Under the pieces are notes generated by a model, which saw only the letters and a program-made list of their open reading frames with translations, did no database searches and was not told the DNA's origin. Made by a program: the position numbers and the translations under genes. Shown in pieces: positions 1-64,000 of a stretch of 64,000 nt of DNA (its first letter is position 1; every line of letters begins with the position of its first letter). The stretch comes from Diacronema lutheri (taxonomy: Eukaryota; Haptophyta; Pavlovophyceae; Pavlovales; Pavlovaceae), in assembly GCA_019448385.1 (NCBI GenBank), contig JAGTXO010000014.1, positions 496,001 through 560,000 of the forward strand, given 5' to 3'.

Positions 1-695
1 CGATCGCGTACGCGGCGAGTGTCCACGGCGCGCCGACGAAGCCGAGGAGGGTGCACTTGCCGTCCGTCTCTTTCCGCAGTGAGCCCAGGATCTCGCCGAT
101 GAACGCGTGCGACGACGCCGGGTCGGTCATCGGTCGGACGGTCGCTCGGATGTCGGCGAGCGAGCGCAGTGGCTTTGGGATCAGCGGGCCCTTGCCGGGC
201 AGGATGTCGAAGTCGATGCCCATGCCAGGAAGTGGCGTGAGGATGTCCGAGAACATGATCACACCGTCCACGCCGAACGCCCGCCACGGCTGCAACGACA
301 GCTCAACGGCGAGGTCTGGGAGGCGGCGCGCGGCGCCACGTGCGAGCGTGAGCCGCACGCCAGGGCGCGGCGGCGTGCGCGAGCAGTCGCAGCGCGCGCA
401 AAACGAGGCGCGGCCCACCGCCGCGCGCACCGGGCGTCTCGGAGCGCTGCCGGAACGGGTATTTGGTCGAGATGGCGCGAAAGTCCTTCATGTAGCGGCC
501 GGCTTGCCGCATCATCCAGACGGGCGTGCGCTCTGCCTTTTCGCCGCGCGCGACGCGGAGCAAAATGTCGTGGTCTGCGGCCAAGCGAGGTGTTGCGCGC
601 GCGGCGCGCGCCGCCCGCGCGAGCGAGCCCACGGGGCGGGCGCCCGCAGCCGCCGACGCCGTCACGCACCACGCCCACGCGACGACCAGCGCCAT
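1..695 (-). CDS. Uroporphyrinogen decarboxylase, 5' part (C-terminus beyond window)
   Basis: UroD decarboxylates the four acetate side chains of uroporphyrinogen III in heme and chlorophyll synthesis. Exon 1 (695-431) encodes a short Ala-rich leader, possibly a plastid or mitochondrial targeting region, then [20 protein letters not shown] and GRYMKDFR, the hallmark N-terminal UroD signature. A 115-nt intron (430-316, donor GTGCGCGC, phase 1) joins to exon 2 (315-1), which continues with [34 protein letters not shown] and [14 protein letters not shown], all UroD motifs. The spliced junction restores the family sequence SETP-D-LAVE. The gene runs off the left edge. The start codon lies 18 bp from a TATA box serving the divergent neighbour. 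Identity is very sure; targeting is inferred. Confidence 0.93.
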
Positions 696-713
696 CGTGT
701 CGCAATTAGGCCG

Positions 714-720
714 TATAAAA
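714..720 (+). promoter_or_regulatory. TATA box between divergent genes
   Basis: TATAAAA lies in the 60-bp gap between the UroD start (695, minus) and the ATG at 756 (plus). With usual TATA-to-start spacing, transcription to the right would begin near 742-750, so the ATG at 756 is favoured over the in-frame ATG at 726. Confidence 0.55.
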
Positions 721-755
721 GCAGCATGGCGCCTTTGCGGACCCACTGCTCGAGG

Positions 756-1230
756 ATGGACTGTCGGTTCCTTTTCGCAGCCGCGCTCGCGCTGCTCCCC
801 GCGCCGGTGGGCGCGGCCGCGTTGCCTCCGCGCGTGGCGGTGCGTCCAGTAGGCGTGGGCACGTATGGCGGGCTGCGTTGCATCTTCCTCGCCGAGGCTG
901 CGGCCGGGCCGCTCGCAGCCTGCGGCCGCGTCTTCCCGGCGCCGGTGAGCGAGCCGTTCTGCGCGATGCTCGAGTGCGTGTTCGACGGCCGCCGGTCGCT
1001 CGCGGGCGCGAGCAAGCTGGCCAATCGTGACGGCGGCCTGTACGACTCGTTGCCCTGGGAGTGGGGCCGCGGCGAGCGCCCAAAGGCGGACGCGTTTGCG
1101 CAGCTCGCGCTGCGGCCGAGCGCGTCGGGCGCCGCGTCGGCCTACCACCTGCTGCTCGCGGCGATCACCGAGGCGTGCTGCGCCGAGGTGCGCTGCGGGT
1201 ATATTGAGCGCGCGTCGCTGCTCGCCGACG

Positions 1231-1266
<36 letters not shown>

Positions 1267-2633
1267 GCGGCCAGCTCGTCGTCGGCGCGACACTGTCGCT
1301 ACGCGAGTCGCCCGAGCTCGTCGCGCTCTACGGCGAGCGCGTGCCGCTGCCGCGTGACGAGCCGCTGCGCATCGCCGAGGTGTACGCGAGCACAGACGAG
1401 ATGATCGGCGTGGCGATGGCCGCGGGCGTGCCCATCGAGGTTGAGCGCGACGTGTGGATGGCCGGCGCGCTCGCCGCGCGCTTCGCGCTCGACGACGGCC
1501 GCATGCGCGTCGCGGTCGAGCCGCCGGCCGCGCCGCCGCAGCCGAGCCGCGCGAGCGCCGAGCCGCCAGCGCCGTTGTGGCAGCTGAGCGCGGCCCAGTT
1601 CCGCGCGCTCAAGCCGCCGGCGCTCGCACGCGCGCTGCTCGCGAGCGGCGTGCGCGCGCTGCCTCGCCCGCGCGAGGCCACGCGCGAGCGGCTCGCGGCG
1701 CTCGCGCTGCCGCTGCTCGACGCAGCCGTGCGCAACCAGCTGCTGCTCGCGGACGCGATCGCGCGCGACGACTTTGTCGAGGCACAGCGCCTGGTTGGCG
1801 CGAAGAGCACACGCCAGCTCGTCGCAGAGGCGCTGGACGGCGCGCTCGCCGCGGAGGACTACGCGCGCGCCGAGCAGCTGCGCGTGCGGCTGGACGCGCT
1901 CACCGACGCGCTGATGGACCCGACGCAGGAGGCTGGCTCCTACGACCCGTACCTTGACCAGGACGAGTGGTACGCTGAGGCACAGCGACGAATCTACGGG
2001 CCGAAGCGCAGCAGCGCGCTCGGCGGCGGCCGCGCGCGCGCCGACGGCGCGCCGCGCCGCGCGCGCCGCCTCGTCCCGCGCGCGCGCGTGCGGATGGGCG
2101 AGCGCGGCTGGTTTGACTCGCTCGCCGACTTTGTGCTGGGCGAGCAGCTCGAGCTTGGGCCCATCGCCGACGGCGGCGAGCGCCTGCAGCCCGACGCGGC
2201 GTCGGCGATGCGCGGGCAAATAGACGAGGCGCTTTCGGCCGATGGCTTTGACGGCTTCGCACTGCGCGAGCTGCTGCTCGCCAAGTGGGGCCGCTCGTAC
2301 GACGTCGACTTTGCTCTTACGCGGTACCTTGGCAAGGCAAGCCTGTACCTCAACGTGTTCCCGTGGACCATCGACCGGGAGCCCTTCAGGCATGCGGATG
2401 AGCAGGCGTATCTCGAGCACCTACAGGCCGTCGCCGAGCTGCTAGTCAAGTGGAACCGCGTCGCGCTCGTCAAGGAGCAGATCCGCGAGACGAAGAAGGA
2501 GCCGCGAAGGGGCACGATCCCGCTCAAGACCGTGCCGCTCCGCCTCGACCTGCCGGACGAGCTCGTCGAGTCGTTCACGCAGCAAAAGGCCGAAATGGGC
2601 ATGCCTGGCGCATTCAATTCGGAATCAGGATGA
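756..2633 (+). CDS. Plastid-type DUF3067 protein with a UVR-like motif
   Basis: A 625-residue single-exon protein. The first ~20 residues ([20 protein letters not shown]) resemble a signal peptide, as expected for the bipartite leader of a complex plastid. A run of nine Asp followed by six Gly (about 1229-1270) comes from GAC/GGC repeats. Near 1855-1905 the segment [19 protein letters not shown] resembles a UVR (UvrB/C interaction) helix pair. The C-terminal ~110 residues ([48 protein letters not shown]) fit DUF3067, a family known from cyanobacteria, plants and algae and of unknown function. The N-terminal half is not recognised. Stop TGA overlaps a following ATG at 2630. Confidence 0.8.
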
Positions 2634-3300
2634 AGCCCAGCGATCCGCTAGCCTCGGCGCGCGCGGCGGGCGCGGCGGGCGCGGCGGGCGCGGCGGGCGC
2701 GACCGTGGCGCTCAAACGGCTGGCGGCGCAGCAGCCGCCGCTGCCGCCACCGCCGACATAGCCGCGCCCAGCGCCGGCGCTGGTGCTGGCGGCTCAAGGC
2801 GCGATGGCCGTGGCGCGCGCCGCCGTGGCGCCAGCCGCGGCGCTGTGGGCGGCGGCGCGAGCGGCTCGAGTTTGCCGACGCGCAGGGCCACGCCGACGGC
2901 CAAGCGCCTCCGCTGGGCGAGCGTCACAGCCGCGAGTGGTGCAGCGCCCGGTCGACCGGCTGCAGCCACACTGCGGGGCGGCTCAGCCAGCCCGAGCACG
3001 CGCGCCGCGCCGCCGGGCCCGAAGCGGGCCCGACCAAGCCGCAGCAGCGCGCGTGACGCCGCCGCCGACGCGCGCACCCGCGCGGACACGCCCACGGATG
3101 AGGTAGCGCAGCTCGGCCGCAGTGCGGCAGTCGCGCGTCCGATGCCCGCGCAGCGCGCGGCAAGCAGCACGGCGGCGGTGAGCGGCCGCCGCGCAGGGGA
3201 GGTCACAGCACGCACAGCTGAGCACGACGCTTGACGCGATCTCCAGCCTCAGCAAGGCCGCTTGTCGGCTTGCAGGCCCCGGAAAAAGCCGAAAAACCAT
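2634..3300 (+). other. Low-complexity GC-rich stretch; possible small basic ORF 2845-3234
   Basis: No family is recognisable. A (GCGGGC)n-type tract at about 2659-2700 encodes Ala-Gly repeats in one frame. An open frame at 2845-3234 (129 codons, no clear start) is Ser/Ala/Arg/Pro-rich and could be an exon of a basic protein. A minus-strand frame over 2712-3215 is also open. Base composition alone keeps several frames open here, so none is called as a gene. Confidence 0.25.
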
Positions 3301-3375
3301 GGGGTTCGGCTAGTATTTTGGCCCGCCGTAGCGTTGGCCCGCGTTCGTGTTTTTTGCGCGGGAGATGCCCTAGTC

Positions 3376-4254
3376 CATGGGCGGCTCGAGCGGGCAGCTC
3401 GGAGGCCAGCTCGGCAGTGCCGCGCGCAACAAGGCAGCCGCCAGCAAGGCCGTGCGGGTCGATACTCGTCATCAACGTCGACGGGCACGACCCCAACCTC
3501 AACAACGACGAGCTCATCGAGCTGGCGCGCAAGCACAAGGCCGTCGCACACCTCGGCAGCCCTCGGCGGCATGGGCACGCAGCAGTGCGACCGGCCCAAG
3601 CATCACGGGGGGCCGATCGCGTGCTTCAAGGCGGTGGCGCGCGGCAAGCTGCAGCAGCAGTTCTTCTCCGCCGTCCGGGACAAGAAAGTGGAGAGCAAGA
3701 TCAGCACGTGCGAGGTCCTGAAGATCTGCGAGGTGGCGTGGGCCGAGGCGTTCAAGCCGCACAAGATGGAGAAGCTCAACGCCGACGTGGGCTACTTCAA
3801 GGACGCCGAGGACTACCTGCAGTGGGACCTCACTCGCCTGCTCCCGACACCGCCGGGCGCGGCGGACGTGGCCGCCACGAGCAGCGCGGCCGCGTGCACG
3901 CAGGCAGCCGCGCCTGCAAGTGCGCTGGCGACTGACCCCGCTGCGGCTGAACCCGTTGCGCTCGCACTCGCCGCGCCTAGCGCCGCGCCGGCGCCGCCAG
4001 CCTCGGCCTGCGCAGCTGACGCCGCCTCGCGCGTGCCTGGCCCCGCGCCTGTCCTCTCGCACTTTGACGGACGGGGCGCGGTGCACGATGATCAGCGTGC
4101 GACCCAGCTTGCTATCGAAGAGGCCAGGCGCGACGTGGATAAGATCTTCGCGCTCAACCGTGTGCTCAACGACGTGCAGCAGCCAGCGGTGCCGCGGCCG
4201 ACGGAGGCCATCGTCCGCACCAAGGCCGTGCGCGCCAACAATATGTACGGCTGA
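3376..4254 (+). pseudogene. DDE (pogo/Tc1-type) transposase remnant, HTH part deleted
   Basis: The N-terminus starts MGGSSGQLGGQLGSAARNKA (3377), parallel to MGGTSGRFGGVLSGAARAKA in copy 2. It then jumps straight to ILVINVDGHDPNLNNDELIE (about 3462-3530), the DDE-1 type 'DG-H' strand and helix carrying the second catalytic Asp. After a frame change near 3560 come GTQQCDRPKHHGGPIACFKA and ISTCEVLKICEVAWAEAF, typical of the third-motif region of pogo-like transposases. Compared with copy 2, the central coiled-coil and HTH/CENP-B-like region are missing. With the frame change and the deletion it is non-autonomous. The frame ends at TGA 4252-4254 after NNMYG. Confidence 0.65.
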
Positions 4255-4731
4255 ATCGTCGGCTCCGACGAGTTCACGGCCGCGAGGGCGACGGTGGCGG
4301 GCGCTGCGATCAGCAACACCGCCAAGAAGGCGGCCACCGCGGCCAAGTTCTTGGCCAAGCACCGCGAGGCCATGCTGGCGGCGGAGGCCGATCTCGAGGC
4401 AGCCGGCGGCGACCTGACCAAGCTGACCAACGCTGCGCTAAAGGCGCTCGTCACCTCGCGCACCGGGCGCATCTCCAAGGCCAAGGTCAAGAACGAGGGC
4501 GAGTTGCCCGCCGAGGTGATTGCGGCTCTGGGCGCGAGCAACACGACAATCATGCCCGAGGTGGTGTCGCCCGCGCTCGCCGGAATCGGCAGCTCTGTCG
4601 TCGCGCGCTGCTGCCCGTCGTGCGACATGATGCTTGTCGCGGGTCTGCCTGCGCCCGACGAGAATGGCCACATCTGGTGCGACGAGTGCGGAGGGGCCCT
4701 CAGCGGCGATGAGTCCGCGCCTGAAATCTGA
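4255..4731 (+). CDS. Transposon ORF2: Ala/Lys-rich helical protein with zinc ribbon
   Basis: Directly after the in-frame TGA at 4252-4254 the same frame stays open to 4731: IVGSDEFTAARATVAGAAIS, AAKFLAKHREAMLAAEADLE, then a C-terminal zinc ribbon CCPSCDMML...WCDECGG (two CxxC pairs at about 4612-4690). The matching frame in copy 2 (minus, 10726-10262) is conserved at the protein level, including the ribbon, although one Cys pair is altered to CECG. There is no good ATG near the TGA (first ATG 4372), so this is either a separate short ORF or the C-terminus of the transposase read through or spliced past the stop. Function unknown. Confidence 0.5.
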   Translation: MVGSDEFTAARATVAGAAISNTAKKAATAAKFLAKHREAMLAAEADLEAAGGDLTKLTNAALKALVTSRTGRISKAKVKNEGELPAEVIAALGASNTTIMPEVVSPALAGIGSSVVARCCPSCDMMLVAGLPAPDENGHIWCDECGGALSGDESAPEI

Positions 4732-5406
4732 TTCTGGCTGCAGCAGCATGCGGCCGCAACCGCGCCCGCGGCCACGGGCACCTGCCGCCAGCCGCCTGCC
4801 GCTGAGTGCCGGCCGGCTGCGCATGAGCGGTTGCGCGGCATACTAGCGGCTCATTGGTGGTCGAGTCGTGGTCCTTGAGCACTCTATGTTCGCTCTGTGT
4901 GGACTCGGCGAGGAGCCACGCGCAAGCAGCGCGTTCACGACTTCACGTGCGCCGCGTGACAGTGTCCACGCTCGACCACCACCACGACGGTGCGCGCGCG
5001 GCTGCGCGTGGCAGGCGCATCTTGCGTGGCCTCCGAGCGGTTCATTGGTGGTCGAGATGCCGCCCTTGAGCGCTCTGCATGAAGCTGGGAAGAGGAGCGC
5101 GCTCAGCGCGCGCCATGCGCGCGCCCGGTCAGTGTTGGCCCAGAGGAGATTTTTTGGGTCAGTTTTGGCGCGCTGTCGCGGAGCGAGGTGAGCTCGGTGG
5201 CCGAGTTCGCCAGCGGCAAAGTTAGCGAGACGGACGTGCCCAAGCCGTTGCCGAAAGCGCGAGGTCTCACGCCCAGCCGGACGGGCGTCAGCCATGCTGG
5301 CGTTGCGACTGGTTTTGGCGGTTATCGTGGGCCAATACTAGCCGAACCCCCCAATATGGGTATCGGCCCCCCCCTTGCCATCGCCCTTCCGCGGTCCAGG
5401 ATCAGT

Positions 5407-6101
5407 ATGGCCGCCTCGGGACGAGAGTTGGGCGAGGCGTGTCTCTTCGTGTGCTGTGGGGGCACAATTGACAAGGATTGTGCGCGCGGCGCGGTCGGCC
5501 CCACGTATCAGCACCATGGGCCTCTGCATGCAATGCCGTGCGCCTTTGCACGCCGCTGGCTTGCGCGGGTTCGCGGTTGCCGCACGCAGCTCAGCGTAGT
5601 TCTCCCGCGCTGCCCCGTTGCGTAGACCCGCGCAGTACAGGTGGCTACGCGTTTGAGTTTGGGGACGTCCCGGCCGTGGAACGCATTCTGAAGAGAGTCA
5701 TCCCGCACGGCTGGGGCTGGGATCACGAGGTGCGCGTCCTCTTCCAAAAAGACTCGCTCGACATGACCGACGCTGACCGCGCGGCGCTCGTTGACGTGCT
5801 GCGCGAGACGTCGCACGCACAGGTCGTCGTGACGCACGGCACGGACACGATGATTGCGACTGCGCGCGCGATGGACGCGCCGGCCAGGCAGCTCGCCAAA
5901 GTGGTGGTCGTAACGGGCGCGATGCGCCCAGAGCGCTTCACCAACAGCGACGCGCACTTCAACCTCGGCTGCGCCGTCGGGAGCCTCGGGCTCCTCGCGC
6001 CTGGCGCGTACGTGAGTATGGGTGGGCGCGTGCATCCTTGCCATCAGGTCGCGCGCGACGGCGACGGCAAGTTCGTCCGCGCAGATGTTCGCACTGAGTG
6101 A
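5407..6101 (+). CDS. Short L-asparaginase-like protein (N-terminal catalytic domain only)
   Basis: The asparaginase/glutaminase N-domain hydrolyses Asn to Asp plus ammonia in full-length enzymes. Exon 1 (start ATG 5407, or in-frame 5356) ends GEACLFVCCGGTIDKD; a 161-nt intron (5480-5640, phase 1) leads to exon 2, GGYAFEFGDVPAVERIL. The catalytic signatures are present: GGTI with the nucleophilic Thr, VVTHGTDTM with the second Thr-Asp pair, and TGAMRPERFTNSDAHFNLG. The protein ends at about 177-194 residues, roughly half a classical asparaginase, with a normal stop; bacterial single-domain relatives of this length exist. Its first exon starts within 6-57 bp of the transposon's right terminus, so the 5' UTR and promoter may be supplied by the element. 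Confidence 0.82.
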
Positions 6102-6136
6102 GGCGGAGTGCCCGCCGATCTACAACGGACAGCCCG

Positions 6137-7147
6137 TCATTGCGCGCCGTCATCCACGTCGCGCATGAGCACCATCGGGTCGCGGATCGTCCGTCGTTGC
6201 CGCACGGGCTGCCCGGCGGCCACGCGATGCGCTTTGTGCGCCATCGAGCCCAGCACGTCGGCCGTTGTGAGGCTTCGGTCGACGATGAGCGCAGGATCGC
6301 GCGCAGGCGGCGTGAGCGCGGCGGCGCGGCTGAGCGTCGCGTGCGTGGCGCCAACCGGCGTGCCCGAGTGGAAGAAGGAGCGCGCGGAGGCCATCTGGTC
6401 CGCAAACGCCTCCGAGCGGCTCGGCGCGAGCGCGGCCGCCCGCTCGGCTCGCAGCGTTGCGCGCTGGACTTGCGGGTGAACGAGGTCGCTCGAGCGCGAG
6501 AGCACGAGCGTCATGCCGGGCCCAATGTGCGCCTCAAGCGGCGCTCGTCGCGCCGCGGGCGCTGGGGGCCGCCGCGGCTGCTCCTGCGCGAGGCGCGGTC
6601 CCGGCGTGGCGGTCGAGGCGACCACGTCGCCACTGCGCGCGCGCCCCCAGTCGTACGCGGGCTCGAGCGGGTTGAGCTGGCGGCGGGAAAGTGTGCCCTC
6701 AGCCATGCGCACGCCCGTGAGCGCCTGCGTGCCGGCGATGTCGCCCACGTAGTTCGTCCTGCGGAAATGCCGCCGCTCACGCGCAGCTGGCCGCCGCGCG
6801 AGGTCTGCGTTGCTCGCGCTCAGCAATTTTTCGAGCTCGGAGCGCGCCGCCGGCCGGCGCCGCTCAGCCTCGAGCTCGCGCTTGCGCTCGGCATCGGCCG
6901 CGAGCGCCTCGGCGTGCTCTCGCGCGCCCATCGTCGGCCGCTCGAGCGGCTGGTAGATTGGGTTGGCAGGGTTGGTCACTTCGGCGCGTGAGCGCGGCTT
7001 GATGCGCTTGCGCGTGCCCGCCTGCGCGCCCTCAATGTCGCGCGCGTAGAATGACACGTTCACCGTCCTGCGCGCCATCCGGGCGCCAAACTCCACGTGT
7101 GCGGCGTGCGACATGTACCGCCCAGGTTCCTCGAGCGGGATCTCCAT
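6137..7147 (-). CDS. DI-G-A/NPxxPxY repeat protein, possibly ciliary
   Basis: A 336-residue open frame without introns if the ATG at 7147 is used; an inner Met at 7079 (MARRTVNVSFYARDIEGAQA) is an alternative. Two repeats are visible: FYARDIEGAQAGTRKR followed by NPANPIYQPLERP, and NYVGDIAGTQALTGVR followed by LNPLEPAYDWG. This 'DI-G-(A/T)-x, then N-P-x-x-P-x-Y' pattern recurs in protist proteins that I associate with cilia or cytoskeleton; that is a recollection, not a search. A charged helix (HAEALAADAERKRELEAERR) lies between the repeats. The upstream end is head-to-head with the LIM gene and the start codons nearly overlap. No catalytic motifs seen. Confidence 0.6.
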   Translation of the reverse strand: MEIPLEEPGRYMSHAAHVEFGARMARRTVNVSFYARDIEGAQAGTRKRIKPRSRAEVTNPANPIYQPLERPTMGAREHAEALAADAERKRELEAERRRPAARSELEKLLSASNADLARRPAARERRHFRRTNYVGDIAGTQALTGVRMAEGTLSRRQLNPLEPAYDWGRARSGDVVASTATPGPRLAQEQPRRPPAPAARRAPLEAHIGPGMTLVLSRSSDLVHPQVQRATLRAERAAALAPSRSEAFADQMASARSFFHSGTPVGATHATLSRAAALTPPARDPALIVDRSLTTADVLGSMAHKAHRVAAGQPVRQRRTIRDPMVLMRDVDDGAQ

Positions 7148-7202
7148 GGCCCCGCACGCGAAACGACTGCTCGTGCTCTTCACTGGTGCAGGGGCGCGCA
7201 GC

Positions 7203-8534
7203 ATGGCGTCGGGCCGACCCCCGCCGCTCGAGCGGTGCGCAAAGTGCGGGCTGGAGACGTACGGCGCGAGCGTGGTGCACGCCGAGGGCCGGCGTTTCCA
7301 CGAACACTGCTTTCGTTGCGAGCGCTGCGAGTCGCCGTTCGCCGACGGCACCTTTCACCCGGTCGGTGGGCAGCTGCTGTGCGCCGATTGCCGCGACGCG
7401 CACATCGGCCCGTGGTGCGAAAAGTGCGGCGGATCACTCGCGGCGAAGGAGCGCCTGATCGCGCAGAACAAGGTGTGGCACCCCGCTTGCTTTTGCTGCT
7501 CCTCGTGCGGCCAGCAGATCGACGCCACCTACCGCGAGCATGGCGGCGACGCGATGTGCGAGCGCTGCTACGACGACCGACTCGCGACGCGCTGCGCCGG
7601 CTGCCGCAAGGTGGTGGCCGACGACAGTGGCATCATCGCCGAGGGCGAGGCGTGGCATGCGGCCTGCTTTGTCTGCGTCGCGTGCGGACTGCAGCTCGTC
7701 GACCCGGCCGCCGAGCGCGCGCGCACCCCGGACGATGGCGCGCCGGCGGACGCGGGCGGCGATCCGGCGTCCTCGTCCCGCGCGCCCGGCGCAGGCGAAG
7801 AGGGCTGCGACTACTACGTGCTCGGCGGCAAGCCGTTCTGCCGCGCGCACTACCTCGACCAGTGCATGCCCCTCTGCGCCGCGTGCCTCCAGCCCGCGGA
7901 TGCGGAGCCAATCGCGGCGCTCGGCGCCGTGTACCACCGCGCGTGCCTCGTCTGCGCGCACTGCCGCGTCGCGGTCGGCGGCAGCGCGTTCATCGACCAC
8001 GACGGGAGCCCGTACTGCCAGGCGGATTACTACGCGCTCTTCGGCGGCCGCGCGACCGACCGCCGCGCGCCGCCCGAGCGCAGCCACGCGTTCCTGCTGC
8101 GCTTGCGAACAGACGCGCTCCGGACATTCAGCGGCCGGCACGCCGAGCTGTGGCACGAGGTGCGGCGCGAGCTGCGCGAGGAGGGCGTGCGCAACGCGCA
8201 GGCGCATGTCTTCGCCGACGGCACGCTGCTCTTCACGCTCGCGCTCGACGAGGCGCGTGACGTGCAGGCTGCGCTCACTGCCATTTTTGAAAAGAGCGCC
8301 GCGTGCGGCGAGTGGGCGCAGCTGCTGCGCTCGCACGCGCCGCATGAGCTCGCCGAGAGGCACTGGCTCTTCGAGGCGGCGGCCGACCCGCTCGAGCTGG
8401 CAAGCGGCGCCGCGCCCAGGCCCGAGGAGGTGGACGCGCCGATGAAGCGCAGCGCGGCTCACCAGCGCATGCGCCCGTCGGCGTCCGCGCCCGTCGGCTC
8501 GCTGCCGTTCGCGCCGGTCGGGGCCGCGAGGTGA
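7203..8534 (+). CDS. Four-LIM-domain protein with L-rhamnose mutarotase-like C-terminus
   Basis: 443 residues, single exon, start chosen at MASGRPPPLERCAKCG (7203). Four LIM zinc-binding modules follow each other: about residues 12-66 (CAKC...HEHCFRCERC...CADC), 71-123 (CEKC...HPACFCCSSC...CERC), 130-217 (CAGC...HAACFVCVAC, with a long Ser/Ala/Asp insert before FCRAHY) and 223-275 (CAAC...HRACLVCAHC...YCQADY). LIM domains mediate protein-protein contacts, often at the actin cytoskeleton. Residues ~288-375 (HAFLLRLRTDALRTFSGRHA, ELWHEVRRELREEGV, GTLLFTLALDE) match the RhaM/DUF718 dimeric ferredoxin-like fold, which in bacteria interconverts L-rhamnose anomers. The fusion is unusual; whether the tail binds sugar is unknown. 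Confidence 0.85.
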   Translation: MASGRPPPLERCAKCGLETYGASVVHAEGRRFHEHCFRCERCESPFADGTFHPVGGQLLCADCRDAHIGPWCEKCGGSLAAKERLIAQNKVWHPACFCCSSCGQQIDATYREHGGDAMCERCYDDRLATRCAGCRKVVADDSGIIAEGEAWHAACFVCVACGLQLVDPAAERARTPDDGAPADAGGDPASSSRAPGAGEEGCDYYVLGGKPFCRAHYLDQCMPLCAACLQPADAEPIAALGAVYHRACLVCAHCRVAVGGSAFIDHDGSPYCQADYYALFGGRATDRRAPPERSHAFLLRLRTDALRTFSGRHAELWHEVRRELREEGVRNAQAHVFADGTLLFTLALDEARDVQAALTAIFEKSAACGEWAQLLRSHAPHELAERHWLFEAAADPLELASGAAPRPEEVDAPMKRSAAHQRMRPSASAPVGSLPFAPVGAAR

Positions 8535-8682
8535 CGCTAGGGCAAGGATGCGTTCAGGTCCGTCAGCCCCGACTCTGCTCTAGGAATCGAAAAAACAAAA
8601 GCATCCCGGAAGCGGTGGCCGGGAGGCAGAGGTCACAGAGATGTGCGCGCGCACAGTTGCCTCACAAGCGTGCATTGCTTGG

Positions 8683-9522
8683 TCACTTGCGCAGCCGTAA
8701 AGCCGCGACAACGGACGTCGCGCCGACGATCGCGCCGAGCACAAAGGCTCCGTGCGGGCCGAGCTCGCCATGCCACGCCCCGGCGGCGTGCGCGCCGCGT
8801 CGGCCAGGCCCACGCTCAAGCCGCACGCGGCACAGCCGCGCGCGGAGGCGATCGAAGAGCGAGGTGGCGGGTTCGGAGTACGTGAAGCCGGCCTTGGGCA
8901 CAAGCGTGGGCTTGAGCGTCTCGCCGTGCACCCGCACCGGCCTGAGCAGCGGCGCATCGCCGTCGCCGAGCTGCGCGATCGAAGGGAGGCCGTCGATCGA
9001 GTAAGCGTTCTTGGTGCGCACGTACGTGCGCATCCCGTCGACGCCGGCCTGCGCCGCCTTCTCGAAAAGGATGGTGCGGTCGCGCACGAACGAGAGTACC
9101 GGAAGCGAATAGCCGCACGACGACTGTACCCGCTCGAGGTGGAGGACGTAGACGCAGCGGAAGCCCGGATCGGAGGTGATCGCGCTCGGGAGCGCGGCGA
9201 GCAGCGCGGCAGGCGCTTCGGCGGGCAGCGCGATGCGCGCGCAGCCGTACAAGCGGAGGATGCACGGCGGGCCCTCCTCAATGTTGCACAGCATGATCGT
9301 CATCCGCCCATTCTGCAGCACGTGCGCCGCCGTCTCCGCGCCGCTGCCAGCGAGGTCTCCAAACGCGACCGTCCGGCTGTCGACGACGGCAAGCGGGCCC
9401 GAGCGCGGCGAGACGTTGATGTGATGCGCCGCGTCAAGCGGCGCGCTCCCCACAAAGTAGAGCCGCTGCCTTGCGATGAACTCAACGTGCTTGGGTTCGA
9501 GCGCCTCGAACGCAAGGCCCAT
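8683..9522 (-). CDS. Pyridoxamine 5'-phosphate oxidase-family (FMN-binding split-barrel) protein
   Basis: 279 residues. The N-terminal ~150 residues carry the PPOX-like pattern FIARQRLYFVGSAPLDAAHH, INVSPRSGPLAVVDSRTVAF, GDLAGSGAETAAHVLQNGR and MTIMLCNIEEGPPCILRLYG, typical of the subgroup of FMN-binding proteins of unknown substrate rather than true PdxH. The end of the protein has a hydrophobic stretch (GAFVLGAIVGATSVVAAL) followed by RLRK, a likely tail anchor. Part of its 5' coding sequence is duplicated just upstream at 9573-9650, next to transposon copy 2. The start at 9522 (MGLAFEALEPKH) is the first Met of the conserved segment. Confidence 0.85.
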   Translation of the reverse strand: MGLAFEALEPKHVEFIARQRLYFVGSAPLDAAHHINVSPRSGPLAVVDSRTVAFGDLAGSGAETAAHVLQNGRMTIMLCNIEEGPPCILRLYGCARIALPAEAPAALLAALPSAITSDPGFRCVYVLHLERVQSSCGYSLPVLSFVRDRTILFEKAAQAGVDGMRTYVRTKNAYSIDGLPSIAQLGDGDAPLLRPVRVHGETLKPTLVPKAGFTYSEPATSLFDRLRARLCRVRLERGPGRRGAHAAGAWHGELGPHGAFVLGAIVGATSVVAALRLRK

Positions 9523-9572
9523 GCTACAAGTCCTTGGAACCGTCGAGGCGGCCTAGCGGCGCCCGCCCCCGC

Positions 9573-9650
9573 CACAAAGTAGAGCCGCTGCCTCGCGATG
9601 AATTCGACGTGCTTGGGCTCGAGCGCCTCGAACGCGAGGCCCTCGGGAGG
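9573..9650 (-). repeat. Partial duplication of the PPOX gene 5' coding sequence
   Basis: About 77 bp are nearly identical to 9451-9524, offset by 122 bp, and translate to the same GLAFEALEPKHVEFIARQRL segment, then diverge into Ala/Gly codons. The copy sits about 40 bp from the end of transposon copy 2. It may be an alternative or former first exon, or a scar of repair at the insertion. Confidence 0.75.
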
Positions 9651-10261
9651 GGCGTACAAGATTGTTGTGTGGGGATATGGGTATGGGGAGACTTCGGCTA
9701 GTATTCGTCCACGATAACCGCCAAAACCTGTGGGTACGCCAGCATGGCTGACGCCCGTCCGGCTGGGCGTGAGCGCTCGCGCTTTCGGCAGCGGCTTGGG
9801 CACGTCCGTCTCGCCGACTTTGCCGCTGGCGACCTCGACCACCGAGCTCATCTCGTCCCGCGTCAACGCGCTGAAAATGACCCAAAAATCTCCTCTGGAC
9901 GAACACTAACCGAGCGCGCGCGTGGCGCGCGCTGGAGCTTCCTAGCTTCTAACAACGCGCTCGAGGGCCGCAACTGGACCACCAATGAACAACTCGGAGG
10001 CCACACACGATGTGCCTGCCACGCGCGACCGCCCGTGCACCGTCTGGTGGTGGTGATCGAGCGCGGACACTGCACGCGGCGGACGTGAAGTCATGAAAGC
10101 GCTGCTTGCGCGTGGCTGGCTCATCGCCAAGCCCAAACAGAGCGGGTACATAGCGCTCAAGGGCCACGACTTGACCACAAATAAACCGCTAGCAGGTCGC
10201 GCGCAACATGCGCTTGCCACGCACAGCCACCCATGCCCGGGAGGCGGCCGAACGTGACAGT

Positions 10262-10726
10262 CTAAACTTCAAAGGGGGCCTCGTCACACTCGGAGTCATT
10301 GCCGCTGAGGGCCGCTCCGCACTCGCACCAGATGTCGCCATTCTCATCGGGCGCAGGCAGCCCCGCGACGAGCATCACGTCGCACGACGGGCAGCAGCGC
10401 GACGACTGAGCTGACGAGACCGGCCTCGAGCGCGATGTCATGCCGCTCGCTTGCAGCGCCATCTCCGCCTCGGCGGACAACGCGCCCGCCTTGACCTTGG
10501 CCCTGGAGATGCGCCCAGTGCGCGATATGACGAGCGCCTTGAGCGTGGCGCTGGTCAGCTTGGTCAGGTCGCCGCCGGCTGCCTCGAGATCGGCCTCCGC
10601 CGCCAGCATGGCCTCGCGGTGCTTGGCCCAGAACTTGGCCGCGGTTGCCGCCTTCTTGGCGGTGTTGCTGATCGCAGCGCCCGCCACCGTCGCCCTCGCG
10701 GCCGTGAACTCGTCGGAGCCGACGAT
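10262..10726 (-). CDS. Transposon ORF2, copy 2
   Basis: Homologue of 4255-4731: AGAAISNTAKKAATAAKFWA, EADLEAAGGDLTKLTSATLK, and a C-terminal zinc ribbon CCPSCDVMLVAGLP...WCECGAAL. Conservation between the two copies at protein level supports past coding use. It follows the shared in-frame TGA with no good ATG. Function unknown; probably dead with the rest of the element. Confidence 0.45.
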   Translation of the reverse strand: MVGSDEFTAARATVAGAAISNTAKKAATAAKFWAKHREAMLAAEADLEAAGGDLTKLTSATLKALVISRTGRISRAKVKAGALSAEAEMALQASGMTSRSRPVSSAQSSRCCPSCDVMLVAGLPAPDENGDIWCECGAALSGNDSECDEAPFEV

Positions 10727-11691
10727 TCAGCCGTACATATTGTTGGCGCGCACGGCCTTGGTGCGGACGATGGCCTCCGTCGGCCGCGGCACCGCTGGCT
10801 GCTGCACGTCGTTGAGCACGCGGTTGAGCGCGAAGATCTTGTCCACGTCGCGCCTGGCCTCTTCGATGGCAAGCTGGGTTGCAGCTGGGTCGTCACCATC
10901 AGCTTCTTCTCAACGGCGTCGCCGAGGACCGTGCCGCCGCCAGACTTGGGCAGCGTTGTCTTCCGCTGCACGTCGCGCCTCACGAGCCATTTTGCCGCAC
11001 GGGTGGGCCCGTACGGCTTGAGGTTGTCCACGAGCGTATTGCGCGGCACCTTGTAGTCCTCCGGCTGCTTCCTGATCTCCGCGAGAGTGAGCGGGTCATG
11101 CTCGTCGGTGATGCGCGCGCACAGCTCGCAGATGTCCGCAAAGGTGTACCCGCTGCGGTACGTTGCCTTGGGCTTGACGACCAGCAGCTCGCCGCGCGAA
11201 ACCGACGCGAGCATCAAGCGCGCCTGCTTGCTGCGGCCGACGACGCTCGGCACCGCCGACTCGACGCGCGCGCCTTGAACCGCTGCTGCAGCACCCTGCC
11301 CGCGTGTGTGGCGCGCCGGCGCGCTCGACACCGCGGTGCGGGCTCGCGCCGAGCGCACCGCTTCCGCCGCCTCGAAAGCGGCGACCTTTGCCTTGAGCGC
11401 CTCGACCTCCCGCGCGAGCGTGTCCGCCTGCTGCGCGCCGACGAGCGCCTGCTGCGTGAAGGCGAAAGAGGCAGCCGGCGTGATCGCGGCCGCGGCCGCC
11501 GCTGCCGGCCGCGTCGACACCGCCGAGCCCGCCGAGCCCGTCGAGCCCCCCGAGCCCGCCGAGCGGCGGTCTCTCGGTGCCGGAGTGACGACGGTGATCG
11601 GCACGGCCCGCTTGGCGGCTGCCTTTGCGCGCGCGGCGCCGCTGAGCACGCCCCCGAACCGCCCGCTCGTCCCGCCCATCACCGTCGGCAT
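10727..11691 (-). pseudogene. Transposase remnant: N-terminal and HTH region, DDE core deleted
   Basis: Read on the minus strand the frame starts MPTVMGGTSGRFGGVLSGAA, then a coiled coil (QQADTLAREVEALKAKVAAF) and a pogo/CENP-B-type DNA-binding region: ADICELCARITDEHDPLTLA, VPRNTLVDNLKPYG and SGGGTVLGDAVEKKL. The last resembles the 'GRPTvLt..EE' strand just before the DDE domain of pogo-like transposases. Immediately after, at about 10,880, it joins the segment that in copy 1 reads LAIEEARRDVDKIFALNRVL, skipping the whole DDE core. The remaining 3' part is in a shifted frame. Both copies end this ORF at the same TGA (here 10,729-10,727). Confidence 0.65.
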
Positions 11692-11835
11692 CTCCCGCCC
11701 AAACTTGGACGAACACTAACCGCGGACGAAAACTAGCCGAAGCCTTCATACTGTTGATGAGTGTTTACAGATTAGGAACTGAAAGTTTTAGCTTTTACCT
11801 CCCCACCCACCCACCCGGTGGCTCGGCGTGCCACG

Positions 11836-14445
11836 ATGGAGGAGCCGAACGCTGACGGCGTGCCACCGGAGATCAAGAGTGCGGGGGCGCGCGCCGGCGC
11901 GTGAGGCGCACGCGCCGCGCGCGGTGCACATGATTCACGCGCGCGCGTGCGCGCTCTTGCTCGCCGCCGCGCTCGCCGCGCAGCGATCATCGACAAGACC
12001 GCGCTCTACGTGTCACGAAATGGGCCTGAGTTTGAGGCCATGATCCTGCGCAACAATGCGGCCAACCCGAAGTTCAGCTTCCTAAAGACGGGCGACCCGT
12101 TCCACGCGCACTACCGCAAGATGGTCGCCTTCAACGGCGGCGGTAGCGGCGCCACGCCGGCCACGAGCGCACCGTCCGCGCCGCCGGATGGCGGCGAGGG
12201 CGCGGTAGACGTGGGCGCGCCCGCGAAGGGCGTCGTCGCCACGAGCGCGCAGATGGCCAAGCCGTCGACGGTCGGCCCGCGCGTCGCGCCACTCGCGTTG
12301 CCCGAGCAGCAGTACCGCGTGCCGCGCCCCGCCGGCCTCTTTCCCGAGGAGGTCGAGACCCTCATGCTCGCCGCGCAGTTCACCGCGCGCAACGGCCGCC
12401 GTTTCCTCGCGCACATCTCTGAGCGCGAGGGCAGCAACGCGCGCTTCGACTTCCTCAGGCCGCAGCACCACCTCTTCGGTTTCTTCACCGCGCTCGTCGA
12501 CGCCTACTCCAAGGTGCTCATGCCCTCGCGCGAGATCCTCGACGCCGTCAAGGCGCACGCGGCTCCGGACGCGCGCGCGTCGCTCTTGCTCCGCCTCCGC
12601 CGGCACGCCGAGTGGCTGGCGGTCGAGGAGCGCAAGCGCGTCGAGAAGCAGGACGCGGAGGACGCGGAGCGGATGCAGCAGCTGAGCATCGACTGGCACG
12701 ACTTTGTCGTCGTCGAGACCATCACCTTTGACGACGACGACGACGACGAGCAGATGCCCGCCGCGTCGCGCCTCGAGCCGAGCGCGCAGCCGGCTGCCGA
12801 GCCGGCGCGCCACGCGAGCGCCGCGCAGCCGGACGCGCGCGAGGCGGCGGCGGCGCAGCATGCCGAGCCGGCCGAGCTCGAGCTCGTCGACCTGGGCACG
12901 GGCGTGCCCGAGCCCGAGATGAAGATCCGCACAGACTACGTGCGGCCGGCCGCACGGCCGTCGGGCGCGCCGCAGACGGCCATTGACCCGATCTCGGGCA
13001 AGGAGGTGCCGCTCTCGCAGATCGGCGAGCACGTGCGCATCTCTTTGCTCGACCCGCAGTGGAAGGAGCAGAAGCAGCTTGCAGCCGAGAAGAACAAGGA
13101 GTCGAACGTCGCGCGCGGCGACGAGGTCTTCGCGAACATTGCGCGCTTCGCGAAGCGGCGGACCGACATCTTCGGCGAGGAGGAGGGCGCGATCGGCGAG
13201 GTGCTCGAGCGAGACAAGGCGGAGCGCGAGAAGGCGGCGAAGGAGCGCGTGATCTGGGACGGACATGCTGAGTCCATCGCGCACGCGGCCACGCTCGCGC
13301 AGTCGAAACTCTTGAACGCCGTGGGCGTCGCCAACGCGCTCGCGCGCGAGACCGAGCCAACAGGTGCGCGCGCGCACCGCCGCACGCAGGCGGCTTGCGC
13401 CGCGCCGCACAGCACACCGCCGTTCCGCTGGGCGCCCGCGCCATGCCGCCCGCGGCCATGAATGCGGTGCTCCGCGCCACCCGCTGCTTGTTCGGCCGCC
13501 GCTCCGCCCGGCCGCGCGCCGCCCCTAAACGCGCTCTCGCACGCGCTGCGCCCGCGCCCTCGTGCCGCCGGCGTGCGCAGGCGGCGGCCCGCAGAGCGGG
13601 CCGCTCATCGGGCCGGCGATGGTGCCGCCTGGGCCCGCGCAGCCGCCCGCGCCTCCTGGTTTGCCGCTACGACCGCCGCTTCCGGTACCGCCCATGCCTC
13701 CGCCGCCTGGCGCGGTCCCGCCTCCTCCCGCGGGCTTTGGCCCGCCGCCCGCCGGCCTGCCGCCGGGCTTTGCGCCGCTCGGCCCGCCGTCGGGCTTTGC
13801 CGCCGCGCCGCCCGCACCGCCGGGCTTTGGCCCCCCGCCCGCGAGCATGCCGCCGCCGCCCAGCCGGCCGCCCGGTATGCTGCCGCCGCCGCCCATCCCG
13901 CCACCACCTGGCGCGCTCGCGCCAGCTTTCCCGCCCGTCAGCGCGCCGCCTGCGCCGGTTGAGCAAATGGCCAAGCGGCAGAGGACGGGCGACGTGCGCG
14001 CCCTTGTGCCGGAGGAGGCCTTTTTGCAAGAGCCGGCCAACGACCGCGAGATTTGCCTACGTGTGCAGGTGCGCGCACCCAGCGAACACCCCTCCTACCC
14101 GTCCCAACACACACACACACGCGCGCGCGTCAACGCCACTCCCTTCCTCCCCCTCCCCATCCTGCGGCCGCGCCACCCGATTCGCGCGCCAAGGTGCCGA
14201 CGGACGCGAGCAAAGCCGAGTGGAAGCTCGAGGGGCAAGTGCTCTCTGTCTCGCTGCACGTGCGCGAGAGCGTCGGCGCGCTCAAGGAGCGGCTGCGCGA
14301 CGTGCTCGGCGGCATGCCGACGAACAAGCAGCAGCTCGGCTGCGCGGGTGTCCCACTCCTCAAGGACAAGGATACCCTCGCCGCGTACAACTTGATGGAC
14401 GGCGAGGAGCTCACGCTCAAAGTGAAGGTGCGCGGCGGCCGGTGA
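11836..14445 (+). CDS. SF3A1: Splicing factor 3A subunit 1 (SF3a120/Prp21)
   Basis: A nuclear component of the U2 snRNP that helps bind the branch site. Four exons: 11836-11878, 11984-13363, 13581-14068 and 14194-14445, predicting 720 residues. Intron phases restore the family sequence: PPEIK-T-IIDKTALYVSRNG (first SURP), QPTG-G and LRVQ-VPTDASKAEWKLEGQ. Domains in order: SURP1 (RNGPEFEAMILRNNAANPKF), SURP2 (FTARNGRRFLAHISEREGSN), the PRP21 region with an acidic DDDDDDE run, a SAP114-like charged segment (RTDIFGEEEGAIGEV), a Pro/Gly-rich linker in exon 3, and a C-terminal ubiquitin-like domain ending KVKVRGGR. Introns are 105, 217 and 125 nt with GTGCG donors. The first two residues before exon 1 could be extended; the rest is firm. 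Confidence 0.94.
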
Positions 14446-14563
14446 AGGATGACACTCAATCGAGCGCACCGTCACTGTAGAGTCTCACATCAGCGGACGT
14501 AGGCGCACCGCTGACCGCAAGTTGCAAATGCCACTCACGTTACGCCGTCACAAAACCAATTTG

Positions 14564-14588
14564 CCCCCCCCCCCCCCCCCCCCCCCCC
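14564..14588 (+). repeat. Poly(C) tract, 25 nt
   Basis: An uninterrupted C run in the 207-bp gap between the convergent 3' ends of SF3A1 and PCCA. One of five such poly(C/G) tracts in the window. Nothing else was recognised in this gap. Confidence 0.9.
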
Positions 14589-14652
14589 TCGCGGACCGTG
14601 ACTGCAGCGCGGTACCTGCCCCCAGGCATGCGCGCACGCAGCGCCGGGCCGA

Positions 14653-17338
14653 TCATGCGGAGGCGGCCGCAGCCTCCGGCGCCTCAAACTCAAGGATGAT
14701 GTCATCGACGGCGAGCGTGTCGCCCGGCGACTTTGCGAGATCGCTTACGACCGCATCGCATGGCGCGCGCAAGATGTTTTGCATCTTCATCGCCTCGACG
14801 ACGGCGAGCTCCTGAGAGCGGGGCGAGCCGCGTGCCACGGAGTGCGAGGAGGCGCGCGCTCAGCGCGCCGCGCGGCCGCGCGGCCGCGCGCCCACCTCGC
14901 GGCCCGGCGCCGCCGGTCGCCGGTCGCACAAATTTGCAAATCGGCGCGCGCACCTGCCCCATTACAACCTTGTCGCCCTTGGCGACGGCGAGGGAGAGAA
15001 GGACGCCGGGCATCGGGCTGACGAGGCAGTTGGCCAGGCTGCTCTCAACGGGCTCGGGCATGTACTGGGCGAGGTGCGCCTGCGTGCGCCGGATGGGGCG
15101 GGGCGGGGCGGGGCGGGGCGGGGCGGGGCGGGGCGGGGCGGGGCGGGGCGGGGCGGGGCGGGGCGGGGCGGGGACGTCACGCGGGTGCAGGGGCAGTGCC
15201 GGCGTGAGGTGCACCAAGGCTGTGCCAACGAGCAAGTGTCCGTCGCATGCCGTTCTTGACGGCGGCCTTGCCCGGCCGCGCCCGCCCTCCTTGCGTGCGC
15301 CCATGAGGCGGCGCAAGCGGCGCGCGGACGATGGCGGCGAGCGGCATCGCGCTGGGCCGGCGCGCATTGCGCCGTCCGGCGCTCCACCGCGCCACGCACC
15401 GCGCCCACGCACCTGCTCAGGCGACAGAGCACCCACAGTGAACTTGGTCCCATTGTACTGAAAGACTGCGGACAGCAGACCTCGGTCAATCACCTGCACG
15501 TCGAGCGCCCTGCGCGAACCGTCGTCCGCGTGCGCGAGCGCGCGGAAGACGGACGACGAGCCGAGGCCCCACTGCCGGACGGCGAGCGACCGTCGCCAGC
15601 CATCGGCGCCCGCGACATCGAGCACAGCCGGCGACGCGCCCGGCGAGACCGTCACGCGGTGCGACGAGCCGAGGAGCGTCAAGACGAGGGGCAGGGCGGC
15701 GGGCGCGGCGTCGTGCGCGGCCGTCGCGAGGTCCGCAAGTTTCCACTGCACCGCGCCCGCGACGGCGAGCAGGTCGCGCTGCTGCGAGTCGGACGGCTTG
15801 TACCCAGTATACCCGCCTTTTGAGATGAATTCGTGCTCAATCAATTTCGTGTCGATGGCGCCGGAGAGGAAGCGTGGGTGGTCCATCATCTCGCGCAAAA
15901 AGTTGACGTTGTGCGCGAGCCCGTCGATCACGTACGTGTCGAGCGCGACGCGCATGAGCGAGATGGCCGCCGCGCGGTCGGCGCCGTGCGTGATCAACTT
16001 TGAAATCATCGGGTCGTAATGCATCGTGATGTCTGCCCACTCGCGCACGCCCGAGTCGCAGCGGACGAGGCCGCTCGCCGCAACGGCCGGCTCGGTCTCC
16101 TCGAGCGAGAGCCGCACCCCCTCCGTCGTCGGCTCGACGTACTTCTCCAGCCGGCCCGTCGACGGCAAGAAGCCGCGCAACGGGTCCTCGGCGTACACGC
16201 GCGACTCGAGCGCCCAGCCGCGGATCGTCACCTGGTCCTGCGTGAAGGCAAGGGGCTGGCCCTCGGCGACGCGGATCATCTGCTCGACAAGGTCGAGCCC
16301 CGACACCAGCTCCGTCACCGGATGCTCGACCTGCAGCCGCGTGTTCATCTCGAGGAAGTAGTGCTGACGATGCTTGTCGACGAGGAACTCGACCGTGCCA
16401 GCTGAGTGGTACCCGACCTTTGCGGCGAGCGCGACGGCCTGCTCGCCCATCCGCTTGCGCACTTCGGGCGTGATGAACGGGCTCGGCGCCTCCTCGAGCA
16501 CTTTCTGATTCCGCCGCTGGATCGAGCACTCGCGCTCGGGCAAATAGACGATGTTGCCATGCTTGTCCGCAATGAGTTGGATCTCAATGTGCCGCGGCTC
16601 CTCGATGAACTTCTCGACGAAGAGGCGGTCGTCGCCAAACGAGGCCTTGGCCTCCTCGCGGCTCATCCGGTACCCCTCCACCGCCTCCTTGTCGTTGTAC
16701 GCGATCCGCATCCCCTTGCCACCGCCGCCCGCCGACGCCTTGATCATGACGGGGTAGCCAATCTCGTTCGCGACGCGCAGGATCTCGTCCTGCGTGTCGA
16801 GGATGCCGATGAAGCCGGGGATGCAGTGCACGCCGGCGTCGCGCGCAATTAGCTTTGACTGGATCTTGTCGCCCATCGCCTCGATCGCGTGCACGCTCGG
16901 CCCGATGAATTCGATGCCGTCGGCCTCGCACGCTGCTGCAAACTTGGAGTTCTCCGAGAGGAAGCCGTAGCCGGGGTGGACGGCCTCGGCGCCCGTGTCG
17001 CGGATCGCCTGCAAAATGTTTGGTACGTTCAAGTAGCTCTTCGACGAGAGCGTCGGCCCCACGCAGATCGACTCGTCCGCCATCGACACGTGCTTTGCGT
17101 GCCGGTCAGCCTCGGAGAAGATCGCGACCGTCTTGATCCCGAGCTTGCGCGCGGTGTGCGACACGCGGCAGGAGATCTCACCACGGTTGGCAATCAGAAT
17201 CTTCTTGATCGCGCGCCGCACCACGCCCGGCCGCGCCGCCATGTCCAAAGGCCCGCTCGCGCTCCGCGCAAATCCGCGCGCGACTCGGGCCGAGCCTCTC
17301 AAGACGCGCGTTGTGGCTGTCGCACCAAGGCCAATCAT
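14653..17338 (-). CDS. PCCA: Propionyl-CoA carboxylase alpha subunit (mitochondrial)
   Basis: Biotin carboxylase plus biotin carrier subunit; with PCCB it converts propionyl-CoA to methylmalonyl-CoA. Exons: 17338-15413, 15079-14954 and 14811-14653; 736 residues, like the human ~728. The Arg/Ala-rich start ([20 protein letters not shown]) is a mitochondrial presequence. Biotin carboxylase motifs: [45 protein letters not shown] (ATP-grasp loop), [16 protein letters not shown]. The PCCA-type BT domain lies around 15,800-15,420, and the carrier ends with VVEAMKMQN, whose Lys takes biotin, exactly PCCA-like. Intron 1 (15412-15080) is 333 nt, a multiple of three, stop-free and contains a CCCCG repeat; intron 2 (14953-14812) is 142 nt. 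Confidence 0.93.
15095..15173 (+). repeat. (GGGGC)n pentanucleotide repeat, ~16 units, in PCCA intron 1
   Basis: About 79 bp of perfect GGGGC units (CCCCG on the transcribed strand) just upstream of the intron's acceptor, where it acts as a C-rich polypyrimidine stretch. The plus strand has strong G-quadruplex potential. If retained it would encode a Pro/Arg/Ala repeat in frame with PCCA. Confidence 0.95.
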
Positions 17339-17363
17339 GGGCGCCGAACCTTTGCAAAACGCC

Positions 17364-17372
17364 TTTTTAAAA
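17364..17372. promoter_or_regulatory. TTTTTAAAA box between divergent PCCA and SUMF2-like genes
   Basis: The only AT-rich motif in the 62-bp gap between the two divergent start codons (17338 minus, 17401 plus). Near-palindromic, so it can be read as TTTAAAA-type TATA element from either side. Similar boxes occur in other divergent gaps here (19804, 63010). Confidence 0.45.
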
Positions 17373-17400
17373 GGGCGGCCGCTGGCGGCGCGCGCAAATA

Positions 17401-18621
17401 ATGGCGCGCTGGACCGGCGCAAACGGCGCGGGACGCGTGCCGCGGCTCGCGCTGCTCGCGCTCGCGACGTTGACGCTTGCGGACAACGAGCGGAGGGATC
17501 CGCCGATCAATGGACTGCTCTCGCCGCTCGTGCCCATCCGCGGTGGCAGCTTTCTCTACGGCTCGACCGGCGTCGGCGACGGGGAGGACGTCGACGATGC
17601 GAGCGCGCGCGCGCCGCTGCGCGACGGCTCCAAGCCAGCGCGGCGGCAGCGCGTGCAGCCCTTCTCGATCGAGGATGCGGCCGTCACCAATGCACAGTTC
17701 CGCGCCTTCGTGCGCGCCACAGGCTACAAGACCGACGCGGAGAGGTTCCGATGGTCCTTTGCGCTCGCCCCCTTCCTCGACGCCGAGACGCTCGCGCGCG
17801 CGGACGCAGACGGCGGGCTCGGCCGGCTGCGCGACGCGCCGCACTGGGTGGGCGTTGCAGGCGCCTACTGGCGCCAGCCCGAGGGCCCACGCTCCTCCAT
17901 CCGCGGCCGCGAGGACCACCCTGTCGTGCACGCGTCCTACAACGACGCGCTCGCGTTCTGCACGTGGGCGGGCCGGCGGCTGCCGACCGAGCTCGAATGG
18001 GAGTTCGCGGCGCGCGGGCGGATCAACGATGAGCCGTTCCCGTGGGGCGGCGACGAGGACGGCGGCACGCTCAACGGTTGGCAGGGCCCCTTTCCCGACG
18101 GGAACACGCGCGCGGACGGGTACGCGGGCACGTGCCCCGCTCGCGCGTACGCGCCCAACGCGTACGGGCTGTACAACACGGTGGGCAACGTGTGGGAGTG
18201 GGCGAGCGGCGGCGACGACAAGAAGCGGCCGCTGCGCGGCGGCTCGTTCGTCGACTCGGTCGACGGCCGCACCAACCACCCGCTGCGTGTCTCGACGCGC
18301 ATGGACAATGCGGCGGACAGTGGCAGTTTCAATATTGGCTTCCGCTGCGCGGCGGGCGAGGCGCAAAACCTGCCGCCTACCGAGGGGTTCGACCAGGCGA
18401 CGCTCTCGCGGATCGCGGACGAGCAGGGCATCGACGGACTCACCAAATACCTCGCTGCGCGCGGCAAGCGCGCCGACGTGCTCACCGCAGGCGAGGCGCG
18501 TCAGGCGCTCCTCAAGAAGCGTGAGAGGCTCGTCGCGCAGCAGGCCGCGGCGGCGCGCGCGGCGCGCGGCGGTGGCGAGGACGGCGGCGGCGACGTCGAA
18601 GAAGAGCGGGACGAGCTGTGA
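17401..18621 (+). CDS. SUMF2-like (formylglycine-generating-enzyme fold) ER protein
   Basis: 406 residues, one exon. A hydrophobic leader ([15 protein letters not shown]) and a C-terminal RDEL point to the ER lumen. The sulfatase-modifying-factor fold is clear: [79 protein letters not shown] and [12 protein letters not shown]. In true FGE (SUMF1) the segment after 'GGS' carries the two active-site cysteines; here it reads [12 protein letters not shown]...RVSTRM, with no Cys, as in the paralogue SUMF2. It is therefore predicted not to make formylglycine itself; a regulatory or other role is inferred. A C-terminal extension of ~65 residues ([20 protein letters not shown], then an Arg/Ala helix and acidic stretch) is additional. 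Confidence 0.88.
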
Positions 18622-18653
18622 TCGCGCGGCTTTGGGAGGGCCACTGGCCCATT

Positions 18654-19748
18654 TCAGCTGCGTGGCGCCTGATCTGCGACGCACGCCGCACATTCAAAGC
18701 GGTCGACCACAATCTTGCCCACACACGCGCACGCCCTGATGCGCTCAAGCCCCAGGGCGTGCACGTCGCCGATCGCAATCGTCGAGTCGACGACCGTGGC
18801 GATTGTGCCGGCGGCCACGAGCTCGATCGCCTCGCGCACATCGTCGAGCGTCGCGCCGACCGAGCCAACGACGGTCTGCTCGCACACGATGAGCGGGATC
18901 GGGTGGCAGCGGAAGTCGTGCGCCTCGCCCTGCGCATACCCGACGAGCACGAGCCGACCGCGCTTGCCCAGCGCGCCGCCAAACCCGACGCACGCGCCCA
19001 TCGTCTCGCGCCGTCCGACGCACTCGAAGATCACGTCCGCGCCGCACCCGCCCGTCGAGGCGCGCACGGCGGCCGCGACGGTCGTTGCGTCCGTGCCGTC
19101 CACAAGGACGTGCGCGCCGAGCTCCGAGGCTTTGCGCAGGTGCGCCTGCTGCCGAGCGACGGCGATCACCGTGCAGCCGCGCGCACGCGCAAGCTGGACG
19201 AGGGAGTGACCGACGCCGTTGCAGCCGTACACGCACACCGTCTCGCCGGCGGCGAGGCCGCCGGCGCGCTTGGCGGCATGGACGGCGGTGCTCACGCCGC
19301 AGCCAATGGGCGCCGCGTGCGCGAATGTGAGCGACGGTGGCAGCGGCAGCGCGTTGCGCGCGGGCACCGCGATGAAGCGCGCAAGGCCGCCGTCCGACAC
19401 GAACCCAAACTGCGCGGCCACGTCGCCGCAGAGCTGCTCGTCGCCCGCGGCGCAGAAGGTGCACTTGGCGCAGCCAGCATAGTAGTAAACGAGCACCCGT
19501 TCGCCCACGCGTGCGGCGTCGATGCCTTCGCCCACCGACACGATCACGCCCGCGGCCTCGTGGCCGAGCGTGATGGGCGCCACGCCCAGCTGCAATGTGC
19601 CGTCGGCAAAGTGGAGCTCCGTGTGGCAGAGAGCGGCCGCGCGCACCTCGACGACGACGCCGCCGGGTGAGGCGGACGGCGTGCGTACACGCTCGACGCG
19701 CACGTCCCCCTTGCCATGGTAGCGCACGGCCGCCATGAACGCCTCCAT
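18654..19748 (-). CDS. Zinc-dependent alcohol dehydrogenase (MDR family)
   Basis: 364 residues, single exon, start MEAFMAAVRYHGKG. Medium-chain dehydrogenase features in order: AALCHTELHFADG (catalytic zinc Cys), TLGHEAAGVIVSVGEGID (GHE with zinc His), structural-zinc cluster CAKCTFCAAGDEQLC, and Rossmann loop VYGCNGVGHSLVQLARARG. The end ADVIFECVGRRETMGACV and RGRLVLVGYAQGEA are family-typical. Oxidises an alcohol or reduces an aldehyde with NAD(P); the substrate is not evident. Divergent from the dioxygenase gene, with an unusually AT-rich 89-bp gap. Confidence 0.9.
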   Translation of the reverse strand: MEAFMAAVRYHGKGDVRVERVRTPSASPGGVVVEVRAAALCHTELHFADGTLQLGVAPITLGHEAAGVIVSVGEGIDAARVGERVLVYYYAGCAKCTFCAAGDEQLCGDVAAQFGFVSDGGLARFIAVPARNALPLPPSLTFAHAAPIGCGVSTAVHAAKRAGGLAAGETVCVYGCNGVGHSLVQLARARGCTVIAVARQQAHLRKASELGAHVLVDGTDATTVAAAVRASTGGCGADVIFECVGRRETMGACVGFGGALGKRGRLVLVGYAQGEAHDFRCHPIPLIVCEQTVVGSVGATLDDVREAIELVAAGTIATVVDSTIAIGDVHALGLERIRACACVGKIVVDRFECAACVADQAPRS

Positions 19749-19837
19749 CGTTGATGGAAGAGCAACGATGCTGAGAATGAATAATAGCATCGAATGAGAA
19801 ATTCTTTTTAAGCATTCTACTTTTGGTCTTTGGGGGG
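19749..19837. promoter_or_regulatory. AT-rich bidirectional promoter region
   Basis: The gap between the divergent start codons is markedly AT-rich for this genome, with CTTTTTAAG at 19804-19812 as the likely TATA-like element and a short inverted repeat (ATGCT...AGCAT) around 19,769-19,791. Confidence 0.4.
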
Positions 19838-20764
19838 ATGGAGCACCTGACGGCCGCTTTGGGTGTGGCGCTGGCGCCGCACGCGATGCGCGCCGCGCTC
19901 CACGCGTGGCGAGCATTGGAGCAGCAGCGGTTGGACCTCGAGATCGCAAACGGCTGGGAGATCGACGCGGCCGTCACCGCGTCGACGCTGCGGGCGGAAG
20001 ACCGAGCGCGGTTCGCGCTCGGCGAGCCCGACGCGGCGTACCGGCAGGTGGACGTTTCGGATTGCGCGTGGCACGGCATCGTGCCCGGAAGCGAGGCGTA
20101 CCCCGCGCGACCACCTCTCTCGCCGTGGGCGGTGTGGACAACGGCGCGGCTGCTCACGCTCGCAGAGTGCCGACGATGGATCGAGCGGGCAGACTCGATG
20201 CGCCTGGAGCGTGGCGACTTCATCTTCAAGACCGGCCGGGGCGGCTTTGAGCGGATGCCCACCGGAATGCGCCGCCTCAGCCAGACCTGCCTCGTCGAGG
20301 ACGCCGACTTCGCCGCGCTCATCGAGGGCCGGCTCTACTCCGCGGGCGGCGTGCCCGAGACGCTCTCGGACGGGCGCTCGTTCCGCGGCGTGCGTCCGTC
20401 TTTCCTCGTCACGAAGTACGAGACCGCCGAATATTTTGCGCCGCACTTTGACGGCTGCTCCGTCGTGCGTGACGACACTGCGCACTGCGCGCTGCACGGC
20501 TGCGTCGGTGCGTTCACTTGCGTCCTTTATTTGTCGGAAGATTTTGAGGGCGGCGCGACACACTATTTGGCCGGCCAGGGCTCGGAGGTCGCGCAGCCCG
20601 TCGCCGTGCGACCCAAGCCGGGCTGCGCCGTCGTGCACCGCACCGTCACCGTCCTGCACGCGGGCGGCCGGCTTGAGCGCGGGCACAAGTGGATCATGCA
20701 GTTCGCGCTCTGCTACGACGCGCCCGAGGACGACTCGGTGAAGCCACTCCGCTGGGGCGCGTGA
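19838..20764 (+). CDS. Prolyl-4-hydroxylase-like 2-oxoglutarate/Fe(II) dioxygenase
   Basis: 308 residues. The C-terminal half is a P4Hc-type double-stranded beta-helix: FLVTKYETAEYFAPHFDG supplies the HxD iron ligands, FTCVLYLSEDFEGGATHYL is the conserved central strand pair, and KPGCAVVHRTVTVLHAGGRL supplies the distal His, followed by HKWIMQFALCY with a basic residue for 2-oxoglutarate. The N-terminal ~120 residues are unassigned. No signal peptide is obvious, so a cytosolic or nuclear target is possible. Start at 19838 (MEHLTAALGVAL) is preferred over an upstream non-ATG extension. Confidence 0.85.
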   Translation: MEHLTAALGVALAPHAMRAALHAWRALEQQRLDLEIANGWEIDAAVTASTLRAEDRARFALGEPDAAYRQVDVSDCAWHGIVPGSEAYPARPPLSPWAVWTTARLLTLAECRRWIERADSMRLERGDFIFKTGRGGFERMPTGMRRLSQTCLVEDADFAALIEGRLYSAGGVPETLSDGRSFRGVRPSFLVTKYETAEYFAPHFDGCSVVRDDTAHCALHGCVGAFTCVLYLSEDFEGGATHYLAGQGSEVAQPVAVRPKPGCAVVHRTVTVLHAGGRLERGHKWIMQFALCYDAPEDDSVKPLRWGA

Positions 20765-20843
20765 CGACTCAGCGTGACGTGACGCCGTACGCGGGCGGCG
20801 CCGCCTTTCGGCCAAACTGTTGCAATCAGGTGCGTTCACCTCA

Positions 20844-22016
20844 TCACGACTGTGGCAGCTGGAACACGCGCACGTATTTGACGTGGAGACGCGCGGGGAA
20901 GGCGGACGGATCGATGCCGTGCCTACCCGCCCAACGGCCGCCGACCGCGAGGTTGAGCACGAGGTGAAAGGGACGGGAGAAGGGCCATGCGGCTGGCGAC
21001 GGGTTGTCGCGGCGCACGCGCAAGAAGCAGCGCCCGTCGACGAAGAAGCGCAGCTCGTCGGGCTCCCACTCGAGAGCGTACGCATGGTATGCCGCGTGCG
21101 CATCGGGCACGTTCGCGCGCCGGCGCGCGTGGTTGCCCTTGCGCCCGTTGCGCAGCGCGGTGTGTACCGAGGCGTAGATGGTGCCAGGTTCGTGTCCAAC
21201 GTGCTCCGCGAGGTCAATCTCGCCCGAGCTCGGCCACGCGCCGAGCTCGGACGTGTCGGTCGGCAGCATCCAGATCGCCGGCCAGAGCCCGCGCGCGGCG
21301 GCGGGCAGCTTGGCGCACACCTCGATCCGGCCGTACAGCCAGTCGCCAAGCCCGCGCGTGCGTAGCCGCGCCGAAGTGAACGCGCAGCCCTCGCACGCCT
21401 CGCGCCTCGCCTCGACGACCAGCCGCCCGCCCTCGACAAAGGCGTTGCGCGCGGCGGCGCCCGTGTACTGCTGCAGCTCGCCGTGCGAGCTGCCATGGAT
21501 CCAACGGTTGCAGTCCTCATCGAAGGACCAGCGCGCGGGGTCGGGCGGCCCGTCATGCTCGAAATTGTCCGACCAGACAAGCTCGAGGTTGGCGTACGGC
21601 GCGGGAAGCCGGCCGCTGCGCAGCAGCCACTCAAAGGGCGACATGACGTCCACCGGCGGCGCGACGCTCGCGTCGTCGTCGAGGTCGTCCCGCACGTGGG
21701 CGTCTGCAGTGGGTGGCGGGAGGGCGTGAGCATCCACCGTGCCCATGCAGATGCACGCGAGCGTCGGCAGGCCGTCGCGCGCGCCAGCGCCGCGCGCGAG
21801 GCGCAGCGAGCCGAGCGTGTCGCCGTCCTTGGCGAGGCGGCCAGAGCACGTCTTCAGGCCGATGAGCTTGAGTCGCGTGAGCGGCACGAGGATTTCTTCG
21901 CTCGCCACCTCGCGCAGCTCCGCGACGGTCAGCGCCGGGTCGCATGATGGCAGCACGAAGACGTTGGAGCCCCACCGACACTCAACGTCGATGGCCACCA
22001 TTTCGCTTTCCGCCAT
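20844..22016 (-). CDS. Ubiquitin-like domain fused to GH16 beta-glucanase
   Basis: 390 residues, single exon, start MAESEMVAIDVECRWGS at 22016 (the frame is open to 22130). Residues ~5-80 form a ubiquitin-like domain of the UBLCP1 kind: VLPSCDPALTVAELREVA, LTRLKLIGLKTCSGRLAKDG, DTLGSLRLARG. Residues ~130-390 are a family-16 glycoside hydrolase: LELVWSDNFEHDG, NAFVEGGRLVVEARRE, YGRIEVCAKLPAAARGLWPA, and the active-site motif SGEIDLAEHVGHEPG, whose ExDxxE gives nucleophile and acid/base. Expected activity is on beta-1,3- or mixed beta-glucan (storage chrysolaminarin in haptophytes). No signal peptide precedes the UBL domain, suggesting an intracellular enzyme. Confidence 0.87.
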   Translation of the reverse strand: MAESEMVAIDVECRWGSNVFVLPSCDPALTVAELREVASEEILVPLTRLKLIGLKTCSGRLAKDGDTLGSLRLARGAGARDGLPTLACICMGTVDAHALPPPTADAHVRDDLDDDASVAPPVDVMSPFEWLLRSGRLPAPYANLELVWSDNFEHDGPPDPARWSFDEDCNRWIHGSSHGELQQYTGAAARNAFVEGGRLVVEARREACEGCAFTSARLRTRGLGDWLYGRIEVCAKLPAAARGLWPAIWMLPTDTSELGAWPSSGEIDLAEHVGHEPGTIYASVHTALRNGRKGNHARRRANVPDAHAAYHAYALEWEPDELRFFVDGRCFLRVRRDNPSPAAWPFSRPFHLVLNLAVGGRWAGRHGIDPSAFPARLHVKYVRVFQLPQS

Positions 22017-22169
22017 CGTGCTTTCACCCCTTCGCGCCACGCTGTGTCCGTGGGCTCCATGGGTTGGCTCGCCAATCGCCATCGGTCCGTCGCCCGGTGG
22101 CAGGCCGGCGACGTCTGCCGCACGCGACACGGCGCGGAAGGGTGCAGAGCACGCGGCGACGCGCCACGC

Positions 22170-22769
22170 TCACACGTCGTCTTGATCCATGAGCGTCGCG
22201 ATCGCGTCGAGCTCGACCGGGTCAGTCACGGCCGCCGGCAGGCGCGCCAGGATCCGCTCAACGAGCAGCTTGTGCGCCGCAAGGCCAGGCCAGAACTCGC
22301 GCGTGAGCGGCACTCGTCTGAGCCCACGCGTGCGCAAGATGATCCGGAACGCGTGCCGTGTGGCGTACGGGTTGCCCTTCTCGGCCTCAATCACGATCGC
22401 GTCGATATCGGCGAGCGCATAGACCCTAGCTTGCTTTGCCGTGGCGTGCGCGCGCTCCGAGCCGCGCAGGACGACGGCCCACGTCGAAACGCGCGTGATG
22501 CGCAGCTCCTGCGCCGCCGCGTCGAAGCTCGCGCGCTCGACGCTGACGCCCAGGGCGATCGCGAGCGCCAAGGCGGCAAACGCGCAGAACACGGCGCCTT
22601 CGGGCGCCGCGCTGCGCCGTGGCTCGCGAGCAGACGCTGCGATCGCGACCGACGACGCCACGCCGAGCAAGGCCAGCAGCGCGGCGAAGGCCCAGGAGCG
22701 CGCCGGAACCCGCTGCACCACGAGAGCCTCCGCTGTGTTGCGGACGCACCGCGGCTCGAGGGGCAACAT
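22170..22769 (-). CDS. Two-transmembrane PH-like small membrane protein
   Basis: 199 residues. Two hydrophobic helices near the N-terminus (WAFAALLALLGVASSVAIAA and VFCAFAALALAIALGVSV) are followed by a beta-rich domain (ELRITRVSTWAVVLRGSE, RVYALADIDAIVIEAEKGN, RHAFRIILRTRGL) resembling a bacterial-type PH domain after a hairpin anchor. No family is named with confidence. Its start codon is 20 bp from the ATG of the divergent lumenal-protein gene. Confidence 0.65.
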   Translation of the reverse strand: MLPLEPRCVRNTAEALVVQRVPARSWAFAALLALLGVASSVAIAASAREPRRSAAPEGAVFCAFAALALAIALGVSVERASFDAAAQELRITRVSTWAVVLRGSERAHATAKQARVYALADIDAIVIEAEKGNPYATRHAFRIILRTRGLRRVPLTREFWPGLAAHKLLVERILARLPAAVTDPVELDAIATLMDQDDV

Positions 22770-22788
22770 TCGCGTCCGGCTTCAAAAA

Positions 22789-23346
22789 ATGGCGTCAATC
22801 GCGATCGCCTGTGCGCTCGCTGCTTCCCACGCGCCAGTCCTCCGGCGCGCACCGGGCCCAAGTGCCTGGGCCGCGCGCGCGGCGGACCGGGAGCCAAGCG
22901 CCTGTTGGGGTGGCGAGCTGGCGCGGCGCGATTTCCTTGGCGCGTCCGCGCTGCTCGCGGCTGGCCCTGCGCTCTCGGCGCTGCCGCTCGCATCGCGGGC
23001 GGCCGAGGTGCTCGTCGAGGGCGAGGTGGCGCTCGGCGAGCTCGGGCCTCGGCTCGCCGGCCAGAACGTGCGCGTGGAGGTCGTCGCTCGCCGCCTAGGC
23101 AAGGGCATCGTCGCCACGAAGCGCATCGAGCAACCCGCCGACAAGTTCCCGGCGCGCTTCTTCATCTGTGCTGATGACCTCGCCGCGAACGTCAACCTGG
23201 ACAAGACGCGCGCGGACGACATTTTTCTGCTCGCGACCCTTGATGTGGCCTCGGCGGACGGCTCGTTGAGACGCGTCGCGCAGGTCCAGGGCAAGGCGCC
23301 GATCAAAAAGGGCGCGCGACTGAAGCCGCTGCTCGTGCTCGAGTGA
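22789..23346 (+). CDS. Predicted thylakoid-lumen protein with twin-arginine signal
   Basis: 185 residues. The first ~75 form a bipartite leader: a short hydrophobic N-terminus (MASIAIACALAASHAP), an Ala/Arg-rich plastid transit stretch, then ARRDFLGASALLAAGPALSA, a twin-arginine Tat signal ending around ASRAAE. The mature part (~110 residues) is beta-rich: LVEGEVALGELGPRLAGQNV, RVEVVARRLGKGIVATKRIE, FPARFFICADDL. It resembles small lumenal or cytochrome-assembly proteins (AMIN/CcmH-like strand pattern) but I do not recognise a family. Destination is inferred from the Tat motif and the algal context. Confidence 0.72.
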   Translation: MASIAIACALAASHAPVLRRAPGPSAWAARAADREPSACWGGELARRDFLGASALLAAGPALSALPLASRAAEVLVEGEVALGELGPRLAGQNVRVEVVARRLGKGIVATKRIEQPADKFPARFFICADDLAANVNLDKTRADDIFLLATLDVASADGSLRRVAQVQGKAPIKKGARLKPLLVLE

Positions 23347-23482
23347 CGTAGCTGCAAGCGAACAGCCGACGTGAGTTGCGGGGCAGAGAGGCCACGTGTG
23401 CAGTAGCGTTCACGCTGGCACAAACGGGGCTCTGGGGGGGTGGGGGGGAGCCGGGGGAGACTGATGATGGAATTTTTGATGA

Positions 23483-23485
<3 letters not shown>

Positions 23486-23513
<28 letters not shown>
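23486..23513 (+). repeat. Poly(C) tract, 28 nt, followed by A8
   Basis: C28 then A8, 68-95 bp upstream of the beta-galactosidase ATG, within its likely 5' UTR or promoter. The remaining 23,347-23,580 gap shows G-rich runs (23,434-23,457) and no other feature. Confidence 0.9.
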
Positions 23514-23580
23514 AAAAAAAAGGGGAATAAAACAATACAGACGACAATTTAAAACAGGTCAGCGGCCCTCCCGCGCAAAG

Positions 23581-26500
23581 ATGGCACGCGCTGAGCGACC
23601 ACCCGCCGACTGGGAAGCCGTGCAGGTGCTCCACCGCGGGCGGCTGGGGATGCACGTGCCGCTTCGCTGTTACGAAAGCGTGGCGACGGCTCTTGCGCCA
23701 CAGCCAGGCGACGCACCGCTGCCCAGTACGAACGTGCTCTCACTCTCGCCGGCGCGCTGGATGTTCGCGTTTGCGCCGAGCATCGAGCGTGCACCAACGC
23801 CGAGCGAGGCGCACGGTGGGTACGATCTTCGCGCGGCGCTCGGCACCTCGTGGGGCACGATCGACGTGCCCCTCTCGTGGCAAATGGCTTCGCACGGCGC
23901 GCCCATCTACACTAACTTTGTCTACCCATTCAACCCGACGCTCGCGCCGGCCGACGAGGCGACGTGGGACGTGCGGCCGCTGCTTCCGCCTGAATGCAAC
24001 TCGGCGGGCTGTTACGAGACAACGTTTGAATTGCCGGCGCGCTGGGCCGGCCGTCGCATAATCCTGCACATCGGTGCCGTCGAGTCGGCCGCGCACGTGT
24101 GGGTGGACGGCTCGCTCGTCGGCTACAGCACGGACTCGAGGCTGCCCGCCGAGTTTGACGTAACGGCGCTGCTCTCGGCGGGCGGCGAGCGTAGGAACGG
24201 CGGTATTCGGCGGACGCACACCGTTTCTCTCCGCGTCTACCGCCTCTGCGCCGCCTCGTACCTCGAGGATCAGGACCACTGGTGGCTTTCGGGAATCCAC
24301 CGTGACGTCCATCTCTTTGCCAAACGCGCCGACGCGGCCATCGTTGACTACGCGGTCAACACGGAGCTGTGGTGGCCGGAGGATGGGAGAGCGGCGCGCG
24401 GCGGGGGCGGTGCGGAAGCGCCGCCGCTCCCCACCGCCGCGCGCATCCACGTGGATGTTTCGCTCCTCGGCGACGCGCTGCAGCCATTGCCGACGGGCGC
24501 CGCCGGTGGCGCGGCGAGCGGCGCGGACGGCGGTGCGGACGGCGAGTACGCCATCGCGTACGAGCTGCACGGGCCCTTCTTGCTCGGCCGGCCGCCGCCC
24601 GCGCCGCGCGCCTCGCTCGTCGCGAGCGGCAAGTGCGAGGTGCTGCGCGTGTCCGCCGCCGAGTCCGCGTCGCTCGCCGCGCTCGCGACGAGCGAGTGGC
24701 GTGCGCACACGCTCGCGGCAGCGTGCGGCGCGCGCGCGGTTGTCGACGCGCGCCTCTCGTCGCCGCGGCTGTGGAGCGCGGAAGAGCCGTACCTGTACCG
24801 CCTCGTCCTCTCCCTCCGCACGCGCGCGCGCCCCGCTGAGGCTCGCGACGTCGAGGCGTGCTGGGTCGGGCTGAAGGAGGTTTCCGTGCGCGCGGGCAGG
24901 CTCGAGCTGAACCGGATGGCGATCACGCTGCGCGGTGTGAACCGGCATGATCACTGCCCCGAGCGCGGCAAGGCGATGGACCGCGCGCTCATGCTCCGCG
25001 ACGCCGTGCTCATCAAGCGCTTCAACTTCAACGCGGTCCGGACCGCGCACTACCCGGCCGCGACGGCGTGGATGGATCTGTGCGACGCGTACGGCCTGTA
25101 CGTCGTCGACGAGGCGAACATCGAGACGCACGGCTTCGTGATGCGCGGCGACGGGCAGTGCGGCTTCCTTGCACGCCGGCCCGCATGGCGCGCGCACTTC
25201 GTCGCGCGCGGCGCGCGAATGGTCGCGCGTGACCGTAACCACGCGTGCGTGCTCGTCTGGTCGTTGGCCAACGAGGCGGGGATCGGGCCCAACCTCGCGC
25301 ACGAGTACGCGCAGCTCAAGGCGATGGACCCGTCGCGGCCGGTGCAGTACGAGCAGTGCGGCGCGCTGCCGTACACGGACATCATCTGCCCAATGTACCC
25401 GTCCGCCGCCAAGTTGCGTGAGCTCGGAACGGCGCGCGGCCAGGCCAAGCCTTGGGCTCACTACCCGCGCCCGGCCGTGCCGGCGGCCGAGCTCGGTGTG
25501 CGCCCCGTCGTCATGTGCGAGTACTCCCACGCGATGGGTAACTCGAACGGTGCGCCCCGTCGCGCCCCGCCGCGCGCGCGCTGCGCCGCGCCACGGCACG
25601 CCGCGCCGCACGCCGACGCCTCCCGAGACGCGCCGCCGTGCGCTCCGCCGGCGCCACGCGCGCGGCGCGCAGGCAACTTTGCGCACTTCTGGCGCGTCGT
25701 GCGCGAGGTGGACTGCGTGCAGGGCGGCTTTGTCTGGGACTGGTGCGACCAGGGCCTCGCGCTGCGCGGCGAGGCTGCGGCGCGCGCGCGTGAGGGCAGC
25801 CGCGCGTGGGCGTACGGCGGCGACTTTGGCGAGAAGCTGCATGATGCGCAGTTCAACATCAACGGACTCGTCTGGCCGGACCGGACGCCGCACCCGGCAT
25901 GCTGGGAGGTGAAGCGCGCGCAGCAGCCAATCAGCTTCGAGCTTGCCGGATGGTGCTGGCGCCTCGCAGCAGCGCCGCCCGCGCCGCCTGCCGACGCGGC
26001 CGGCGCGCGCGGCGTCATGCTCCTCGGCGACGGGCGGCTCATCTTGACCAGCACGTTGGATTTTGCGTGCGTGAGCGCCGAGCTCGTGACCATCGACGTG
26101 TGCGTCCGGCTGCGCGGCCGCGCCGTCGACGGGACGCGCTCGTCGCTGCCCGTCTCGCGCGTGCCACCCCACGCTCGCGCGCGCGAGCCCGTCACCGTGA
26201 GCGTGGAGCTGCCGCTCGAGCTCGCCGCGCGTGCGCTCGCCGTCCCTGGCCCGAAGGGCGCGTCGATCCATCTCGACGTGACTGCCCGTCTCGCGCGCGA
26301 CGCGCCGTGGGCGCCGGCCGGCCACGAGCTCGCCTTTGCGCAATTTGCCCTCCCGCGCGCGCCGTGCGTGCGCGCGCCGCCGGCCGCGCCGCCGGCCGCG
26401 CCGTCGCCGCGCGCCGCTGGCGCGGGGCGGGTGCTCATCTCGGGCGGCGCGACGTCGAGCGTGCTCCGGCTGCACACGGTGCGCGGCAGTGTGACGATCG

Positions 26501-27522
26501 AGCGCGCGACGGGCATGATCGTGAATGTCACCGACCTGGCGGGGCGGGAGCGGCTCGCGTCACCCTTCGCGCTCAACTTTTGGCGCGCGCCAACGGACAA
26601 CGACCGCGGAGGCGTCGAGCTGCACACGCGCTTGCTGCCCTACTTGCCGCGCACGCTCGCACTCGCGGTCAGCGTGCTGCCCACGCTCTCGCACGGCGTG
26701 CTCGCCGCGCTCGGCGCGCTCTCGCGCGTCCTTCCGCTCTCGGTCAATCTCGGCGCGCAAGTCTCGTTCGCCACACTCTGGGCGCGCGAGGGCTGGGCGC
26801 GGCTCGAGCCGCGCGACGTGACGACGCGCGTCGAGCCGCAACCGGACGGCTCCGTCTCCGTGCACACGAGCATCGGCATGGTCGACGGTGCGAGCGGCGC
26901 GCCGCGCGTCGCGTGCCGCGTGCGCACGCTCGTCTCCGCGAACGGGCATGCGTGGCTGCGCGTAACGTGCGACGTGAGCTCCGAGGTGAGCTCGGTGCCG
27001 CGCGTCGGGCTGTGTTTGGGCGTGCGCGAAGCGTTCGGCGCTGCCGTCTCGTGGCTCGGGCGCGGCCCGCACGAAAATTACGACGACCGCAAGGAGGGCG
27101 CGCCCATCGCGCAGCACGCGCTGCCCGCGGCTGAGATGCACACGCCGTACATCGTGCCGGGCGAGAACGGCCTGCGCTCGGACGTGCAGTGGCTCGCGCT
27201 GCGCAACGGCGCGGGCAGTGGACTGCTGCTCGCTGGGCAGCCCGACATGATGGCGAGCGTCTCGCCGTTCGGCCAGCGCGAGCTCGAGCGCGCGACGCAC
27301 GACCACGAGCTCGTGCCGAGCGGCAAGCTGAGCGTCTGTCTGGACCATCGGCATATGGGCGTCGGCGGCGACGACAGCTGGAGCCGCACGGTGCTGCCCA
27401 ACTACTGGGTGCCCGCCGGCCGGTACTCGTGGGCGGTGGGCGTGCGCACGCTCGAGCCCGGCGAGGATGCGGACGAGGCGGCGCGCGAGGTGCTGCTCGC
27501 CGCGCCGAGGGACGCTGCGTGA
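23581..27522 (+). CDS. Beta-galactosidase, glycoside hydrolase family 2 (LacZ-like)
   Basis: Two exons, 23581-25549 and 25673-27522, predict 1272 residues. All five LacZ-type domains are visible: the N-terminal sugar-binding domain (SWGTIDVPLSWQMASHGAPI, YETTFELPARWAGRRIILHI), an Ig-like region, the TIM barrel (VRTAHYPAATAWMDLCDAYG, YVVDEANIETHG), catalytic acid/base in VWSLANEAGIGPN, and nucleophile in VMCEYSHAMGNSNG, then the beta-sandwich (PFALNFWRAPTDNDRGG, WLGRGPHENYDDRKEG). The 123-nt intron splits the nucleophile motif (NSN-G-NFAHFW); it is a multiple of three and stop-free, so retention would insert 41 residues next to the active site. No signal peptide, so likely cytosolic. Cleaves beta-galactosides. 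Confidence 0.93.
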   Translation: MARAERPPADWEAVQVLHRGRLGMHVPLRCYESVATALAPQPGDAPLPSTNVLSLSPARWMFAFAPSIERAPTPSEAHGGYDLRAALGTSWGTIDVPLSWQMASHGAPIYTNFVYPFNPTLAPADEATWDVRPLLPPECNSAGCYETTFELPARWAGRRIILHIGAVESAAHVWVDGSLVGYSTDSRLPAEFDVTALLSAGGERRNGGIRRTHTVSLRVYRLCAASYLEDQDHWWLSGIHRDVHLFAKRADAAIVDYAVNTELWWPEDGRAARGGGGAEAPPLPTAARIHVDVSLLGDALQPLPTGAAGGAASGADGGADGEYAIAYELHGPFLLGRPPPAPRASLVASGKCEVLRVSAAESASLAALATSEWRAHTLAAACGARAVVDARLSSPRLWSAEEPYLYRLVLSLRTRARPAEARDVEACWVGLKEVSVRAGRLELNRMAITLRGVNRHDHCPERGKAMDRALMLRDAVLIKRFNFNAVRTAHYPAATAWMDLCDAYGLYVVDEANIETHGFVMRGDGQCGFLARRPAWRAHFVARGARMVARDRNHACVLVWSLANEAGIGPNLAHEYAQLKAMDPSRPVQYEQCGALPYTDIICPMYPSAAKLRELGTARGQAKPWAHYPRPAVPAAELGVRPVVMCEYSHAMGNSNGAPRRAPPRARCAAPRHAAPHADASRDAPPCAPPAPRARRAGNFAHFWRVVREVDCVQGGFVWDWCDQGLALRGEAAARAREGSRAWAYGGDFGEKLHDAQFNINGLVWPDRTPHPACWEVKRAQQPISFELAGWCWRLAAAPPAPPADAAGARGVMLLGDGRLILTSTLDFACVSAELVTIDVCVRLRGRAVDGTRSSLPVSRVPPHARAREPVTVSVELPLELAARALAVPGPKGASIHLDVTARLARDAPWAPAGHELAFAQFALPRAPCVRAPPAAPPAAPSPRAAGAGRVLISGGATSSVLRLHTVRGSVTIERATGMIVNVTDLAGRERLASPFALNFWRAPTDNDRGGVELHTRLLPYLPRTLALAVSVLPTLSHGVLAALGALSRVLPLSVNLGAQVSFATLWAREGWARLEPRDVTTRVEPQPDGSVSVHTSIGMVDGASGAPRVACRVRTLVSANGHAWLRVTCDVSSEVSSVPRVGLCLGVREAFGAAVSWLGRGPHENYDDRKEGAPIAQHALPAAEMHTPYIVPGENGLRSDVQWLALRNGAGSGLLLAGQPDMMASVSPFGQRELERATHDHELVPSGKLSVCLDHRHMGVGGDDSWSRTVLPNYWVPAGRYSWAVGVRTLEPGEDADEAAREVLLAAPRDAA

Positions 27523-27581
27523 CGTGCACGTCGCATATAACAACAGATAACTTATAAGGCTTTTTCGAAACGCCGGCTGCC

Positions 27582-28598
27582 TTGACGACGCCTGCCTTTG
27601 CCATCCAGGCTGCGCCCTCGCGCTCTGCTGGCCGCGCTCCGCGCGCCCCGCCGCCCCTGCCCATCGACTGCGCCGGCACCGCGAACAACGTACTTTTCGC
27701 CCCGGTCAGTGGGTTTGGGGGTGGCGGGGCGCGCGCGCACGGCCGCACGAGCGACGGCGGCGTGGCCTTCTCTACGACGAAACCTTCGCTTGCGACGGCT
27801 GCGCCCTCGCGCTCTGCTGGCCGCGCTCCGCGCGCCCCGCCGCCCCTGCCCATCGACTGCGCCGGCACCGCGAACAACGTACTTTTCGCCCCGGTCGGTG
27901 GGTTTGGGGGTGGCGGGGCGCGCGCGCACGGCCGCACGAGCGACGGCGGCGTGGCCTTCTCTACGACGAAACCTTCGCTTGCGACGGCTGCGCCCTCGCG
28001 CTCTGATGGCCGCGTTCCGCGCGCCCCGCCGCCCCTGCCCATCGACTGCGCCGGCACCGCGAACAACGTACTTTTCGCCCCGGTCGGTGGGTTTGGAGGT
28101 GGCGGGGCGCGCGCGCACGGCCGCACGAGCGACGGCGGCGTGGCCTTCTCTACGACGAAATCTTCGCTTGCGACGGCTGCGCCCTCGCGCTCTGCTGGCC
28201 GCGCTCCGCGCGCCCCGCCGCCCCTGCCCATCGACTGCGCCGGCACCGCGAACAACGTACTTTTCGCCCCGGTCGGTGGGTTTGGGGGTGGCGGGGCGCG
28301 CGTGCGCGGCCACGCGGCCAGCATCGCGGCGCTTGCCACGCTGGCGGCGGGTGGCGGTGCGCTTCGCGGCGGCGGCAGGGGGCTGCGACGCGGCGGGGAG
28401 GGCGGCGGCTCGCTGGCGGCGGGCGTCGCGCTCTGCAGCGGCGGCGGGCGGCTTGGCGACGTGGCAGGCGGCGGCTCGGGGGTGGCGGTCGTCGCCGACG
28501 ATCTTCGGGCCTCGGCGTGCGCGTGCGCGTCGGCTGGTGGTGTGATTGACGGCGGCCACCGGTGCGGCGGCGCGCGGGCGGCGGCGCGCGGTGGCTAG
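27582..28598 (+). CDS. Hypothetical 63-residue-repeat protein (strand uncertain)
   Basis: 338 open codons beginning with ACG/ATG-poor sequence; no convincing start. Gly/Ala/Pro-rich, four repeats, then a Gly/Ala tail. A minus-strand frame of similar length, and a second plus frame, are equally open, so this entry only marks that the array could be coding. No function is suggested. Confidence 0.2.
   Translation: MTTPAFAIQAAPSRSAGRAPRAPPPLPIDCAGTANNVLFAPVSGFGGGGARAHGRTSDGGVAFSTTKPSLATAAPSRSAGRAPRAPPPLPIDCAGTANNVLFAPVGGFGGGGARAHGRTSDGGVAFSTTKPSLATAAPSRSDGRVPRAPPPLPIDCAGTANNVLFAPVGGFGGGGARAHGRTSDGGVAFSTTKSSLATAAPSRSAGRAPRAPPPLPIDCAGTANNVLFAPVGGFGGGGARVRGHAASIAALATLAAGGGALRGGGRGLRRGGEGGGSLAAGVALCSGGGRLGDVAGGGSGVAVVADDLRASACACASAGGVIDGGHRCGGARAAARGG
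27609..28302. repeat. Tandem repeat, 4 copies of 189 bp
   Basis: Units begin at 27609, 27798, 27987 and 28176 (GCTGCGCCCTCGCGCTCTG), nearly identical, the last partial. 189 = 3 x 63, so every frame that is open in one unit is open in all. The plus frame 27582-28598 encodes a 63-residue repeat with PPPLPIDCAGTANNVLFAPV; the minus frame 28339-27600 encodes one with APPPPNPPTGAKSTLFAVPA. The few substitutions do not favour either strand. Confidence 0.92.
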
Positions 28599-28701
28599 GC
28601 GCGTGTGGGCCTTTGGGCCTGCTCCGCCTGGCGCCTCGCTGCGCACTTCCTGACCCCATCTGTTGACCCGTCGGAAAGCGTCGTTAGTATATAACAACAG
28701 A

Positions 28702-29560
28702 GCTAGGCGTGTGTGGGTGTCCGCCCATGACGCGTCCTGCCACGTCCTTGCCGTCCCGGCCGTTCCCGCTGCCGGCGTGCACAGGGTCGACGCCCTGATT
28801 TCGGCCTGATGTTGCGTGCGCCCTTTCGCTCGCTCCGTTTGTCCAGCCTCGGCCGCGCGCCTGTAAGCGTCGTTAGTCTATATACGGCGCGGTCCGGGCT
28901 GGTCCGGCCAGTGTAAGGCTGAGAGTACGACCCGGGTCGTACAATCAAGGGTTAAAAGCCAGCCAATGAGCGCTCGAGGGGTCGGAGCGAGGCTTAGGAC
29001 GAGCCTAGGACCGAGACCCCCTCCTGACCGGCCGATTTGGAGTAGAATTCGGGGTCGAGCGGGCGCGGCGGACGGAGGGCCCGAGCCGGGCCGACGGAGG
29101 GTCCGACCCCGGAATGCGGGCGACCGGAAGGGCTTGGGTGATTTACGCCTAGTAGAATAGAATGGCGGATTCCGGGGGGGCTCGCAACTGGCATCGCGCA
29201 AGCTGAGGCCCCCTGACTGACCGGACCGCGCCGAGTGCGCGTGCACCCCGTGGAGGGCGCGGCCAGTCGGACACTCTTCGCGACTGAGCTCGCCGCGGCA
29301 TACCGTGCGCTGCGCCGGCGCGCTACTTGCCGTTGGCCGAGCTGCGGGTGTTGCGCACCGCCGTGTTGCGCAGCCAGCGGCTGGATGCGCCGGTGGCCGG
29401 AACCTTGGCGCGCTTTGGCTAAGCGACCTCGGCCTGCACAGACTCGAACGCGTGCGTAAACTCGAGGCGTTGCAGGTGGCGAGCACGTGAGTTCGCGTAG
29501 GAGGTCTTGTACTCGGTGGCCTGACTGTCGACCGACGAGAGCTTGGGCGAGTTCGGCGGC
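28702..29560. other. No gene recognised
   Basis: Mixed composition, less GC-extreme than the gene space. Contains TATA-like TCTATATACGG at about 28,877 and short G-rich direct repeats (GACGGAGGG...CCGACC) at 29,060-29,110. Several short open frames on both strands show no family. Confidence 0.4.
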
Positions 29561-29569
29561 ACGTTGGCT

Positions 29570-29596
29570 CACTTGGGCTCGGTGCGCGGCTCTGCC

Positions 29597-29629
<33 letters not shown>

Positions 29630-30462
29630 CTTCGGACTCGCTGCCCGGCTCTGCCTGTGCGGGCGCGATGCACTCGGACTCGATGCCCGGCTCTGCCTTC
29701 GTGGGCGCGGTCGCGGGCACGGGCGCGCCCTCGACCCCGTCGCGGTTGAAGACATCGAACTCGACGCACACGCCGTGGTCCTTGAAGTCGGTGGCCTCGC
29801 TGTCGTTCGCGTAAGCCTCGGGCGAACTCGCAACGAGCGACGACATCTCGGCGTGGAGCCAGCACATCTCATGCTGCACCGCGTGTTCAGGTTCTCGAGC
29901 GCTCCATTGAAAGAGTCACTCTCACCGAGGCGCTCGCTGCACCACACCAGATAGCCATCGAGCTTGTGAGCGTGCTCGTGCGCCCGTGCGAGGTCCTTGG
30001 AGAGCGCGTCGGCGCGCGCGCACATGCCGTCGCATGACTTGGCCGGTGTCATGCTGTGCTTCCAAGGCCTGGTGCTCGGCGTTGAGCGTGTCGTGATCCT
30101 CGCGAACGAGCTGCAACCAGCTGCAGCAGCCGCGCGACGCCGCTGTCGCCGACGATGCGCTGGAGCATGTGGCCCATGAGGTGTGCGCGGCACGTGGCGA
30201 GCGCCACATTTTTGCGCAGCAGCGCGAGGATCCGGGCGCCGCGGACGAGCCGGCCCATGCACTTGAGCGCGTAGATTCGGCCGCACATGCACGCGCCGAC
30301 GACCGAGTCGGCGGGCCCGCCGTCGAGCCAAAAGTTGGCCTCGGCCGCATCGCGGCGGCGGGCGACGCGCTGAAGGATGCGCACGCGGTAGTGCCGGTCG
30401 ACGAGCAGCTCGTCGCCGAAGATCTCGTCGGGCAGCAGCTCGGAGACGTTCTGGGGGTACAT
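29570..30462 (-). pseudogene. Frameshifted coiled-coil protein gene
   Basis: Starts with a natural-looking ATG at 30462: MYPQNVSELLPDEIFGDELL, VDRHYRVRILQRVARRRDAA. The reading continues only by changing frame three times: near 30,115 (to REDHDTLNAEHQALEAQHD), near 30,050 (to CDGMCARADALSKDLARAHE, HAHKLDGYLVWCSERLGESD) and near 29,880 (to HEMCWLHAEMSSLVASSPEA, DFKDHGVCVEFDVFNRDG), ending in an acidic Pro/Glu repeat (AEPGIESE, AEPGSESE). The first shift coincides with a near-duplication of GCAGCTGGTT/GCAGCTCGTT. Conserved-looking coding in successive frames suggests a decayed gene; short introns do not fit. Family unknown. Confidence 0.5.
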
Positions 30463-30877
30463 GCTGTGCGAGCGTGCACGCGACGAGATCTCGTCGGGCG
30501 TGCCGTCCGTTCGTTCAGAGCAGAGCGCGTCGGACCGGCAGACAGACGATGCAGCGCGCGAAGGCACCTGCGGCGCGCGGCGTGGCCTCGCGTGCCGTCA
30601 CGAAGCCGCCTGCGCGCACTGCGGAGGCGGCGAGCGCGACGAGGGCGGGCGCGGACGAGGTGCTGAGCGGCGTCACGTACGCGCCCTCGCTCGCCGAGCT
30701 CGACGCCGCGGCGCTGACGATGCGCGCGGCGTACCACACCGACCGCCCCTGAGACGATGCGCGGCGCCCGCGGAGGACTGGTCCGTTGGCGCGCAAACCG
30801 TGGGCGAAAGGGCGCGAAGCCAACGGCCGTCCGCGCACGTTCAAACGCGCGCATACGGGTGGCATCCTCCCACCTTC

Positions 30878-31750
30878 GGCGCCGCTTTCTAAAAGGGTGT
30901 AGGGTGTACGGTGTAGGATGCAAAACAAGCCCTCCCCACATTTGGGCCCGACGTCATTCCTTCTTCGAAGCCGTGACGTTACTCACATACGAGTACCTTT
31001 ACTTAGTGTAGGATGTATCTATTCTCTAGGTATTTGCATAGTGTAGGGTGTAGGATAAGTACGGTTATGAAAGTCCCATAGGGGGGAGAAGGAATGACGC
31101 TGTGACGAAAGAAGGAATGACGTCGGGCCCAAATGTGGGGAGGGCTTGTTTTGCATCCTACACCCTACACCCTACACCCTTTTAGAAAGCGGCGGCGCCT
31201 CGGAGCATGGCGGCTCGACAGCATGGCGCCTCGACAGCATGGCGTCGTCCAGCGTGGCGTCCAGGATGGCGACTGCGCCCGGGCCGTGACGCCGCGACGT
31301 CGTTCGGCTGCGTCACGGAGGAGCGCCATCCGTGCGCCACGGAGGAGCGGCAGGACCACGACGCGGCGTGACGCTGGACGACGCCATGCTGTATAGGCGC
31401 CATGCTGTCGAGCCGCCATGCTCTGAGGCGCCGCCGCTTTTCAAAAGGGTGTAGGGTGTAGGGTGTAGGATGCAAAACAAGCCCTCCCCACATCTGGGCC
31501 CGACGTCATTCCTTCTTTCGTCACAGCGTCATTCCTTCACTCCCTGTAGGACTTTCGTAACCGTACTTATCCTACACCCTACACTATGCAAATACTTAGA
31601 GAATAGATACATCCTACACTAAGTAAAAGTACTCGTATGTGAGTAACGTCACGGCTTCGAAGAAGGAATGACGTCGGGCCCAAATGTGGGGAGGGCTTGT
31701 TTTGCATCCTACACCCTACACCCTACACCCTTTTAGAAAGCGGCGGCGCC
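30878..31750. repeat. ~870-bp palindrome built from two inverted MITE-like units
   Basis: Unit 1 (30878-31200) and unit 2 (31426-31750) are reverse complements of each other. Each unit itself has ~90-bp terminal inverted repeats (GCCGCTTTCTAAAAGGGTGT, AGGATGCAAAACAAGCCCTC, GGGCCCGACGTCATTCCTTC) around a ~140-bp core with GTGTAGGRTGTA motifs. The 225-bp spacer is also palindromic (CATGGCGGCTCGACAGCATG against its complement near 31,405). Everything is symmetric about position ~31,314. The repeated TGTAGGG/TGTAGGA is AT-richer than the host genome. No coding capacity. Confidence 0.85.
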
Positions 31751-31844
31751 TCAGAGCATGGCGCCCGCCCGCTCGAGCCGGACCTCCGCGCAGCCGGACT
31801 CGCCCCGCCCCGGGCTGCTCTGGCTGGGCGACGTCGTGCGCGCC

Positions 31845-32330
31845 TCAGAACGCCGCGCTCGCCACGCGCACGTAGCCCTCGTCCGGGTCCGGCTCGGGCG
31901 CCGCGTCGCGCACCGAGCGCGACGCGGCCTCGACGCCCGGCGTTTCGGCACGCGAGGCGACGGATGCCTCGTCCGGCCGGCCCCACGGCAGCTGCAGCTC
32001 GAGCTGGCGCTGGATGATGCGCGGCGTCGCCACGCGCCCGTGCTGCACCTCGCGACGTCGCGCGCGCACGTAGAGCACGATCGCCACCGAGCCGCTGAGG
32101 CCCATCATCGCGCCGAGCAGCACCGAGATTGTGGTCTCATTGTCTGCTTGGGCGCGAACGGAAAACGCGCGAAGGGTGGCGACGAAGATCGTTGGGTTGG
32201 GTTGGGCCACCGGCTCCCGAGGATTGCTTGTGGCGCTCGACTGACCGTTGGCCCAGCTTTTTTTTTTCTCGAACCTACTGTGGAGCCGCCTGCAGCGTGA
32301 TCTCCCGCGCACAACGACCATGGCCGCCAT
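31845..32330 (-). CDS. Hypothetical single-pass membrane protein
   Basis: Up to 161 residues from ATG 32330; an internal acceptor-like CAAGCAG near 32,140 may mean that only the part downstream of it is coding. That part has one transmembrane segment (ISVLLGAMMGLSGSVAIVLYV), a positive stop-transfer stretch RARRREVQ, and a cytosolic tail ending EPDPDEGYVRVASAAF. No family recognised. The 5' end overlaps, head to head, the start of the helicase remnant. Confidence 0.45.
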   Translation of the reverse strand: MAAMVVVRGRSRCRRLHSRFEKKKSWANGQSSATSNPREPVAQPNPTIFVATLRAFSVRAQADNETTISVLLGAMMGLSGSVAIVLYVRARRREVQHGRVATPRIIQRQLELQLPWGRPDEASVASRAETPGVEAASRSVRDAAPEPDPDEGYVRVASAAF

Positions 32331-34690
32331 CGACCTGCGCGCCTTCGACGCGGCGCTCGTCAACTGCGAGATCGTGAGCACGCGGCCGGTCAAGCCGAGC
32401 GAGCAGGCGCGCACGGTCGACAAGCTGAGCTACGGGCCGTCGCGCCGCGCGCTCGCCTTCGTCTCGCCGCCCTGCGTCGTCGACTGGCCCGAGCTCACGG
32501 GCGACGGCAACTTTGGCACCATGTACGGGCCGACGGACGTCGACAAGGCGGCGTACACGGCCGGCGTGACCGACAAGGAGCTGCCGATTGAAGGCGCGCC
32601 GCTCGCGCAGATGGACGCCTACTTTGGCGCCCTGCGCGCCATCGACGATCAGCGCGTCGAGACGGTGCACGCGCGCCAGAAGGAGCTGCTCAACACGCGC
32701 GGCCTCTCGAAGGAGGAGGTGCGCGGCAAGCTCTCGCCCGCCGTCAAGCCCAAGTACGAGGACGACACGCTCGCGCACACGCGGCTGAACATGTCGACGC
32801 GCACGTTCACGTGGGCGGGCTCCGAGCGCGTCGTGCCGCTCGTCGACGCGCGGCGCGAACCGGTCGACGAGATCCGGCACGAGGACGTCTGCGCCATCGC
32901 CACGCAGCTCGACCGCGTCTACACGGGGCTCACGGGCTCGATGTTTGGCACCAAGTGGAACGTGTGCGGGGTCATGCTCCTGAAGCGCGCCGAGCAGCGG
33001 CCGCAGCCCGGCTCGGACGCCTTCGCCTCGTACGGCGTGCCCGCCTGGGCCGACACGTTCGACTCCACGGGGCTGTACGTGCCCGACGAGCGCGAGCGCG
33101 CGGCGGCGCTCGCGGCGGTGGCCGGTCTGCGCACGGCGCGCGCGCCGGCCGGGCCGGGCGGGCGCGAGCTCGCGCGCGCGCAGGGCTACCATCGCGCCGA
33201 GCGGGCTGCGAGCGCGGCGGCGGCGCGCGCGGCGATGGCCGAGGGCGGCCAGCAGTGCGCGCTCCACGGCGCGGTCGTCAAATCGGCGCTGCGCGGCGTG
33301 GGCAACCGGCTGCATCTTTGCGACGCGCCGGGCGGAACGGGCAAGACGTTCGTCGAGCGCGCCATTATCGCCGCCGTGCGCGCGGATGGGCACGCGGTCG
33401 TCGTGGGCGCGTCCTCGGGCGTCGCCGCCACGCTGCTGCCCGACGGCCGCACCTTCCACTTGACCTTCAAGGTGCCCGGCGGTGCCGACTCCGACGGGCA
33501 AGCCGTTCAATGGCGTGCCGCGCTCCGAGCGCGGGCGCTCCCTGGCCGCCGCGGCGGCTGGTCGTGTGGGACGAGGCGCCGATGCAGACGCGGTGCCACC
33601 TCGACTCGCCTGATCGGTGTTTGCGCGACGTGACGGGCGTCGACGAGCGCTTCGGCGGCGAGACGCTGCTGCTCGCCGGCGACTTTCGCCAGTGCTTGCC
33701 GGTGGTGCGGCGCGGCTCGCGCGCGCAGATCGTGCGCTCCTGCCTCAAGTACTCGGCGCCGTGGCAGCACGATCGGCAGCACGCCTTGGTCGAGAACGTT
33801 CGCGCCTCGAGCGCGGCGCGCGACACGGGCGACGCGCTCGGCGCGGGCGAGTGGGCGGAGCTGCTGCGCAGCCCCGGCGACGGCGCCGTTCCCGCGGCGG
33901 TGCCGGCGGCCGGGGCCATGCCCGGCGCATTCCCGCTCGATCCCGTGCAGCTGCCCGAGGCCGTCGGCGGCGTCCCCATCCGCGTGGGCTCGGCCTACCC
34001 GACGGAGCTCGTGACGACTTTGTCCACGGCGCGACGTGTTGGACCGACGACGGCTCGCTGTGCGACCGCGCGGTGCTCTGCGCCAAGCAGACGGACGTGG
34101 CGCGGATCAACTGGCTGGTGATCGGCCGCTTCCCGGGCGCGGCGGCGAGGTGCGCGTCGGCGGACGAGCTGGCGCGACGACGGGGCGGGCAAGCAGATTG
34201 CGCGGGCGTCGGTCGAATTCCTCGACTCGCTCGAGCACGCGCAGATGCCGCACCGCGTCCTCGACCTGAAGCCCGGGATGGTGGTGATGCTGCCGCGCAA
34301 CCTCTCGCCCGGCGAGGGGCTGTGCGGCGGCACGCGGCTGATCGTGCGCGGCGTGCGCGCCGGCGGCCGGCTGCTCGAGTGCGCACGCCCCGGCGCGGCC
34401 GCCGGGCGCGACAGCACCGTGCTCGTCGCGCGTGTCGACCACCACTCGCCCGACGACGGCACGTTCGCGCTTGTGCGGATGCGCCGCCAGTTCCCCGGTG
34501 CGGCCGGCGTAACGAGGCGCAGGGGCAAGCGCTCGGGTGCGCGGGCGTGTGGCTCGCCGAGCCGTGCTTCACGCACGGCCAGCTCCACGTGGCCGCTTCG
34601 CGCGTCGGGCACACGTCGCGCGTCCGCTTTGCGCTCGGCGCGGACCTCGTGACGCGCAGCGTCGTCTTCAAAGAGGTGCTCCGCGCGGTC
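32320..34690 (+). pseudogene. OB-fold-like N-domain plus Helitron-type Pif1 helicase, frameshifted
   Basis: From ATG 32320 (MAAIDLRAFDAALVNCEIVS) a ~270-residue domain with STRPVKPSEQARTVDKLSYG, FVSPPCVVDWPELTGDGNFG and MFGTKWNVCGVMLLKRAEQ resembles a single-strand-DNA-binding OB-fold protein (inferred). It is fused to a Pif1-family helicase: Walker A CDAPGGTGKTFVERAI, GASSGVAATLLPDGRTFHL, then after a frame change near 33,520 Walker B VVWDEAPMQTRCH and LLLAGDFRQCLPVVRRGSR. Further changes near 34,015, 34,180 and 34,505 are needed to reach LVIGRF, HRVLDLKPGMVVMLPRNLSP and EPCFTHGQLHVAASRVG, the Helitron-like C-terminal motif. Four shifts indicate decay. No HUH nuclease domain is visible, so the parent may be a Helitron or another large element. 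Confidence 0.7.
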
Positions 34691-35642
34691 AGCGGTGGCG
34701 AGGCGGCGGCGGCGGCGCTCGCCGCGGCCGCCGTCGCCGCCGCGCGCGAATGCGCGGCGGCGGCGCGCGGTGGCGGCGAGCGCGGCGGGCGCGGCGCGGA
34801 CGGCGCGCGCGGCGCCGGCGGCGGGCGGCGCGCTGGCGGCGGGCGCGCCGCCGGCGCGCGGTGCTGGCCAGCACCCGCCGGCGCGACGCCCGCCGCGCCG
34901 CTCGCGCCGACGCGCAGCCGGCGGATGCTCGCCAGCACCGCGCGCCGCGCGACCGGCCCGCGTACCTGCGCGCCCTTCGCGGGCGCGCAGGGCGGCGCCA
35001 ATGCGGCCGGCGTGCAGGGGCCTCAAGCCGGCGCGCCGCCCGCCGCCGCGTGGGTCGCCGCCACGCGCGTGCCGTCGGCGCTGCCGCCGCCCGGCGTCGC
35101 GCTCGCGCCGCAGCCGCCGCCGCCGCCGTCGCCGCCGCCTGCCGCCTGCCGGCAAGCTGGGCAAGCGCGCAGCGGCGGCGACGGCGGTGCGCGATCCGGC
35201 GAGCAGGCGGCGCGCCGCCGAGCCGGGGGCGGGCTCCGTGGGCGACGAGGCTCGCCCGCCACTGGCACCACTCGCGCGCCGAGCGCGCACAACGCGCGGG
35301 AGCCCGCTGCGTGGCCGGACGAAGCTGCGGTCACGGCTGAGGGGCGGATCCGACACGCCGTGGCCGTACAGCACATCGAGCAGGGAGGCCGTCACATCGA
35401 CATGAATTTAAGTGCCACATCGAGCACGTGATACCCTGCGGACTGGCGCCACTCCTGCCGCCCCTCGCGCCGAGCCCGCGGCGCGCGCCGGGCAGTTGTT
35501 GCGCGCGCACGCAGCACGCAGCGCGCAGACAAGACGTGAAAAATGTGTCGCGGCGAGGACGAGGGCGAGCCCCGGCGGCTCGGCGAGGCGTCGCATCTCA
35601 CACACACAGTGGCGCACTCCGAACGGCCCGGTCCACATTGCG

Positions 35643-35674
<32 letters not shown>
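35643..35674 (+). repeat. Poly(C) tract, 32 nt
   Basis: Uninterrupted C32, the left member of an inverted pair with the G36 tract at 36969. Confidence 0.95.
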
Positions 35675-35675
<1 letters not shown>

Positions 35676-36967
35676 CGCGCGGCTAGCCGACGCGCCGGCC
35701 TCTTGCTCGCGGCTGTAGACCCGGGCGCTGAGGGCCTCGTACATGCCGGGTGGCCGAGGGACAGAAGCCCGTCTCGGTCACGCTCGTGCAGCGCAAGCGC
35801 ACTGCGCACGCGCGGCACGCGACCGCGCGCGAGACGGGCCACCGTGCAGCGCATCGGCCCCCGTCGGCGCCGGGTGCGCCGGGCGGCCGCGCCCTATGCG
35901 GCGCGCGGCGTGGAGCACCGAGGGCGCACGGTGCTGGAGGCCAACGAGCGGGTCAGCTTCACGCGCGCGCACACGCATGTGCGCACGCAGACGCGGCACG
36001 TGCACAACCCGCCCGCGCGGCTGAGCGCGCGGGCGGCGCGGCGACCTCAACTGGCGCGCGTGCACGCTCGCGGCGGCGCGGTTCGAGCGCGTGCATGCGA
36101 CCGGGCGCGGGTTCCGGCCCGAGCAGCTGCTCGTTGTGTGCGGCAGCTGGCTGCACCGGTCGCGCGGCGGCGGCCGTGTGCGAGGCAAGCCGCCCGCGCT
36201 CGGTGAGGGGCTTGCTTTGGGCGCTGCGCCGGCTCGACATCGCGACGACCCTCGTACCCAAGCTGCGGAGATCCAACGGATGCTCGCAGCTGCGCGAGGT
36301 GAAGCGGAAGTGCGCCCGCTCCGAGCGCGACGCCCGCCGCGGACGCCGACGGCGCGCCGCTGGCCCGGCCGCGGCTGGCGGGCCGCGGCCGGTGCGGCGC
36401 GGCACCGGCACGCTGCAGCCGTACGTACGCGCGCAGAGCGCCGGGCGGTCGCAGCGCGTGGCGGGTGGCGCGGCGCGATGCCCGCGGCGGCAAGCGTGAC
36501 TCAGCGCGGCAACGTCGGGAGTGGTGCAGGCGGCGTTGAAGCGAACGAGAAGGTGGACGCGGCGGCGATGAGCGGCCACGGCCACACCGGCGCGTCACGG
36601 CCGCCGCCTCCGTCGCCTCGCGCGCGGAAGCGCGCGCGGCCGGCGCGACGGACGACGGCAGGGGCGTCGGCCGTGGCGGGCGTCGTGGGCGCGCCGCGCG
36701 CCAGCCACGCCGGCCTAGCCGGGCCGTCGTCGGCGTCGTCGTCGTCGGCGGCCTCGTCGTCGTCGGCCGGAACGGCGGCGCACTCGGCGCGAAGGAGGCC
36801 GACGGCAGCGCCGGCGACGCGCGCGTGTTGCCGCCTGCCGACAAGCTCGTCGCGCCGTGCGAGCGCGGTGTCGCCGTGTCGCCCTCGGCGGGCGACGTGG
36901 CGTGCGGCGCACGCGACGTCGACGCGGCCGCTGCCGCACGGCGGAGCAGGCGTGGCTGGTGCGGGGG

Positions 36968-36968
<1 letters not shown>

Positions 36969-37004
<36 letters not shown>
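36969..37004 (+). repeat. Poly(G) tract, 36 nt
   Basis: Uninterrupted G36, about 285 bp upstream of the ATG at 37290. Length may be unstable or mis-assembled. Confidence 0.95.
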
Positions 37005-37006
<2 letters not shown>

Positions 37007-37175
37007 GGTTGGGGGGTCGGTCGATAAGGTCGCTGGGGACAATCTCCCATCAGAAACTCCCGCTTAAACAGCCGCTAGGGCGGCCGCGTCCGGCACGCCC
37101 AGCGCCGCGACGAGCGCGATGCATTCCACGAGCGCAGTGGTACATCGCTCGCCGTGGGGCGCACCACGGGCCTTC

Positions 37176-37182
37176 TATAAAT
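37176..37182 (+). promoter_or_regulatory. TATA box of the large mobile-element gene
   Basis: TATAAAT, within the AT-rich island CTTCTATAAATTTATGAGG, the only one in several kb. It is 114 bp upstream of ATG 37290 and would set the transcript start near 37,205. Confidence 0.5.
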
Positions 37183-37289
37183 TTATGAGGCCAAGAGCGA
37201 CGTCTTATCACACTTTCAAAAGCAGCGGATCAAAAGGCGTCTGCCAATCCGCCCGCGAGGACGACCGACGCGGACGACCAGCACGCGCG

Positions 37290-40200
37290 ATGGCGCAGGA
37301 GACGACCGGCTCGATGCCCATGGCGGCAAGCGTGACCAAGGGCCCCGGCGTCGGAGATGGCGCAGGTAGCGACGAAGCGATCAAGGTGGAGGAAACGGCG
37401 AAGACGAGCGGCGACGGCTGCACCGGCACGCCTCCTCTGCGCCCGGCCGCGCGCGCGGCCGGCGCGGCGGACGACGGAGGGGCGGCGGTCGTCGCGGGCG
37501 TCGAGGGCGAGCGCGACGCACTCGCCAAGACGGGTGCCGGCGGCTGCGACGACGACGCTCGCGAGCCGCTGTCGGCCGGCAAGCCCGGCGCACTCGCCGC
37601 CGCGGCGACCGTCGGGGGTCTCGGCGAGCTCGTCGGCAGCCTATGCGCGTGGCTGGCGCACGGCGCGGCTGGTGGCGCCATCGCGGCCATCTCCCCCGGG
37701 ACGGCCGCGCGCGGAGCAAACGGCACGCCGCAGCGCGCCGAGCCGCCGGCCGCCGGCGATCCCGTCGCTCCGCACGCGTGCGTCGCCGCTGCGGCGCCCT
37801 TGGCGGGCAGCGCGGCGGCGCCGTCGTCGGCCGCGCGCGACGCGCAGCGCGGCGTCGCGGGATTCGACGCGGCCGCGCACGCGCACGCGCGCGACGGCAG
37901 GCGGGCGGCACGGCGGATGCGCAAGCAAGAGGGGGCGGTGCACAGGGCCTTCCGCAAGTCCCTCTGGCGCGACGCGACGTTTGTCGAGTTCGTTGAGAAG
38001 CTGCGCCCCGACGGCAGCGCGCAGCTGCTCGCGCGCGAGCCCACGCGGCACGCGGCGGCGGTGCTGTGCGAGCTCGCGCGCGGCCGCGACGGCGCGAGCG
38101 GCGCGGCCGGGCTGCTGCACGAGATGAGAGCCGCCGATGCGCGCGCGCGCGAGGCCGCCAAAGCGGCGGAGGCAGCGCGGCTTGCGCACGGGACGCTGCG
38201 CATCGTGGCAACCGTGGCGCTGGGCGGTGCGGTCTTCGCCGGCATGTCAGCGCTGGTCGTTGCTTGCGCGGCGCGCACGGCGACCGGTGCGCTTTTTGGG
38301 GCCCGCCGCCCGCGGGCGGCCGCGCGCGGAGCCGACGACGCGCTCGGCACGCTGCAGCGCGCCGAGCCGCCGCCCGCCGACAAGGGCAAGCGCAGGCGCG
38401 CCAGAGCCAACGACGACCCCGTCGACGCGGCGCGCAAGGCCGTGGGCAAGGCGGAGGGCAACTGCCGCAAGGCAGCCCGCCGGCTGCACCTCGCTGCACT
38501 GGGCGAGGAGGAGGCGCAGCAGCGCGTGCTCGACGCCGAGGCGGCGGAGCAGCTGGCGCGCTCGCGCGAGCCGGCCGGCGGCTGGGTAGGCAGCGCGCGC
38601 GCGCGCGCGCGCCCCGCCGCGCGCGCGCCCGTCGATTGGCGTGCGCGCAGCGCAGAACGGCGCGCCAGCTCCGTCACCTGCGCGCCGCCGCGCCCGTGCC
38701 CCTCGCGCGCAGGGGCGCCCTGCGGACTTGCGGCTGCAACAGGCGCACTTTGGCATTCGCGAAGATGCCGACGCGGATGTGCGCCGCGCGCACGAGGCGC
38801 TGCGCCGGGCGAGACAGGGTGTGGCGTGCGCCAAGGCCAACGTGCGGCAGATGGAGGCGGCGTTGCTCAACGCGACGCGCTGCGCCACCGCGGTGCTCGC
38901 GCCGCGTGGCGTGCCGGAGGGTGACGAGCAGGCCGCGGCGAGAGAGCAGGCGGCGCTGGACCGGGAGGCGCCGCCGGCCGCGGAACGCGCGGCGCCGACG
39001 GCGCGCTCGCCCTCGGAGCTGCCGTCCGAGTGGGGCCCGCCAGCGGTCGGCCGGCGCCCGACGCCGCGTGCACTGTCGCACGCCGCGGGGTGCGGGGACG
39101 ACAACCCGTTTGCGCCGCTCGCAACCGTCAGCGGTGATTGGTCGCCCACGCCGAGCTTGCGCCCGCCGTCCTCGCCGCCGCGGCAGCCGCCGTCCGACCG
39201 CCGCAGCGCGCAGCGTCGCAGCGCGCGCGCGCGGCCGCCGAGGCCGACCGTTTCACCCGAGGAAGCGCTCGCAGCCGAGCGCCAGGCGCGCGCGCTGTCG
39301 GAGCAGGCGGAGCAGAGGCGCGCCAAAAAGGCCGCCGCCAAGGCCGCGCGCCGCGCCGCGCGCGCCGCCGACAAGCGGACGGCGCGCGTCGTCCACGCGT
39401 GCGTAAGCGCCGCCTTGCAGCGCGTCTGCACGAGCGTCGCCACGGGCACGCCGCTCGCCGTGCTCCGCGAGCGCGCCGAGAGGCCGCGCGCGCCGAAGGC
39501 CGCGCCCGCGCCACCACGCCGCGCAGCGGACGGCGGCCGCGCGCTCCGCCACGCGCGCCGTGCGGCCGATGCGGCGGCGGAGCGCGAGGCGGCGGTGGCG
39601 GCCGACGCCGACGAGCGGTTCGAGCGGCAGCCCTCCGCCGCCCGGTTCGACGGCGGCGATGGCGGCGGAGGCGGCCACGTCGAGGCGAGCGCGCGACCGC
39701 GCGCCGGCGAGGCCGGCGAGGCTGGCGCGCACGGCGCGCCTGGCGCAGCGGGGCCCCCGGCGGCGTCGCTCGCGTCGCGCAGCCCGTGTGATGCGCGGCG
39801 CACGGCACGCCTCCCGCACGCACGCGCCGCAGCCACCTACGCAGGCAACGGCGGCTGGGGTGGCAACGTCGGCGGCGACGTGTGCGGCGATTGTTTCGGC
39901 GGCGGCGGCGTCCGTCGCGACGCCTGCGGCGGCGGCGACGCCACCTGCGGCTGCGGCGATGGCGGCGTCGGTGCTGGCGCTGGCGAGGCCCCCTGCACAC
40001 GGTGCGCCGGCGCGCGCGACGGCGTCGCGCTTGCTGCGCTTGCTCGGCGCGCCACGCGCCGTGCTCGGTGCGATGGCGCACGCCGCGGCCGTGTTGGCGC
40101 GCGGCGTGGCCGCAGCCGTCGCTGGCGTGCGCGCCGCCGCGCGCGCCGTGCGGCGCGCGCGCCGCCGAGCGCCTTGCGCGCGCCGCACGGCTGCGCGGCG

Positions 40201-43200
40201 CGCTCGCAGCCCGCCGATGCGCGACGTCGACGGCGCCCTGCGGCCCTCACCGTCCTGGCCGCGCACACGCCTCGTCTGCGGCCGGCGCCTCGCGCCTCTG
40301 CGCCGCGCGGGCGCGCGCCCGCCGCCCGCACACGCCGCGCCGAGTTCCCGCGCGCGCGCTGCGCAACCCGACAGCGACGCGCCGGCGTGCGCGCCGCGGC
40401 GCTCGGCGCCTGTCGGTGCGCCGCCGCGCGCGCGTGGCCTGTGCGCGGCGCGCGCACGGCGCGTCCTCGACGTCGCCGGCCGCGCGGCGCGGAGCGCGCG
40501 CCTCGGCGCGCGCATCACGCGCCAGCGCACGCCGGGCCCGTCATCGGAGCCCTGCACGGCCGAGAGCGGCGACGGCGCGGGCGCCGGCGGCATCGGCGCG
40601 GCGGCGCCTGGCGCGGCGACGATGCGCGCCACCGGCGCGCGCGCAGCGCGCGCTGCGGCGGCGGCGGTCGGTGGCGCCTCGCGTCTCGCGCGCCGCGCGA
40701 TGGCAAGCGCCGCCGCCGCTGCCACCTCCATAGCCGGCGCTGCCGCCTCCACCGTCGCCGCCGCCGCCGTTGCCATCGGCGCGGCCGTCACGTCACCGGC
40801 GTTCGCCGCGGCGCGTGGCATGGCGGCCGCATGCGTCGCTGCCTGCGCCCGCCCCACCGCCGCGCAGGCGGCCGCGTCGCGCGCGCTCGGCGCGCTCTTC
40901 GTGCTCGTCGACGCGGCCGACGCGGCGGGCGACAGCGACGCCGCGCTCGGCGCGCTCGCGGCCGCGGTCGACGCGACGGAGCTGCGCCCGCCGCCGGCCT
41001 TTTGGCGCGCGGGCCGCGCCGCGGCGTACGCACCGCGTCCGCCGCCCCTCAACTCGGCGCGGCTTCGCTACAACCGGCGCGCGCGCGCACCTAGCCCTCC
41101 CGTCGCGGCCGCGCCGCGCAATCTCGAGCGCGCGGTGCGCGAGCTCACGCGCGCCGCGCGCGCTGAGCGCGAGCGCGCGCCGGCGCCGCGCGGCGCGCGC
41201 GGCGGCGTGCTCCACGCGCTGCGCGCGTCGCTCCCCGTGCACGCGCGCGTTGCGCTCGGCACGGACGCGGAGCTGCGCGCGGACATTGCCGCGTTCGCGC
41301 GCGCGCGCCGCGAGCTGCACAGCTTCACCGACGCCGAGGTGGCGGCGCTCGCGCGCCCGGACGGGCCGCCGCTGCCCGTGCGGCTCGCGTGCACGGCGGT
41401 CGCGCGCGCGCGCGGCGTGACCGTGCTGCTCGACATCGTGCCGCGCGGCGGCGGCGCACCCGAGCGGCTCGTGTGCCGCGCCCGTCGCCGCGGCGCCGCC
41501 ACGCGCACGCCACGGCCGACAGCCGCCGTTATCGCGCGCGCGCCTTGCATAGCGGCGCGCGTTGGCCACACTGAGCCGGCGCGCGCGTGCGCGGGCGGAC
41601 CGATCGGGGTCGTGCGCCTCCGTTCAGCGCGCCGCCGTTCTTGGCGTGGGGCGCGGCTCGACGTGCACACCCGCGAGCGGCTGGCCACACCGGTGCCATG
41701 CCACGTCGTGGCCTGCGCCGCCGCCTCGGCCATCGGCGCGTGCGTCGCTCGCGCGCGGCTTGGGCTTGCACGGCTGGCGCGCGCGTGGCCCTGCGCCTCC
41801 GCTCCACTAGCCACTGCTGCTGTCGCCTTCGCGCCTGCCGCCGACGGTGTTTTCCCCGCCGCACTAGCCGCTCCTGCATCCGCCTTCGCGCCTGCCGCCG
41901 ATTTTCCCGCCCCACTAGTTGCTCCTGCATTCGCCTCCGCGCCTGCCACCACCGGCGTTTTCCCCGCGCCACTAGCCGCTCCCGCTGTCGCGTCCGCGCC
42001 TGCCGCCGCGGGCGTGTCTTCCGCCCCACTAGTCGCTGCCGCTGCCGCCCTCCAGGCCGCCTCCGACGGCGTTTTCCCCGCCCCACTAGTCGCTGCCGCT
42101 GCCGCCTTCCAGGCCGCCTCCGACGCCTTTTCCCCCGCTCCACTAGCCGCTGCCGCTGCCGCCCTCCAGGCCGCCTCCGACGGCGTTTTCCCCGCTCCAC
42201 TAGCCGCTGCCGCTGCCGCCCTCCAGGCCGCCTCCGACAGCGTTTTCCCCGCCCCACTAGTTGCTCCTGCATTCGCCTCCGCGCCTGCCACCACCGGCGT
42301 TTTCCCCGCGCCACTAGCCGCTCCCGCTGTCGCGTCCGCGCCTGCCGCCGCGGGCGTGTCTTCCGCCCCACTAGCCGCTCCTGCATCCGCCTTCGCGCCT
42401 GCCGCCGATTTTCCCGCCCCACTAGTTGCTCCTGCATTCGCCTCCGCGCCTGCCACCACCGGCGTTTTCCCCGCGCCACTAGCCGCTGCCGCTGCCGCCC
42501 TCCAGGCCGCCTCCGACGGCGTTTTCCCCGCCCCACTAGTCGCTGCCGCTGCCGCCCTCCAGGCCGCCTCCGACGGCGTTTTCCCCGCCCCACTAGTCGC
42601 TGCCGCTGCCGCCCTCCAGGCCGCCTCCGACGCCTTTTGCCCCGCTCCACTAGCCGCTGCCGCTGCCGCCCTCCAGGCCGCCTCCGACGGCGTTTTCCCC
42701 GCTCCACTAGCCGCTGCCGCTGCCGCCCTCCAGGCCGCCTCCGACAGCGTTTTCCCCGCCCCACTAGTTGCTCCTGCATTCGCCTCCGCGCCTGCCACCA
42801 CCGGCGTTTTCCCCGCGCCACTAGCCGCTCCCGCTGTCGCGTCCGCGCCTGCCGCCGCGGGCGTGTCTTCCGCCCCACTAGCCGCTCCTGCATCCGCCTT
42901 CGCGCCTGCCGCCGATTTTCCCGCCCCACTAGTTGCTCCTGCATTCGCCTCCGCGCCTGCCACCACCGGCGTTTTCCCCGCGCCACTAGCCGCTGCCGCT
43001 GCCGCCCTCCAGGCCGCCTCCGACGGCGTTTTCCCCGCCCCACTAGTCGCTGCCGCTGCCGCCCTCCAGGCCGCCTCCGACGGCGTTTTCCCCGCCCCAC
43101 TAGTCGCTGCCGCTGCCGCCCTCCAGGCCGCCTCCGACGCCTTTTGCCCCGCTCCACTAGCCGCTGCCGCTGCCGCCCTCCAGGCCGCCTCCGACGGCGT

Positions 43201-44346
43201 TTTCCCCGCGCCACTAGCCGCTGCCGCTGCCGCGTCCGCGCCCGCCGCCGCGGGCGCGTCTTCCGCCCCACCAGCCATCGCCGCCGCGCCCGCCGCCAAC
43301 GCGCGCACCGCCAACGTGCCCGTTGCCAACGAGGCTACCGCCACCGAACCAGCCGCCCTTGAGCTTCCCCTCCAACCCGCCAACTCGGCGCTGCTTGCGT
43401 GGGCGGGCGACGCGGCTGCGCGCCGGCTGGCCGCCGCCGCCGCGAGCGCCGGCCTCCCGCAGGCAGAGGTGGAGCGCATCGCCAGCGGCGACATGCTCGC
43501 CTCAACCGTCGACGCGTGCTGCGAGGTCGTGCTGCGCGTGCACGGGCAGGCCGGCGGCGGGCATGTCTGCCACGTGCCGCTCGCCGCGCAACCCGCGGTG
43601 TTTCAGGACGACGCCGAGCGCGCCGCGCTGCTGCACCGCCTGCGCAGCGAGGCGACAACGCAGGCTGTCATCGGCGTGTGGAGCCCGTCGGACGAGCGCG
43701 GCGGCGCGGGCGGTGACGACGGCGCGCAGCTCGCCTCCGGCCATTTCACCGCGTTGCGCCTTGTGCGCGTCGCGCGCGCGGGCGAGCATCGCTACGACGC
43801 GGTGCTCGTCGACACGCTCGCGTCGCCCTGCAGGCAGGCGCTCATGCTCGCCAAGGCGATAACTGCCACGCTGCACGCGGCGGGTCTCGACATTTCGCGC
43901 GTGCGCCGCGCGCTGCTGCTCAACGAGGCGGCGCAGCGTGGCGCGACGTGCGGCCTCGCGATAGTGGGCGCGCTCAACGACGCGCTCGCCGCGGCGGGCT
44001 GCTCGTCCGCGCCGCGCACGTTCAGCGTGGCGGACATGTACGCTGTCGGCGAGCGCCTCCGCGTCGCGCTGACCGGCGCGGCCAGCGATCGTGCGCCGGG
44101 CGGCGTCTGCGCGGTCACGAGCGCGGTGCGCGGCGGGGGCAGCCCCGATGGCGCCGAAACGCCGCCGCAGACGCGCGGCGCCAAGGCCGCCGCTGGCGTC
44201 ACCGCCGCCGCCACCGCCGCCGCCACGCCGCCGCCGCCCGCGCTGGGCGCCGCCGCCGCCGCCACCGCCGCCGCCGCCGCTGCTGCCGCCGCCGTGGCCG
44301 CGCCGCCACCGCCGCCACCGCCGCCGCCGGCCGGCGACGCGGGCGA

Positions 44347-44419
<73 letters not shown>

Positions 44420-47400
44420 GCCGCGCGCACGTTCTTGAAGCTCGCGCCCAGGGCGCGCGCGGCCGCCTCGGCGCGTGAGGCGTTGCGCGCCGCGTGTGCG
44501 CGCGCGGACGCGGCGGCGTCGTCACACGCGTCGGCGCCGCACGCGCCCGCCGGTGCGCGCCGCCGGCGGCGCGCGGGCGCAGGCGAGCTGGCGCTCGCGG
44601 CTGCGCGCGCGCTCGCCTCGACGGAGCACGGCGATTTGACGGACGACGCGCTCGAGGCCGCCGTCGAGCAGGAGCTGGGCGACGAGCGCGGCCAACTGCT
44701 GCTGTGCACGCGGGGCGCAGCGGCGCAAAGGCCCGCGCTTTGCCGGCTCCTGAAGCACGCGTGCGCGTCGGCGCGCGCGGCGAAGCGCGCGCAATTCACG
44801 GTGTTCGTCGTGCGCGCGGCCACGCGCGGCGAGCGGGGGGGCGCCGCCGCGAGGCGCGTGGACTCGGTGGTCGAGCTGTCGTGCGCGCTGCACGAGAAGG
44901 CGGGCGCGCTCGGCGGCCTCCAGCGCGTCTGTGTGCGTGGCTTCGCCCTCGAGCGCCGCCGGACACTCGACGCTGGCGCCGAGGCCGGCGCGTCCGCCAT
45001 CGGCCAGGACGAGCAGGTCGAGGCAGAGGCGGGCGAGGCGTGCGTCGCCGGCGTGACGATGGCCAAGCAGCTGCGTCAGTTTGCCGAGCAAGCTGCCCGC
45101 GACGACGTGCTCTTCCACGTCGCCGTGTCCGAGGCCGACGCCCACGCCCGGCTGGCGCGCGTTGCGGGTGACGATGTCGGCGCGTACAGCGTCGTGCTCG
45201 CAGTCGCCGGGCTCGTCTGGCTGGCCAAGGCCGACGAGGTTGCGCCGGCGGCCGCCCAGCCCGCCGCCGTGCCGCCCGCCGCCCCGCCTGCTGCCGCCAC
45301 GTCCGCCGACGCCGAGCGCGACGCCTCGCCTTCCGACCGCCTGCGCGCGCTGACGCTCGCCGTGCGAGTCGCGCTCGCGCGCGGCGTGCTGCGCCACCTC
45401 CTCGCCGACGCGTCGCCGGGCGCGTCCGCGACCGCTGGCGGTAGTTGCGCGACGCCCGTCGAGGCGGCCACGTCCGCCGCCGCGCCGCCCGCCACGGGCG
45501 TCGTGACGAGTGGCGTTGCGGCGGGCGCTGTGGCGGCCGCACCGGCTGCTGCGGGCGGTGCGATGGCGGGTGCATCGCCCATCACGCGGCCGGCGAAGCG
45601 CGCGCGGCGCACGCTCACCGCCGCTCCAGCCGCCTCGGCCGTTGCGGCCGCTGGAGGCGCACGCGCGGGCGCACGCGGCGCGGCCGGCGCGCCTCGCGCG
45701 CGCGCCGCGCGCGCGCCGGCCGAGTACGTCTGGCTTGCCATCGCGCGCCGGATGCTGGCGGCGCGACACGCGGCGGCCGCGGGCGGCGACTTTGTCGCGT
45801 CGTGCGTCGCCGCGATGCAGGCCGAGTACGGCGACGGCTGTGCCGTCGTCGTCGGCGACGCGCCTGATGACGCCTTGGTCGAGGCTGCGGCGGCGGCGCT
45901 GCTCGAGGGCAAGCACGCGGCGGTGAGCCTCGGCTGCGTCGACCGGCCGGCGGTGCTCGTCGTGCAGCGCGCCGTGGACGCGCCCACGTCGCGCGTGCAC
46001 GGGTGGTGCGCGCACGCGGCGGGCGCCGCCGAGTTTGACGAGGGCGCCGCGCACGGCGTGTTCAACGCGATCGTCGAGCGCGCGTGGGCGCTGCGTCCGG
46101 ACCCGGCCGACGGCAGCCCGCCGCCCACGCGCACGTGGGAGGTCGAGCAAATCGCTGGCGACGCGCCCGACCAGGCGGGCGTGGCCGCGCTGCGCGTGCT
46201 CTACGCGCTCGTCGCGGCGCACGGCCGCTACCGCTCGGCCGCCGCGCTCTTTGGCGCGCTCGCGCAGCTGCACGCGCCCGACGCCGCCGGCGCGCGCGCG
46301 GAGGTCGTCGCGGCGGCGTGCGCGGTGCCGCCCGGCGCGCGGCCGGGCGCCGCGCCGGCGGCCGCGCGGGACGACGCGAGGGAGCGCGCATGGGACGGCG
46401 CTCAGATCGCCGCGCTCGCCGTCGGCGCGGACGCTGCGCGCAGGCGTGTCGCGCCCGTGCGCGCGCTCGTCGACGCGCTCGGCACGCCACCGACCTCGGC
46501 GATCACGGGCGGGCCGGCGGTCCGGCTCGCGGGCGCGGGCGACGGCGGCCACGGTGCACGGTGGGTGGGCGGGCAGGCGGCGACGCCCGCCGAGCAGCTG
46601 CCGAGGGAGCTGCTGCGCGCCTACCACGAGGCGGTGCTGTGCGTCACGCCCGGCAGCCTCCAGCTCGGCCCGGCGGCGCTCGACGCGGTCACGCGGCCGC
46701 GCGAAAACGACACGCTGGAAGGCCTCCTCGCGCGCGTCAGCTGGCAGTGCGGCGCGAGGGCGAGCACGTGCGCCATGCTCGCCACGTTTTCCGAGCAGGC
46801 GGGCACCGGCTCGCGCGTCGCGCTCAAGGCCCTCCGCACGAGCTCCGACCTGGCCGGGCTGACGGCGGCTGCGGTCGGGCAGCAGGCGCCGCAGACGCCG
46901 CCGCCGCCGCTTCTCGTGATGCTCGGCCGCTGCCCCAGCCCGCTCGTCGGCGGCGGCCTCTTCCCGCCCGACCGCGCGACGGGCGAGCCGGCGGTGCACG
47001 CGGCGACGTCCGAGCTCGCCGTCGAGCTGCTGCGCGACGCGCGCGCGCTGGCCGGCACGGACGGGCGGCTCGTCGTGCTGTGCCTCGAGGCGTCCAACCC
47101 GCTCTGGTTCTGCCCCAAGGTGCGCGAGCTCGAGCTGCCGCGGACGCGGTCGGACGGCGTGCGCGCGTCCGTCTGCACCTGCCCTGCGACGTGCAGCGAT
47201 GCGCGCGGCGCGGCGGGTGGCGCTGCCCGCGGCGCATCGACGCGGCCGGCGGCGCGCGCGATCAACAAGGCGGTGCTCGACCACTTCGTCGCGCTTTTCG
47301 GCCGCGAGGGCTTCGCGACCTTTGAGTTTGCGGGCGGCGGCGAGGCGAGCTGGCTGTTCGACAGCGCGGCCGGCACGACGACCGTCGCGGCGTGCGCGTC

Positions 47401-50400
47401 GCTGCCGCCGCGCATGGGCGATGGGCAGCTGGCCATCCGGCGGCACACGCTCGGCACGGGCGCCGACGCGCCGGCGCACGCCGTCGTCTCGCTCCGCGTC
47501 GCGCACGTGAGCCACGCCATCCGCCGCGCGGCGGACGACGGCGGCGCGCGCGCCGAGCGGATGGCGCGCGCCGCGCGCGCGTTCTGCGATGTGGCGGCCG
47601 CGCTGCGCGTCGACGCGATCCTGGCGGAGGTGCCCGAGGACCGCCCGACGGGCACGCCCTTCCTTGGCGGGCTGCTCAAATGTTGGGACAAACGCAACGG
47701 GAGCTGGACGGCGCCAGCCACGCTCGCGCTCGGAGACGTGCGCGAGGTGGCCAAGCGGACGGCCGACGCAGCGGCCGGCCGAGCGGACGAGGTCCCTGCG
47801 GCTGGCCGTCCGCAGGTCGCGGCGCGCGCGTGCGCTGGCGCGATTGGCGGCGGCGCGGGCGCGGCGGGCGCCTCGGACGCTGCGCCGCGTGCACTGGCGG
47901 GCGCGTCGGGTGCGCGCACGGACGGCGGCCCTGCCGACGCACCGCGCCAGCTGGAGAGCCGCTACGGCGAGGCGAGCAAGCTCGACCTACCCCAAGATTC
48001 CACTACGGGCCGCGTCCTCGACGCTCGCGAGGCCCAGGACCGCGCGCGCGTGCCTGCTGCGCCCGACGGCACAGCGCTGCGCCGCGTGCTCGACGCCGTC
48101 GGCGCGGGCGCGCCCGCGCAGCGCAGCCCGCGCTGGCACGACGAGCGATGGGAGGAGGTCACGGGCAGCAAGGTTGGCGACGTCGTGAACGACAACGCCG
48201 GCGTCGCGCACGAGACGCTCACCGACGAGTACGTGCACCGGCGGCGGCGCGAGGTGCGGACCAAGGCGACGACCGCGGGCATCCTCGGCGAGGCCGTCGC
48301 GCTGCGCAAGCTGGCGGCCGCGTACGGCATCACCGTCGTGTGCAACCTGCCGATGGTGCGTGCGGACCCGCACGACAAGAGCGCGCCGTTCGCCTTCTCG
48401 CCGGACGGGCTCGCCATCCTCCCCGAAAACAACGAGCAGGTCCTCGTCGAGGTGAAGACGCTCACCAAGGCGGGCGCCACGGCGCACGAGGACGGGCCGC
48501 CGCAGCCGCACCGCGATCAGCTGCAGCTCGGCATGCACGTCCTCGGCGTGAGCAAAGCGCTCTACGTGCAGTACCTCAGGCACGAGGACCGGATCGTCGT
48601 GCACGTCGTGACGCGCGGCGCCGGCTGGCTTGCATTCGCGCAGCCGAGGGTGCAGGCCTTCTGGGCGCGCGTCGTCGAGCGGCGCGCGCGGCTCGAGCGC
48701 GCGCGCGCCGACCACCCGGCTGCGAGCCGGCGGCACCGGCGGCAGCAGACGCCGGCCGGGCCGCCGCTCGTGCTCGCGCTGGACGGGCGCATCCCCGCCG
48801 CGCGCGCCGCCGCGCTGCACGCCGTCGCGCACGGCACCGCGAGCGCGGCGGCGGTGACGGCGGCGGCGGCGACGGGCGACGCGACGGCGTTGCAAGACGC
48901 GATCGCGGCGCTGCGCGCGCCCGTCGGCAATGCGGCGATCGACAGCGCAGCGCGTGCGGAGCGCGCGGCCGTCGAGCGGGCGATCGCGTACCTCGGGCAG
49001 CCGGCAGGCGACGCCGCCGCCCGCGGCACGGCCGAGGCGGCCGAGGAGGAGAGGACGGTCGACGCCGACATCTGCGCGTTGCTGCACCAGCTCGGCGCGA
49101 GCGTGGCGCACGTGCACGTCGAGGACGCGGATTGCGTCACGCGTGAGCACTGGGGCGGGGCGGTGCTCGCTGCAGCGGGCGACCCGTCGAGCGCCCCCGC
49201 CATTTCGAGCGTCATCGTCGCGCACATCGTGCGCCTCGCCGGCTTTGGCGTCGAGCTCCCGCAGTCGATTCGCGTCGCCCCCAGCACGGCCGACTGGCAC
49301 GAGGGCTGGCTCGACGTGCAGTGCGTGCTGCTGCGCACGCGCCGGCGCGGGCGGCGCGACGACGACTTTGTGGCCGTCGTCAGGCGCGGTGGGCGCTGGT
49401 TTGCGTGCGAGCCCGGCCGCGCGCGGCGGCTGCAGTGGCGGTCGGTCCTGCGCCGCGCGCGCGGCGGCGTCGACGGGACCGGCGAGGAGGCGTTCGCGGT
49501 CGTCTACGTGCGGCGCGGCGACGCGGCCGGCGACGCGGCTGGCGACGCGCAGGCCGAACGGGCGCGCGGCGGGCGCGCGCGCAGGCGCACGCGCGGCGGC
49601 ACGCGCAAGCGCAAGCGCGGCGCCTCCGCCGGGCTCGAGGCGGCCGCGCCCGCCGGCGCGCCGGCGGGCGCTGCTCACCGCCCGCCCGCCAGGCGTGCCA
49701 CGGTCGCCGCGCGCACCACGCGCTCTGTGACCGACGCGCGGCACTCGGCGCCTGCCGCCACGGTTGCACCTGTCTTCGACTGGCGCGCCGGCCGCCCGCC
49801 CCCTGCCGCCGCCGCCGCCGCCAAGCGCGGCCAGGCGCTCGAGCCGGGGCAGTTCGCGCGGCCGCGTGGGCGCGCGCCATGGGGCAAGGTCTGGGACAGA
49901 GTCTCGGGTGCGTGGGCGGACAAGCCGACTGGTGCTGCCGTCGCCGCCGCGCCGCCGCCGCTGCCGCCCGCCGCCGCGCCGCCGCCCGCCGCCGCGCCGC
50001 CGCCCACCGCCGCGCCGCCGCCCGCCGCCGCGCCGCCGCCCGCCGTCGCGCCGCCGCCCGCCGCCGCGCCGCCGCCGCCGCCGCCACCGGCGGCGCTCGG
50101 CCGCCGGCAGCACGTCGGCGCGGGCGGCAGCGCGGCGGGCCGGCGGCTCGCGGCCATCGCACGGCGGCAGCGCGGCGTGCGCGCGCCGCCGCCCGCCGCG
50201 CGCTTCCTCGCCACGCTGCCGCCACCGCCACGCGACGGCCTCGCGCGCACGAGCAAGCAGGCGCGCGCGAGGCGCAACGCGGACGGACGGCCGGCGCACG
50301 CGCGCGCGGCCAACGCGCGCGCCTTCTACCGCGGCGTGGAGCTCGGCGTGCACGCGACGCGCGCCATCGTCGACGCGCGCCACGCCGACCTGCCGCAGGC

Positions 50401-53400
50401 CGTCTTCGTGGCGGAGGCGCGGGCGATCGTCGCGCGCTCCGCCGGCGGCGGCGCGCTGCTCGCGCCGGACGACGTGCGCGACCTGTGCGACGCGCAGACG
50501 GACGCCGATCGCGCTGCGATCTGGGCGTCGGTGGGCGCGCACGAGGCGACGCGCATCTTCGCGCTCGTCACGCGCAACGCGAGCTTGGCGGGCGCGGCGC
50601 TGCTCGTGCTGCACACGCCGGCGGGCGCGCCGGCGCGCGCGCTCGGGCTCGTGGCGACGCGCTCGCGCGCGCCGTCGACGGGCGCGCCGCGCGACGCGCA
50701 CAGGGCGCTGGTGCAGCGGTTGGACGTGCTGATGGACGCGATCGCCGCGGCGCGAGGCGCGTCGCCGCTCGAGCTCGAGCTCGCGCTCGCGCCCGAGCCG
50801 CAGAGCGCGTGCAACGCGCGTGCGGCCGCGCTGCTCTGCCTGCAGGCCGTCGCGGACGCGAGCGGCCGTCCCGCCGCTGAGGACGCGCTGGCCGCGCTCG
50901 ACGACGCGCGCGGCATCGACCGGCACTGCCACGCCGTCCGGCAGCAGATCGAGGCGAAGCTCGCGTGGCGGCGCGCCGACGGCGCCGTCGGCGTTGACGG
51001 CGCCGACGGCGCGCCCGCGCTCGCGCCTGCCGCCGCACCGCCGGCGTGCGCGCCGGCGCACGCTGCCGGCGAGGCGGCGGTCGACCAGGCGATCGTCACG
51101 CGGGTGCGCGACGCGCTGCGCGCGTGGGCGACGACTGGCACCGCGCCCAGCGCGGCGGTGCTCGACGACGCCTGCGCCGCGTACACGGCCCGCGCACGCG
51201 CGCGCAAGGACGCGCGCACGGCGCTGGGCCCGACGCGCGCGGCCGAGCTGCTCGCCGCGGCCGCGCGCGGCGGAGCCGACGGGGCGGATGCCGCGCGCGC
51301 GCTGCTCGGCGGCACGCCGCGCCTGCTCGTCGTGCTCCTCTGCGTGCCCGTCGCCGCGCCGTCCGGCGAGCCGCCGCGCCCGGTCGGGCTGCTCGTCGCC
51401 GACCGGCCGACGGACGACTCGCGCCCGGCCGCGCTCGTGCGCTACGACTTTGCGCCGCTCGACGCGGACGTGGCCGTCGCGGTCGGCGCGCATGCCGTCG
51501 CGCTGGCCAGTGCGATCTGGCCGCTGCTCGCGGCCGAGGGGGAGCCGCGGCCATCGCCCGTCGTGCGCTCGCAGCCGCGCGGCGGCGACGATGGCGCGCG
51601 TGCGCTCGCAACGTTCGCGTGCCTCGACGCGCTGATGACCGCCAGCGTCGGCGCGCACGGCCTCGCGGGCGGCGCGGGCATGCTGCCCGCGCTGGTCGCG
51701 CGAGGCGCCGCGGCCGCCCAGCGCGAGCGGCAGCTGCGCGCGGCCGCCGAGAGGCTGGGCGGCACGGTCGCTGGGTGGCCGGACACGGGCGCGAGCGCGG
51801 CGGGCGCGAGCGTCGACGAGGAGGCGCGCACGTACGAGGTCGAGGCGGTCGTCGACGAGCGCCGCAAGGCGGGCAAGAAGGTGACGTTCCAGTTCCGGAT
51901 CAGGTGGCGGGGCTACGACGAGAGCGCCGACACGTGGGAGCCTGAGGCCAACGTGAGCAGCGACCTCGTCGCCCAGTTCCGCAAGACGCGCGACGAGCAG
52001 AAGCGGCGCGCGGGCGTATCGGGCAGCGGCAGCGGCGGCGCGGGCGCGGCGTCGGCATTGGCGTCGGCGCCGCTTCGCGCGCACGGCGAGTCGGGCGCCG
52101 CGGGCAAGCGCGCCGCGGCGGGTGCCGCCGCGAGCGCGCGCGACGCCGCGGGCGCGCGCGCGCCGAGCGTTCCCCGCGCGCGCGGCGTCGAGCGCGCGCG
52201 CGTGGACGAGCCCGCTGCGCCGAGCGCGCGCGCCGCCGGCGGCGCGACGGCGCGCACGCGCGTCAGCGTGCTCCCGGGCTTCGTGGTCAAGCGCTCGACG
52301 CTCAACGCGGGGCCGCAGGCGGTGACGGCGCAGCCCGGTGCGCGGAAGGAGCTGCGGCGCATCGCGGCGGCCGTGCACAGGCTCACGACACAGGCGTACC
52401 GCGTCATCAACAAGGTGGTGCGCGACGAGGCTGCGGTGGCGAGCGCGCAGGCCGTCGGCGCGGCGTCGGGCGGCCCGTCGACCAGCGTGCACACGTCGAC
52501 CACGATGGACAAGGGAACCGTCCGTGCGATCTTCTCGGCCATCGGCTGGCACAAGGACGAGAGCACGTACGGTGCAGCGCCCCGAGGCAAGCCCGCCGAG
52601 CAAGCCGCCGCGCAGACCAAGGCGGCGACGGCGCGCGCCGTCGGCGAGATGGCCGAGGGCGTCCAGCCCGTCTGCGCGGTGGGCCTCACGGAGATCCTCG
52701 AGGCGGAGGCGACGCAGGTGTCCACCGCGTGCCTGATGCATCCATCGCGCGTCGTGAACGGGCTGCTCCGCGACGTCGTCCGCGCGGCAGTCGAGCGCGA
52801 CGAGGCGCTCGTCGCGCTGCCCGAGATGCAGCGAAACGCGCGCGTGCGCGAGCTGTGCGAGCGGCTGCTGCGCGGCGACGTGGAGGGCGCGCGCGTCGGC
52901 TGCCCCGCCGCGCTCGACCGCCACCTGCCCGACATGGTCCTCCACAAGATCGACTACAAGTGCACGCCCACGAAAAGGTGGAACTACGACCGGCACACGA
53001 CGCGCTACTTCCTCGTGCAGATCCGCACCCTGCAGCACGTGGCCGAGGGGCAGGCGCTGCTCTGCCGGCTCGCGCACATCCACACGCAGCTGACCGGACG
53101 GCCGCCGCGGTACAATGTGGCGCCGCTGCGCACGCACAATGTGCGCGCGAGGCGTGGCTGCCGCTGCCGCCGCCGAGCGCCCAAGCGCGCGCGCCGCCGC
53201 CGTGCGCGCCGCCCCGCGGCCAGGTTGGTCACGCGCCCGCGCGCTCGCGCGCCGCGCGCTGCGCGCAGGTGCCGCGCAACGTGCGCCTCGCCGCGAGCGC
53301 CATCTGGGTGACGCTTTCGGATGACGAGCGCAAGGAGCTGCGCGCGCGGCTCAAGGCGCTGGACCTGCGCGACCACGATGGCGAGCCGATCAAGTGGACA

Positions 53401-54993
53401 GGCACAAACGGCAACACCCCGCCGATGTCGGACGTGCGCGTCAGGTACGCGGTCTTTGCGACGCGCTTCGACATCTCCAACCGCGTCTTCGACTACGCCG
53501 GGCGCGAGCGGCCGCCGGCCGATCTGCCGTGGCACGCGCGGCGCTCGTGGGTTGGCCTCGCGCCGCTGCCGCGCGTGCCGCTCCCGGGCCGGCAGCCCGT
53601 CAAGTCGGTGGTGACAGATGGCGTCGCCGTGCACGCCGTCGGGACCGTCCTCGTGCCGAAGGCGCAGGCGCCGGCCGGCGGCTCGGGCGTCCTGCACCGC
53701 TGGCGCCGGCCGGACGGGCGCATCGCCGTCGCGCTCGGCTCCGAGCTGCGGCGGGCGATCGACGTCGAGGCGGCGGTCGTCGTCGCGGCCGACCCGAACA
53801 TGGGCAACATCACCACCTACTCTGCGCACGTCGGGCGGGCGGCCGTCTGGCGGCAGTTCACGCAGCGCGCGCGCGCGCGCGCCGCGGGCTTTGCGCGCGA
53901 GACGGCCAAGACCAACGCGGCGCGGCGGCGCGTGCGCAAGGACGGGCGCGGCGAGGAGTTCAGCGTGGAGGCGGACGAGGCGCGGCTTGGCGAGGCGCAC
54001 AGCGCCAAGGTGCTCGGCGAGGGCGAGTTCCACGCCTTCCACCGCGAGAGCGCGCGGGTGCGCGAGCGCGCCGCCGAGCACGTGTACGACGCGCCGGCGC
54101 GCCGGAAGGAGCGCTGGCGGCGCGACAGCGGCGGGCGGTCCAACGCGGCGCGCGTCGCCGAGGCGCTCATCGCGGCGCACTGTGTCGACGGCGTGACGCG
54201 CGACCGGCTGCTCGTGTGCGTGGGCAAGTGGCTGCGCGACCACAAGGGCGCGCAGCCCAAGGGCGCGCCGCCCGCCTTCCAGGTGGGGCTGCTGCGCGAG
54301 CTGCGGCGGCGCGGCGTCGCGGCCGTCTTCGTGCCCGAGCCGTACACGTCGATGCACTGCTCGATGCCGCGGCTCGCCAAGGGCGGCAGGCTGCAGCGCT
54401 GCGGCGCGGAGCTCGCGCAGAACCCGCGCCTGCCCGTGGCAAAGGGCGGCACGCGCACGGTGCACGCGCTCGTCATCTGCCCGGCGTGCAACGGCGGCAA
54501 GAAGCCCGTGCACCGCGACTACAACGCCGCGCGCAACATCTTCTACGACGTGCACGACATGGCGGCGCACGCGGCCGGGCGCGACACCACGTCGACGCCT
54601 GAGCGCTTTGCCCTCGTGCTCGCCTGGTGGGCGCGCGGCGAGGTGTGGGAGCGTGAGGAGCGCATGGTGCACGGCGAGGGCGACGACTGCGACGACGAGT
54701 GCGACGGCGACGACGAGGGCGACGACGAGGGCGACGACGACGACGACGACGATGGCAGCGGCGACGGCGGCGGCGGCGAGGGCGACGGCGACGGCGACGG
54801 CGACGGAGGCGGCGGCGGCGACGACGACGATGACGGCGGGGGAGGCGGCGGCGGCGACGGCGGTGGCGACGACGGCGGCGGGCGCGGCGGCGGTGGCGGC
54901 GGCGGCTCTCGCGCCCGCACCCCCGCCCGCGGAGCTGCCAGCGCCAGTGCCGGCGGCGGCAGCGCGCGCGGGCCGAAGCGCGGCCGGCGTTGA
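37290..54993 (+). CDS. Giant multidomain mobile-element gene (C48 protease, YqaJ nuclease, chromodomain, Fanzor)
   Basis: Best model: exon 1 37290-38585, intron 38586-38712 (127 nt, GTAGGCAG to CGCGCAG, phase 0), exon 2 from 38713, an intron in the 39.62-39.84 kb region (one phase-0 option is 39679-39832), a ~13.3-kb exon to 53140, intron 53141-53268, and the last exon 53269-54993; roughly 5,700 residues if a single gene. The N-terminus (MAQETTGSMPMAASVTKGPG) is Ala-rich with a possible hydrophobic helix (VATVALGGAVFAGMSALVVA) and a coiled coil (ADADVRRAHEALRRARQG) that spans the first junction, supporting that splice. Then come a long repeat, an Ulp1-like domain and degenerate relatives, a YqaJ-type nuclease, a chromodomain and a Fanzor nuclease (separate entries). 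A stop-free frame of 4,583 codons is exceptional even at this GC. Whether it is one polyprotein-like gene or several adjoining genes with unseen introns is not decided. Confidence 0.55.
38586..38712 (+). other. Predicted 127-nt intron of the giant gene
   Basis: Donor GTAGGCAGCG after the codon for Trp in PAGGW, acceptor CTCGCGCGCAG; phase 0. Splicing moves the reading to the frame that encodes the helix GRPADLRLQQAHFGIRED. Confidence 0.6.
41810..43270 (+). repeat. 57-bp tandem repeat with 507-bp higher-order period, in frame
   Basis: About 25 units of 54-57 bp encode 18-19-residue repeats such as VFPAPLVAAAAALQAASDG and VFPAPLVAPAFASAPATTG. Unit types A (ALQAASDG), B (FASAPATTG), C (VASAPAAAG) and D (AFAPAAD) recur in the same order: identical junctions at 42251 and 42758, and at 42416 and 42923, give a 507-bp (169-codon) super-repeat. 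Every unit is a multiple of three, so the large frame is preserved. It probably forms an extended Ala/Pro linker between the N-terminal region and the protease domain. Confidence 0.95.
43390..44070 (+). other. Ulp1-like (C48) cysteine protease domain, catalytic residues present
   Basis: Domain within the giant frame. ASGHFTALRLVRVARAG gives the His, YDAVLVDTLASP the Asp, and NEAAQRGATCGLAIVGALND the oxyanion Gln and nucleophilic Cys in the C48 pattern Q-x4-C-G. Upstream helices (GDAAARRLAAAAASAGLPQA) precede the core. C48 enzymes cleave SUMO-like modifiers or polyproteins; Ulp1-type proteases also occur in several plant and protist transposons. Confidence 0.62.
44160..44420 (+). repeat. GCC trinucleotide (poly-Ala) and CCG (poly-Pro) tracts
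   Basis: Interrupted then pure GCC repeats, the longest about 44,350-44,415, encode runs of up to ~22 Ala after a Pro9 stretch. A flexible linker between protease-like domains. Confidence 0.9.
44600..46280 (+). other. Two degenerate C48-like domains
   Basis: First (44,600-45,230): FTVFVVRAATRGERG aligns with the active copy's HFTALRL strand but has Gln for His; RVDSVVELSC matches the Asp strand and GQDEQVEAEAGEACVAGV the Gln...Cys helix with changed spacing. Second (45,725-46,280): VLVVQRAVDAPTSRVHGW, then WEVEQIAGDAPDQAGVAALR, where the Cys-Gly position is Gln-Ala. Both keep the helix-strand order of the intact domain but not its catalytic set. Assignment is by eye. Confidence 0.4.
46590..47760 (+). 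other. Unassigned Cys-containing region of the giant protein
   Basis: Well-structured sequence without a recognised family: PRELLRAYHEAVLCVTPGSL, LLVMLGRCPSPLVGGGLFPP, LVVLCLEASNPLWFCPKVRE, VCTCPATCSDARG (a possible metal site), VLDHFVALFGREGFATFEFA and AILAEVPEDRPTGTPFLGGL followed by LKCWDKRNGSW. It lies between the protease-like region and the YqaJ nuclease and may be a nucleic-acid-binding or second nuclease domain; nothing decisive is visible. Confidence 0.35.
48090..48690 (+). other. YqaJ/lambda-exonuclease-type nuclease domain
   Basis: PD-(D/E)xK exonuclease core inside the giant frame: QRSPRWHDERWEEVTGSKVG (the R-x2-W...TGS start), GILGEAVALRKLA (motif Glu), FAFSPDGLAIL (catalytic Asp), QVLVEVKTLT (ExK) and PHRDQLQLGMHVLGVSKALY (the downstream Gln motif). 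All expected residues of the YqaJ viral-recombinase family are present. Such enzymes resect double-strand ends 5' to 3' before strand annealing, and occur in phages, large viruses and some eukaryotic transposons. Confidence 0.82.
49070..49540 (+). other. Josephin/papain-like fold, apparently inactive
   Basis: ISSVIVAHIVRLAGFGVELP, DDDFVAVVRRGGRWFACEPG and EEAFAVVYVRRGD follow the Josephin order (helix, 'HW/F-x-x-x-R...W' strand, final strand), but the His is Asp and no catalytic Cys is placed. Low confidence, by eye. Confidence 0.25.
49935..50098 (+). repeat. Pro/Ala 'PPPAAAP' coding repeat
   Basis: Tandem 21-bp units (CCGCCGCCCGCCGCCGCGC) encode a PPPAAAP linker between the nuclease region and the following domains. 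Confidence 0.9.
50330..51650 (+). other. Two further degenerate C48-like domains
   Basis: First (50,330-50,890) ends LELALAPEPQSACNARAAAL, with Q-x2-C but no CG. Second (51,080-51,650) has LLVVLLCVPVAAPSGEP, ALVRYDFAPLDADVAVAVGA and VVRSQPRGGDDGARALATFA; the last matches the C48 consensus Q-P-N-G-x-D-C-G with Asp replacing the nucleophilic Cys. Together with 44,600-46,280 this gives four protease-like modules lacking the catalytic set. Confidence 0.4.
51815..52005 (+). other. Chromodomain
   Basis: TYEVEAVVDERRKAGKKVTF followed by QFRIRWRGYDESADTWEPEA and NVSSDLVAQFRKTRDEQKRR: a complete chromodomain with the aromatic cage positions (Y, W, and the aromatic at TWEP). It recognises methylated histone tails; in retro- and DNA transposons it directs integration to particular chromatin. 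It is in frame with, and ~85 residues N-terminal to, the Fanzor part. Confidence 0.88.
52262..54993 (+). CDS. Fanzor nuclease (eukaryotic TnpB/IS605-type RuvC protein)
   Basis: C-terminal module of the giant frame, or a gene of its own. N-terminal wedge/recognition part 52262-53140 (RTRVSVLPGFVVKRSTLNAG, KIDYKCTPTKRWNYDRHTTR); 128-nt intron; then 53269-54993. RuvC-I is VVVAADPNMGNITTYSAH (Asp codon 53791), RuvC-II is VAAVFVPEPYTSMHC (Glu codon 54337), and RuvC-III is PVHRDYNAARNIFYDVHD (Asp codon 54517), all catalytic acids retained. The zinc-ribbon region has TSMHCSMP, QRCGAEL and ICPACNGG, with one expected Cys of the first pair displaced. An RNA-guided DNA nuclease function is known for Fanzors; here it is inferred. 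The C-terminus is an acidic Asp/Gly tail (54,680-54,900) ending GPKRGRR, a likely nuclear signal. Confidence 0.88.
53141..53268 (+). other. 128-nt intron inside the Fanzor coding region
   Basis: Donor GTGCGCGCGAGG (the window's consensus donor), acceptor GCTGCGCGCAG, phase 0. It joins YNVAPLRTHN to VPRNVRLAASAIWVTLSDDE and exactly corrects the frame change, so the gene is spliced, not frameshifted. Confidence 0.8.
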
Positions 54994-55474
54994 CGCACGG
55001 CCGAGCCGCGCAGCGGTCGACGCTTTGCGGGCTCTGCCCAGGTCGCGCGCGGCTGGCGACGCGTGCCGCGCGCGGCACGACCGTGCACGCCGCCACCCGT
55101 GGCCGAGCGCGCCGCACCAGCCGGCCCGCTCCAACCGCCGTGCGGATCACGGACGCTCGCTACGGCTCGTCGGCGCGCGTCACCTGCGCCGGCGGCCACG
55201 GCGCCGTCTGCTCCGGCCTCGTCGCGAGCAGCCCGACCGCTGCTCGCCGCCCGCACGCCGCCGCAGCAACGCTGCGCGTCGTGCTCCCCCGCTCGCCAAA
55301 CGCGAAGAGCTCCCTCACAAGGACGTCCTTCCGAACGGCCCGCGCTGCACTCGGGGCGCGATCGTGCCCCTGATCGGATTTGGCTTGACCATCTATACAC
55401 AGAAGTGTGAGTGTGCCCGTGATGTGCCATGTGATGCCGCGTGGGTGATCACCGACCAGTGAGTGTGAAACTAC
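54994..55474 (+). other. Non-coding stretch downstream of Fanzor; candidate guide-RNA and element-end region
   Basis: No gene recognised. In TnpB and Fanzor loci the guide (omega) RNA is typically transcribed from the 3' end of the ORF into the adjacent element end, so this 480-bp GC-rich stretch is where one would look. Its last 90 bp become AT-richer with TGTG-rich direct repeats. Confidence 0.3.
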
Positions 55475-55481
55475 TCACTGG
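55456..55481. terminator. Perfect 9-bp hairpin at convergent 3' ends
   Basis: CCAGTGAGT, 8-nt loop, ACTCACTGG. It overlaps the stop codon of the minus-strand hydrolase gene (55475) and lies 460 bp past the Fanzor stop. It could serve 3'-end formation or mark the right boundary of the mobile element (IS605-like elements end in hairpins); both are inferences. Confidence 0.4.
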
Positions 55482-56486
55482 GACGCGGCGGACTGCGACG
55501 GCTGTGCAGACGCGGTGGCGGGCGGGGCGGCAAGCGTGGCGGCGGACGCGGCGGCCGGCGCAACGGCATTGGCCGCGGCCGCAAGGGCAGCTGGCTCGAT
55601 CGCAGGCGGTTCAGCAACCTCACAACCACATGCCGAGAGGAGGAAGCGACTCATCACGTCGAGGGACGCGTCGTCTAGCGGCACGATGTGCTTACCCGGG
55701 TGCATGTGCACGCTCGCAGCGCCGCCAAAGCACCTGCCGGTCGCAACGGCCGGGCGGTGGCGGGCGAGTTGTGTGGCGGCCGTGGGTCAAATTTGGGGGA
55801 GGGGGTTGAAGGGGGGGGGGGGGGGGGGGGGGGAAGGCTGGCGGGCACGCTTGAAGGAAAATTTGGGCGTACTGCCCGCCGGAGCACCTGCTGACCGCAA
55901 GCGCCATCTCCATCGGGTTGACGTCGTCGCGCTCGCCCGCGACGGTGAGCACGTCGCAGCCAAGGAGGGCGAGGCCCTCGGCGGGCAGCGCCTTGAGCGA
56001 CTCCATCACCTCGGTGTACGGGTTGGGCCACGAGCCGCCGATGAGAAGCGCCTTGCGCGGGAGCAGCGCGGGCTGGCGCGCGAGCCGCAGCTGCATGTTG
56101 GCCGCGAGGAAGAAGCTAAGGAGGATGGCGCCCTGGCTGAAGGCGACAAGGCCATAGACGTCGCCGTGCTCCCATTCGGCGGCGAGCTGCTCAAGAGAGC
56201 GGTCAACGCCTTCATAGTGCTTTGCGTCGTAGCTGCGCACCCCTGGAGGTAGTCTCCACCACGCACCGCCGCTGTTGCCCAGCTCCCACGGCGCGTCTAA
56301 AAACTTGACGGTGACATCGTCGTCCGGCAGCCGCTGGAGCAACGGCTGGATGTTGCGGCGGAAGCTTGCGCCGCTTTGCCCCTTGCCGTGCAGCGCAATG
56401 ATCCTCTTGGGCGCCATCGCCTTCACCGCGCGGGCGCAGAGGAGCAGCAGAGCGACACACCGGCTCGCGCGCAGCCGACAATTCAT
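55475..56486 (-). CDS. FSH-family serine hydrolase (alpha/beta fold)
   Basis: Exons 56486-55888 and 55733-55475, 285 residues. The first 23 residues (MNCRLRASRCVALLLLCARA) form a signal-like leader; a second Met begins MAPKRIIALHGKGQSGASFR. Core motifs: LHGKGQSG, VYGLVAFSQGAILLSFFLA (nucleophile Ser in FSQG), LLIGGSWPNPY, VAGERDDVNP (Asp) and, after the splice, ASVHMHPGKHIVPLDD (His). This is the FSH1/ovarian-cancer-gene-2 hydrolase family; substrate unknown. The Ala/Pro/Ser-rich C-terminal tail of ~55 residues is extra. The 154-nt intron (55887-55734) contains a C23 run on the coding strand, and its two junctions share CAGGTGCT(C/T)(C/T)GGCGG. Confidence 0.87.
55811..55833 (+). repeat. Poly(G) tract, 23 nt, in the hydrolase intron
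   Basis: Reads as C23 on the transcribed minus strand, followed by further C-rich sequence, where it provides the polypyrimidine tract. Confidence 0.95.
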
Positions 56487-57184
56487 GCACGTTCACCGCG
56501 TCCTCCCGCCGTGTCGGAGGTTTTTGAGGTTTGCGCTTTTCTCGAATTGAGTAATTGCGCGGCACAAACCTCCGCCATCGCGAAGGCGGTGTGCCGTGGC
56601 ACGTCGGACGCTCCTGAGGCTGACTGTCGCGCACGGGCTCACCGAGGGACGCTGGCGGCTGACGGGCGCGGCACTTTGACAGCAGAGGCTGGGCGATCGA
56701 GTCAAGGCGGCGGTCCACAGATCACAGCCTGACAGTCAGCCCTGGGCACCGATGCCGGATGCCCGAGCGCAGGGGCAGGGGCGCAGCCGCGCAGGGCCAC
56801 ACACGGGGGCCTCGGCCGCCAAGCATTCGGGCCGGCCGGCCTCGAAGCGCAGTATGACTTCGCCTCATTAGATGCGTTCGAGCGTGTCGCCGAGCTGCCG
56901 AGCGCAGCTTCAGCCTGTTGATGAGGATCGAGGCGCGAGAGGTGAAACACGCAGCGCTGCTTGTGCATCGTTGAGTACTTGAGTTGACCCATGCCGATGC
57001 GCTCGTTACGTCACCTGGAAGGTCACATTTTCTCTTTGGCCGAGGGGACCAAGTGAGCCGCAATCGGGGGAGGGAGCGGCGACGCCCCGGCGGCAGAGCA
57101 AGGGGAGCGAGCCCGCGGCTGAAGCGCGACGCTTGCCGGCCCTCGACCGTTCCCCGCGCTCGCTCGTGGCGCGAGCAGGCCGCC
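56487..57184. other. 700-bp intergenic region; small minus ORF 56992-56702 unsupported
   Basis: Divergent spacer between the hydrolase and ENTH genes. A 96-codon minus frame (MGQLKYSTMHKQRCVFHLSR) has no family. No tRNA or other RNA gene was recognised: the only B-box-like GCGTTCGAGCG (56,875) lacks a matching A box and cloverleaf. Part of the stretch (56,840-57,040) is less GC-rich than average and may be promoter. Confidence 0.35.
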
Positions 57185-59809
57185 ATGGCGCAGAAGCAGG
57201 GCCCGGGCTTTATGTCTGGCGTGTCGGCGGACACGCGCCGGTACGTGCGCGAGCTCAAAAACAAGGTGTACAACTACACTGAGATGGAGCAGATGGTGCG
57301 CGAGTGCACGTGCAACGACACGATGCCACCCAACCCGGCGCTGATGCGCGAGATCGCCAAGGGCACTTTCACGTGCGCGGCTGCGCGGCGCAGCGCGCCG
57401 ATCGCACGGGTGGCTAGGCGCGCCGCGCGCGCCTGCGCCTCACGCGCATCCGTGCTGCGCGCCGCGCCGCGTCGCGCAGCGTCGAGTTCCCGTCCATCAT
57501 GGCGCTCATTTGGAAGCGCGTCAAGGACCGCTCTAACGAAAACCACCCGCTCAAATGCCTGATCCTCCTGGAGTTCCTGCTCCGCGAGGGCAATGCCGAC
57601 ATGGTGATGAAGCAAATCCAGAAGAACCTCGTCTTGATCGAGCAGCTCAAGCACTTCACCCTCTACAACGAGCACCAGCAAGACCTCGGCACCAAGGGTG
57701 CGCTCGCACGCCGTGTCGCGCACGTGCGCCCCGCAGCCGGGCGGGCGTGCACGTCGCGCGCCGGCGCGTCGGCTCGGCCGTGCGGCGAGTGGCATGAGCT
57801 GCGTGGCACGAGCCGCGGCCCATCGACCGGAAGCGCAGCTCGCACTGCGTCGACCTTCGCCACGCGCCGCGCCGCCACCTCGCGCGCGCTCGCTTTGACC
57901 TGTGCCGTGCGTGTGCGCCTGCCCACGTTCCGCATCGCGCGCAGTTCGGATGCGCGCCGACGCCTTTTTAACCTTCCTGCGCGACGGCGACATGAACGAT
58001 GCGCATGCGCGGTCGCCGACCAAGGTTAAGAACGAGCCCGCCTTTGACGAGCCCATTCCAGACCCGGTCAACCAGCTGCAGAGCCAGCACGCTGAGGTTG
58101 ACCTTCTCGGCGGCGGCGGCGACGAGCAGAGCGGCGACCCGTTCGGAGGAAGCGGCGGCGGCTCGAGCGACCCGTTTGGCGGCGGCGGAGGCGGCTCGAG
58201 CGACCCGTTCGGCGTCGGCAGCGGCGGCGGCGGCGGCGGCTTTTCCGTCGGACACGTGCCCGCGCACATCGCCAGCACGCCCGTTATGAAGCTGTCCGGG
58301 CCGGCGCAGGCGGGCCGCTCGCGGCAACAGTCCGCGCAGCGCGCGTCGGCAGCACCGACCGGCGGGCCGATCGCGCCGGTGCGGCGCTCCGTCGAGAACG
58401 GCAGGGCAGGCGGCGGCGATCTGACGGGCAGCTTTGCGCCGCAGCCCGCGCAGCAGCGCGTGCCGGCGCAGCAGGACCCGTTCGGCGGCAGCTCGCTCCT
58501 TGATGCGCCACCATCGGTTGCAGGCGTGGACGACCTCACGTCGCTCGCGGGCCTCTCGCTCGGCGGCGGAGGCGGTGGCGACTCCGCGCAGATGTACGGC
58601 GGCCTCAGCGGTGGCTATGGCGGAGGCATAGGCGGAGGCGGCGCGCCCTTTGGCGGCGGCGACCCGTACGGCGCGTCGCCGCCAGCGCCAAGCGGTGTGT
58701 CGCCATTTGCTGCGCCTCAGGCGCAGCCGAGCCATGCATTCGGCGGGATGGGCGGCGGGATGGTCGGCGGGATGGGCGGGATGGCGCAGCCGATGGGCGG
58801 AGTCATGGCGAGCGGCGCGGGCGGCATGGCCTGTGGCGGCTGCTGCTTCACGGGCGGTGCCGATGCGATGAGCGTCAAGACCGCAGAGGAGCGCGCGAAG
58901 GAGGCGACAAACCAGGTGCTTGGCGCAGGCTCGTCGATCGTCAATCTGGACAACCTCTCGGCCAAGAAGGAGCCGCACGCCGCATCCGCCCAGCCCAGGA
59001 CCAAGGCGCCCGGCATGGCGATGGCCGCGAGCAAGCAGAGCGCTGTTGGCGGCGCGGCCCCGCAGCCTATGGGCATGGGCGGGATGGGCATGGGCGGGAT
59101 GGCGCAACCAATGGGCGGCATGGGCTCCGGTGCGTGCGCGCGTGCGCTGGGGCGCCGAATGCGCGCGCTCGTGCGCTGCGCAGCGCGTGGCTTGGTTGCG
59201 CCTGCGGTGGATTGCGCCGGGCGAGTGCCACATGGAGCCCGCCGCAAGGGGCCGCCCGTTGCTGCGCTCGTGCACGGCGCGGCGCCGCGGCTGAGCTGCG
59301 CGCGCAGGATGGTCGCTGTGCTCACCTCGCACGCGCGCCCGATTTTGTGGCGTGTCTGTCCCCGCTCGCGCCGCAGGCATGGGCCAGATGGGCGGCGGCA
59401 TGGGCCAGATGGGCGGCGGCATGGGACAGATGGGCGGCGGCATGGGACAGATGGGTGGCGGCATGGGACAGATGGGCGGCGGCATGGGACAGATGGGCAG
59501 CGGTATGGGACAGTTGGGCAGCATGCCCCAGATGGGCGGCGGCATGGCCCAGATGGGCGGCGGCATGGCCCAGATGGGCGGCGGCATGCCCCAGATGGGC
59601 GGCGGCAGCCAGGCGCAGATGGGTGGTGGCTCCGGTACGCCGCGCTCCCTCGCCTGCGCTGCGCATGGCGTGCAAATGCCGAGCGCGCTTCGCGCGTTGC
59701 GCTGACACGTGCAAAACGCCGCTCCCGCCCTGCTCGACTGCTCGTTCCAGGCTCGCTCATTTGACCGCTCACAGCCACAGAAGCAGAAACTGAGAGAGAG
59801 CCAAGATAG
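57185..59809 (+). CDS. ENTH-domain epsin-like clathrin adaptor
   Basis: Exons 57185-57372, 57480-57697, 57945-59129, 59377-59634 and probably 59775-59809 (otherwise the fourth exon reads to 59705). The ENTH domain spans exons 1-3: RRYVRELKNKVYNYTEMEQM, MREIAKGTF-TVEFPSIMAL, IWKRVKDRSNENHPLKCLIL, LEFLLREGNADMVMKQIQKN, then DLGTKVRMRADAFLTFLRDG. It binds phosphoinositides and bends membranes. The tail has acidic and repeated DPFGG motifs (AP2 or AP1 appendage binding; about 58,137, 58,170, 58,203 and 58,478), Gly/Met-rich stretches, and SSIVNLDNLSAKKE, close to the conserved epsinR/CLINT motif. Exon 4 is a (MGGGMGQ)n repeat. Introns 2 and 3 are both 247 nt but unrelated in sequence. Acts in vesicle budding at the Golgi/endosome or plasma membrane. 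Confidence 0.88.
59379..59625 (+). repeat. 21-bp tandem repeat coding MGQMGGG
   Basis: About eleven ATGGG(C/A)CAGATGGGCGGCGGC units with minor variation, in frame in the ENTH gene; copies vary by one or two bases (TATGGGACAGTTGGGC). Likely length-polymorphic. Confidence 0.92.
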
Positions 59810-59887
59810 CGGCTAGCGCCTGTAGGCCCCGGCTACATGCACGCACACCCCGTGCATCTGGCTACTGCGTGGCTGCAGGCGCAAATC

Positions 59888-62800
59888 TCAAATCTCGTCT
59901 TTGGCTGCGCCCCCGGCCGACTGATCCTCCGGCTGGTCCATTGACTCCTCCTCGAGCTCCTCCGCCTCCGCCTCCGGCTCGTCCTCCGGCACCTCCGGCT
60001 CGGGCACGAGCTCGGCGCCCTCGGCGATGCCGAGCCCACTCGCCATCACGGCTGTGACGCGCGTCGCAAAGTCATTGCTCTCTTCGGGCGAGAGCTGATA
60101 GCCCGCCTGCAGCACGCTCGCCATGTAGAGCGAGGTGAGCATGTCCGCGGCGCCCTTGTCCTCCGCATCCGCGCTCACCTTGTCGTTGAGCGCGACGATC
60201 AGCGGATGGCGCGGGTTGAACTCAAAGTTGCGCTTGGCCTTCATGAACTCGTGCCGCGAGTTGTCCGCAAATGCCTGCGCCTTCATCACCTGCGGCGCGT
60301 CAGCAGCACAGGCGCACGCACGAGCGGTGAGGCACGCGGCGGGAAGAGTGCGCGCCCACGCTCGCGACTGCAAACCTCTCGCAACCTCGCGCGCGCGCCG
60401 TCAACGCAAACGGCCGCGCACGCCAGGGCGTTGCGCGCGCGCGCGTGCCTTTTCCATCTGAGCGGTCCAGCCGTAGTCGGCGGTGGTCACGACGACGGGG
60501 GACGAGACGAGGTGCTTTGAGACGACGACCTTGTCCACCTTGCCGCCGAGCGTCGCCTTGACGAACGAGACGAGCGGCGCGAACTTGTCCTTGTAGACGT
60601 CATGCAGCTTCTTCTCGCGCGCGTCCTCGTCGAGCTTGAGGCCTTCGCGCGCCGCGTTGATGAGCCGCTTGCCCTCAAACTCGGTGAGGTGCTGGACGGT
60701 GTACTCGTCAAGCGAGTCGGTCATGAAGATCACCTCGATGTCCTTGGCGAGCAGCTTCTCCACCGCGGGCGAGCGGAGGAGCGCGTCGCGGTTCTCGCCC
60801 GAGATGTAGTAGATGTGCTTCTGATCGTCGCGCATGCGGCCAACGTAGTCCTCGAGCGAGATCTCCTTCTCGCTCTTGGAGGTCGCATAGCGGAGGAGCT
60901 TGGCGAGCCGCGTCCGGTTCGACGAGTCCTCCATGAGGCCCATCTTGATGTACTTCCCGAACGCCTTCCAAAACTTGGCGTACTTGCCCTTCTCCGAGCC
61001 CTCCTCCTCGTCGTCGTCTGCCGCGGCGTCGGCGCCGTCCTTGCCCTCGCCAACGGCCTTCTTCGCCTTGGCCTCGTCGTCCTCTTCCTCGTCGCCTTCG
61101 CTCTTCTCCGCGTCGGCGAGCGCCTTGATCATCGCGAGCACCTTGCGCGTCATCTTCTTGCCGATCACCTTGAGGACCTTGTTCTGCTGCAGCATCTCGC
61201 GGCTCACGTTGAGCGGCAGCGAGTCCGAATCGACGACGCCGCGCACGAAGGCAAGGTAGCGCGGGAGCAGCTCGTCAAACTCGTCGGTGATCATGACGCG
61301 CCGCACGTACAGCTTGATGTTTTTGACCTTTTTGTAGTAGTCCTGGTACAAGTCGTGTGGCGCCTCCTCGGGGATGAAGAGGATCGACTTGAACTCGACC
61401 TCGCCCTCGGCGTTGAAGTGGGTGTAGGTGAGCGCCGAGTTGTGGTCCTTGGACAACGTCTTGTAGAAGGCCTGGTACTCGTCCTCCGAGATGTCCGCCG
61501 GCGCGCGCGTCCAGAGCGCCTTCGCGTCGTTCACGAGCTCCCAGTCGTTGACTGTGCGCTTCACCTTCTTCGTCTTGGGCAGCTCGGCGTCGGCCTCATC
61601 GTCGCCGTCGCCATCATCCTCCTCCTCCTTCTCCTCCTCCGTCTCCTCCTCCTCCTCGCCAGCCTCGTCCGCCTCGCCCTCGGCCTCGCTGTCGTCGATG
61701 GGCACCTCCTCCTCCTCCTCCTTGGTCGTGTACAAGAAGATCGGGAAGTTGATGAACTCGGAGTAGTGCTTGACGAGGCCGCGCAGCCGCTCCTCCTCGA
61801 GGAACTCGAGGCAGTCCTCCTTCAAATGCAGCGTGATCTGCGTGCCGCGGCCGAGCGTCGGGCCCGCCGGGTCCTCAGTCACGGAGAACGTGGAGTCGGC
61901 CGTCGACTCCCAGATCCACTGCTTCTCGTCGTCGTTCGACTTGGACGTGACGGTCACCATGTCGGCGACGAGGTAGACGGAATAGAAACCCACACCAAAC
62001 TGCCCGATCAAGTTCACGTCCGCGCCCTCGGAGAAGGCCTCGATGAAGGACGACGTGCCAGACTGCGCGACGGTGCCGAGGTGTTGAATGAGATCCTCGC
62101 GCGTCATCCCGACGCCGCGGTCAATGATCGAGAGGGTCTTCGCCTCTTTGTCGGCGACAATCTTCATCTCAAGCTTGGCCGTCTCGCCCTCGCCGAGCAC
62201 GCCCTCCTCCGTCAGCGACATGAAGCGGATCTTGTCGAGCGCCTGCGCAGGGCGGCACGCCGCGAGTGAACAGCGGGGGCATTGCGCGCACGGCGCGGGC
62301 GTGAGAATGAGCGCACGCGGCGCATAGACGCGCCAGGCGTCGCGTGTAAAATTCGGCGCGGGTTACGAGCGCGCCTCAGCAGTCCGCAGCTGGCCGGCTG
62401 GCCACGCGAGCGCGGCCAGCCGGCCGTGCGCGAGGGCGCGACCGGCGCGCGCGCGGCGCGCACGTCCGAGGCGTTGGAAATGAGCTCGCGAAGGAAGACC
62501 TCCTTCTTGGAGTAGAGCGAGTTGATGATGATGTCCATCAGCTTGTTCACGTCCGCCTGGAAGGCAAAGTCCTCCTTCTTTGCGGGCGCGGCGCTGCTGC
62601 GCGATATGAGGCGCGCGCGCGCGAGCGTGGAGACGTGACGGCGCGCGCGGGGCGGGCAGAGCACGAACGCGCGAGGCACGCGGGATGGCAATGCGCGTGA
62701 GTTGAGCGCGCGGCGCACGCGGCAGGAGGCCGTGCACTGTCGAGCTGCCACGCACCGCATGGCGGACGTGCGAGCCCCGCAGCGCCGCACGCATCAGGCC

Positions 62801-62966
62801 AGCCGCATCGCGCGCACCCAGCGTCATCCGCCTTGAGCGCAACGGTGGCGCCAGCGAGCGCATCGGCGACGGCGGGCACCGACTCAAGGCCGATGCTCTC
62901 CGCTGCCGTGGTGGTGGCCCCCACGAGCAGCACGGCCGCCGCAACGGCCAGCACGAGTGACCGCAT
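59888..62966 (-). CDS. Endoplasmic-reticulum Hsp90 (GRP94/endoplasmin)
   Basis: Exons 62966-62818, 62596-62464, 62242-60449 and 60289-59888, 825 residues. Signal peptide [22 protein letters not shown]-terminal ATPase: [78 protein letters not shown] Glu/Asp-rich charged linker follows (about 61,720-61,570), then the middle domain ([40 protein letters not shown]) with a second acidic insert (61,110-60,990), the C-terminal domain ([20 protein letters not shown]) and the retention signal KDEI. The last intron (60448-60290) has a GC donor (AAG-GCACGC), a rarer GC-AG type. Folds secretory clients together with the ER proteins encoded nearby (RDEL-tagged SUMF2-like). Confidence 0.95.
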
Positions 62967-63009
62967 ACGTCTGGAAGTCGGAGCGCCGACACGTCAGCCA
63001 AGGCGCCAG

Positions 63010-63017
63010 TTTTTAAA
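63010..63017. promoter_or_regulatory. TTTTTAAA box between divergent GRP94 and Pro-rich genes
   Basis: The only AT-rich element in the 122-bp gap between start codons 62966 (minus) and 63089 (plus); same motif as at 17364. Confidence 0.45.
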
Positions 63018-63088
63018 GACGGGACCTGCCTTCGCCGCGGCCGAGTCGACGCTGCGAGCACACAGCGCGCGCGGCGGACGAGTCGAGC

Positions 63089-64000
63089 ATGTCGGCGCCA
63101 CCGCACGGCTACGCAGGCGCGCCGCCGCCGGGCATGCACGCGCCGCTGCCGGGCAAGCCGCTTGCGCCGCACATGGCCGGCCCTGGCGGCCCTCCGCCCG
63201 GCTTTGCGCCCGGCGGCGCGCATCTGGGCGCGGGCGGCTACCCTGTGCCGCACTGCGGCCCGCCGGGGACGAGGCCGCCCAACGGCGCGCCCGGCCAGCC
63301 CGCGTGCGGGTACGGCGCTCCTCCGCAAAGAAACATCGGCCAGGGCATGCAAGTGCCGCCGCCGGGCACACCGCTTGCCCCGCCGACGTGCGCGCATCCG
63401 CCGCAGTCCGGCGCGCAGCTGCACGCTGGCGGCGCGCGTCCGCCGATGCCGGCGGGCGCGATGCCGCCGATGGCGGCGGGCGCGATGCCGCCCGGCGCGC
63501 GCGGACCGCAGCCGATGGGCCAGCCGTGCTCGCAGGCGATGCCGCCACCGCACGCGCAGCCGCCGCAACAACCGCCGCGCCCGGGGCCGCCGATGCAGCA
63601 GCCGATGCACGCGACGCAGCAGCCGCAGACGCAGCCGCCACAGCCCGGGCCGCCGATGCAGCAGCCGATGCACGCGACGCAGCCGCCGCAGCTGCAGCCG
63701 CCACAACCCGGGCCGCCGATGCAGCAGCCGATGCACGCGACGCCGCAGCCGCCGCGGCCCGGACCGCCGCAGCCCGGACCGCCGCAGCCTGGCCCGCCGC
63801 AGCCGCAGCAGCCGCAGCAGCCGCTGCGCCCCGGACCGCCGATGCAGCCGCCGCAGCAGCGGCAGCAGCCGCCGCAAGCGGCGCGGCCTGGGCCGCCGTT
63901 GCAACCGCAGCCGCAGTCGCAGCCGCCGGTGGCAGTGCAGCCGCCCGCCCGGCCGCCGCAGCAGCTGCAGCCGGCCGGCGCGCCGCCGTACATGGGCAAC
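63089..64000 (+). CDS. Pro/Gln/Met-rich low-complexity protein, 5' part (runs off window)
   Basis: From ATG 63089 (MSAPPHGYAGAPPPGMHAPL) the frame is open to the window end, at least 304 codons. Composition is Pro, Gln, Ala, Gly and Met; a repeat PPQPGPPMQQPMHAT occurs three times around 63,560-63,740. Such sequence is typical of the disordered part of RNA-binding or transcription-related proteins, but no folded domain is reached. Minus frames here are Gly/Cys-rich and implausible. Head-to-head with GRP94, so possibly co-regulated. Confidence 0.6.
   Translation, partial: MSAPPHGYAGAPPPGMHAPLPGKPLAPHMAGPGGPPPGFAPGGAHLGAGGYPVPHCGPPGTRPPNGAPGQPACGYGAPPQRNIGQGMQVPPPGTPLAPPTCAHPPQSGAQLHAGGARPPMPAGAMPPMAAGAMPPGARGPQPMGQPCSQAMPPPHAQPPQQPPRPGPPMQQPMHATQQPQTQPPQPGPPMQQPMHATQPPQLQPPQPGPPMQQPMHATPQPPRPGPPQPGPPQPGPPQPQQPQQPLRPGPPMQPPQQRQQPPQAARPGPPLQPQPQSQPPVAVQPPARPPQQLQPAGAPPYMGN

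Follow-up and report, generated by a model that had tools for sequence, protein, structure and literature searches.

A chromodomain in frame with a Fanzor1-type nuclease and a RecE-like exonuclease in a high-copy mobile element from Diacronema lutheri (Haptophyta)

In the marine haptophyte alga Diacronema lutheri, a RecE-like exonuclease domain, a chromodomain with an aromatic cage and, after an intron, a Fanzor1-type RuvC domain lie in a single reading frame, with a PIF1-like helicase gene upstream. The whole is carried by a young, high-copy mobile element that has recently multiplied. We favour, with moderate confidence, the reading that the tail of this giant frame uses a chromatin-tethered Fanzor, together with the exonuclease and the helicase, to spread the element or to keep its copies. 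The window, that is, the whole stretch of 64,000 nucleotides that was analysed, corresponds to C85:496001-560000 in a genome of 43,492,796 bases in 103 contigs. The available text of the genome paper (PMC8379373) gives 43,502,671 bp, 103 contigs, 73.25% GC and 22.9% repeats, states that the gene models were made by BRAKER2 with RNA-seq, remarks on a read N50 of about 24 kb, and has no word starting with "transpos". Chance open frames are long at the local GC content, one on the minus strand reaching 1,787 aa; the openness of a frame alone is thus weak evidence, and codon-phase GC was used instead. Copies were compared in an alignment of 31 sequences: the window, nine copies from contig starts, 20 further ones and the older copy L078, which is 96.7% identical over 7.0 kb and has an unchanged domain order. 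The features of the window are collected in Table 1.

Table 1. Features of the mobile element copy in the window, in window coordinates.
Feature	Position	Strand	Basis
Mobile element copy, 26,520 bp	28879..55398	+	similarity to other copies ends at both borders
PIF1-like helicase gene	32245..34115	+	Pfam matches in two frames and coding-phase signal
Giant open frame, first large exon (stop to exon end)	39407..53140	+	clear coding signal from about 43.2 kb
Possible Ulp1/C48-like cysteine protease motif H..D..Q..C	43742..43951	+	by eye only
RecE/YqaJ-type exonuclease domain, in frame with chromodomain	48110..48685	+	PHROG_434
Chromodomain, complete aromatic cage Y51833, W51905, Y51914	51833..51985	+	PF00385, 49.4 bits
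Presumed Fanzor N-terminal half (exon 1 part)	52271..53140	+	coding phase and position
GT-AG intron, 128 nt	53141..53268	+	copy alignment and gene models
Fanzor C-terminal half	53269..54990	+	PF07282, Fanzor similarity, profile match
3' non-coding end of element, expected place of guide (omega) RNA	54994..55398	+	position only

The initial annotation of this DNA had placed a chromodomain in frame and N-terminal to a Fanzor-type nuclease. This arrangement held: PF00385 scored well above its curated cut-off of 25.1 bits, and the spliced frame was open up to the TGA at 54991-54993. The chromodomain aligned with CDY, CDYL and CBX5, its nearest solved relatives being CDY, CDYL and HP1-type chromodomains. 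The three columns that we take to be the aromatic cage in these alignments all hold aromatic residues, and these were the same in 31 of 31 aligned copies. The domain is therefore predicted to be a methyl-lysine reader. Two Pre-SET domain matches above cut-off were found in the genome; Pre-SET is a mark of H3K9 methyltransferases, which makes an H3K9 methylation system plausible. Position 51815 does not mark a start, the reading frame being free of stops from 39407 onward. Upstream, the closest ATGs are at 51635 and 51680, and the first one downstream, at 52505, is already within the presumed N-terminal half of the Fanzor.

The intron that had been proposed to join the two parts was borne out, with GT at 53141, AG at 53268 and an open spliced frame. 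Both dinucleotides were kept in 31 of 31 aligned copies, seven of which have a two-base insertion within the intron (130 nt). Five published gene models cross the junction: four (P0002, P0003, P0004 and P0006) read THNV followed by PRNV like the spliced window, and P0005 departs from it at the junction. Judging by these protein sequences, the intron is probably present at the loci of the four concordant models. A metagenome relative, P0007, about 40% identical, opens precisely with exon 2's first codon, as expected if it has the intron too. One of the gene models, P0002 (KFE25_006464), joins a piece of this Fanzor that spans the intron position to SAM domains.

Downstream of the intron, the RuvC acids D53791 (RuvC-I), E54337 (RuvC-II, at the alternative position) and D54517 (RuvC-III), singled out in the earlier reading, were all read in the spliced frame, along with G54223 and the zinc-ribbon cysteines C54358, C54400, C54478 and C54487; the tail is acidic and Gly-rich from about 54670. 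The HMM search that had been suggested as a check gave 28.5 bits for PF07282 (cut-off 26.3) at 54301-54540, PF00385 also being above cut-off. PF07282 (Cas12f1-like_TNB) covers the zinc-ribbon/RuvC-III part, and the prokaryote model guided_TnpB of NCBIfam reached 14 bits against a cut-off of 100. The Fanzor1 motif given in the accessible text of PMC3627910, D-X(125,275)-[TS][TS]-X-X-C4 zinc finger-X(5,50)-RD, was found as D53791, 184 residues, T54346-S54349, M-H, the C4 finger, 8 residues and R54514-D54517. E54337 lies six residues before C54358, which is where the part of PMC10711439 available to us puts the alternative RuvC-II Glu, six residues ahead of the zinc finger. The same part describes DPG at RuvC-I as "near exclusively" found, whereas the window Fanzor has DPN; this rule is not absolute, since the SpuFz1 alignment also has DPN. 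The catalytic triad, G54223 and the zinc ligands were the same in 31 of 31 aligned copies. For these residues, as for those of the cage, such identity is only modest evidence because the copies are young.

Similarity to known Fanzors was found by profile. Exon 2 was 25% identical over 338 residues (E 5e-9) to L069, another Fanzor of D. lutheri, and a profile built from the window Fanzor, L069 and L074 had SpuFz1 (8gkh) as its best PDB match (E 2.6e-5), followed by TnpB chains, Parasitella Fz1 (0.0043) and Guillardia Fz1 (0.026). The window Fanzor sequence alone found no Fanzor in the PDB, and the SpuFz1 match may therefore lean on L069 and L074. The N-terminal half (52271-53140) had no database match of its own and was only loosely alignable with the second D. 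lutheri Fanzor. These comparisons confirm the predicted nuclease as Fanzor1-type with a complete catalytic triad; its motifs further suggest that it could be guided by RNA and cleave DNA. Other Fanzor families in this genome are L069 (C85:896500-903000), L074 and L077. Both L069 and L074 have the DPG motif, as does the metagenome relative P0007, and L069 was without a chromodomain match in the stretch read. Among the best 150 of 306 matches of a zinc-ribbon search of the genome, 13 had one identical score, L069 being one of them. Searches of viral contigs confirmed no close relative of exon 2, of P0007, of the exon with the chromodomain or of the exonuclease.

The first description implied a compact chromodomain-Fanzor gene. 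The fusion stands but the compactness does not, as the two domains are the C-terminal part of a giant reading frame, about 4,500 codons long, in which the RecE-like exonuclease is also encoded. Third-codon-position GC indicated a single coding phase from about 43.2 kb to 53.1 kb, a comparable signal being present at about 39.9-41.7 kb, and the phase switched to the exon-2 frame just past the intron. In the genome, 83 of 146 chromodomain matches (best 150 of 260 candidates) lie within frames of at least 4400 aa, and the frame lengths obtained from the chromodomain and from the exonuclease agreed, for example 4513 aa at C9:1.15 Mb. The exonuclease was assigned to the RecE/YqaJ type through PHROG_434 (RecE-like exonuclease, 60.6 bits, E 2.9e-16), with PF09588 (17.5 bits, cut-off 22) and TIGR03033 (26.7 bits, cut-off 68.05) remaining below threshold. 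It had no PDB sequence match, and no homologue of the region was found among 7999 scored candidates of the protein database at E up to 0.001. When the genome was searched with the same region (best 94 of 244), 93 of 94 matches were stop-free, and the frame around 70 of the 94 reached 4400 aa or more. Low-complexity stretches separate the domains of the giant frame, and no internal repeats of its protein were detected by BLAST. At positions 41799-43276, within the frame, the DNA consists of a 57-base tandem repeat in about 26 copies.

Frames of this size, with low-complexity sequence between the domains, could also encode a polyprotein from which a protease of the element frees the products, leaving the chromodomain and the Fanzor apart or joined in a product of roughly 1,000 aa. 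A pattern H..D..Q..C resembling Ulp1/C48 proteases was noticed by eye in the window frame, and so was a second protease-like H..D..Q..C pattern in the different protein encoded by L020:3594-5999, in the commonest form of the element. The window motif, however, was without support in Pfam, NCBIfam and PDB sequence searches, the two candidate stretches did not align together, and no cleavage sites were identified. The linker between chromodomain and Fanzor, moreover, was free of indels in all 30 copies compared and kept its coding phase. We consider a polyprotein rather unlikely, and return to the reading of a chromatin-tethered Fanzor at the tail of the giant frame.

The element is mobile, as its many copies, sharp ends and differing flanks attest. 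Its left terminus, (C)TATATACGGCGCGG, was found at 21 junctions (the window and 20 of 39 other left ends among the matches listed), two copies, L022 and L090, having a variant form. The right terminus, GACCATCTATAC, was found at 18 of the 21 right junctions read; of the three deviating ones, one (L029) lacks a single base and two (L038 and L039) reach the end of their contig first. The 20 bases next to the element vary between copies, and some flanks fall in the same neighbouring repeat; when right flanks were compared with each other and with the window, 2 of 19 had a repeat in common with the window's left flank. Terminal inverted repeats were sought, and the ends had only 6-mers in common. 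No target-site duplication was seen by eye in paired flanks, except that one copy (L051/L032) has a direct repeat of 13 bases, and short repeats of CTATA type at the ends could belong either to the element or to the target. The repeat at the left flank (repeat R, window 28442-28877; L081-L090) was considered as an empty site and rejected, being itself a mobile repeat: it is a separate high-copy repeat ending in GCGTCGTTAGT (417 first-look candidates, best 40 scored) that directly adjoins the left end of the element in the window, L062 and L090. Another repeat (L032 right flank; L081) starts with CTATATACGGAGCG, nearly the element's own terminal motif, which suggests a related element family.

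Searching the genome with the chromodomain (best 150 of 260 candidates scored) gave 146 matches with near-equal scores, once L001-L004, which were without a match to the window, had been left out; all 33 of those fetched for a check of identity matched the window element. In at least 90 of 113 typed zinc-ribbon matches of the family, a chromodomain lies 2.3-2.6 kb upstream on the same strand, and the other 23 had none among the matches listed. The exonuclease lies 3-5 kb upstream of the chromodomain in at least 65 copies. A search with the left end (best 40 of 290 candidates scored) placed the chromodomain at 27.4-27.5 kb in 21 cases, at 22.4-23.0 kb in four, at 18.0 kb in three and at 9.1 kb in one, while 11, the window's own copy included, had no chromodomain among the matches listed. 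The commonest form of the element would thus be about 31 kb long. In its middle lies a module of which more than 7.7 kb show no real similarity to the window copy (from 35297 onward) at the DNA level; the module was reconstructed from the coordinates of three contig starts, L021, L019 and L020, and no Pfam domain was found in it (10 frames). Among 20 contig starts fetched, 12 (L009-L017, L022, L023 and L025) sit within about 15 bases of a left or right element end, probably because reads with an N50 of about 24 kb are too short for a repeat of 26-31 kb.

Across the aligned copies, the spliced chromodomain-Fanzor frame was intact in 24 of 31. The seven broken frames were those of L010, L012, L013, L014 and L017, all contig starts, and of L047 and L078. 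Indels present in at least three copies were +24, -18 and +3 in the coding part, where there was also a paired indel of -29/-4, 39 bases apart in low-complexity sequence (net -33), and +2 within the intron and the 3' end. Those present in one or two copies were mostly of one base and came chiefly from L010, L012, L014, L017 and L038, which lie at contig ends and are probably poorly assembled there. Compared with the window, dN/dS of the Fanzor was 0.67 (L011), 0.67 (L036), 0.84 (L047), 0.95 (L078), 0.98 (L009) and 2.05 (L012), and in the chromodomain and linker the same six copies together had 22 non-synonymous differences and 2 synonymous ones. There is accordingly little evidence of purifying selection on the Fanzor at the present divergence of the copies. 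Tried as a proof of selection, dN/dS did not provide it, and the chromodomain and linker gave no sign of purifying selection.

Such a pattern would be expected if the Fanzor part were no longer a nuclease, the chromodomain and RuvC fold serving as a chromatin-tethered, DNA-binding tail of the element's replication protein. The 3' end of the element also gave no guide RNA signal, with no Rfam match and no significant fold (z -1.29 and -0.29) in 54994..55398, and DPN stands in place of the usual DPG. Against the loss of nuclease activity, the triad and zinc ligands are unchanged in every aligned copy, SpuFz1, reported active in the available part of PMC10432273, also has DPN, and the 40% identical metagenome relative has DPG. 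We judge this loss quite improbable, and the Fanzor is treated below as a presumably functional nuclease tethered to chromatin.

Helitrons encode a PIF1-class helicase, and a gene of this kind is present in the left part of the element. PF05970 matched once in each of two frames (E 3.6e-14 and 1e-24), and Pif1_2B matched (E 9.6e-14) in one of 73 six-frame segments; the gene changes frame near 33.45-33.49 kb, by an intron or an indel. No transposase or Rep domain was found in the 73 six-frame segments of the left 14 kb (about 28.9-43.3 kb, E up to 0.05). The junction of Rep and helicase that defines Helitron and Helitron2 elements was therefore not found, although a diverged Rep could escape such a search. 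As a transposase was recognised in neither the left 14 kb nor the alternative middle module, there is room for an unrecognised transposase or for homing. It is very doubtful, in our opinion, that the element has no conventional transposase at all and is a chromatin- and RNA-guided homing machine, in which the chromodomain would put the giant protein onto silenced chromatin, the Fanzor would cut where a guide RNA from the right end directs it, and the fused RecE-like exonuclease and the PIF1 helicase would convert the break into a new copy through recombination. Nested inverted and direct repeats of 89-207 nt occupy window positions 30877-31763 in this left part. The idea that the domains are unrelated pieces brought together by chance in one open frame of GC-rich DNA, or by assembly error, draws on the long chance frames of this genome and is refuted for practical purposes, as the arrangement recurs in at least 90 places, the coding phase is unbroken, indels in at least three copies keep the frame overall and the older copy has the same order.

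Several known systems share parts of this arrangement. SpuFz1 (PDB 8gkh) has in common with the D. lutheri Fanzor the RuvC D-E-D with the alternative Glu, the zinc ribbon, the G before RuvC-II and DPN. It is described in the accessible text of PMC10432273 as a roughly 2.1-kb locus with a single ORF, whereas in D. lutheri a chromodomain and an exonuclease precede the Fanzor within one giant frame, of which it is the tail. Fanzor1 genes borne by eukaryotic mobile elements, algal ones included, are already known from PMC3627910, within the text available. The Helitron2 elements CRe-1, 2 and 3 of Chlamydomonas described there are likewise high-copy algal elements with multi-exon Fanzor1 genes. The D. 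lutheri element differs from them in its length of 26-31 kb, in having no Rep domain that could be found, and in a Fanzor frame that holds a chromodomain and a RecE-like exonuclease. According to the same text, CRe insertions frequently lie between duplications of 7-19 bp, after T-rich sites; such duplications were not seen here, except for the possible 13-base repeat in one copy.

A chromodomain attached to a DNA-acting enzyme is known from the integrases of chromoviruses (Gypsy), where it is thought to favour certain insertion sites (PMC2832683, available part). The tethering logic would be alike, as proposed for chromovirus chromodomains, but the partner there is the integrase of a retroelement and here an RNA-guided-type nuclease in what is apparently a DNA element. 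The RecE/lambda exonuclease family of phage recombination shares the nuclease domain recognised by PHROG_434, which in D. lutheri is fused to a chromodomain and a Fanzor in a eukaryotic frame. The supposition of the initial annotation that the chromodomain-Fanzor fusion was undescribed agrees with the literature covered, one major Fanzor survey lying outside this coverage: papers that mention Fanzor or TnpB alongside a chromodomain (PMC6338049, PMC11071296, PMC12898463, PMC11728184 and PMC11747156) contain no description of it in the portions available.

How the favoured machinery might work can be outlined as follows. The Fanzor would bind a guide RNA derived from the right end of the element and flanking DNA, and would cut matching sites, examples being empty sites and other element copies. 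Processing of the break by the exonuclease and helicase could then let recombination copy the element in or retain it. The chromodomain would hold the complex on H3K9- or H3K27-methylated nucleosomes, and this tethering would concentrate cutting or insertion in silent chromatin; we hypothesize that the element is targeted there. As the fusion rides on a high-copy mobile element of 26.5-31 kb, the earlier suggestion that chromatin state could steer a programmable nuclease is best understood as describing something that a selfish element would do.

Why transposons retain Fanzors, which are RNA-guided nucleases of eukaryotes, is a standing question. In D. lutheri, a histone-mark reader and a resection-type exonuclease are attached to a Fanzor in a single frame, in at least 90 places. 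If it is active, chromatin would gate a naturally occurring programmable nuclease; the role of the Fanzor in transposition also becomes directly testable in a culturable alga.
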